Source: Desulfurococcales archaeon (GTDB taxonomy: Archaea; Thermoproteota; Thermoprotei_A; Sulfolobales; Desulfurococcaceae). From it: 38,969 bases of DNA. Shown piece after piece: positions 1-38,969 of the stretch. Each line of letters begins with the position of its first letter. Position 1 is the stretch's first letter. The translations under genes were made by a program, and so were the position numbers. Below the pieces are notes generated by a model. The model had not been told where the DNA came from, did no database searches, and worked only from the letters and a program-made list of their open reading frames with translations. Location of the stretch: assembly GCA_027028545.1 (NCBI GenBank), contig JALVIT010000051.1:1-38969 (forward strand). Direction: 5' to 3'.

Positions 1-1
1 G

Positions 2-412
2 ACTATGGGTATATTATCATCTTTATCAAGCAGTGATACCAATATAGACTTATTCTTAACAGGTGGCCCCCGTATACTAGTTGTATCTATGCTGACAGCA
101 CTACTCTTATCCCCCGAGAACATAGTTGAGAAGACCAAGATAGTTCTAGAGGGTGAAACATTTGAATACACGATAAATATAGATCCAAAAATCCTCCACA
201 AATTCATAAAACTTGAAGACATAGATAAAAGGATAATATATATTCTAATAAACTACGGTGAACAAAGACTTACAGACCTAAAAACCCAGTTGAACATACC
301 AAAATCAACACTACACCGTAGATTAGCCCAACTTGTTGAACAGGGATTTCTCGAAAAGGTTAATGGAAAGTACAGAGTGTCTGGAGAATTATATAGTTTG
401 TTCAAGATATAG
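2..412 (+). CDS. csa3: Csa3-type CARF-wHTH CRISPR regulator, C-terminal part (5' end outside window)
   Basis: The frame is already open at the window edge, so the N-terminus is missing; the ATG at base 5 is probably internal. The visible start carries a TGGPR stretch followed by a hydrophobic helix and SPEN, which resembles the end of the CARF (Rossmann-like, cyclic-oligoadenylate-sensing) domain of Csa3. The last ~70 residues form a winged helix-turn-helix (LTDLKTQLNIPKSTLHRRL, then a wing around FLEKVNGKYRV). Csa3 proteins are normally ~200-240 residues and regulate adaptation or interference genes in subtype I-A loci. Its position directly before csa5, with an inverted repeat in the gap, fits control of the downstream cassette. 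Identification is good from domain order plus neighbourhood; whether it activates or represses cannot be told. Confidence 0.8.
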   Translation, partial: TMGILSSLSSSDTNIDLFLTGGPRILVVSMLTALLLSPENIVEKTKIVLEGETFEYTINIDPKILHKFIKLEDIDKRIIYILINYGEQRLTDLKTQLNIPKSTLHRRLAQLVEQGFLEKVNGKYRVSGELYSLFKI

Positions 413-428
413 TTCCATTATATGGAAC
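412..428. promoter_or_regulatory. Perfect 7-3-7 palindrome, candidate operator
   Basis: GTTCCAT-TAT-ATGGAAC begins on the last base of the csa3 stop codon, about 65 nt upstream of the predicted TATA box of the interference operon. The symmetry suits a dimeric winged-helix protein such as Csa3. It could instead act as an RNA hairpin at the end of csa3 mRNA, but no T-tract follows. Its function is inferred from symmetry and position only. Confidence 0.45.
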
Positions 429-488
429 AATTATAATAATACATATCCATAAAATAATATCATAGAACGAAACAATATTCTAAAGATA

Positions 489-503
489 GAAAAGCTTAAA
501 TAT
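489..503 (+). promoter_or_regulatory. BRE/TATA promoter of the cas interference operon
   Basis: A purine-rich BRE-like stretch (GAAAAG) is followed by CTTAAATAT. Its centre lies ~26 nt upstream of a predicted start site near 525. A Shine-Dalgarno-like GTGAGGG (527-533) then precedes the TTG start of csa5 at 541, so a short leader is expected. Confidence 0.5.
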
Positions 504-540
504 CAGTTACAAAAACATAGATATTAGTGAGGGATTAGTA

Positions 541-906
541 TTGTTTGACGAACTAATAGATATACTCGGATTCCTTGGAGCACTTGGAGACTACAGCTAT
601 ATAGATAGACTTGGAAATGCAATAGATGAATCGACGATGATAGAATCACTGAAAGATGCCATTAGAATGTATCATACAGTACTAAATAGATGTAAAAATA
701 ACTGCTATGAGGTCAATGAGGGAGAATATATTGTATGTGTAAGGGTTGAACCAGATAAGCTTGAGGAATCCTTAAATAAACTATTAGCTATGATCGCGTC
801 CAAGCCTAGGATTGGGCAGGTAAAGCTCGCGAGGGAGATCGCTACAAAATCCTATGCTAGGCTTTTAAAGATAAGAAATACTAAATGTGGGGGTGGTTCT
901 ACGTGA
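541..906 (+). CDS. csa5: Csa5, small subunit (Cas11-type) of the I-A Cascade
   Basis: A 121-residue protein, starting at TTG with GTGAGGG seven bases upstream. It is predicted all-helical, with an N-terminal LIDILGFLGALGDYSYIDRL helix pair and a basic C-terminal helix (KLAREIATKSYARLLKIR). Csa5 is the small subunit of the archaeal I-A Cascade, where it binds along the crRNA-Cas7 filament and the displaced DNA strand. It is the first gene of the cassette and its stop overlaps the start of cas7 (GTGA at 903-906), so translation is probably coupled. Sulfolobus Csa5 is somewhat longer (~150 aa). The assignment rests on size, motif resemblance and the cas7 neighbour. Confidence 0.8.
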   Translation: MFDELIDILGFLGALGDYSYIDRLGNAIDESTMIESLKDAIRMYHTVLNRCKNNCYEVNEGEYIVCVRVEPDKLEESLNKLLAMIASKPRIGQVKLAREIATKSYARLLKIRNTKCGGGST

Positions 907-1991
907 TCATAAATCTATCCCTCTCAGCCCGGATCCTTGTAAATGCTGAAGCATTAAATATGGCTGAATCGGTTGGAAACTATACTCGACATAGGAAGGC
1001 TCCAGTGATACTCTATGATTCTGAAAAGAACGAATACTCTGTAATATATGTTCCAGCCGTTAGTGGGGAATCACTAGCTCACTCCTATCAAGAGTTATTA
1101 GCTAAAATAGCGTATGACAAAAAACTGCCGGTGACAAGGCTCGATCTTAGGGGTTTCTACCCGAAGTTCTCGAGTAAAGATATAATAGACAAATACTATG
1201 CTGACGAACTAGCAAAGGTTCTGGGAGGGGTTAAAGATAAGGTATCACAGGTTCTAAGTAAGATGAGCGTTTGCGATATTGAGAAGACGATCTTGAAGAC
1301 GAGCGTAGTAGCTGATGTAACTGGTTTCTTAGTAACGGATTATATGGTTAAGAGGACTTCACCGATAAAATTCTCCTATATGCTACCAACACTAGATGCA
1401 ATATCTAGCGGCGGTGTATCCGTAACTCCACAACTACATACCAGGTATATGCCAGAACCAGTAGAGAGGGAGCAGGCATTATTCTACCTAGAGAATAGTA
1501 GTGCACTATATAATCTATCCATACAGCTAGCCGTCTCCGATATAGCCAGGCCACAAAACTGTACAGATGATAAAGCTAAAGATCAACAACTCGTCAAAGA
1601 GTTTAAGCAAAGGGTTGAAGCAGCTTTAGATGCATTAATAGCTCTTATCGATGGATTAAACCTAGGGGCTAAGAGGAGTAGGAATAATCCATTATGGAGT
1701 GTTAAGAGCATAGTAGTGGCTTTAAGTAAGGGACCCATAGAATTCATTGTATCGCCTGGGCTAGATAAAAACTATTTGAAGGAGACTATTGAAAGAGCTA
1801 AAGCACTAGCCTCCTCGATCCCTAATGAAACAATAAACATCTACTACTACACCATCGAAAAGCTCCCATTAGCAGAGTTAGACGATATTAAAAACGTCAC
1901 ACTGAAGGAGACAAACTCGCATACAGAGGCATTAACGGAAGCTAAGAAGAAGATAATGGATCTAGTATCTCTAGCATTACTGATTAGATAG
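903..1991 (+). CDS. cas7: Cas7/Csa2, crRNA-binding backbone of the I-A Cascade
   Basis: RAMP-superfamily backbone subunit that polymerises along the crRNA in the cytoplasmic interference complex. The GTG at 903 is preferred over the in-frame ATG at 885: GGGGGTGG (888-895) is well placed for 903, GTGA overlaps the csa5 stop, and the product then starts MIINLSLSARILVNAEALNM as Csa2 proteins do. This gives 362 residues. The segment AEALNMAESVGNYTRHRKAP is the strongly conserved Csa2 N-terminal signature. A GGVSVTPQLHTRYMPEP stretch in the middle is also typical. It lies 11 nt before cas5 in the same operon. Confidence 0.93.
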   Translation: MIINLSLSARILVNAEALNMAESVGNYTRHRKAPVILYDSEKNEYSVIYVPAVSGESLAHSYQELLAKIAYDKKLPVTRLDLRGFYPKFSSKDIIDKYYADELAKVLGGVKDKVSQVLSKMSVCDIEKTILKTSVVADVTGFLVTDYMVKRTSPIKFSYMLPTLDAISSGGVSVTPQLHTRYMPEPVEREQALFYLENSSALYNLSIQLAVSDIARPQNCTDDKAKDQQLVKEFKQRVEAALDALIALIDGLNLGAKRSRNNPLWSVKSIVVALSKGPIEFIVSPGLDKNYLKETIERAKALASSIPNETINIYYYTIEKLPLAELDDIKNVTLKETNSHTEALTEAKKKIMDLVSLALLIR

Positions 1992-2002
1992 AGGGGAATA
2001 AT

Positions 2003-2929
2003 ATGAATAATATACGTCTTTTTTACACCCAACTCAAAACCCATTGGGGCTATATTGTAAGATATCCCGGTTCCTCAGCTTCTCAACCATCATTTATAGT
2101 ACCTCCCCCGCCCACTATTGTCGGGTCCCTAGCATATGCTATAGCTAGGTATTTCAGGATCAAGTCTCGAAAGGTTTTAGAAAAAAGGAAACCTATAGGG
2201 TTTGGCGGGGGAGTTGTTATAACTCCATTAATGAAGGATGTATTAGAATCAACGATCACGGCATCTATGGGTATAGAACTCAGAGGCGGGGGGAAAATAT
2301 ATGGAGTAACACATAGTATGGAGCCTTCAAGACTAGTCTCTATAATGTATAAGGGAGGTAAGGAGAGGAGTAGGGCGACAAAGGAAATACCGTCTATGGA
2401 TAGTATAAAATTCTATAGTGAAGCGGTACCACGAATAATAACGACTCTAGGAGCGGGATACACTATAGCACCTGGAATTGTATTCAACCTTATATGGGTT
2501 TTCAAAATAGATCTACTAGCCGATAAACTAGGGATTGATGAAGAGGTTTTAGACAATGAGCTCTCGAAGGCGTTAAATGGTATCATAAGGATCGGGGCTA
2601 AGGAATCCCTAGTATCCATTAACCCCTCCAAAAACATATATGTTAAGAATCCTAAAATAACTGGTGGTGGAGCCGAGTTTAAATCCATATTCTATCAATC
2701 AACTAGGTGTGTAGATTTGATTAAGGGTTCATCCCACATGGTTAAGCTATACGGACTAGATTATAGGCCCATGGATTACTATTTACCAGCCTATATGGGA
2801 TCAAACAACTTCATAATACCCTTAATAGATGAATTCCTCATACCAAGATTTAGATTGAAGAATAATTGTTTAGCCTTCTCACCGGGTGATGAATATAAGT
2901 ATTTAGTGGTAAGTGGATATGTCGAGTAA
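2003..2929 (+). CDS. cas5: Cas5a, crRNA 5'-handle-capping subunit
   Basis: A 308-residue Cas5 of the I-A type. In the complex it caps the 5' handle of the crRNA and contacts Cas8 and the first Cas7. The N-terminal RAMP segment (FYTQLKTHWGYIVRYP) and the PPPPTIVGSLAYAIAR stretch match archaeal Cas5a. Glycine-rich segments (GFGGGVV, ELRGGGKIYG) follow. The start is supported by GAGGGG at 1991-1996, six bases before the ATG. Its 3' end overlaps the cas8a start. Confidence 0.88.
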   Translation: MNNIRLFYTQLKTHWGYIVRYPGSSASQPSFIVPPPPTIVGSLAYAIARYFRIKSRKVLEKRKPIGFGGGVVITPLMKDVLESTITASMGIELRGGGKIYGVTHSMEPSRLVSIMYKGGKERSRATKEIPSMDSIKFYSEAVPRIITTLGAGYTIAPGIVFNLIWVFKIDLLADKLGIDEEVLDNELSKALNGIIRIGAKESLVSINPSKNIYVKNPKITGGGAEFKSIFYQSTRCVDLIKGSSHMVKLYGLDYRPMDYYLPAYMGSNNFIIPLIDEFLIPRFRLKNNCLAFSPGDEYKYLVVSGYVE

Positions 2930-4121
2930 TAATTATTATATAGATCTACTCCCTCCAGGCTCTTTTGGTAGAGAGCTTGAAATAGCACTCTATACAGCAA
3001 TATTCAATAATCTTAATCCGCTTCTTAAAAACAGAATTAAGGAGTTGATCAACACCGGATACATTAGATTAACCCAGACAGAATTTGATCAGTTGATGAA
3101 GACTATTGTTAGTGTAGTAGGATCTATTCTTCCATGTAAGAATAGAGCAGATGTTAGACCCAAACTATATGGTACTGGTGCCAACGATTACAAGATCCTT
3201 GGATCTATGATTGGCAAGAAGATGATAGATAAGAAGCAGCCATGTCTAGATGTGATAGACTATATTAGGAATAGTATAGGTACCAGCTATCCCGGATTAT
3301 TCGAAGACAAATCCTCAATACAACTAGTTAGAACACATCACTTCTCCGCACAGAGGAATTATCCCGTTGATATCAAGAGGGTTATGGGGTATCATAACCT
3401 TTTAACCTTCCTAGGAGGATGCATATCATTATTATCAAGTATTAATCTAAGAATGGGGGGTGAGAGGCCTAAACGTGTAGAGGTATATATTACACCAAAT
3501 GAATCCATAAACGTGCTCAACTACTCAATAGTATATACAATAATAAACGATTATGGTAGTATAAACCGGGATTGTAAGACCACTATTGATAAACCACAAA
3601 ACGTTGTGAAAAACCTACTAAACCTTGAAAGTATTAGTTTTGAAGTAGCTTTATTGATGGCGCTGATAATATACCTATATAAATATAATAGATACGTTAG
3701 AAGATTCACCCTCTCAAATATAGACTACTTCAACCTAGTAAAAATGGATGCTGAACAGAGGGGACAGATACGCTGGGTTAAACCCCTGATATTATCCGGT
3801 ATGTTCGGGAGAATAAACACGATCATAACAAGAACGGGTGGTAGAATAAACCTTATAGATACACTATACAACATGGTCAAAAACTATAACATACTTAAAA
3901 ACTTGAAGAGAAAGAAACAAATGATTCCAGAGATCGTGGAGGAATATCAAAGAGTAGTTGCAGACACTATACATTCAATATATAGATATCTCGAAACAGA
4001 GGATGAAACACTATTAATAACTATTGCAGCCGATCTAGCCAGACTGGTATCTAGGCTTGAAAGGAGTAATCTCGCCAGCTATACAGGGCCACTTACGAGA
4101 TTAATCTCTATACTGGCTTAA
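2919..4121 (+). CDS. cas8a: Cas8a-type large subunit of the I-A Cascade
   Basis: A ~400-residue protein lying between cas5 and cas3', where the large subunit of an I-A effector sits. Cas8a proteins recognise the PAM and start R-loop formation. The ATG at 2919 is preferred; a GTG at 2913 is in frame and adds two residues. Both overlap the cas5 end. The sequence is poorly conserved, as is usual for Cas8. It contains a hydrophobic core helix (ALLMALIIYLYKYN), a basic region (NLKRKKQM) and helical C-terminal segments. There are three or four cysteines in the N-terminal third, including PCKN and QPCLD. Function is assigned mainly by gene order and length. Confidence 0.68.
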   Translation: MSSNNYYIDLLPPGSFGRELEIALYTAIFNNLNPLLKNRIKELINTGYIRLTQTEFDQLMKTIVSVVGSILPCKNRADVRPKLYGTGANDYKILGSMIGKKMIDKKQPCLDVIDYIRNSIGTSYPGLFEDKSSIQLVRTHHFSAQRNYPVDIKRVMGYHNLLTFLGGCISLLSSINLRMGGERPKRVEVYITPNESINVLNYSIVYTIINDYGSINRDCKTTIDKPQNVVKNLLNLESISFEVALLMALIIYLYKYNRYVRRFTLSNIDYFNLVKMDAEQRGQIRWVKPLILSGMFGRINTIITRTGGRINLIDTLYNMVKNYNILKNLKRKKQMIPEIVEEYQRVVADTIHSIYRYLETEDETLLITIAADLARLVSRLERSNLASYTGPLTRLISILA

Positions 4122-4132
4122 GGGTTTAAATT

Positions 4133-5965
4133 ATGGTTAGGAAGGGTGTAGAAAAACTAGTCTCCTCCCTAGAAGAATGTAAGGATAATCAGTGTTTTAG
4201 AGTATTTATAGCTCCAACAGGATATGGCAAAACGATCTCATCTCCCCTACTCCTTGATAAAGCCCGTAGGCTTGGATTAGCCTATGGGTTAATACATGTA
4301 GTACCTCTCAGATCCCTTCTAAGGGAAATATATATTGAAAAGTTTAGGAATACTGGTTTCCTTACAGGTTATCAATCAATGGATTATATTAGGGAGGGTA
4401 TTAAATCACCCTATTATCTCAGGGAATTAATAGTTACAACCCTCGACAGCTTCTTCTACAACATATATAGGATACCTATAGCCGAATTCCATAAGATAGC
4501 TGGGAGATACTCTCATGGACACTATTACCCTATATATCTATCCCTCTACTCGTCAATTGTAGTATTCGATGAAGCACATATGTATTTAGGCTATACCGAC
4601 AAACCATATATTAAAGCACTATTGTTATCAATAATCGAATTCTTAGCTAATAGAGGCATACCTATAGTAATCGAGACAGCCACTATGAAGACAGATTTTT
4701 TAGCGGATATAATCCATGAGGCAAATAAATATATTAAGAAAGATTCAATGAAAATACTATATGTAAGAAGCTCCAGAAAAATAAATCCACAAATAAAAAG
4801 GTTAAAGAGTATAGGTTTAGAGGTCGAAGAAATATATGATAAAGAATACACTAATGAAAATAACATAGTATGGAATACGGAATTAATAAATAAAGAATCA
4901 ATAATCAATAAAATATTAGAATATTGTAATTCTGAAACTGTATTAGTCATTAGGAATACAATTGCTAAAACGGTAGAGACTTATAAGATGATCGGTGAGA
5001 AATGCAATAAGAAAGTATTAATTCATGGATTACTAGATAATATTGATCGTGATAAAGCAGTAGACTTGATAGAAGAAATAAATAGATTAGGAAGAGGAGT
5101 TATAGTAGCAACCCAGGTAGTTGAGGCAGGTGTTGAAATAAATTCTAGGATCATAATAACAGATCCAGCTCCGATAGAGAACTTGGTTCAGAGAATCGGT
5201 AGACTATGTAGGGGCAAATATAGGAAAACACTAGATGTATGCAAATATTCAAAGGATGGAGCGATAGTTTACATAGTCAAAGCTGATCCCCGAGATATTG
5301 GGCGTAAATATGATGGTATCTATAATGGAAAACTAGTTAAAGAAACGATCACATGGATACGGGATAACATAGATAAGAATAGGGAGATCGAATGGCGATT
5401 ATTCGACAACATAACTAAGAAAAATAAAGATCTGGTCATCAATTATATCTCATTCGTAGATCTGCTTGAGAATGAAAACTATATAGAACATGTAGAGGAC
5501 AAATCCACTCTCCACCAATTCACTTCAGAGTATCTAAAACATGATATACCACCGGGAGAGATCATAGACTACTTTGAGGGAATTGGTATATATGGTTTAA
5601 GAAATATCCCATTAACGATAGGCTATAAGAGAGATGAAGAATTACGATATCTAATATTGAGTCTTGAAAAATTTAGATCCTTAGTTAAGGCTGGCTGTAT
5701 AATGCATAAACAGATATATGATAAACACAAGCCATATCTATTAGTTACCGTGAGAACTAGTGATAAAATTAATAGGATATATGAGGTATTATCCAACGGC
5801 TTTATCGAAGATCTAATTTATGGGAACAGCTTCAGGAAGATAATTAATATCTATAAGCCGGAGAAGATAAGCATATTACCAGATCAAAAGGTATTAGACA
5901 CATATATTGAGCTAGATCCTAGATGTTATGAGGAAGGATTAGGTGTTATTCTTGAAACAAAATAA
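4133..5965 (+). CDS. cas3': Cas3' helicase (SF2, I-A split form)
   Basis: The ATP-dependent DNA helicase half of the split Cas3 of subtype I-A. Visible motifs are Walker A APTGYGKT (residues 27-34), DEAH box (146-149), motif III TATM, motif V around QVVEAGVEINS, and motif VI QRIGR (353-357). There is no HD domain; that activity is in the next gene. At 610 residues it is full length for this family. It starts 11 nt after cas8a, and its end overlaps the cas3'' start by 23 nt, so the two halves are likely co-translated. In I-A systems Cas3' and Cas3'' associate with the Cascade, which this gene order fits. Confidence 0.93.
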   Translation: MVRKGVEKLVSSLEECKDNQCFRVFIAPTGYGKTISSPLLLDKARRLGLAYGLIHVVPLRSLLREIYIEKFRNTGFLTGYQSMDYIREGIKSPYYLRELIVTTLDSFFYNIYRIPIAEFHKIAGRYSHGHYYPIYLSLYSSIVVFDEAHMYLGYTDKPYIKALLLSIIEFLANRGIPIVIETATMKTDFLADIIHEANKYIKKDSMKILYVRSSRKINPQIKRLKSIGLEVEEIYDKEYTNENNIVWNTELINKESIINKILEYCNSETVLVIRNTIAKTVETYKMIGEKCNKKVLIHGLLDNIDRDKAVDLIEEINRLGRGVIVATQVVEAGVEINSRIIITDPAPIENLVQRIGRLCRGKYRKTLDVCKYSKDGAIVYIVKADPRDIGRKYDGIYNGKLVKETITWIRDNIDKNREIEWRLFDNITKKNKDLVINYISFVDLLENENYIEHVEDKSTLHQFTSEYLKHDIPPGEIIDYFEGIGIYGLRNIPLTIGYKRDEELRYLILSLEKFRSLVKAGCIMHKQIYDKHKPYLLVTVRTSDKINRIYEVLSNGFIEDLIYGNSFRKIINIYKPEKISILPDQKVLDTYIELDPRCYEEGLGVILETK

Positions 5966-6884
5966 AAATGTATTTAAGCTTATAGAGGAGCATTGGCCCC
6001 TCTCATATGTTTTCGTTAATGAAGGGATTAAGCTGGTTCCATTAAAAGATCATTTGATCTCAACTGGTAAATTAATGGAATGTTTATTCAGTAGAAGATT
6101 CAAATATATCAGCAAATTAGATGTTAATGTATCCGAGCTATTATATACTGCAGGAGCTTTACATGATCTAGGTAAAGCTTCTAGATACTATATTAATATA
6201 TTTAAGAAGATAGATGGTCATAGTATTTCATTCTATCTTCATGAATATATAATGTATGTATTAACATCATATATTAACACGGCAGCATCCACAGAACGTG
6301 GAAAATCCCAGTTTACAGAATATGTCAACATATTAGGAGAAGCTATTGTGAGGCACCATGTAGCTATGGGAGGAAGGCATCCGGCATATATATTGATTAG
6401 GCAGGAGAAAAATAAAAGGAATAAACTAGCTCAGATAATATTTAATGCTCTAAAACTACTCGATCCCCAGTCATTTATAAAGACAGGATATATAGTTTGT
6501 GGAGGATACCCCTTCTGTAAGGAGACTATGGATAGAGTTAAAGAATCTTATTATGACGTGAAAAATCTCTCGAATATTGGAGCCATAATCCGCCTCCTAG
6601 AATATAGGCTGAAGAAGATGTCAAATCCAAACCCTACAACACTTAAGGTTATCCAGGCTTTATCTGGGGCATTAATCATAGCCGATAATATATCCGCATT
6701 ATACGAGAGAACCAGTTTTGAGAAAGATGCTGAAGAGCTAAAAGAGGATATACCTAGCTTCACAGCTTATTGGCTTAGGGAACTCTATGATGGGGAAAAG
6801 GGGAGGTTAATAAATTGTTTGAAGAATATCTATGAAGAGGAGAAGATTGAGAAGGTTATGAGGGCTATTGGTGTTTGGCGTTGA
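5943..6884 (+). CDS. cas3'': Cas3'' HD-domain nuclease
   Basis: The separate HD nuclease of I-A systems, which nicks and degrades the displaced DNA strand. Metal-binding motifs seen are KDH near residue 30, LHDLGK with His74-Asp75, and RHHVAMGGRH. The GTG at 5943 has GAGGAAGGA (5929-5937) upstream; a TTG at 5952 is an alternative. There are 313 residues, longer than a minimal HD domain (~230), with a helical C-terminal extension. The gene overlaps the helicase gene and ends in a TTGA overlap with cas6. Confidence 0.9.
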   Translation: MLFLKQNKNVFKLIEEHWPLSYVFVNEGIKLVPLKDHLISTGKLMECLFSRRFKYISKLDVNVSELLYTAGALHDLGKASRYYINIFKKIDGHSISFYLHEYIMYVLTSYINTAASTERGKSQFTEYVNILGEAIVRHHVAMGGRHPAYILIRQEKNKRNKLAQIIFNALKLLDPQSFIKTGYIVCGGYPFCKETMDRVKESYYDVKNLSNIGAIIRLLEYRLKKMSNPNPTTLKVIQALSGALIIADNISALYERTSFEKDAEELKEDIPSFTAYWLRELYDGEKGRLINCLKNIYEEEKIEKVMRAIGVWR

Positions 6885-7765
6885 TCGTTATAAGTTTTGA
6901 TGGGAAGAGGGTGTTGTTTTCTGAGCCTCCGCGTAAATTCTATATGATCCATGTGTCCCTCCACGTGTCTAATCCGGCGATCCTGCCGCCTTTTACTGGT
7001 AAGGTTGTTAAATCCTTATTGATCAAGGGTAATCCCGATCTTGAGAAGGTGTTTAAATCTAGTACTCCCGGCTATCCTAAGCCGATCCATATAACTCCTC
7101 TAGGTTATAGGAGGAGGGATAAGAGCGTAGTCTTTCTATGGAAGAAGGATAGGTCTAGATATATTGAGGCTAAGCCCGGCAGACAATACTTCTTCATAGT
7201 ATCCTGTAGTGAGGATGTATCAACGATGGTTTTAGACTCTATAATGGAGATCAATGGTGTAAAACTATTCAACACCGAGTGGAGTATTGATGCAGTTACA
7301 GCATCAACCCACGATCTACCAAGCAGTAAACCCCTCGTAAGACTCGATAATGCTAAATCGGTTAAGATAATGTTTAGAACACCGGTACAACCAATAGATC
7401 CATATAAGAAGACGATCTATAAAAGGATGAACATACTACCAGGAATACTCCTAGGATACAATGCTGGAGAGATAACCAGGATGTATAAGAGGGGTCCAGA
7501 ATACTGGAGGATCCTAGACATACTAAACTATGTATTAACAGAGAGCATAACATATTGGAAAACAGTCAAACCAATAGAAATACTATATGATAACAAACTA
7601 ATACCAACACTTACAGGCTATGTAAAATACTGGATAACCCTAGATGGAGTCGACGAAAATTCAAAAATACTAATAGAGAATATACTGAGCCATGCAGCAA
7701 TAATGGGAGTTGGATCAAGTAGATCGATCGGATTAGGACATATTGAAATAAAGGTTGAACACTAG
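6881..7765 (+). CDS. cas6: Cas6 crRNA-processing endoribonuclease
   Basis: Cleaves the CRISPR precursor transcript within repeats. It has two RAMP-like halves and ends with the glycine-rich loop GVGSSRSIGLGHIEI, the hallmark of Cas6. The family catalytic residue is usually an N-terminal histidine; HVSLHVS and KPIHITP are candidates but it cannot be fixed by eye. The TTG at 6881 overlaps the cas3'' stop as TTGA; a TTG at 6875 is equally readable and adds two residues. This is the last gene of the interference operon. About 294 residues, normal length for archaeal Cas6. Confidence 0.9.
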   Translation: MIVISFDGKRVLFSEPPRKFYMIHVSLHVSNPAILPPFTGKVVKSLLIKGNPDLEKVFKSSTPGYPKPIHITPLGYRRRDKSVVFLWKKDRSRYIEAKPGRQYFFIVSCSEDVSTMVLDSIMEINGVKLFNTEWSIDAVTASTHDLPSSKPLVRLDNAKSVKIMFRTPVQPIDPYKKTIYKRMNILPGILLGYNAGEITRMYKRGPEYWRILDILNYVLTESITYWKTVKPIEILYDNKLIPTLTGYVKYWITLDGVDENSKILIENILSHAAIMGVGSSRSIGLGHIEIKVEH

Positions 7766-7794
7766 AATAGGCCTATTATCTCTACAAGGGGTTA

Positions 7795-7850
7795 ACGTTA
7801 AATATTCATATATACAAATAGTATATTGTATAGGTGTGGGTGAAATAATG
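7795..7850 (+). promoter_or_regulatory. TATA-like box and ribosome site ahead of the membrane protein gene
   Basis: GTTAAATATTC at about 7797-7807 resembles a BRE/TATA element, and GGGTGA at 7838-7843 lies five bases before an ATG at 7848. This suggests the next gene has its own promoter and is not simply the tail of the cas operon. Confidence 0.35.
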
Positions 7851-8498
7851 AAATCACCGGAGGAGCATAGAAATAGATTGCTAATGGCTCTATCAGGGCT
7901 CAACGATATTCGGACGGGCAGTAAATTAGTACTCATAGGCTCATTGATCCTAGCCATATCTATATCATTACTAATATTCACTATGGGTTCTTGGGGTATG
8001 ATTAGAAGTTATAGGCATGGAGTCTTCAGTATGATCGGCTTACTAGCCCAATCACTATACGTGTTAGCATTATTCATCGTGGGAATTATAATTGTATTAT
8101 GGGGTATACATATGGGATACGTCCCAGGCGTGAGGGATCTGGCAGAATATGATCGATCCAAATACAATACAGCTAGTATGCTTATTTATATAGGATATCT
8201 CTGGGGCTCGATCTTCCTATTAATAGGATTATTAACAATACCCATACTTATTGGAATATTCATCATACCCCTAGGATTACTATTATTCACGATCGGACAT
8301 ATAGGCTCAGCAATACTCATGTTCCAGCTTGGAGGAGAACATGATTCATCATCTCTATTCTTTGCAGCCGTAATATTTCTACTCTCAATAGTGTTACCAA
8401 TAATATGGTTTATAGCATGGATACTAGTATACACCGGAGTCTCCAGCGTTAGGAAAAGTATACGTGAACAACTAGACAAGATCACAACCGGATACTAA
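7848..8498 (+). CDS. Polytopic membrane protein, DUF973/DUF996-like
   Basis: A 216-residue integral membrane protein with about five to six hydrophobic helices separated by short loops: LVLIGSLILAISISLLIF, LYVLALFIVGIIIVLWGI, SMLIYIGYLWGSIFLLIG, a long ILIGIFIIPLGLLLFTIGHIG, and LLSIVLPIIWFIAWILV. It has charged cytoplasmic-type ends. The pattern (L-x-D-I-R-x-G-S-K start, then repeated Gly-rich helices) resembles crenarchaeal DUF973/DUF996 proteins of unknown function. An upstream frame extends to 7755, but the ATG at 7848 has a good ribosome site and removes the overlap with cas6. A CRISPR role is not supported beyond adjacency. Confidence 0.6.
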   Translation: MKSPEEHRNRLLMALSGLNDIRTGSKLVLIGSLILAISISLLIFTMGSWGMIRSYRHGVFSMIGLLAQSLYVLALFIVGIIIVLWGIHMGYVPGVRDLAEYDRSKYNTASMLIYIGYLWGSIFLLIGLLTIPILIGIFIIPLGLLLFTIGHIGSAILMFQLGGEHDSSSLFFAAVIFLLSIVLPIIWFIAWILVYTGVSSVRKSIREQLDKITTGY

Positions 8499-8622
8499 AA
8501 GCATGTGTCCGGAACCCAGATTTCTATAATAACATATTATTATATATTAGACATGTTAACGGGTTTAGGAGCATCTATGCTATGAGGAGAAAAAGGTTTA
8601 GGCATATAGAAGGGTTAAATTA

Positions 8623-10164
8623 TTAGACTAGATATCTCCATACCCCTCTACCGCGGTAGTTGTATACTATTGTTTTCCATGCTGTTACTTGTTCTATACT
8701 GTATCCTATTCCTTCACGTCCTATGCCTGAATCCTTCCTTCCCCCGAACGGATAATATCCTATTCCATGTCTCGGGTATTCGTTAATATATATTGCTCCA
8801 ACCTCTAGATATCTTATGAGTTTCCTGATCTTGTTTATGTCTTTGCCGAATATTGCTGCATCCAATCCATATCTACGCTTATTTATGATCTCTATTGCTT
8901 CATCAACGTTTTTAACTGGAGTTATCACTGCTATCGGTGCGAATATCTCCTTCTTGAATAGTATCGTCTCGTACAGCTTCTCCCTATCCCTGAACTCTAT
9001 GAGTGTTGGTTCTACATATGTTGGTCCAAGCCTTTTACCACCATATAGTATTACTCCACCCTTCTCTACAGCGTCCTTAACAGCCTCCATCATAGTATCG
9101 GCTACACTAGGCGTTATCAATGGCCCGACACTATTAGCCGGACACCTAGGATCCCCAACCCTATACTTACTCAGTTTATCAACTATGAGCTTCTTCAACT
9201 CCTCATACACTGGTTCCTCGGGTAGTACTAGTTTTATAGCATCACATCTCTGGCCAGCATAACTCGTAATGCCTACGGCTATGTTTCCAGCAGCCTGCTC
9301 TAGATCTGCATCATCGAGGACTACTACGGGATCCCCTCCTCCAAGCTCCATAATATACTGCTTGATCCCTGCATTCCTTATTATCTCCAACCCGGTCTCA
9401 GTGCTTCCAGTGAAGCTTATGACCCCTATCCTACGATCACCCAGTATCTCCGTTGTATCCCTACCGCTCAGGGTTAGTAGTGTGTATGAGTATTTTGGTA
9501 TTCCAACCTCCTCAAGGAGCCTCGTAAACAGTATCACTGGTATTGGATCTAGTGATGAAGGCTTAAACAATACAGCATTACCAGCTACAAAGCTATACGT
9601 GAACTTATTCACAGTGTCGAATAATGGGTAGTTGAAGGGTGTTATAGCCAATACTATACCATATGGCTCCTTACGTAGAATACCCTCAGTCTCAAGGGTT
9701 GTATAGCTCCAATCTCCGGGTACGTATTCACCTATGAGCTTCCTCAGATCCATCTTAGCCTTCCTAAGCCTCTCAATAGAGGCTTCAACCTCACCCCTAG
9801 CCTGTGAATATGTCTTACCAGCATTTAAGACCAGTGATTCAACTATATCATCCTTATGCTCCCGGAGGAGATCTGCAACCTTCTCCAACAACTCGATCCT
9901 CTTATCGCCGGGAGTATCCCTAACCTTCCACCTACCCATCCTATACATCTTATCAATAGTTGATTCGACAGCTTCAAGCTTAGGCTTACTTACAAGGGCT
10001 ATCAAGGAGTTATCTATGGGGCTGTGCACCTCTATATAGTCTCCGGTATCGATCCATTCACCATCAATATATGTCTTGAATACAACTACTCCATCATCCC
10101 TCACACGATATATATCCCTGAACAAGGAGTCATGTAGAACTAATAGAGTTTCATCCAAGACCAT
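8623..10164 (-). CDS. gapN: Non-phosphorylating glyceraldehyde-3-phosphate dehydrogenase (ALDH superfamily)
   Basis: Oxidises glyceraldehyde-3-phosphate directly to 3-phosphoglycerate with NAD(P)+, the main catabolic route in the modified Embden-Meyerhof pathway of hyperthermophilic archaea. The 513-residue length and the N-terminal segment before the ALDH fold match archaeal GAPN. Seen: TPFNYP with Asn178 (transition-state stabilising), KPSS with Lys201 (cofactor), FTGST, ELGGGDP with Glu273 (general base), and GQRCDA with catalytic Cys307. A GGATGGTGAT ribosome site precedes the ATG. It stands alone, convergent with the membrane-protein gene. Some archaeal ALDHs of this group also accept other aldehydes, so substrate choice is not proven. 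Confidence 0.85.
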   Translation of the reverse strand: MVLDETLLVLHDSLFRDIYRVRDDGVVVFKTYIDGEWIDTGDYIEVHSPIDNSLIALVSKPKLEAVESTIDKMYRMGRWKVRDTPGDKRIELLEKVADLLREHKDDIVESLVLNAGKTYSQARGEVEASIERLRKAKMDLRKLIGEYVPGDWSYTTLETEGILRKEPYGIVLAITPFNYPLFDTVNKFTYSFVAGNAVLFKPSSLDPIPVILFTRLLEEVGIPKYSYTLLTLSGRDTTEILGDRRIGVISFTGSTETGLEIIRNAGIKQYIMELGGGDPVVVLDDADLEQAAGNIAVGITSYAGQRCDAIKLVLPEEPVYEELKKLIVDKLSKYRVGDPRCPANSVGPLITPSVADTMMEAVKDAVEKGGVILYGGKRLGPTYVEPTLIEFRDREKLYETILFKKEIFAPIAVITPVKNVDEAIEIINKRRYGLDAAIFGKDINKIRKLIRYLEVGAIYINEYPRHGIGYYPFGGRKDSGIGREGIGYSIEQVTAWKTIVYNYRGRGVWRYLV

Positions 10165-10291
10165 ATCACCATCCGGCTAGGATTGTATGTATATAGTATC
10201 TCCATTTATGAATATATGCTTTAAACCCCTTAAAACATTATACGTTAAAATATGATCTATTCGAGGAAGTCAAACTTTCCAACTAGTGCAA

Positions 10292-10745
10292 CTATCCTAT
10301 CCCCCTATAGATTGGATAGCTTCTCTCAGGCATATAGATGATCTCATATTCTCCACTCCTCGTTGTAACAACTGCTAGGGGTATCATATCCCATCTCATA
10401 AGTATATCTCTAAAGATCTCGCTGAAGGATCTGGAATCTCCCTCTCAATATTTCATTTCCAACATATATCTCGCATAGATTGAGTCTTCCATGAGCACCA
10501 CTGGACGTGTCTTCGATGAATCTATATATCGATGGATCTATACATGTATATGCTAATAGTCTTCCGGCGAAGGTTCTACTCGGTATAACCATATCGATTA
10601 GGTGGTTAGCTATTAATAGATCAGCTGTCTTCTTCAACTCAGACTCTGCAATTATGGTTGGATTCCTATGCATGATCCTACTGTTCGATAAGATGTTTCC
10701 AATCAATAGTAGGACGGCTACTATTAGAATTATGAATTGAGGCAC
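10292..10745 (-). pseudogene. Small membrane-anchored protein with an apparent frameshift
   Basis: Reading starts at a GTG (10745) and gives a protein with an N-terminal hydrophobic anchor (FIILIVAVLLLIGNIL), an amphipathic helix (SELKKTADLLIANHLI) and a globular part ending NEILRGRFQILQRDL with a stop at 10410. In another frame, sense-like coding continues without stop from ~10444 to a TAG at 10292: GDSRSFSEIFRDILMRWDMI, then PLAVVTTRSGEYEIIYMPE. Restoring two bases (GA) in the GAGAGGGAGA tract near 10440-10446 would fuse the parts into one ~150-residue protein (NEILR-EGDSRSF). I therefore read it as one gene broken by a 2-nt loss (or a sequencing error). Family not recognised; topology suggests a surface or pilus-related protein, like its neighbour. 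Confidence 0.55.
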
Positions 10746-10845
10746 ACCATAAAACCTCTATTTTTGTGGGCGTTAACACTATATCTAACAATACAGGTAC
10801 GTTTCAAGAATTAATATCTTTCGGCAAAATAATGCAATGATACAA

Positions 10846-11442
10846 CTATTTATTCCAGTATGAATCAACTATACTTAGATCGATCCCCATATAACCATCA
10901 ACATTAGACATATTAACAGATAGCCATACAATACCCTTCCAGCCCGGATCAAGCACCATACCCATAGTGTTGTTCTCGAAGGGTAGATCACTTGGATCTA
11001 TATTCCCCCATACATCGCGATAACCCAACCCCGTCTTATAGGGTCCATAATAATACTTCCTAATAGTTACATCACTATATGATCCGGTGATGTTCATACT
11101 TACATCATCAATATTTATCGGAACTGTCCCATTATTGGCTAGTACAAGCCCGATCCATAGTGATAGATTGCACCCACTCGTATTGATACAGTAGCTGCTT
11201 AGATTCGTTAGTGAGAATTTCTTGGAGTCAGAACTTATAGATGCATCTTGATCCTCAACTCCTCTATAGTTTTTCGAACTGTTAATGTCTAATATGTATG
11301 CCTTATATGATCCGATATCTACACTATTATCATTGATATGTATATATACATTAACCCTTAGATCATCAAACCATAATCCATACGTCGTTAACGTCATGGA
11401 TATTATGAGAACTATTACCGCTAACTGATAAGTATATTTCAT
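10846..11442 (-). CDS. Secreted or anchored surface protein, possibly TasA/camelysin-like
   Basis: A 198-residue protein with a short N-terminal signal/anchor (YQLAVIVLIISMTLTTYGLW) followed by FDDLRVNVYIHIND and a beta-rich domain. It has many N-glycosylation sequons (NSS, NLS, NTS, NLS, NGT, NIT, NNT, NMS). The layout of a hydrophobic leader ending in Gly-Leu-Trp-Phe-Asp, then alternating beta strands, is reminiscent of archaeal TasA/camelysin-like fibre subunits, but that is resemblance in pattern only. Two cysteines (SYCINTSGCN) could form a disulfide. It lies 101 nt upstream of the frameshifted membrane-anchored gene on the same strand, so the two may be a pair. Otherwise hypothetical. 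Confidence 0.6.
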   Translation of the reverse strand: MKYTYQLAVIVLIISMTLTTYGLWFDDLRVNVYIHINDNSVDIGSYKAYILDINSSKNYRGVEDQDASISSDSKKFSLTNLSSYCINTSGCNLSLWIGLVLANNGTVPINIDDVSMNITGSYSDVTIRKYYYGPYKTGLGYRDVWGNIDPSDLPFENNTMGMVLDPGWKGIVWLSVNMSNVDGYMGIDLSIVDSYWNK

Positions 11443-11570
11443 AAGTGATCAACACTATCATCTGCACTAATATAGTATTTAACCGTTAACCATGTAAATA
11501 TGATACTGTATATCTTGAACATATGGGAGATACATATTAACGGTATTGACTAATTGAGCGGTGGATATAA

Positions 11571-12506
11571 ATGTATGAAGGATTCAACACTCAGAAGAAG
11601 TATAGGATCGGTAAATACGTTATCGGTGGATTACCCGGTGAAACACCCCTATGGCTTATAGGCTCGATGTTCTACATGGGTGATAAGGTGCTCATAGATG
11701 AGAGGGGGGTCTTTGACAGGGTTAAGGCTCGGGAAAGACTGGAGGATGCGATCAGTATAGCCAGTGAACACGGGGTAGTGTTTGGCCTCGATGCTGTATT
11801 CCCAACCGTTGAGAGCGTTGAAGCTATAATGCCCTTCATAGCCGAATACGATATACCGATCTTCCTAGACTCCCCCGACCCCCTGGCTCGTGCTAAAGCA
11901 TATACCATGTCTAGAGAGCTTGGAGTATCTGATCGGGTTATCGCTAATGGATTATTTATAGATAGTCCTAAGGAGGAGGTGGAGGCTCTGAGGGATAGTG
12001 GTATAGAGACAACTGTCCTAATGGCGTTTGATCCTAGGAATCCATATTATTCGATGAAGCCCGAGAATAGGCTGAAGCTTCTAGAGGAGAAACTACTATC
12101 CTTAGCCAGGGAGGCTGGAGTTAAGAATATTATAGTTGATGCAATAGTTATCGATCCAGCTAGTATAGCCTTTAGCGCTGAAACAATATACATGGTTAAG
12201 AAAAAATATGGTTACCCATCCGGTTGTGCACCGGCTAACGCTTTGGGACCGGTATCTAAGAAGAGTGTTGGATTGGAGGGTATGTATAGCGTTCATGGCG
12301 GTGTAACAGTTTATCTTAGGGTCTTTGGAGCGGACTATGTAATGTATGGCCCGGTGCAGCGTATAAAATATGTTGCTAAATCAGCTGCATTGGTTGATTC
12401 ATTACTAGGGTATGGTTTGAAGCATAGGGGATATAGGATTCCTAGAGAACACCCCTTGAGGAGATATTTTAGGAATATCCAGAAACTATTCGCATCATCT
12501 AGCTAG
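11571..12506 (+). CDS. mtrH: MtrH-like methyl-tetrahydropterin:corrinoid methyltransferase
   Basis: A 311-residue TIM-barrel protein of the MtrH family (PF02007 type). Landmarks are GKYVIGGLPGETPLWLIGSM at the N-terminus, GLDAVFPTVESV, ANGLFIDSP, VDAIVIDPASIAFSAE and SGCAPANALGP. In methanogens MtrH moves a methyl group from methyl-tetrahydromethanopterin to the corrinoid of MtrA. Stand-alone MtrH-like proteins pair with soluble corrinoid proteins. No other Mtr subunit is present here; instead, on the opposite strand, lie a corrinoid protein and its reactivase, whose last gene overlaps this one by 8 nt tail to tail. The ATG follows GCGGTGG. The likely job is loading methyl from a pterin onto the neighbouring corrinoid protein. 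Confidence 0.85.
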   Translation: MYEGFNTQKKYRIGKYVIGGLPGETPLWLIGSMFYMGDKVLIDERGVFDRVKARERLEDAISIASEHGVVFGLDAVFPTVESVEAIMPFIAEYDIPIFLDSPDPLARAKAYTMSRELGVSDRVIANGLFIDSPKEEVEALRDSGIETTVLMAFDPRNPYYSMKPENRLKLLEEKLLSLAREAGVKNIIVDAIVIDPASIAFSAETIYMVKKKYGYPSGCAPANALGPVSKKSVGLEGMYSVHGGVTVYLRVFGADYVMYGPVQRIKYVAKSAALVDSLLGYGLKHRGYRIPREHPLRRYFRNIQKLFASSS

Positions 12507-14151
12507 GTCTACGTGGGAACTCTAAGCTGTTAATCCATACCCTCATATAATTCTCCTCCTCGGCTAAATTAATATGTCTAATACTCCTCAATAATTTACC
12601 GTGGAGCATATAATAGTCTCTATCCATAACGGCTATCCTAAGCCCCGTTAATACTAGGTTTCCGCCATAAATGATCTTATCAACGCTATCAGCCGGTACA
12701 AGCTCTAGATCTATTAGATCCCTTGGATCTATGCTCGAGCCAAAAGTTCCGGCAACAACTATCCTCTCGAGATCATCTATGTATAGCCCGGCTTTATCGA
12801 GTAGTATCCTCCAAGCACTACGCACCGCTGCATAAGCCTTCTGGAACTCTCTAAGATCCTTCTGTGTAAAGAATACTTTATGCTCTCTATCCACAACTAT
12901 AGTTTTTACACCATCAACTATTCTATAGCCCCTCCTAAACCTACCCCTATGATCTATTAAGCCATGCCTCCACAGCTCTGCAACCAGGCTTATTACCCCG
13001 GATCCTAAAAGCCCTCCACGACTGCCCCTATACCTATACTTGAAGACCGGTTTATCCCTCCTAAACCCCTCGATCCAGACCCTATATATACCCCCCATCA
13101 CGACCCCCGAACCCTTAGATATGTATCCCTCGAAGGCTGGTCCCGCCGGTGCACTGGTTGCATAAATCTCCTCTAAGTCCTTAACCAATATGACCTCAGT
13201 ATTAGTTCCAAGGTCTATTATTAGATAGGGCTTCTCGAGATCCATATAGATGGATGCTAGTAGTTCTGAATATGCATCACCACCAACATATCCAGATATT
13301 AAAGGCATAAGTATTGTCGGTGTCCTACCAGTATATGTTATGAATGGTCCACTGAATAATGGCTGATATGGTTTCTCGGCTAACCTATCCACCGGTAACC
13401 CCATGTATAGATGCTCCATAACGCTATTCCCAGCTATGAATACTATACCAGCCCTATACCTCTCGGCGAGTCCTATGATCTCTCTTCTGAGCCTATCCAT
13501 CATCTCGCCGAGTTTATCGGGGTTATCAAGTATGATCGTCATCCTAGATACTATATCCGATCCATAAACGTTTAATGGGTTAAACACGTATCCTTCATCA
13601 ATGATCCTACCATTAAGATCGATGTTTTGATATGCTATCTTAGTAGTTCCAAGATCAATTATTAAAGCCTTATCCGTCTCACCAGGTGATGTTAGATAAT
13701 ATGTGTCTAAGAATCTAAGAACATTTAAACCACCAATATGTGCTTCGCCGGGTAGTATCGGTAACCCTCTACGGAGGGGTAGGAGCTTATTCGATAGTCT
13801 AATTGGTTTAACCACCGGTTTAATACTTCTAAGATCTATATTTAGAGAATATATCGAGATCTTTGGAGGCCTTATCGTTGGAGCATAAACCCTAACGTCT
13901 CCGAGAACCCTAACCTGGCAGGCTAGTCTCTCACCACCACTAAGCCCCCTCAATACTTCATTACCTGTCGGAGGGGATACTTCGCCCTCAACCCTTACAC
14001 GGCATAATCCACACAGCCCATTGCCACCACATGGTAGGGGCATTATACCCTTAGAAGCTAATAGTATTCCTAGATTATCCCCTCTACAAGCATAGAATAC
14101 CCCCTTACCAACAACTTCTATTTTAACCCTACTACACTCCCTACTATTCAT
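12499..14151 (-). CDS. RACo-like reductive activator of corrinoid protein
   Basis: A 550-residue two-part protein. Residues ~8-90 form a plant-type [2Fe-2S] ferredoxin domain with Cys41, Cys47, Cys50 and Cys78 (CGGNGLCGLC ... LACQV). From ~160 on there is an ASKHA ATPase-like domain with ALIIDLGTTKIAYQ (phosphate-1 loop), a second loop around LIIDLGTNTEVIL, and VVAGTFGSSIDPRDL near the C-terminus. This is the architecture of RACo and its methanogen counterpart RamA-like activators, which use ATP to reduce Co(II) corrinoid back to Co(I). The start ATG overlaps the stop of the corrinoid-protein gene (ATGA at 14148-14151), so partner and activator are translationally coupled. Its tail overlaps the MtrH gene by 8 nt. 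Confidence 0.88.
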   Translation of the reverse strand: MNSRECSRVKIEVVGKGVFYACRGDNLGILLASKGIMPLPCGGNGLCGLCRVRVEGEVSPPTGNEVLRGLSGGERLACQVRVLGDVRVYAPTIRPPKISIYSLNIDLRSIKPVVKPIRLSNKLLPLRRGLPILPGEAHIGGLNVLRFLDTYYLTSPGETDKALIIDLGTTKIAYQNIDLNGRIIDEGYVFNPLNVYGSDIVSRMTIILDNPDKLGEMMDRLRREIIGLAERYRAGIVFIAGNSVMEHLYMGLPVDRLAEKPYQPLFSGPFITYTGRTPTILMPLISGYVGGDAYSELLASIYMDLEKPYLIIDLGTNTEVILVKDLEEIYATSAPAGPAFEGYISKGSGVVMGGIYRVWIEGFRRDKPVFKYRYRGSRGGLLGSGVISLVAELWRHGLIDHRGRFRRGYRIVDGVKTIVVDREHKVFFTQKDLREFQKAYAAVRSAWRILLDKAGLYIDDLERIVVAGTFGSSIDPRDLIDLELVPADSVDKIIYGGNLVLTGLRIAVMDRDYYMLHGKLLRSIRHINLAEEENYMRVWINSLEFPRRPS

Positions 14152-14813
14152 TTCCCAGATCCACCGAGTTTATTTACTAGCTTAACGGCTTCTATAGCGT
14201 TTGAAGCCCATCCATCAGCCCCGATCCTCTCCGCGTATTCCCTAGTTGTAGCCGCTCCCCCGATAACTATCTTAACCCTACTCCTCAACCCCCTCCTATC
14301 CAACTCCTCTATAACCCTCTTCATATATCTCGATGTCGTTGTTAGTAATGCACTCATACCAAGTACATCTGGTTTATACTTCTCAACGGCCTCAATAAAC
14401 TTCTCAGCATCAACATCAACACCTAGATCAATCACTTCATGCCCCGCTGCCTGAAGCATTACAGCTACTAGGGTTTTACCTATATCGTGTATATCGCCCT
14501 TAACGGTTCCAATCACGATCCTAAGTCTCCTACCCCCTCCAAGCCCTCTAGACTCCTCCCTGATCAGTGGTTCGAGCTTCTTCATAGCCTCCTTAAATAT
14601 CTCTGCAGCCTCTATGAGTTCAGCTATAAAGTATTCCCCCTCCTCATATAGTCTTCCGATCTCCTCCATAGCCTTACTCATAGGTCCTAGAACTATCTCT
14701 GTAGCCTTAACACCCATACCCAATAGTTTATCAATGGTCTCCAATACACACTCTCTATCAAGATCAACCATACATCCTCTAAGCTTCTCGAATAATCTAT
14801 CTCTATCCAACAC
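14148..14813 (-). CDS. B12-binding corrinoid (methyl-carrier) protein, MtaC/MtbC-like
   Basis: Methyl carrier with two domains: a helical cap (VLETIDKLLGMGVKATEIVLGPMSKAME region) and a Rossmann-like cobalamin domain. The cobalamin domain has GDIHDIGK (Asp-x-His-x-x-Gly; the His is the lower axial ligand), MSALLTTT and IVIGGAATT. The frame can extend upstream to 14885, but the extra N-terminus is unlike the family. A GTG at 14813 (product starting VLDRDRLFEKL) is preferred, with a TTG at 14810 as an alternative; the start is uncertain. This gives about 221 residues, the usual size for MtaC-type proteins. It is co-transcribed with the RACo-like gene and divergent from the core MetE gene. Confidence 0.88.
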   Translation of the reverse strand: MLDRDRLFEKLRGCMVDLDRECVLETIDKLLGMGVKATEIVLGPMSKAMEEIGRLYEEGEYFIAELIEAAEIFKEAMKKLEPLIREESRGLGGGRRLRIVIGTVKGDIHDIGKTLVAVMLQAAGHEVIDLGVDVDAEKFIEAVEKYKPDVLGMSALLTTTSRYMKRVIEELDRRGLRSRVKIVIGGAATTREYAERIGADGWASNAIEAVKLVNKLGGSGK

Positions 14814-14867
14814 TACAGCACCGCATCTGGTAGGGAATACTTTTATCAATATGGTATGGATACTAGT

Positions 14868-14905
14868 ATGATAAATATATTCCATCCATAATATAGGAGG
14901 GGTGT
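14868..14905. promoter_or_regulatory. Divergent promoter between corrinoid protein and core MetE
   Basis: The AT-rich core GATAAATATAT (14870-14880) can serve as a TATA element on the + strand for the MetE gene, and its reverse (ATATATTTATC) on the - strand for the corrinoid/RACo pair. GGAGGGGTG (14896-14904) is the ribosome site on the + side. This would couple expression of the two divergent units. Prediction from sequence only. Confidence 0.4.
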
Positions 14906-14913
14906 ATAAGGGA

Positions 14914-15891
14914 TTGATTAGAACCAGCCATGTTGGAAGCTTCCCACTACCCCCTAGCTTTGAGAATATTGAGAGGATAGTAGATGACCTATATAGTATA
15001 GGGTTAGATGCACCACCCTACCCCCAGCTACGTAGCTTCATAAACATTTATCTCGACCCCCTAAAGGATCTGGGGGTACTTTTTGAGAGGGATGGATTCT
15101 ACTTCCTAGACGATCCCGAGAAACTCTCCCTACTCGAAGACTATAAACCACATGTATTGGAGGCTGAGCAAACAATAGAGATCGTTAGAGGGGGGAGGTA
15201 TGGGTTTAAATGGCTACGAGCACCAGTCACAGGGGTATTTACACTAGCTTCAAGAATATACTTGTCAAGGAATATAGGGGAGGGTTTGAAGGCTACACTA
15301 CTAGCTCGTAAAGACCTCATAGAACCAATGAAAACATATGTTGCCAAACACCTAGAATACATGTCCCGGCTGGGATACAATATATTATTCATTGATGAAC
15401 CCGTTCTAGGGGTTATTGTTGGGCGTAGGAGGATACTATTCGGCTACACTGGGGAGGATATAGTTGAAACCATAAATACGCTATTCAACAAACTATCCGG
15501 AGAACACGGAATACATGTATGTGGAAGAATATCCCCAAGACTCTTCAAACTCCTAGCATCCGTGGAGAAACTAGACATATTAAACTTCGAATTCCACGAC
15601 TCACCAACTAATCTCAAAGTTATTGATGGAGAACTACTAGTATCTAGTGGGAAGAAACTAGCACCTGGTATAGCTAGCTCTAAAAAACCAGTTGTGGAGG
15701 ATATCGAGGAACTTAAACAAATACTCTTAGGGACCGGGGAGAGGGTTGATTGGAGGATAGACCTAGTCTCAGCCGATTGCGGATTCGGCGGATTATCGGT
15801 TGAGGGAGGTGATCAGTGGAGGGCTTATAGGATTGGGATCGAGAAGCTTAGGAACATAGTTAGAGTTGTTAAATCGATCACTCTAGACTAG
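14914..15891 (+). CDS. Core methionine synthase (MetE C-terminal-domain-like, folate-domain-less)
   Basis: A single UroD/MetE-type barrel of ~325 residues that lacks the N-terminal half of full MetE (~750 aa). The zinc ligands of MetE are all present (numbered from a GTG at 14902): His205 and Cys207 in IHVCGRIS, Glu230 in NFEFHD, and Cys293 in SADCGFGGL. RTSHVGSFPLPP at the start is the homocysteine-side signature. The TTG at 14914 is preferred because GGAGGGGTG lies ~10 nt upstream; the GTG at 14902 overlaps that site. Core enzymes take the methyl group from a methyl-corrinoid rather than from methylfolate. The adjacent corrinoid protein is the obvious donor. Confidence 0.82.
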   Translation: MIRTSHVGSFPLPPSFENIERIVDDLYSIGLDAPPYPQLRSFINIYLDPLKDLGVLFERDGFYFLDDPEKLSLLEDYKPHVLEAEQTIEIVRGGRYGFKWLRAPVTGVFTLASRIYLSRNIGEGLKATLLARKDLIEPMKTYVAKHLEYMSRLGYNILFIDEPVLGVIVGRRRILFGYTGEDIVETINTLFNKLSGEHGIHVCGRISPRLFKLLASVEKLDILNFEFHDSPTNLKVIDGELLVSSGKKLAPGIASSKKPVVEDIEELKQILLGTGERVDWRIDLVSADCGFGGLSVEGGDQWRAYRIGIEKLRNIVRVVKSITLD

Positions 15892-16587
15892 ATGTTTCGA
15901 GAATATCCTTATACCCTCCATGGGTTCAAAGGGTGATGATAAAACTATACCACTACAATTATCCATGATCAATTCCATGTGGTCTCTAAGTTCATCAACA
16001 CCTATAAATGGTTGATTAAGCTTCCTAAACAATTCTATATTCCTGCCAAAACCTAGTAGTATGAAAACATATATATCTGAACCCCTCTCTCTACCCATAC
16101 GGCAAACCCTTACTAGCTTATCCTCTCTATCCTCTCCATAGTTTATAACATGGTAGAAATCGGCTCCGAGATCGATCCTCTCTTTAATCTTGTCTAATGG
16201 ATAATTCAAGCTTATGATCAAGCCTTTACGGAAAACATAACCCTTCTTCCTCAGTAATTCTAAAGCCTCCTCACTACCGATATCTTCAACGATCCCGCCC
16301 CTCCATGGCTTATCCCCCCTAAGCAGTACTAATCCATCAATACCATACTCCCGGATAGCGTTAGCGATCGATAATAGTGCTAAACGATTAATATCGTAAA
16401 GCCTCAAATGGGGGTAAACACTGAAGCCATACATGAGCTTGATATACATAGCTGTAGCAACACTAAACAAACCAGGATAACCACCGGGGCCCTCGGGAAT
16501 AGTGTAGGCATCAAAAACATCCCTACCAGCATCTAGGAGTCTATCAACATCCCTCCTACTCCATGGAACAAGCTCAAACAAATACAA
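15883..16587 (-). CDS. MetF-like methylene-tetrahydropterin reductase (short form)
   Basis: A TIM-barrel flavoenzyme-like protein of ~234 residues; bacterial MetF is ~290. The segment PHLRLYDINRLALLSIANAI followed by GIDGLVLLRGDKP matches the MetF core (His...Asp-x-Asn..., then ALRGD-P), where methylene-pterin and FAD bind. It would supply methyl-tetrahydropterin for the MtrH-like enzyme. A TTG at 16587 fits the GGAGGGGGTGG site just upstream; a GTG at 16596 would lie inside that site. The 3' end overlaps the core MetE gene by 9 nt, convergent. Some residues normally contacting FAD may be missing given the short length, so it could have a related reductase role. Confidence 0.65.
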   Translation of the reverse strand: MYLFELVPWSRRDVDRLLDAGRDVFDAYTIPEGPGGYPGLFSVATAMYIKLMYGFSVYPHLRLYDINRLALLSIANAIREYGIDGLVLLRGDKPWRGGIVEDIGSEEALELLRKKGYVFRKGLIISLNYPLDKIKERIDLGADFYHVINYGEDREDKLVRVCRMGRERGSDIYVFILLGFGRNIELFRKLNQPFIGVDELRDHMELIMDNCSGIVLSSPFEPMEGIRIFSKHLV

Positions 16588-16601
16588 ATATACCACCCCC
16601 T

Positions 16602-16641
16602 CCTACTAGATCAGCGGTATCATTGATAATATTCTAGTAGG
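16602..16641 (-). promoter_or_regulatory. 9-bp inverted repeat in the metF-like leader/promoter
   Basis: CCTACTAGA (16602-16610) and TCTAGTAGG (16633-16641) are exact complements around a 22-nt loop. On the - strand the 3' arm runs into the GGAGGGGG ribosome site of the metF-like gene. Two TATA-like boxes exist on that strand. If the distal one (~16691-16700) is used, the repeat is a hairpin in the leader that could mask the ribosome site. If the proximal one (~16651-16658) is used, the repeat flanks the start of transcription and would be an operator. Confidence 0.4.
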
Positions 16642-16689
16642 CTTGGGGAGAATATAAACTCTAAGCTATGATTACGGTTTATGGCTTAA

Positions 16690-16700
16690 CTATAAATATC
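16690..16700 (+). promoter_or_regulatory. TATA box of the SAM-methyltransferase gene
   Basis: CTATAAATATC is centred 25 nt upstream of the GTG at 16720, the spacing expected for a leaderless archaeal transcript starting at that codon. On the opposite strand the same bases read GATATTTATAG and might serve the metF-like gene. Confidence 0.45.
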
Positions 16701-16719
16701 TAGAGAAACTAATATTATA

Positions 16720-17553
16720 GTGTGTATCGATGGGGTGATGCCTATTGGTTATTGGGTAGATCCCTCAATAGATAAGCTGTTCCAGGATAAAGCCCATCTA
16801 TTCCTCATAGTATTGAATTATCGATGGGAGAGGGGTAGGGTAGAAGCTGAATATATTGCTCAACTATTGAAAAAGTATGGTATAGGACCGGATGATAAGA
16901 TACTCGATCTAGGATGCGGTAATGGTAGGATAGCTATACACTTAGCCTTGAAGGGTTATCGTGTAACGGGTCTGGATTATTCAAAGCTATTCATAGAGGA
17001 TGCCGTTAAGAAATCAAGACAATACAACGTATATGACAGGGTTGAATTCATACATGGAGACGCATATAGGCTAGATAAAATATTCAGCCGGGAGAGGTTT
17101 AAGGTAGTCCTCATATACTGGACGACACTAATAGGGTATAGCCTCGATCCAGATAAGGATCTAGAATTACTAGAGAAGATCTATAAAATAGTAGAAAAGG
17201 GAGGATATCTCATGATACTGAACCATGCATCGATCGAGAATTTAAACTATAGAGCTCTGGAAGAAGGTGTAAGTTATTATGTCGATCTGGGTGAATACGC
17301 GTTCCTCGATAAGGCATCATATGATCCGGCTAGATCAATACTACATGTAACATGGAGGTTCTACCGTAAAAGAGGTAATGATTTGGAGTTTATCGATGAA
17401 ATATCCTACGATCTAAAAGTATACTCTATGCATGAAATAGTTGAAATGGGTGAGAAAGCTGGATGGAGGCTTAAAGACATGTATTGTAGCGTAAAGACCC
17501 TTGAACCATATAAGCCTGGTAGATGTAGTTTAAACATAGTATTCACCAGATAG
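16720..17553 (+). CDS. Class I SAM-dependent methyltransferase
   Basis: A 277-residue Rossmann-fold methyltransferase. Motif I is KILDLGCGNGRIAIHLALKG (residues ~60-79), followed by the acidic VTGLDYS at strand 2 and FIHGDAYRL (motif II). KGGYLMILNHA lies at motif III. The substrate is unknown; the family includes small-molecule and ubiquinone-type enzymes. The GTG at 16720 fits a leaderless transcript from the TATA box at 16690. An ATG at 16738 is in frame and would remove six residues. No operon partner on its strand upstream. Confidence 0.8.
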   Translation: MCIDGVMPIGYWVDPSIDKLFQDKAHLFLIVLNYRWERGRVEAEYIAQLLKKYGIGPDDKILDLGCGNGRIAIHLALKGYRVTGLDYSKLFIEDAVKKSRQYNVYDRVEFIHGDAYRLDKIFSRERFKVVLIYWTTLIGYSLDPDKDLELLEKIYKIVEKGGYLMILNHASIENLNYRALEEGVSYYVDLGEYAFLDKASYDPARSILHVTWRFYRKRGNDLEFIDEISYDLKVYSMHEIVEMGEKAGWRLKDMYCSVKTLEPYKPGRCSLNIVFTR

Positions 17554-17620
17554 TTCAAGGCTTAGAAGAGATTATTGCTAATTAAGAATGTTTAACAGAT
17601 ACTATAGGTGAGGACGCGTG

Positions 17621-18133
17621 ATGTTTAGAGAGGGTTTGAAGCATATCGCTGAACCATACAGATCCATTGTTAAGAGGCTATTAGAGGCTCTCCTAGATGT
17701 CTTTGGAGATAGGCTTGTCTCCGTAGTTGTTTACGGTAGTGTTGCTCGGGGGGAGGCTGGGCGTGAGAGTGATCTAGATATTTTAATCGTTATTAGGGAT
17801 CTTCCTAGATCAAGGCTTGAACGTATTAGGATGTATTTGAAGGCTGAGGAGAGGATAGATGATCTTCTAGATAGATTGCTCGACGAAGGATATGCGGTGT
17901 CAATTTCACCGATAATTAAGACCCCAGATGAAGCAAAGCATGTATCACCCCTCTACCTCGATATGGTTGAGGATGCAGTTATAATATATGATAGAGGAGG
18001 CTTCTTCAAAAAGATCCTGGTAAAGCTAAAGAAGAAACTTGAAGAATTAGGAGCTGAAAGGGTTTGGATAGGTAAGAAATGGTATTGGAGATTGAAGAAA
18101 GACTATAAATTTGGAGAGGTGATAGAGATCTGA
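17621..18133 (+). CDS. MNT-type minimal nucleotidyltransferase (HEPN partner/antitoxin)
   Basis: A 170-residue DNA polymerase beta-type minimal nucleotidyltransferase. The catalytic signature is VVVYGSVARGEAGRESDLDIL, here quoted in part: Gly-Ser at residues 40-41 and the metal-binding Asp-x-Asp at 52-54 (counted from a GTG one codon earlier). HEPN/MNT pairs are toxin-antitoxin modules in which MNT can AMPylate or otherwise neutralise the HEPN RNase. The ATG at 17621 has GGTGAGG (17607-17613) at the right distance. A basic helical C-terminus (KKILVKLKKKLEEL) extends the domain. Its HEPN partner just downstream is destroyed, so this antitoxin-type gene appears to be orphaned. Confidence 0.82.
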   Translation: MFREGLKHIAEPYRSIVKRLLEALLDVFGDRLVSVVVYGSVARGEAGRESDLDILIVIRDLPRSRLERIRMYLKAEERIDDLLDRLLDEGYAVSISPIIKTPDEAKHVSPLYLDMVEDAVIIYDRGGFFKKILVKLKKKLEELGAERVWIGKKWYWRLKKDYKFGEVIEI

Positions 18134-18313
18134 ACAACATATCATTAGCCAGATCATATATAAGGCAATCCAGGGAGAGGATCAAGCATGCCCGGGAAGC
18201 ATTTGAGACTGGAAACTATCCATATGTTGTGAGACAGTGTCAGGAGGCTGTTGAGCTGGCATTGAAGGCTGCACTTAGGATAGTTGGTGTATAGAACCTC
18301 CCAAGTGGCATGA

Positions 18314-19189
<876 letters not shown>

Positions 19190-19428
19190 TTAATAGAAGA
19201 CTAAAGTTTCCATAATAACCAAAATATCACAAATGTTCAAACAAGCGAATAGTCTTTGAGGAAGGAGGGGGAGCTGGCAATGTATGGTGATGAAGAGGCG
19301 GGTATTCCTCCGGAGGAACTATATACTAGGATTGATGGAGAGAATGCTCTAGCCTATGCTGGGAAGGTTTTAAAACTTGTCGAGAGGCTTTTAGAGGAGG
19401 CTATTAGTAGGGATTTGAAAAAATAGTT

Positions 19429-19944
19429 TCATCCACCCTTGAGTAGCTTTATGAATTCCCTCATCCAGTATGGTATATCGCTGGGTATCCTAGCTGTTAC
19501 CAGGTTTCCATCTACGACAACTGGTTTATCGATCCATTCACCGCCTGCAGCTCTGATATCATCCGCTATACCTGGGTAACTTGTCAGTCTCCTACCCTTA
19601 ACAGCGTTAGCACTGATCAATAGTTGTGGTCCGTGACATATGGCTGCTATAGGCTTATCGTTCTCGATGAAGTGTTTAACTATTCTAACAGCGTCATCCC
19701 TAGCATAGTATCTAATCCTCTCGGGACCCCTACCACCAGGTATTACTAGAGCAATGTATTCCTCGGGTTTAACCTCTGCTAATACCTTATCGGGTTCAAC
19801 GCTATACCCATGTTTACCACTGATCCTTTTCTTCCATGGAGCTGCTACCTCAACACTGTATCCCTCCTCGAGTAGTCTATAGTATGGATAGAGGAGTTCA
19901 ACATCCTCAAACTCCGGACCAGTAATGATCAGTATCTTAGCCAT
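19429..19944 (-). CDS. PfpI/DJ-1 family protein (protease/deglycase type)
   Basis: A 171-residue protein of the PfpI branch of the DJ-1 superfamily. Seen: GPEFEDVELL with Glu13, VIPGGRGPERIR, and the nucleophile elbow AAICHGPQLL with Cys103-His104, plus TSYPGIADDIRAAGGEW near the end. Family members are hexameric peptidases or act on glycation adducts; which applies here is open. The ATG at 19944 is chosen because GGAGGGGTG lies just upstream; a GTG at 19959 would sit before that site. It is convergent with the HEPN remnant (2-nt gap) and divergent from the secreted-protein gene at 20029. Confidence 0.88.
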   Translation of the reverse strand: MAKILIITGPEFEDVELLYPYYRLLEEGYSVEVAAPWKKRISGKHGYSVEPDKVLAEVKPEEYIALVIPGGRGPERIRYYARDDAVRIVKHFIENDKPIAAICHGPQLLISANAVKGRRLTSYPGIADDIRAAGGEWIDKPVVVDGNLVTARIPSDIPYWMREFIKLLKGG

Positions 19945-19999
19945 AATACACCCCTCCACAGCAGAATGTATTATATTTACCTACTATGATCACCACAAA

Positions 20000-20012
20000 T
20001 TTTTTATATTTT
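20000..20012 (+). promoter_or_regulatory. TATA-like element of the secreted-protein gene
   Basis: TTTTTTATATTTT is centred ~22-25 nt before the GTG at 20029, so the transcript would start at or a few bases before the start codon. A GGTGG (20020-20024) also precedes the codon very closely. Confidence 0.35.
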
Positions 20013-20028
20013 ATATTCTGGTGGTACC

Positions 20029-20949
20029 GTGAGGCGTGCTCCAGTACTAATATTAATAACTATTATAATGACTACATTTATCCTTAACGTTCACAACGCC
20101 ACAGCAATATCGGTAAACTATCCTCATATATACTACGCGTATATAGAGTATGATGCAGACTGGGCTAGTGATCTATACGATGGCGATGTTAACTATGCGG
20201 TTAATACCCAGATGTATAACCATATCAACAATAGGAATTGCTACTACGATAACCAGTATCCCTTTAGTATAACTACTATACAGCCTACTGTAGCAGAATA
20301 TTTCAGAAATAGGATAGAATACTATTCGAAAATGCATATATTCATACTACAAACATTCCTATACCAAAGAACAGAAACCTACGGATCAACAACTATTAGA
20401 TTCATAGGGTACTGGTTTAAACTAGCTAATGGCGTTGAGGTATCTCCCTACTATCTACTAAATCTAAATCTAGATAATCAATTATATGATAATACACCGT
20501 TAAGATACATAGTAATAGCATCACCATTTGGTTATCTAATGAATCCATCTGCATGGGCTTATTACCTATTCTTCATGGGGTATCCATTCTATCCAACATA
20601 TCACGACACATTCCCCAATGATATGGCATCACTCTTTGTAATGAAGAATGTAGCACATGTAATAGCCTTTGACATGGCAATGAGTTATAGTTATGATAGA
20701 TTGTTATGGGTTATTCAATTCTTCTATGGATTAGGCGGTGGAATCTATATGGACTTTGCCGAAAAATTCTATCGTATCCTAGCCGATCAGGGACAATATG
20801 TCCATCTGGGATACTATCCTACTCTGGATACCGCGTGAAGCATTATAAGGAATCCTGGAAATGGTGCAGACTCATTAGAATTTCCAGATGTTGTTGATCT
20901 AAGCGGGCCGTTATTCTTTGGATCGAGTAGTGTACCAGTATTTACATAA
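20029..20949 (+). pseudogene. Secreted Tyr-rich protein with an in-frame TGA near the C-terminus
   Basis: GTG start, then a clear signal peptide (PVLILITIIMTTFILNVHNATA). The mature part is rich in Tyr and Asn, without membrane segments. The frame meets TGA at 20836-20838 after 269 residues, yet the same frame stays open for 36 more codons (SIIRNPGNGADSLEFPDVVD, then LSGPLFFGSSSVPVFT) to TAA at 20947-20949. That tail looks like ordinary protein, so the TGA is probably a recent nonsense mutation (for example CGA or GGA to TGA). If so the full product was ~306 residues. If the TGA is the real end, the gene is intact and stops at 20838. No family recognised. Its neighbours downstream are also extracellular proteins. 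Confidence 0.6.
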
Positions 20950-20953
20950 GGAT

Positions 20954-20989
20954 TTTAAATAGCAAAAATAATAGTGAGGCTAGGGGGAG
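20954..20989 (+). promoter_or_regulatory. TATA-like box and ribosome site of the next gene
   Basis: TTTAAATA (20954-20961) lies ~27 nt before a predicted start near 20985. GGGGGAG (20983-20989) is a strong ribosome site five bases before the GTG at 20994. Confidence 0.4.
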
Positions 20990-20993
20990 TAGG

Positions 20994-22109
20994 GTGAGCA
21001 CAGAAAATAGGATGTATAATAAGAGGATTTTTTATACAATACTAATAACATCCATCATAGTAACTGCATTCCTCGCTTCATATATTCTCCTAACTAATAG
21101 GGTATCGCATCAAAACCCCGTAGTTAGTCCTACAACTAAAACAACAACATATACTACACCACCAAATCTTATTACAAACAGACCATCTATTCCCAGGGTT
21201 TCGATGTTATATAAAACAGCATTCTCGGAACCTCTTAATCGGTTATCTACGCAACTTATCAATGGTTGTCTAGATATACCTAGAACATATAGGTATAGAT
21301 GTCTACCCGATATAGAGAAGTTGCTCTCAAGATATAGGATAGGAATAAATCTTAATAACCCCACCTCATTAGATGTATATCGTGTATTCCTTAGATATAA
21401 TGAATCGGTTATAGATTATGTGGCCTACTTTGGGAAGAATTATGATTATATCATGCTCAGTTTGAAGAATGGAGAACCATATAGCTTCTATAAAGTTTAT
21501 ACATGGGGGGAGTTCAATAATACTGTTAAGGGCTTTAACCCTGAAAAATACATGACTTACAGCATAAATTACGTGGCGGAACTATTATATAATACGACGG
21601 GGATAAACCTATCACACTATGGCGAACCATACATATTATACAAGAATCTATTTAGAAACATAAAGAGTGAAAGATATGGATACTTTAATGAAATATCATA
21701 TATGATTGGTTTCAAAATCGATGATCACGATGTACTTGTTGCTAGCAGTCCCCCTTATTTCAGGCTAAGTGTATATTTCTTTATCCAGTATAATGATAAA
21801 AACGTGATGGTCGGTTATAAAAGGAATCATAATCCTCCAGTTCTCAGAGATAACATACTTGAAGGGAAGAAATGTAGCTTCGATCTGAGTGGAACACTAG
21901 ATTCTATATTGAAATCGAAGATAATAAGATTAAATGTACTAGAGTCTAAGGATATATACTTCATAAAACCTCTAAAGGAAGACTTTTACTATGCACCGGG
22001 TCGGTTGGTTAAACTTACGGCTAGAACACCTTCCAGTAGCTATATGGTATTAGTATTATTTGACCTAAGTAGTTGTGCCTTATATGATTATGTAGCTGCA
22101 AGACAATAA
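20994..22109 (+). CDS. Membrane-anchored extracellular protein, unknown function
   Basis: A 371-residue protein with a short basic N-terminus, one hydrophobic segment (FYTILITSIIVTAFLASYIL, residues ~13-32) serving as anchor or uncleaved signal, then a Thr/Pro-rich linker (SPTTKTTTYTTPPN). The rest is a soluble extracellular domain of mixed composition with several N-glycosylation sequons (NES, NNT, NTT, NLS) and a few cysteines (INGCLDIP, YRCLPDI, GKKCSFD, SSCALYD). GTG start with strong GGGGGAG upstream. Not a family I recognise. It is followed after a few bases by another extracellular protein gene, so the two are likely co-transcribed. Confidence 0.7.
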   Translation: MSTENRMYNKRIFYTILITSIIVTAFLASYILLTNRVSHQNPVVSPTTKTTTYTTPPNLITNRPSIPRVSMLYKTAFSEPLNRLSTQLINGCLDIPRTYRYRCLPDIEKLLSRYRIGINLNNPTSLDVYRVFLRYNESVIDYVAYFGKNYDYIMLSLKNGEPYSFYKVYTWGEFNNTVKGFNPEKYMTYSINYVAELLYNTTGINLSHYGEPYILYKNLFRNIKSERYGYFNEISYMIGFKIDDHDVLVASSPPYFRLSVYFFIQYNDKNVMVGYKRNHNPPVLRDNILEGKKCSFDLSGTLDSILKSKIIRLNVLESKDIYFIKPLKEDFYYAPGRLVKLTARTPSSSYMVLVLFDLSSCALYDYVAARQ

Positions 22110-22141
22110 CATTTGAATTGGGGTGGTTCATAATAAATAGG

Positions 22142-23584
22142 ATGATATACGTGTTGCTGATATTATTAGTAGTTATAGCTTCAACCAGTTTAACACAATT
22201 ATATGCTCAATGGAGCAGTGTCGTTAATGCTAGGATCCTGGCTGTATATCCATGGATGCAAACGCCCCATGGATTGTTTATCCAAGATCTAAACGGTGAT
22301 GGAGAGTATGAGTTAATCACCATGATCTATGGGCCTACCGGCATCTATACATTGGCTGTTATGGATCTAGTTAATGGTTATACCTATACTTATGATACGT
22401 TTCATCTATATAATGAAACACCCTATATAATATCCTATACTATATATAATAGGGAGATACTTGTTTTAATTCAAGCTTCCCAATATGACCCATTCCTCAA
22501 TTCAAGCACGATAATTATAAAGTTATTTGTTATTGGTATGAGGGATTCAAGACTTAATTTAATATATTCTAAAACATATCCTACAATCAGCCTTGATGGA
22601 ATGATAGTAACTGTATATAGTAATCCTATACCATCGATAAGTGTTGGAAAATATATTATTTTCAGGGGGTATCCATATAGTTTCATAGTAGATTCTGAAA
22701 ATGATTTCTCTATTGTTGAAAAGATACCTATGGTAACAAATAATGGTATAAGTATTCATCTGAATGAGAGATTAACATATCTTGAATCGAAACATATATT
22801 CGTAGTGTCATTAGGTGGATACATCATAAATATTACCGGGGATAATTTGAATATAATAAACATCACCGATTTTATAGTAGATGAATATGGAGATGGGAGA
22901 TATGGTGTGAAAAGTATAAGTATCAGGAGTGAGGCAATATCCTTCTTAGAGAACACCTTACTATACTCCGTATCCTATATTATAAGCAGTATTAAACCAT
23001 CCAATAACGAAGAGTTAATAAATAGAACAATTCTACTAACTATTAAGAATAACCATGTGATTAGAGATCTAAAACTACCGTCCACATATCGACCCATACT
23101 AGCTAGGAATGACATCATAATTATGGATATAGAAAATAATGGTGTAAAAATATTCAAATATAGAAACAACACACTCCATACACTATACAATATCAAGCTC
23201 AGAGAAGCTATTGAACCAGTAAATATTTTTAACAATGATACCAATAGAACATTATTATTCATCAGTACTCGTTATATCGTATTGATATGGATGTTTGGGG
23301 ATAATATTTCAGTTATTGAACTACCAACGAAAATATTTACTAATATGACCAACATATATCCTCAGTACTCCATATCTTATATTAGTAACGATCGTATGAT
23401 CATTTATACAATACATCATGAAATAAGACTTATAGGTCGTAAGGGCTCGGTTCGTGGCTATATAGTTGAGTATAGCCTAAATACAAATAAATTATATCTA
23501 TTAGACGAATGTATTTATACACCCATGCTCCTATTAGTATCTACTATGATAATAATGTATTTCTTAAAGAAAAGAATATCCTAG
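22142..23584 (+). CDS. Extracellular beta-propeller-like protein with C-terminal membrane anchor
   Basis: About 480 residues. N-terminal signal peptide (VLLILLVVIASTSLTQLYAQ), a large beta-rich extracellular part with sequons (NIT, NNT, NDT, NIS), and a C-terminal transmembrane helix with a basic tail (MLLLVSTMIIMYFLKKRIS). Near the N-terminus, FIQDLNGDGEYELITM matches the Asp-x-Asn-x-Asp-Gly calcium loop of FG-GAP/VCBS-type propeller blades. Later blades are degenerate. The ATG at 22142 directly precedes the hydrophobic core; a TTG at 22118 in the same frame adds eight residues. The ribosome site (GGGGTGG, 22120-22126) could serve either. It is likely the second gene of a unit with the preceding one. 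Confidence 0.7.
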   Translation: MIYVLLILLVVIASTSLTQLYAQWSSVVNARILAVYPWMQTPHGLFIQDLNGDGEYELITMIYGPTGIYTLAVMDLVNGYTYTYDTFHLYNETPYIISYTIYNREILVLIQASQYDPFLNSSTIIIKLFVIGMRDSRLNLIYSKTYPTISLDGMIVTVYSNPIPSISVGKYIIFRGYPYSFIVDSENDFSIVEKIPMVTNNGISIHLNERLTYLESKHIFVVSLGGYIINITGDNLNIINITDFIVDEYGDGRYGVKSISIRSEAISFLENTLLYSVSYIISSIKPSNNEELINRTILLTIKNNHVIRDLKLPSTYRPILARNDIIIMDIENNGVKIFKYRNNTLHTLYNIKLREAIEPVNIFNNDTNRTLLFISTRYIVLIWMFGDNISVIELPTKIFTNMTNIYPQYSISYISNDRMIIYTIHHEIRLIGRKGSVRGYIVEYSLNTNKLYLLDECIYTPMLLLVSTMIIMYFLKKRIS

Positions 23585-23689
23585 ACATCACCCGACTACT
23601 ATGGATTAACTTCTTATAGATATCTCCGGTATAGATGTATCAAAGACAGGGATTTAGGTGAAGATGCTTTACCCGATGAATATGTTAGA

Positions 23690-24013
23690 TTGTTGGTTGA
23701 GATTGGTATGGGTATTGATTTGATCGGTGAAGATGTTGAGCTTAGTGTTTTGAGGGCTATCGATGATATAGTTCATAGGGTCTGTATCCCCTACTTCCGT
23801 GAGAAGGGTATATCCTTTAGTGATGCTAGATTGATCATAGATATTTATACTCCTTATCCTGAAGGGGTTTCTGATGAAAGGGTATTATCGCATCTACCGG
23901 TTAAACCCGGTGATGCCGTTGTTAGGAAGCATCGTGGCGGTGCTATAGTCGAAACCCTTGGTAAAGGTGTTGTATCCATAGTTGCATTAACCATTATGAT
24001 CCCTAAACGATAA
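23690..24013 (+). CDS. Lin0512-family small conserved protein
   Basis: A 107-residue protein. The segment VEIGMGIDLIGEDVELSVLR near the start matches the opening of the Lin0512 family (EIGMGVDLHGQD-type), which occurs in bacteria and archaea and has no established function. The later DIYTPYPEGVSDERVLSHLP and the hydrophobic C-terminus also fit. The start is unclear: the frame is open upstream without ATG/GTG, so the TTG at 23690 is taken; a TTG at 23693 is next to it. No good ribosome site is seen. The gene is cytoplasmic by sequence and stands between surface-protein genes, so it need not be functionally linked to them. Confidence 0.65.
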   Translation: MLVEIGMGIDLIGEDVELSVLRAIDDIVHRVCIPYFREKGISFSDARLIIDIYTPYPEGVSDERVLSHLPVKPGDAVVRKHRGGAIVETLGKGVVSIVALTIMIPKR

Positions 24014-24065
24014 CCTATTAGAAACATGTGGAGTATGGGTTTGACCCTAAGCATCAAACCATATA

Positions 24066-24078
24066 CTAATATAATATT
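24066..24078 (+). promoter_or_regulatory. TATA-like element of the giant surface-protein gene
   Basis: CTAATATAATATT is centred ~25 nt upstream of 24098, which predicts transcription starting at the first base of the hairpin at 24098-24140. Confidence 0.4.
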
Positions 24079-24097
24079 ACATCAACTAGGAGTATTA

Positions 24098-24140
24098 GAG
24101 GGGATTTGGAGACTCATAATAATGGGTCTCCGATCCTCTC
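24098..24140 (+). promoter_or_regulatory. Long stem-loop in the 5' leader of the giant gene
   Basis: GAGGGGATTTGGAGACTC (24098-24115) can pair with GGGTCTCCGATCCTCTC (24124-24140) over ~17 positions with one bulged base and a few G-U pairs, around an 8-nt loop. It ends 36 nt before the ATG at 24177 and starts where transcription is predicted to begin. It could protect the 5' end of a very long mRNA or regulate translation. A terminator for the preceding gene is less likely, as no T-tract follows. Confidence 0.5.
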
Positions 24141-24176
24141 ACAGATAGAATCCGGGGTATATGGTGTATCAGAGAT

Positions 24177-27100
24177 ATGTCTAGTCTGGTCTCTAAAACA
24201 CTCTATATTATAGTCTTAATCCTTCTAATACTAAGTCTCACATCATCGATGGCATCAGCATATAATATTGAGGATTCCATGAGGGGAAGAATATATAGGT
24301 ACGATAAACTATTCCATAACTCCCTAGGCTGGAGTTTCGCACGGTTTAACAAGACTGTGCTCGATGCATTAATTAATGATGTTATACCCCCAAATGGTAG
24401 ACAGTATGACCCATATGTTGAGAAGCTGTTTTGGGAGGGATTTGTTCCTAGCGAGGCTTTCAACGGCTATTACTCCAAGCTATTGTTCGAGAAGCTGATC
24501 CCTGAAAACGTTAGTGATGGATACTATTACGAAATGTTTTGGAGATACATTATAGGTGAGGGGTTCCGGAAATACTTCATAGGTGAAGATGCGTCACCAA
24601 GGATAAGTATGGAGGGGTTCCAATACTACTATAATAAGTTATTCGGCGAGCTAATACCGGAGAACGTTAGTGATGGATACTACTACGAGATACTATTCTA
24701 TAAGCTATACTACTATAACATATGGAACTACCAGAAGATCCTAGCCTATACAGCCTACTATACACCATACAGCTATGTAGCGGGGATACTCACAAGGATC
24801 GATATGGAGAAATACCTACAATCGCTAAACACTACCGTTCCAAATAATGAACCGGTTATAGAGTCTAGCGAATGGGAGATACCTACTGGATGGCTATACG
24901 TTAAACTACTATCACCCTACGGACCCATTGAAGGAGCTACAGCGTCTATAATGACAGCATCATACTGTATGGGCTATGGTAGGTGTGGATGGTATTCGAT
25001 GGGCACGATAATGACGAATAGCAGTGGTGAGGCAATGATAAGGGTTCCAGCCGGCGAATACATGTTGAGGTTCTCTAATATAGTTTATGGTGAGACACAG
25101 ACAGTGGTGGTGAGAGCTAATGAGACGACAAACATCACACTATTACTGGGAGTAGTCAAAATAACACTATACGATATGGACGGTTATCCAATGACTGGTC
25201 TAAGCATAGACATCTATACACAAAATACGGGACCTACCGGAGAACCCGTTACGGGTTCAGAGATCAGTGTGGTCTCTCTGGGTAGTAATGGAACATTTAC
25301 GGGGTTCTTCATACCGGGAACATATATGGTTAAACCACTAGTCTACGGCCTCGGAGACTTCTACTTAACAGATATAGTCGCTGAACCAGGTGCTATTAGG
25401 ACGTATTTCTACACACTCGAAGCATTACAGGTGAACTTCATACCGCAACTACCTGTCTCAGTTACCGATCTCTATGTCTATATAGAGGTTAGATCAACGC
25501 TAAGCGGCTATGGCGAAACATATTATAGCGATGATAACGGAGTTGTAAACTTCTGGGTTAAACCCGGAACATATATTATAGAGATTAAGAGCATAAGCTC
25601 AGGCGGCTTATACTTCGGTTCATGGGTGTTTGGAGGACTAGTATATACTGTAAATGCCTATCCCAATGGACCTGTTAACGTCTACTATCAGCTCGGAGTC
25701 TTCGAGTATTCTCCGAGCGGTGTTATAGACTATACTCTTATACCATATGATGTATATGTGGTCCATGGATGGCCATTGATTAATGAGTCGGAATTCATCG
25801 ATACAGTTTATCTATTCCCAGGCGATAGGATCGCTTTACCTCCCGGATACTATGTATTTACACCGAGGCTTGGATACGGTTCTAAGAACTATAGTTTTGC
25901 AGTATATGCTACACCGACAACATATTATCAATACGTTGACACACTACCCGTGGGATACGTTAATGTTTCAACTATATATAACGGTTCTTTAGTCTACAAA
26001 ACATATGATATATTCTACCTTGATAACTATGTTAGAACTGGGTTCTCAGATACATTAATACCATTACTCCCCTACAACTACACTATACTAGTGAATAATA
26101 TCGGTTATCCAAACGTATACTACGCAAATATAACCAGTGGATCCATAACAACGATCACGATAAACCTTGGAAGAATACATGTTATAGCCAGATCATTTAA
26201 TGGTACAAAGCTTTCAGAACCCATACCAATATATCTATATGTATATAATGGTACAGACATATTATTCGATCAACTAGTTACATATACATGGACCAGTAAT
26301 GAGGAGGACTTCTTCGTCCTACCAGGTAGATATGCACTGGTAGTACCAGGTATAAACTTCTCCTACTACTGGTGGTTTAATGTTGGATATGGTGAGACTA
26401 TAGTAGACTTAAACGTTACAGAGGCAGGGATCATAAATGAGACGTTCAACCTTGGAAGACTTCTAGTCAATATATCGGTGTACGGACTACCTGAAGATAC
26501 GAGGGTTAGAACAGGCTACAACTACTTCGTATTAGCAGAGCAGGAATACTATAATGGAACACCATATATAGGGAGAAATATAGAAGAGTATTACTTCAGC
26601 TATGCGCCAACAAGCTTCCAGATAGAACTGACTAGAGGGACATATGCTGCATATATTGGAGAATACTATAATGGTGAATACCTACCATTTAATGGTACAA
26701 TAAGATACGATGTAACTATTAAGGAGAATGGTTTAACTGTTATAAACTATATGTTGAACCTCATAGAACTTCATCTAGTAGCTGGAAACTCTACACCAGT
26801 TATGGGTGAATACATCGACATATACCGTATCGTTGACGGCGAACTAGACTACTATGCTTATGTAAAGACAGATGTTAACGGTAAGGCATATCTAGCATTA
26901 CCTAATGGAACATATATGTTCAGTATATCGACTACGGAGGGAACACAGAACTTTGGTCCATTCAATATAACTCAGCCATACACGAATATAACACTGAGGT
27001 ATCCATCAGCACTAGTGAGGATCCATGGTGTTGGACCGAATGGTTATCCAGCAGGCGGTGTTTCTTTAAGAATAGTTCCAGAGGGATATTATTATGGCTA

Positions 27101-30100
27101 CTATGCTGAACTAGATCCTAGTGGTTATACAGAGATAATAATACCTGTAGGAAACTATACCGTAATTCCATCTCTAAGCTATCCCAATGGTATACCATTA
27201 ACCATTAATAGATCAGATGCTACAATTGACTTCTACATAAACTTCTCACTAGTTAGAGTCCACTTCAATATACCTGCTAGGAGAAGCATCTACCTATGCG
27301 TCTACCCGGAGGGAACCTATACGTATAACTCGAGATACCTAACCATCGACAACAACACAGTCTACTACCTATTCCTACTACCAGGAAACTATACGGTATT
27401 CCTACCAGGTTTGTCGACGAGCATACATACATGGAGCACCTATAGCTGGTTTGGATATGGTGCTGAAGAACATGTTGTTCTAGGAAACAACACGATCGTT
27501 GACATAGGCTTCACACTATCCATAATATCGTTCATGCTGAATACAAGCTATGATCCCGATAATGGTCTACACACATTACTCTTCGGATACGATCCATCAC
27601 AGCCCGATCCGTATATAGGATATATGGGTATGAGGTATCTAAGTAATTCATATGACGCTGTAGAATACATAGTAACCCCTGGAGTATACTCACTGATACT
27701 CCCAGGACCGCCCTTCGACTATGATTGGCTAAGTGATCACGGAGTGTATCTATGGGAGCTGGATGGTCTAGGATATTCATGGGTTATAAATGTGAGTGGA
27801 AGCGATGTTGTAAATATACCATTTACACCTGGCGCATTAATCCTGTACTATCCGGGGATTGGGTCAAGCCTCTACACAGAACAATATACTACAGCCAGCT
27901 ACCAGATCTACGTCTCTAATACTAGTACACTAGTTACTTCCGGAACCCTTAGTGAGGGTGAGTATTCGGTAATAGTATTGACGCCGGGCAACTACACGAT
28001 CATACATGGAGGTGTAGTAGAGGTATCATTAGCCCCTGGAGAGGCTAAGCTAGTGAATATAACACCTAGTGGTATATTGTTCAAACTACTTGGTCCGGAT
28101 GGTGAGCCTGTAACTGATACATATGTCTATCTTTATAGCCGTGACCTATCAACATATATAGGTTATGAGGTAACCGATGATAATGGTGTAGCCTACTTCG
28201 TAAACGTGAATCCCGGAGACTATGCGATCGTGTTGAAGGGATACAACTATTTCTACTCACCATATGATGCTAAATATTATGAGCGTAGAAGCCTAGGCTA
28301 TGGAGCGGTGATCAATGTATCATATGTTGAGGGATTAGTATCCTTAAACTATACGTTGTCGAGGATAGATGTGCATATTGATTCGGTTGAGGGAGATGTT
28401 TCAAGGGCACAGCTAATACTATACACACCCAGCTGGAACGTGTTAAAGGGTGAACTCACCGATAGCTCCGGTATGGCGCATTTCTACGTAACGCCTGGGA
28501 GCTATCTAGTTGTTATTAGGGGATTAGATTATGGTAGATATGACCACTACTATACGGGCTTCAGCTATTATCCATTATTCGGCTATGGAGAGGTGCTGGG
28601 TAATCTAACCATAGATAATGCATCGAGTGTATTACTGGAGGAGAGTTTGGGAACTATAAGTGTTAATATATCATCTATCGATGGAGAATATATTTATGGA
28701 ATCTATGTGCAACTATATGATTCAAACCTATACTACATTGTTGCTCACAGATACTACAACGGAGCACCAATATCCTTCCACATAACGGGTGGAAACTATA
28801 CAGTATTCTTCTCAATAGATGGTAAACCATACATCTACAGTGTCTACGTCGACTATGGAGGATATGAGGAAGTAGAACTAGTACTGACGAGAATATTTGT
28901 ATATGTAAAAGCGCCATTGGAGGATATTAGTCTAGCCGGGGTACGTGTGAGGATATACTATAATACGACAACACCTACGGGCGAATACTATCAGAAATAT
29001 ACCGATTCAACGGGATACGTGAGATTCTATGTTCCAATTAATATTAACGTGGTTGTAGCTGTTGCCTCGGGATATCTAGACTATAAAGTACTATATACTA
29101 ATACATCACACACAGTATACTTCACGGTATCCATACTAGTCGTGCATGCAGAATCATTCTATGGACCATTAGAAGATATTGGTTTCAACGTATATACTCT
29201 CGATTATACCTATTGGGACTACGAATCGACGAATTCAGAGGGTAATGCAGTATTCCTATTGACGAATGGAACATATATTGTAAAGTATGCATCATCATAC
29301 GGTTATGAGACTATAGGAGAATATCAGACACTAGTAGTTGTTGGATGGAATACTACAGTATATCATAACATATCCGTACCCATGCTGACGATAAATGTTG
29401 AGAGAGTAACTGGAGCGTCAGGGCTCCTAATATTGCATGTATATACTGGCACCACGTATAGGGATTCTCTATACATTTCTGGAGATGGTATGGATGTATT
29501 ATTCTTCCCTGGAACATATAGCTTATTAACATCTAGGTATAGCAACGGCAGGGATACAAACTATACATTCACGATAGAATTCGGGGAACATTTACAGGTT
29601 CTATACAAGCTGAGCGGCTTGTTATTTAGATTACTGAAGCCAAACGGTGAACCATTAAACTACATGGAGGATGAACAGCATCAAAACAGACCCTTCGTAT
29701 ACCTATATACCGTTGAGGATTCAACACTATACTATTCAAACACAGGCTATCTCAACACCAGTGGAGAGGTGTTCTTCACTGCACTACTGAATGGTACATA
29801 TGTTGTCAGAATGCCGGGATACTATAGCTACTACGGTATACCGAGGGATCTAGAGGTAAATGTTACATCGGATAGCATGGCATTATATGAATACACCATC
29901 GGTGGATTAAAGATAAAACTTGTTGGGAACACGGATGTATCCAATAGATACATTATGCTATATGGAATTGTAGACTCCTCAGAGTATTATCTTGGAACAT
30001 GGTATACTGATAGTAATGGAGAGGTCATAGTATACTTAACCGGTGGAACATATGCAGCATATATAGAGAATCTGGGAACAGTTTATGGATTGGAGGTTGT

Positions 30101-33100
30101 GGATGGAGAATGGCTGAATAGATCATACACTCTATCACCAGTAGATCTAGCAGTAGTATCCGTATCATGGACGCCGAGTAATCCAACCGATGGAGACACA
30201 ATGCTTGTATCAGCCAATATAACTAATTACGGACCTGGACACGCATTATCAGACTTCACCGTAAAGTTCTATCTAAACGGCACACTAGAATACACCGCTA
30301 TAGTGCACGGACTACTAGCAGGATACTATACAGTTGTGACAGCACCATTAACAGCCATGGCTGGCACGGATGAGGTTAGAGTCGTAGTAGATGAGGAGGA
30401 GTCTCAGGTTGATGAGAATAGGAGTAATAATGAGATGACGGTATACATACCGGTGTTAAAGCCCGATCTAACTGTTAGCATAGTGAACTTTACCGGAACA
30501 CTCCTCGATGGTGGAACGGTTACGGTTAATATCAATGTGACGAATCTAGGACCTGGAGCCATTAATCATAGATTCAGCGTAAACATATTCTACGATGGAA
30601 AACTCGTATCGACAATATACATTGATAGGCTTGGAGTTAATGAATCAGTTATAGTATCTAGAGAATTCGAAGCACTAGGTGGGGATAGAACTGTTCAGGC
30701 AGTAGTGGATCCCGAGAATGAGGTGCCGGAGATTCGTGAGGATAATAATGTTGATTCAAAGACTCTAAGCATACCAGCACCAGACCTAGCCGTGATAGAT
30801 GCTGTCCTCTCAGCACCTACAATGGTTGATGGAGAGATAGCGATCCTAAACGTTACATTGAGGAATCTCGGAGCTACAACACTAAACTCCTTCACCGTAA
30901 GGCTATATATAGATGGAGAATATATGGCTCTAAACTATATATCGGGAATGGAGAACAATAGTGAGGTAAACATTCTATTCTACCTAGTATTAAAGGGTGG
31001 AACACACACCTACACGATAAAGGTTGATGCTGAGGAATATGTCGGCGATCTAAATAGGGCAAACAACATATTTACAGACTCCTACACAATACCAGCACCA
31101 GACCTAGCCGTTATGGGTGTAGTCTTCCAGCCGGAAACACCCGGCTCTGGCGAACTAATCACAGTAACCATAAATGTCACAAACATCGGTGTAGGAGCTA
31201 CTAAGGCTAACTATGCTGTAGAGCTACGCGTGGATGGAAAAGTTAAAGCTACACAATACATAACTGAAGACATGGATCCGGGTGAAACAGTTACAGTAAT
31301 ACACCAATTCACATTGACTGGTGGAACACATGAGGTGAAAATAATTGTTGATCCAAACAAATTCGTCGGAGATGTCAATAGAGCAAACAACATCTACGTT
31401 AAGAATATAACGGTGCTCTACAGCGACCTAGAAGTAGTAAATGTAACCATAGAGCCGGGACCATACTACAACCTAGAGGACAAGAACCTAACCATAACCA
31501 TTAGGAATAATGGACCCGGACTAATCAATACAACATTCTACGTATCGATCTTCGACAACGATGAATTCATAGAACAGATACCGGTGCATGGACTCGGTGT
31601 AAACGACACCATAACGCTATATACAACGATAACGATGAAGACAGGGCTACGCAACATAACAGTTATAGCTGATGACCACTACCAGAGACTAATAGGGTCA
31701 AAATACATATATGGACACCACAGTGAAATACCAGATCCATTCCGTTCCAATAATGTATACTCGATAACCGTGAACGTATTAGGGCCCGACCTATCAGTCA
31801 TAAGTGCAGAGACAATACCAACACAGCCAAATGCATGGGAGGACTTCTACATTAACATAACAGTTACGAATAACGGAGATACACCGAGTACTGAGGTATT
31901 CCTAATAGTTGATGTTGGAACAAATAGATTCATAGATTCGGTATCAGCACTAGATCCAAACGAGACCGTCTCAGTACTAGTACCTATCAAAGGTGTTGAA
32001 CCTGGAACATATAATGTACACGTAGTTGTCAACCCATTCAAGGAGATAGAGGAGTACAACTATGCTGATAACGAGTACTCATTCACACTGATAGTTCCAG
32101 CACCCGATCTAACAATAACAAACGTAGTACCATTATCGCCAATGACCCCTCTGAATCCAGGAGATAGATTCACCGTTAACATTACGGTTAAGAATCTAGG
32201 AGCTGGATTTAGAAGGGATGTACGTATTGAAGCATACTCAGCTGCAGGATCATCTATTGGAACAGGATATATCTTTGGAGGTATGAGCTCCAGCGAGGAG
32301 ATCAACTTAACGCTGGAACTGGTGGCTGTACCGCCAAGTCTTAGAGGGGTAGTTATAGTAGTTGATCCAACGGATGAGATCTATGAGCTGGATGAAACAA
32401 ATAATAAGATGGTGTTCAATGGACCTAGAGTTAATGCATTACTCCTAGGTGCCACAAGCTATGACCTTATAAGGATCTATCGTGAAGACTTCAATATTAC
32501 ACTGACAAATATAGGATCTACAACCTTAAACCTGACAAATATAGTGTTTAATTCATCCCTAGCAACAATAGTATCCATCACAGATACGGTATTATCACCT
32601 GGTGAATCTGCTAATGTGTTAATACATGTATCTACAAGTAATGTAGCTGGAATAGGGTTCGCAGCGGAATTCATAGTTGAGACAAATACTACATTTAACA
32701 TATCAAGCGATATAACAGTAAGAGTCCATGATATCGAAGATCTATTCAGTCTAAACATATACGATACTGAATTGGTAGGGGGTGTTATCAATACAAGCCT
32801 TGGCGCAGTCGAACACCTAGGATTATATCCATCATACTCGACGATACTGGGTGTTAATGGGTTAAACGTTGAATTATCCGGTAATGGGACAATATTTGTA
32901 TCTGAGACAAGCTTCCTATTATCTCGTGAGAGGAGTCTACTCCTAGACTTTAGAAACTCGTCGATAGCTGAGGGGCACTATGTATTAGTATTCAATGTAT
33001 CTGCACCCGGAATACCATATTATAAGACATATATGATACATGTATATGTTAGCAGGGATCCGTATCTGACAATACTATCACCGTCATCGATGAATGTAAC

Positions 33101-36100
33101 CCTAGCATCCACAACACTCATAATATCAGGTATTGCTTCAGCACCGATTAATGGCTCGATATACTTCCGCGAGGTATCATCACCATCATGGACTAGAATA
33201 CAGTTTAACCAGTTTGGTAGGAAGAGGAGATTCACACTACAGATCGGTGGATTAATGGATGATTCGAGCTATGAATTCTACATAGTTGCAGACTCCGGAT
33301 ACGGTATAACGGTCACTAGCATATATCATGTAAATGTTACAGTATCGGTGACGTTTAAAGATCATGAAGTAAACGTCACAATCCTACGCGACTACAACCA
33401 GGTAATACATATATCCGTCGTCAACAATGATCCAGTATTCTCACACAACGTCTATGCTAAGATAATAAACACTGATCCAGAAATAGTGCTCGACTTCGTG
33501 GGCCCAGGATCTATTGATGGTGTATTAACCGTTTCAAGCAGTTCCGAAGCAACTATAACATTAGCTATACACGCTGCAGATGCTATAAAGATGAACTATA
33601 CAGTAACAGCCATGCTGGTAAACCTAGATACAAATGCAACCGACTACATGATCATACACATAACGGTTGTAGAGCCTAGATTCGATGTCGAAGTAGACTA
33701 TATAGGTATGGATAACTATACACTAGTGCAAACATATAGATTGGTAAACCATGGAGATACGATAACAGACCTAAGCGTCCACCTATCTGGGCCGGTTGCC
33801 AGCTTCGCCTACATATTCCCAACGATGAACCATGTAAGACTTGAAGCAGACTCAGCAATGTACTTCTATGTAATACCAGTGCTTGGAATGCTTCCCGAAG
33901 ACCCCGCACTACGTAATGGAACAATAATCATAGAGACAAAGGATCCGAGGACTATGGAGACAAGTATAAGACCGATCAACCCACCACCCGGTACCAAGGT
34001 ATATGGTGTACCTACAGAATCTCTACGTGGAAGGGCTGAATCTAAGGATTGGTATTGTACGAATAGACCCAATGTAAATACTAAGGTTATAATATCGATC
34101 GATCCCCCATTAAACGAGACAACCAATCAGACAATAATTAATGCTACATTAACAATATACTTCCATCCAACAGGATTCCCAGAACCACCTAAACCACACG
34201 ATGGTGTGATCACGGTCAATGGTATAACCGTGTATTCATGGACGAACAGTATCCCCGAGGGATATGTAACTGTTCCATTACCCTCAAGCATATTTACCTC
34301 AATGCCGTCTAGCGGTGCGAAATACGAGTTAAACATAGGAGTGCATACAAAGCATATGAATGGTGGACACTACGTTGTAGCAACCGATTATAAGGTCGAG
34401 ATAACAACATCCGGTGGAACATTCTACGTGGTGGCTGGTAGCTTCGATGAAGCCAGGAATGCTGTGAGACACCTATCCAAACCTAATAACGACCAGGTGA
34501 AGCCTAAGGAGTGTGATAAAAAGGTTAAGATGCCTGCATGGCTACAACAATTAATAACGATGCTTAAGGGATCTAAGTCCCTTGATATAAAGAACCTCCC
34601 AGTACCGGAGGCTCTACTAAAGCTTGTTAAGACCAGTGGACAGGCTAAGATCGATGTATCATTCGGTATTGAAGTTAATCCAACGCCATCGAAGATAACC
34701 ATCAGCGGATCAGGATCTGTTGATATAAAGATCGGTATATATGGTGGTGAGGGTGGAGTAAAGGTTGAGGGTTCATGGAGTATTAAGAACTGTAAATGGG
34801 GATTCGACGGGGCAACGGCGACATTCACGGCTAAGGGTGGATATAGATTCGACTTAGACATACCTGCCGAATGGGTTAAATGGCTGCCTGATGCAGGTGA
34901 AGATGCACCAGTAACAATTCATGCCCACTTCTACATCGGGATCCAATCAGCTGTCGTAGAGCTTACAGATCATCTAAAGATCAAGATGATAAGGTCATTA
35001 CTGGTAATCGTGGAGCTTAAGGGTAAGGCTGAGATAAAGGTCGGTAGAAGAGTTACACTCACAGCTGAAGCTGAAGCATCACTAACCGAGGGATATAAGA
35101 ATGGAGACTTCTACGCCCAGTTCAAGCTAGGATTCAGCGGAGACATTAAGGTAGACCTATCACTATTCAGTGTATCAGCGTCTGGATCCTTCGGGTTCAA
35201 ACTGATATGGAATGGATATGAATGGGTTAGGAAATCCTACGACGACCCAGGTATAATGATCTATAGATACCAGCTACACAATATACCGTTAATGTATCCA
35301 ACTCTAACCGATACATCGACAATGCATAGCACAGGTTTATCGACAAGCTACTCGCCTGGATACGGATTATATGCATCATGGATATCGAGCGACGGAGTAA
35401 ACACTTATGTAATGCTAAGCCGCTACAACAACACAGAATGGACAACGCCGGAAACACTGCCGTTTACAACTGGAAACTATGTATCAACAATATCCCTAGG
35501 ATTCACAGATTACCCAGGAATACTAGTGCTCGAGATGCCCGAGGTAAATGAATCTATGAGCATAGACGAACTGGTGGATTCACTATATAGGGGTAGGCTA
35601 TACTATACAGAATACATAGATGGATCATGGACAACACCAGTTGAGTTGGCATCAAACGTATCATTATCGGCTGATGCAGTAGCTATGGGTTCAGAGGCTA
35701 TAGCTGCATGGGTTCTCAGAAGCAACCACACCTACACAGTTATGACTATGATGTATAGTGAGGGTGCATGGAGCCCGCCAACAATGATACCAGGATCAAC
35801 AACTCCAGCCGGATACAACATCTACGATGTAGCCGTATCGTATATCAATGGCAAACCAATAGTTCTATGGGCTACAGAGATCTATAAGGATAACGAGACA
35901 AGTATAACAGCTATAAAGTATTCTATACTCGAAGAAACCGGATGGAGCCAGCCAGAGATAATGCCTGGAACATGGGGTGCTACATCCGTCGATGTAGCAT
36001 CAAGCGGAGATAAGGTATTCATAGCATGGAGCTCTAGCAGTGGAATACTCGGACTAGTAAGATATGATGAATCAACAATAGTTAATGTAACGATCGGTTA

Positions 36101-38969
36101 TGGATTCGGACCAGAGATAAACATACTTGGCTCAACAGTAGCCATAGCCGCTGGAAACATTTTCCAGCCCGGAGACATAGTGTTATATGCGGTATCACAG
36201 GATCTATCGAGGATCGTTGCGAGAAACTTAACGATGGATAACTACGTTGATAAAGAGTATAGCTTAGTATATGCACCCAATATCTTTACAGGTGTTATGT
36301 GGAGGCGCGCACCTGAGACACCGCAGGATCTACTCGATCAGTATAAGCTGTATGCTGCCGGAATAGTATATGTTGAACTATCAAACATCTCAATAACGGG
36401 ATTTGATGTATTAACTAAGGATATTGTGGAAGGAAACCCGCTAGAATACACGTTGAACATAACTAATACTGGTGGAGAAGGGAACGTAACGATAAACACG
36501 TATCTAAACGATACATTAATAGATACAAAAGAGGTGGCAATACCAGCTAATACAACATATGTATTCAACAACACGATCATACCAAGCGATTCGGGAACCT
36601 ATATCCTAAGGGTGGAGATAGAGACGCCGCCATCATCGATAAGCACTGTAACCAGCGTTGAGAGGATAATATATGTGAAGAGATTAATCAATAACACAAA
36701 CCTCATAGACGGCGCGGTCATCGGTGGAACATCTAATTTATCAATAATGTTAAACGGTATGGAGCCTGTCAATGTAAACGTCTATATTAACGGTTCACTA
36801 TTTGCATCAGAAATCGGAGTGGTGTCCAATACTACTTTAACACTAAACCTATTAGGGTTCTCGGATGGACCATTGAACATAACGATCACAGCGTTAACAT
36901 ATAATGGATTAGCTGATGATACAGCATCATATACTGTATTCCTCGATAAGACACCGCCAGTATTAATGATCTATACACCATTCAATAACACATACGTTAA
37001 AGGAATAATATATGTCAACTTCACAGCCTACGACACCTACTACAGCTTACCAGAAGCTCCGAAGCTATACATTAACGGAGCATTATATAATGTGACCAGC
37101 ATGCCTGGAGACATATACGTATATGAGCTCAACACAACCCTATATGCCGATGGAACGGTGTTGAACATAACGATCACCGTAACGGATATATCGGGTAAAA
37201 CGACCAGGTCAACACTATTCGTAACGGTAGATAATACACCGCCAACAACAACCCATAACTCTACGAAGACGTGGTATAATAGCAATGTAACGATACAGCT
37301 AACACCAAGCGATCCGGTATCTGGTGTAGCTACGACATACTATAGGATTGATGGTGGAGAATGGATTGAGGGTACAATAGTATATATACCAGCACCAAGC
37401 GATCACAGCAACGACGGCATACACTACGTAGAATTCTACAGTATAGATAATGCTGGAAACATAGAACCCATACACAATATAACAATAGGTATAGACACGT
37501 TGGAAGCAGAAATAACATCAAACATAGCCAACAACACATACTTCTCCGGCGGAGTTGTCAGCTTCTTCTTCTACATATCAGACTATGGATCAGGACTTAA
37601 AGAGGCGTGGGGATACTTCGATGGCGGATTACAGCGTCATAAGACATTCTCAGGAGAAAACCAGTACACTATGAGCTTCCAGGGATTAAACCTTGGATAC
37701 CTAAGGGAGGGTATGCACTGGTTCAAGATCGTGGTTGACGATATGGCTGGTAATAGGAGGGAGTATGTCCTAGTATTCTATGTCGATAAGACACCGCCGA
37801 CAGCAGAGATCATGACGCCGCCGGATGGTGCAGTCGTATCCGGGACGGTCAATATAACATTCAACTACACAGACAATCTATCACCAGTAATAGCTATGCT
37901 GACAATAGATGGGGAAACGATAAACGTGACTGGAAACTACAGCTACCTACTGGACACAACACAGTATCCAGATGGAGAGCTAACCATAACATTAACAGCT
38001 ACAGATTATTCTGGACGCTCAACCAGTGTATCAATAACGATAGTCATAGACAATACAGCACCGGAAATAACCATAACATCACCAACCAATGGCTCATACA
38101 TATCCGGCATAATCAACGTAGAGTACAGTATTGACGAACCACATCTAGACCAGGCATGGCTAATCATTGGAAGCCTAAGAGTGAATATTACTGGTACAAC
38201 AAGCTATACACTAAACACATCGATACTCCCCGACGGAGTATACACCCTAACAATATATGCAAACGATACACTAGGACATGAAGCAACGGCCGAGATCACA
38301 ATAATAATCGATAACACACCGCCAACGGCTGAGATTGCATCACCGGTCAACGGAACGTATGCCTCCGGACTACTAACGGTGCAGTTCAACTACAACGATT
38401 CAAACCTATATAGAGCATTACTATACATCGACACCGGATACGTAGATGTAACCGGATCATACAGCTATATCATAGATACAACACAGTACACCGATGGATG
38501 GCACATCATTAAGCTATATGTTGAAGACGAAGCCGGGAACACTGCAGAGTATAGTATAATGGTATTCTTCGACAACACACCACCAACAGCTATAATAGTA
38601 TCACCAGTCAATGGCTCGGTAATATCTGGTAATGTGTCCATAATAGTTGATTATAGTGATGCCAGCCTAGATAAAGCATACCTGATAATAGATGGCTTTA
38701 TAACCGATATAACTGGAACATACAGCTATCTTCTAGATACGACAACCTTAGATGATGGAGAACACAGTATAACACTACTCGTAACTGATAAAGCAGGAAA
38801 CAATGCATCATATACAATCACCGTTATAATCGATAATACGCCGCCGGTAGCAGAGATGATGAGTCCTGTTAATGGCTCATATGTATCCGGTATAGTCAAT
38901 ATCACCGTAAACTACAGTGATCTAACACTACATGAAGCACTACTGGTAATAGGTAACGAGACGATCAAT
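24177..38969 (+). CDS. Giant modular cell-surface protein (open at window end, at least 4931 residues)
   Basis: A single reading frame from the ATG at 24177 to the last base of the window; I followed the frame over long stretches and at the end and saw no stop. Residues 1-28 are a signal peptide (LYIIVLILLILSLTSSMASA). Then: a Tyr-rich region with a 52-residue tandem duplication (~60-200); ~18 beta-sandwich units with PG-x-Y motifs (~245-1985); about seven CARDB-like units (~1990-2745); mixed Ig-like domains (~2750-3440); a Lys/Gly-rich beta region (~3445-3685); a propeller-like part (~3690-4025); further Ig-like domains; and an 87-88-residue repeat array from ~4537. Sequons (NVT, NIT, NGT, NYT) are very frequent and Cys is rare. 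This suits a glycosylated S-layer stalk or adhesin. The C-terminus and anchor lie beyond the window. Confidence 0.9.
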   Translation, partial: MSSLVSKTLYIIVLILLILSLTSSMASAYNIEDSMRGRIYRYDKLFHNSLGWSFARFNKTVLDALINDVIPPNGRQYDPYVEKLFWEGFVPSEAFNGYYSKLLFEKLIPENVSDGYYYEMFWRYIIGEGFRKYFIGEDASPRISMEGFQYYYNKLFGELIPENVSDGYYYEILFYKLYYYNIWNYQKILAYTAYYTPYSYVAGILTRIDMEKYLQSLNTTVPNNEPVIESSEWEIPTGWLYVKLLSPYGPIEGATASIMTASYCMGYGRCGWYSMGTIMTNSSGEAMIRVPAGEYMLRFSNIVYGETQTVVVRANETTNITLLLGVVKITLYDMDGYPMTGLSIDIYTQNTGPTGEPVTGSEISVVSLGSNGTFTGFFIPGTYMVKPLVYGLGDFYLTDIVAEPGAIRTYFYTLEALQVNFIPQLPVSVTDLYVYIEVRSTLSGYGETYYSDDNGVVNFWVKPGTYIIEIKSISSGGLYFGSWVFGGLVYTVNAYPNGPVNVYYQLGVFEYSPSGVIDYTLIPYDVYVVHGWPLINESEFIDTVYLFPGDRIALPPGYYVFTPRLGYGSKNYSFAVYATPTTYYQYVDTLPVGYVNVSTIYNGSLVYKTYDIFYLDNYVRTGFSDTLIPLLPYNYTILVNNIGYPNVYYANITSGSITTITINLGRIHVIARSFNGTKLSEPIPIYLYVYNGTDILFDQLVTYTWTSNEEDFFVLPGRYALVVPGINFSYYWWFNVGYGETIVDLNVTEAGIINETFNLGRLLVNISVYGLPEDTRVRTGYNYFVLAEQEYYNGTPYIGRNIEEYYFSYAPTSFQIELTRGTYAAYIGEYYNGEYLPFNGTIRYDVTIKENGLTVINYMLNLIELHLVAGNSTPVMGEYIDIYRIVDGELDYYAYVKTDVNGKAYLALPNGTYMFSISTTEGTQNFGPFNITQPYTNITLRYPSALVRIHGVGPNGYPAGGVSLRIVPEGYYYGYYAELDPSGYTEIIIPVGNYTVIPSLSYPNGIPLTINRSDATIDFYINFSLVRVHFNIPARRSIYLCVYPEGTYTYNSRYLTIDNNTVYYLFLLPGNYTVFLPGLSTSIHTWSTYSWFGYGAEEHVVLGNNTIVDIGFTLSIISFMLNTSYDPDNGLHTLLFGYDPSQPDPYIGYMGMRYLSNSYDAVEYIVTPGVYSLILPGPPFDYDWLSDHGVYLWELDGLGYSWVINVSGSDVVNIPFTPGALILYYPGIGSSLYTEQYTTASYQIYVSNTSTLVTSGTLSEGEYSVIVLTPGNYTIIHGGVVEVSLAPGEAKLVNITPSGILFKLLGPDGEPVTDTYVYLYSRDLSTYIGYEVTDDNGVAYFVNVNPGDYAIVLKGYNYFYSPYDAKYYERRSLGYGAVINVSYVEGLVSLNYTLSRIDVHIDSVEGDVSRAQLILYTPSWNVLKGELTDSSGMAHFYVTPGSYLVVIRGLDYGRYDHYYTGFSYYPLFGYGEVLGNLTIDNASSVLLEESLGTISVNISSIDGEYIYGIYVQLYDSNLYYIVAHRYYNGAPISFHITGGNYTVFFSIDGKPYIYSVYVDYGGYEEVELVLTRIFVYVKAPLEDISLAGVRVRIYYNTTTPTGEYYQKYTDSTGYVRFYVPININVVVAVASGYLDYKVLYTNTSHTVYFTVSILVVHAESFYGPLEDIGFNVYTLDYTYWDYESTNSEGNAVFLLTNGTYIVKYASSYGYETIGEYQTLVVVGWNTTVYHNISVPMLTINVERVTGASGLLILHVYTGTTYRDSLYISGDGMDVLFFPGTYSLLTSRYSNGRDTNYTFTIEFGEHLQVLYKLSGLLFRLLKPNGEPLNYMEDEQHQNRPFVYLYTVEDSTLYYSNTGYLNTSGEVFFTALLNGTYVVRMPGYYSYYGIPRDLEVNVTSDSMALYEYTIGGLKIKLVGNTDVSNRYIMLYGIVDSSEYYLGTWYTDSNGEVIVYLTGGTYAAYIENLGTVYGLEVVDGEWLNRSYTLSPVDLAVVSVSWTPSNPTDGDTMLVSANITNYGPGHALSDFTVKFYLNGTLEYTAIVHGLLAGYYTVVTAPLTAMAGTDEVRVVVDEEESQVDENRSNNEMTVYIPVLKPDLTVSIVNFTGTLLDGGTVTVNINVTNLGPGAINHRFSVNIFYDGKLVSTIYIDRLGVNESVIVSREFEALGGDRTVQAVVDPENEVPEIREDNNVDSKTLSIPAPDLAVIDAVLSAPTMVDGEIAILNVTLRNLGATTLNSFTVRLYIDGEYMALNYISGMENNSEVNILFYLVLKGGTHTYTIKVDAEEYVGDLNRANNIFTDSYTIPAPDLAVMGVVFQPETPGSGELITVTINVTNIGVGATKANYAVELRVDGKVKATQYITEDMDPGETVTVIHQFTLTGGTHEVKIIVDPNKFVGDVNRANNIYVKNITVLYSDLEVVNVTIEPGPYYNLEDKNLTITIRNNGPGLINTTFYVSIFDNDEFIEQIPVHGLGVNDTITLYTTITMKTGLRNITVIADDHYQRLIGSKYIYGHHSEIPDPFRSNNVYSITVNVLGPDLSVISAETIPTQPNAWEDFYINITVTNNGDTPSTEVFLIVDVGTNRFIDSVSALDPNETVSVLVPIKGVEPGTYNVHVVVNPFKEIEEYNYADNEYSFTLIVPAPDLTITNVVPLSPMTPLNPGDRFTVNITVKNLGAGFRRDVRIEAYSAAGSSIGTGYIFGGMSSSEEINLTLELVAVPPSLRGVVIVVDPTDEIYELDETNNKMVFNGPRVNALLLGATSYDLIRIYREDFNITLTNIGSTTLNLTNIVFNSSLATIVSITDTVLSPGESANVLIHVSTSNVAGIGFAAEFIVETNTTFNISSDITVRVHDIEDLFSLNIYDTELVGGVINTSLGAVEHLGLYPSYSTILGVNGLNVELSGNGTIFVSETSFLLSRERSLLLDFRNSSIAEGHYVLVFNVSAPGIPYYKTYMIHVYVSRDPYLTILSPSSMNVTLASTTLIISGIASAPINGSIYFREVSSPSWTRIQFNQFGRKRRFTLQIGGLMDDSSYEFYIVADSGYGITVTSIYHVNVTVSVTFKDHEVNVTILRDYNQVIHISVVNNDPVFSHNVYAKIINTDPEIVLDFVGPGSIDGVLTVSSSSEATITLAIHAADAIKMNYTVTAMLVNLDTNATDYMIIHITVVEPRFDVEVDYIGMDNYTLVQTYRLVNHGDTITDLSVHLSGPVASFAYIFPTMNHVRLEADSAMYFYVIPVLGMLPEDPALRNGTIIIETKDPRTMETSIRPINPPPGTKVYGVPTESLRGRAESKDWYCTNRPNVNTKVIISIDPPLNETTNQTIINATLTIYFHPTGFPEPPKPHDGVITVNGITVYSWTNSIPEGYVTVPLPSSIFTSMPSSGAKYELNIGVHTKHMNGGHYVVATDYKVEITTSGGTFYVVAGSFDEARNAVRHLSKPNNDQVKPKECDKKVKMPAWLQQLITMLKGSKSLDIKNLPVPEALLKLVKTSGQAKIDVSFGIEVNPTPSKITISGSGSVDIKIGIYGGEGGVKVEGSWSIKNCKWGFDGATATFTAKGGYRFDLDIPAEWVKWLPDAGEDAPVTIHAHFYIGIQSAVVELTDHLKIKMIRSLLVIVELKGKAEIKVGRRVTLTAEAEASLTEGYKNGDFYAQFKLGFSGDIKVDLSLFSVSASGSFGFKLIWNGYEWVRKSYDDPGIMIYRYQLHNIPLMYPTLTDTSTMHSTGLSTSYSPGYGLYASWISSDGVNTYVMLSRYNNTEWTTPETLPFTTGNYVSTISLGFTDYPGILVLEMPEVNESMSIDELVDSLYRGRLYYTEYIDGSWTTPVELASNVSLSADAVAMGSEAIAAWVLRSNHTYTVMTMMYSEGAWSPPTMIPGSTTPAGYNIYDVAVSYINGKPIVLWATEIYKDNETSITAIKYSILEETGWSQPEIMPGTWGATSVDVASSGDKVFIAWSSSSGILGLVRYDESTIVNVTIGYGFGPEINILGSTVAIAAGNIFQPGDIVLYAVSQDLSRIVARNLTMDNYVDKEYSLVYAPNIFTGVMWRRAPETPQDLLDQYKLYAAGIVYVELSNISITGFDVLTKDIVEGNPLEYTLNITNTGGEGNVTINTYLNDTLIDTKEVAIPANTTYVFNNTIIPSDSGTYILRVEIETPPSSISTVTSVERIIYVKRLINNTNLIDGAVIGGTSNLSIMLNGMEPVNVNVYINGSLFASEIGVVSNTTLTLNLLGFSDGPLNITITALTYNGLADDTASYTVFLDKTPPVLMIYTPFNNTYVKGIIYVNFTAYDTYYSLPEAPKLYINGALYNVTSMPGDIYVYELNTTLYADGTVLNITITVTDISGKTTRSTLFVTVDNTPPTTTHNSTKTWYNSNVTIQLTPSDPVSGVATTYYRIDGGEWIEGTIVYIPAPSDHSNDGIHYVEFYSIDNAGNIEPIHNITIGIDTLEAEITSNIANNTYFSGGVVSFFFYISDYGSGLKEAWGYFDGGLQRHKTFSGENQYTMSFQGLNLGYLREGMHWFKIVVDDMAGNRREYVLVFYVDKTPPTAEIMTPPDGAVVSGTVNITFNYTDNLSPVIAMLTIDGETINVTGNYSYLLDTTQYPDGELTITLTATDYSGRSTSVSITIVIDNTAPEITITSPTNGSYISGIINVEYSIDEPHLDQAWLIIGSLRVNITGTTSYTLNTSILPDGVYTLTIYANDTLGHEATAEITIIIDNTPPTAEIASPVNGTYASGLLTVQFNYNDSNLYRALLYIDTGYVDVTGSYSYIIDTTQYTDGWHIIKLYVEDEAGNTAEYSIMVFFDNTPPTAIIVSPVNGSVISGNVSIIVDYSDASLDKAYLIIDGFITDITGTYSYLLDTTTLDDGEHSITLLVTDKAGNNASYTITVIIDNTPPVAEMMSPVNGSYVSGIVNITVNYSDLTLHEALLVIGNETIN
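24495..24806 (+). repeat. 52-residue tandem duplication near the N-terminus of the giant protein
   Basis: LIPENVSDGYYYE occurs at residues ~107 and ~159, exactly 156 nt apart (24495 and 24651), with similar Tyr/Phe-rich sequence around both copies (YYSKLLFEK and YYNKLFGE before them). The DNA of the copies differs at third positions, so the duplication is not recent. Confidence 0.7.
24890..30130 (+). repeat. Array of ~18 PG-x-Y beta-sandwich units
   Basis: Within the giant protein, units of ~75-105 residues each carry a turn of the form NG/PG-(T,N,D,S)-Y followed by alternating hydrophobics. Examples are IPGTYMVKP (~25315), KPGTYIIEI (~25563), LPGNYTVFL (~27379), NPGDYAIVL (~28212), TPGSYLVVI (~28494) and FPGTYSLLT (~29508). 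Many are preceded by a (S/T)-(D/S)-x-NG-x-(A/V)-x-F strand. This resembles carboxypeptidase-regulatory-like or prealbumin-like domains. Two gaps of ~475 nt (25844-26322, 28790-29265) suggest units with a degenerate motif. Confidence 0.65.
30138..32430 (+). repeat. About seven CARDB-like units
   Basis: PDL-type unit starts occur at ~30148 (VDLAVV), 30469 (PDLTV), 30782 (PDLAVI), 31100 (PDLAVM), 31426 (SDLEVV), 31786 (PDLSVI) and 32104 (PDLTIT), mean spacing ~326 nt (~109 residues). Each has N-(x)-TNxG-type strands (INVTNLGPG, VTLRNLGA, INVTNIGVG), a middle G-x-H/R turn and a final Glu/Asp-x-N-x-x-NN motif (EIREDNN, LNRANN, ELDETNN). This is the CARDB (cell-adhesion-related, APHP/DUF11-like) pattern. 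Confidence 0.75.
35280..36250 (+). repeat. BNR/sialidase-like beta-propeller segment
   Basis: Four Trp-(T/S)-x-Pro turns, each after a short acidic/glycine lead-in, occur at TGG positions 35439 (EWTTPETLP), 35628 (SWTTPVELA), 35769 (AWSPPTMIP) and 35943 (GWSQPEIMP), 47-63 residues apart. Between them lie strands such as IAAWVLRSN, PIVLWATEI and VFIAWSSSS, typical of blade strands that report a value. The segment sits between Ig-like parts of the giant protein and may bind glycans or a partner. Confidence 0.55.
37785..38969 (+). repeat. Regular 87-88-residue Ig-like tandem repeats, continuing past the window
   Basis: Unit starts marked by a D-(K/N)-T-(P/A)-P motif lie at 37785, 38049, 38310, 38571 and 38832, i.e. 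periods of 264, 261, 261 and 261 nt. Each unit has S-P-x-NGS-x-x-SG, then LxIxG-x-x-xxVTGxYSYxLDTT and DGxHxIxLxxxDxAGN, as in Ig-like/Big-type adhesin domains. Copies are similar but not identical at the DNA level. Looser versions begin upstream near 36950. Confidence 0.85.

Follow-up and report, generated by a model that had tools for sequence, protein, structure and literature searches.

A single reading frame that stays open across the last 14.8 kb of the DNA analysed here raises two questions, namely whether it encodes one genuine protein and what a protein of this size would do on the surface of an archaeal cell. The window, by which we mean the whole analysed stretch of 38,969 bp, is an entire contig from an assembly of 238 contigs. 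Its largest gene begins at 24177 and, as read from the open reading frame, contains 4,931 codons without a stop up to the final base of the window.

A frame cut by the contig end and its orthologues

Since the window is a whole contig and the frame is still open at its end, the giant gene is truncated by the assembly at the 3' side. The missing part was not found in the same assembly, where searches with the tail of an orthologue (G158) and with the last 120 bases of the window revealed no contig that continues the gene. A search with residues 3401-4200 located the protein in a small number of genomes from the same family. Two of the orthologue contigs, JALWZC010000090.1 (G107) and WAON01000050.1 (G158), come from metagenome-assembled genomes (MAGs) named "Desulfurococcales archaeon". 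The gene is complete in G158 (5,362 codons) and in G135, a single-contig genome of 1.9 Mb (4,851 codons); the G107 orthologue lacks its 5' end. The window protein is 45% identical to its G158 orthologue across 4,852 residues and 36% identical to the G135 orthologue across 4,711 residues. Judged from these complete genes, the window copy should be short of about 100 to about 450 residues.

A frame of this length in a draft assembly of 238 contigs, on a contig that stops within a repeat array, could in principle be an assembly chimera or the product of a sequencing artefact. The colinear orthologues rule this out for practical purposes, since further genomes, including a closed one, have the identical module order, and dN/dS lies far under 1. 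With the order kept in other genomes and dN/dS values of 0.05-0.22 in each testable module, the open frame is not due to chance. The sequence-only reading, which described an uninterrupted and unfinished frame for a single giant, modular, secreted and sequon-rich product, is thus confirmed. The same applies to its claim that the protein is far larger than usual archaeal S-layer subunits, given that SlaA comprises 1,424 residues (PMC10903991).

That reading also pointed to the downstream sequence as the place to find a C-terminal anchor. No continuation is available in the own assembly, but an anchor is visible in three orthologues, whose tails consist of an Ig unit, a Thr/Pro-rich linker, one transmembrane helix (mean hydropathy 3.1-3.2) and a basic tail. 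From these tails we infer a membrane anchor for the window copy as well.

Several other loci were noted in the window and in the same genome. A Type I-A-like CRISPR-Cas operon (541-7765) includes Csa5 (slightly below its cut-off), Cas7/Csa2 of the DevR family (above cut-off), a Cas3-type helicase, and Cas5-, HD- and Cas6-like genes assigned by eye; the gene at 2913-4121 within it has no Pfam or NCBIfam match. The cluster at 11571-16596 encodes an MtrH-like methyltransferase, a RACo-type corrinoid reductive activator, a B12-binding corrinoid protein, a methionine-synthase-like protein and a weakly methylenetetrahydrofolate-reductase-like protein, and perhaps constitutes a corrinoid methyl-transfer pathway feeding methionine synthesis. 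The TnpB-like gene at 18332-19021 (-) encodes 229 aa that match the C-terminal half of the family model slightly below cut-off, and is probably a decayed or partial IS200/IS605-type gene. Directly upstream of the giant gene and on the same strand lie two genes (20994-23584) whose products both begin with a hydrophobic segment, one of them also having a C-terminal transmembrane segment; neither has a Pfam match, and the two are possibly partners of the giant protein. Elsewhere in the genome (L005:1141-5817), a 1,558-aa protein has an N-terminal half that, by eye, resembles solute-binding proteins; the Ig repeats that follow are related to the ones in the giant protein, and the C terminus carries a transmembrane segment.

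Module architecture of the giant protein

From the N terminus, the window protein consists of a signal peptide, a helical N-terminal domain, 20 PGxY units, seven CARDB domains, an Ig/fn3-like segment, an unnamed core, a region of long beta strands, a propeller and Ig repeats. The corresponding features are as follows.

24177..38969, +: giant surface protein gene, 3' end cut (open frame; 38,969-bp contig; colinear orthologues)
24177..24263, +: signal peptide, residues 1-29, cleavage site approximate (hydrophobic segment 4-22; both complete orthologues begin alike)
24264..24851, +: predicted helical N-terminal domain, residues 30-225 (41-46% identity to orthologues; helices in a low-confidence model only)
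24870..30083, +: 20 PGxY units, transthyretin/CnaB-like beta sandwiches, residues 232-1969 (iterated profile; fold matches for the first units)
30144..32417, +: seven CARDB domains, residues 1990-2747 (Pfam PF07705, E 2.7e-76; profile)
32418..33356, +: HYDIN/ASH-like and fn3-like segment, residues 2748-3060 (PF22544, E 6e-5, under its cut-off; fn3 by eye)
33357..34436, +: highly conserved unnamed core, residues 3061-3420 (55-57% identity to G135 and G158)
34437..35276, +: predicted region of long beta strands, residues 3421-3700 (strand pattern, low-confidence model; lowest dN/dS, 0.046)
34143..35426, +: sequon-free island, residues 3323-3750, covering the core end, the beta region and the propeller start (longest sequon-free gap, same place in four orthologues)
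35334..36356, +: predicted beta propeller, lectin/sialidase-like, residues about 3720-4060 (local pLDDT; Z about 15 to PLL/PHL; weak Pfam neuraminidase-like match)
36387..36617, +: CARDB-like domain, residues 4071-4147 (E 2.6e-4 in the window protein, weak; E 5e-15 in G135)
36687..38969, +: Ig-like repeat array, residues 4171-4931, eight units and a cut ninth, one of OmpL47 type (profile; Big_13, Big_7; NCBIfam NF047446)

Most modules named in the sequence-only reading were recovered. The signal peptide corresponds to a signal-peptide-like hydrophobic segment at residues 4-22. The CARDB module (residues 1990-2747), with seven full units, is matched by PF07705 in eight stretches well over the curated cut-off (252.7 vs. 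22.7 bits); a further, weak unit lies at residues 4071-4147. The Ig-like array, in which the profile delineates eight full units (residues 4171-4883) followed by the truncated ninth, likewise exceeds the curated Pfam cut-offs (Big_13, 65.3 vs. 27 bits; Big_7, 61.7 vs. 24.1 bits). The array of PG-x-Y sandwich units was also confirmed, but their number, put at about 18, was corrected to 20: nineteen units were detected by an iterated profile (all E <= 3e-6), and the twentieth, at about residues 575-650, is recognised by the profile in G135 (589-660) and not in the window protein. These units stay below the curated Pfam cut-offs (SpaA, 20.8 vs. 23.1 bits; CarboxypepD_reg, 17.1 vs. 32.3).

Structure prediction by segments, a check proposed in the earlier reading, succeeded in part: the first PGxY units and the propeller were matched to known folds, but the helical domain, the core and the beta region gave low-confidence models. 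The matches of the PGxY units, which cover the first units alone (those modelled with good local confidence), include a CnaB2 domain (8bdw_A, Z 10.4, 2.0 Å over 83 residues) and a TIE protein (Foldseek E 2e-15). The predicted propeller, with local pLDDT mostly 55-85 in its first part, resembles the lectin PLL3 (Z 15.0, 2.5 Å over 175 residues) and agrees at moderate confidence with the propeller recognised earlier; sialidases rank within about 2 Z units below the lectins, and so it may be of either subtype. The lectin and pilin likeness is one of fold only, at 8-20% identity and with models of mean pLDDT 40.6 and 50.3. The N-terminal domain contains recurring IPxNxSxxYYY-like motifs; it lacks a Pfam match, and a profile search of solved structures returned chance-level matches. 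The core carries the motifs DWYCTNRP and HMNGGHYVVAT. No meaningful Pfam match was found for residues 3061-3700, which span the core and the beta region, and the profile search of solved structures with the core alignment gave CARDB-type matches at the alignment end. Structure comparison of the helical domain, core and beta region gave no match, which at the low confidence of the models is not evidence of absence; the predictions of the N-terminal and core regions had two and three sequences, respectively, as input, and were mostly of low confidence. Apart from the weak neuraminidase-like fold match, no enzyme family was matched by Pfam or NCBIfam.

Conservation, distribution and glycosylation sites

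The mosaic order of the modules noted in the sequence-only reading turned out not to be recent. The order is common to several genera, and each type of unit is on average nearest to its positional counterpart in another genome. All seven CARDB units find their best match in the G158 positional counterpart (mean identity 0.50 vs. 0.30 within the protein), as do 13 of 20 PGxY units (0.36 vs. 0.23) and six of eight Ig units (0.59 vs. 0.31) in the other genome. Because the units are on average closer to counterparts elsewhere than to neighbours in the same protein, the module array is, on these comparisons, old and not a recent patchwork. The copy number of the C-terminal Ig units (13 in G158, about 7 in G135) is the only clearly variable part.

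Comparison of the G158 and G107 genes, which are 90% identical, gave a dN/dS of 0.136 overall and 0.05 to 0.22 per module, indicating purifying selection on all modules tested; the N-terminal domain is outside this test, since G107 is cut there. The beta region, at 0.046, and the core, at 0.099, have the lowest values. The propeller is among the less conserved modules (27-38% identity). The identity of the Ig array, 91% between G158 and G107 and 59% between the window protein and G158, is not below that of the rest of the protein.

The core was detected in seven of 229 genomes of the class, of which six belong to the same family (five genera) and one, from elsewhere, is a distant match; just two marginal matches were added by 398 genomes drawn across the phylum. 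The N-terminal domain occurs in G000, G135 and G158 and in three copies in G178; a single further match, outside these genomes, is marginal. Both modules are thus nearly confined to one family, in which they reach five genera including the deepest branch. In the distant case (G033, from another family), a 1,436-aa protein (L049:2257-6567, -) matches the stretch leading into the core as well as a part within it, and its T/P-rich tail has a transmembrane segment; it is possibly a compact relative of the giant protein. In G178, three contigs (L014, L026 and L047), each open end to end, carry a copy of the core; the copies have diverged, and two of them sit on deep branches. The genome probably carries three giant paralogues, with a residual possibility that the copies stem from a mixture of strains.

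On the RpoB tree, the owners of the gene are not monophyletic, and the deepest branch of the family is among them, so the assumption of a single owner clade was rejected. The own assembly yielded no RpoB, and its genome is therefore not placed in this tree; several owner genomes are incomplete. An old gene that was lost several times is the simpler reading of this distribution, and horizontal transfer is possible. Most cultured-size genomes of the family, and most of its genera, do without the giant protein, which thus is not a general need.

The dense sequons described in the sequence-only reading are equally evident: the giant protein has 137 N-x-S/T sites vs. 53 +/- 6 in shuffles (2.6 times denser), compared with 11 vs. 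15 for the 12 cytoplasmic proteins of the same window. Its longest sequon-free gap extends for 429 residues (3322-3751), and the longest gaps of three other orthologues (421, 473 and 552 residues) occur at the same place. When sites are placed at random, a gap as long as the observed one arises in no more than 3 of 5,000 trials for each protein; as the four are related, the tests are not independent. Just 29 sequon positions are common to the window protein, G158 and G135, so that the gap is retained despite turnover of the sites. Compared with the rest of the protein, the island contains about half as much asparagine and 1.6 to 2.1 times as much Lys+Arg; low asparagine accounts for part of the gap in these sequences, and may itself be the outcome of selection or of a different fold. 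The protein is probably sugar-coated and the island apparently glycan-free. The persistence of a core/beta part without N-glycosylation sites suggests a protein-protein or ligand-binding surface.

Candidate functions at the cell surface

We propose, with a probability of about 0.5, that the protein is a giant membrane-anchored, stalk-like adhesin with a glycan-free head along its shaft, its function being deduced from the modules. It would be exported via the N-terminal signal peptide and held in the cytoplasmic membrane by the C-terminal helix, from which about 40 small beta domains in a chain would extend outward, reaching ~150 nm when fully extended at ~4 nm per domain. The Ig array would lie near the membrane, and the PGxY array would serve as the outer shaft, tipped by the helical N-terminal domain. 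Partway along, the unnamed core, the long-stranded beta region and the lectin-like propeller would build a conserved head, whose core/beta part could offer the sequon-free binding surface, and the protein would adhere to other cells, glycans or surfaces past the S-layer. The proposal is supported by the signal peptide, the transmembrane anchors of the orthologues, the conserved order and the purifying selection, by the CnaB pilin/adhesin fold of the PGxY units and the lectin fold of the propeller, by the sequon enrichment with its conserved island, by the location of the two most conserved tested modules (core and beta region) within the head, and by the paucity of enzyme-family matches. The gene, its constraint, the module order, the sequon pattern and the orthologue anchors are read directly from the sequences; our confidence in the further steps decreases from the same anchor in the window copy through the extended chain, the glycan coat and binding by the head to the adhesion role. 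The long stalk with functional heads and the part in cell-cell contact or aggregate formation that the sequence-only reading suggested belong to these further steps.

The main rival reading gives the protein a structural role in the envelope, as an S-layer subunit or a stalk similar to SlaB or tetrabrachion, in which the glycan-free core would serve as a subunit contact. Desulfurococcales S-layers rest on long membrane-bound stalks, such as the 70-nm tetrabrachion stalk (PMC5744192), and these systems share with the giant protein, whose dense sequons fit such a role, a secreted, beta-rich, glycoprotein-like nature and, for SlaB, a C-terminal membrane anchor; the corresponding helix is present in three orthologues and cut off in the window copy. 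Moreover, one PGxY unit has the fold of a SlaB domain (8qox_B, Z 9.1, 2.1 Å over 84 residues), although many pilins share such matches. However, SlaB and tetrabrachion are far smaller and have a coiled-coil stalk, whereas the shaft of the giant protein is a chain of beta domains, and no coiled coil was seen by eye before the membrane helix in the orthologue tails, which pass from the Ig unit through the T/P linker into the helix. A length of ~5,000 residues, over three times that of SlaA, at least three diverged copies in one relative and the absence of the protein from most genera of the family also disagree with an S-layer role, and we consider it rather unlikely. A surface receptor or scaffold for feeding, which would capture polysaccharide, peptide or secreted enzymes and use the propeller as a sugar-binding or hydrolytic head, is less probable again. 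Lectin and sialidase propellers are indeed the top fold matches, together with the weak Pfam neuraminidase-like match, and the tetrabrachion of a related organism carries a bound protease (PMC5744192), but the limited conservation of the propeller argues against a conserved active site, and transport or hydrolase genes were not found beside the giant gene within the window.

In Gram-positive bacteria, CnaB domains strung together serve as adhesive shafts in pilins and adhesins. With such proteins (TIE protein, SpaA, BcpA) the giant protein has only the fold of its PGxY units in common, and it has no sortase-type anchor. With the PLL/PHL lectins it shares the propeller fold (Z about 15) at about 10% identity. 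VARTIG of Thermococcales is, by description, another large archaeal surface protein with Ig domains, but its C-terminal Ig domain is hypervariable (PMC8416519), whereas the Ig array of the giant protein is as conserved as the rest. Relatively few archaeal proteins in UniProtKB exceed 5,000 residues; halomucin and others of this group are similar, again by description, in size class and presumed surface location, but the named examples are euryarchaeal (PMC11573180). The literature searched contained nothing on giant or CARDB proteins of Desulfurococcales, and no description of a family with the unnamed core, helical tip and sequon-free stretch was found in open-access literature, in itself weak evidence. 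Giant modular archaeal surface proteins are thus already known, as halomucins (PMC11573180), VARTIG (PMC8416519) and tetrabrachion stalks (PMC5744192), and the present family is a lineage-specific variant.

A more specific and clearly speculative reading, which we consider slightly less probable than the structural role, is that the core and beta region constitute an undescribed family-specific head module, through which giants would pair mutually, or with a partner cell, at a constant distance from the membrane and act as a cell-cell contact device. If so, the multiplication of copies in G178 would perhaps yield several specificities. With its fixed module order, its unnamed conserved core and the conserved gap in its presumed glycan coat, this family-specific giant offers a concrete target for studying the contacts of hyperthermophilic archaea with one another or with surfaces, and for asking which of its parts does the work.
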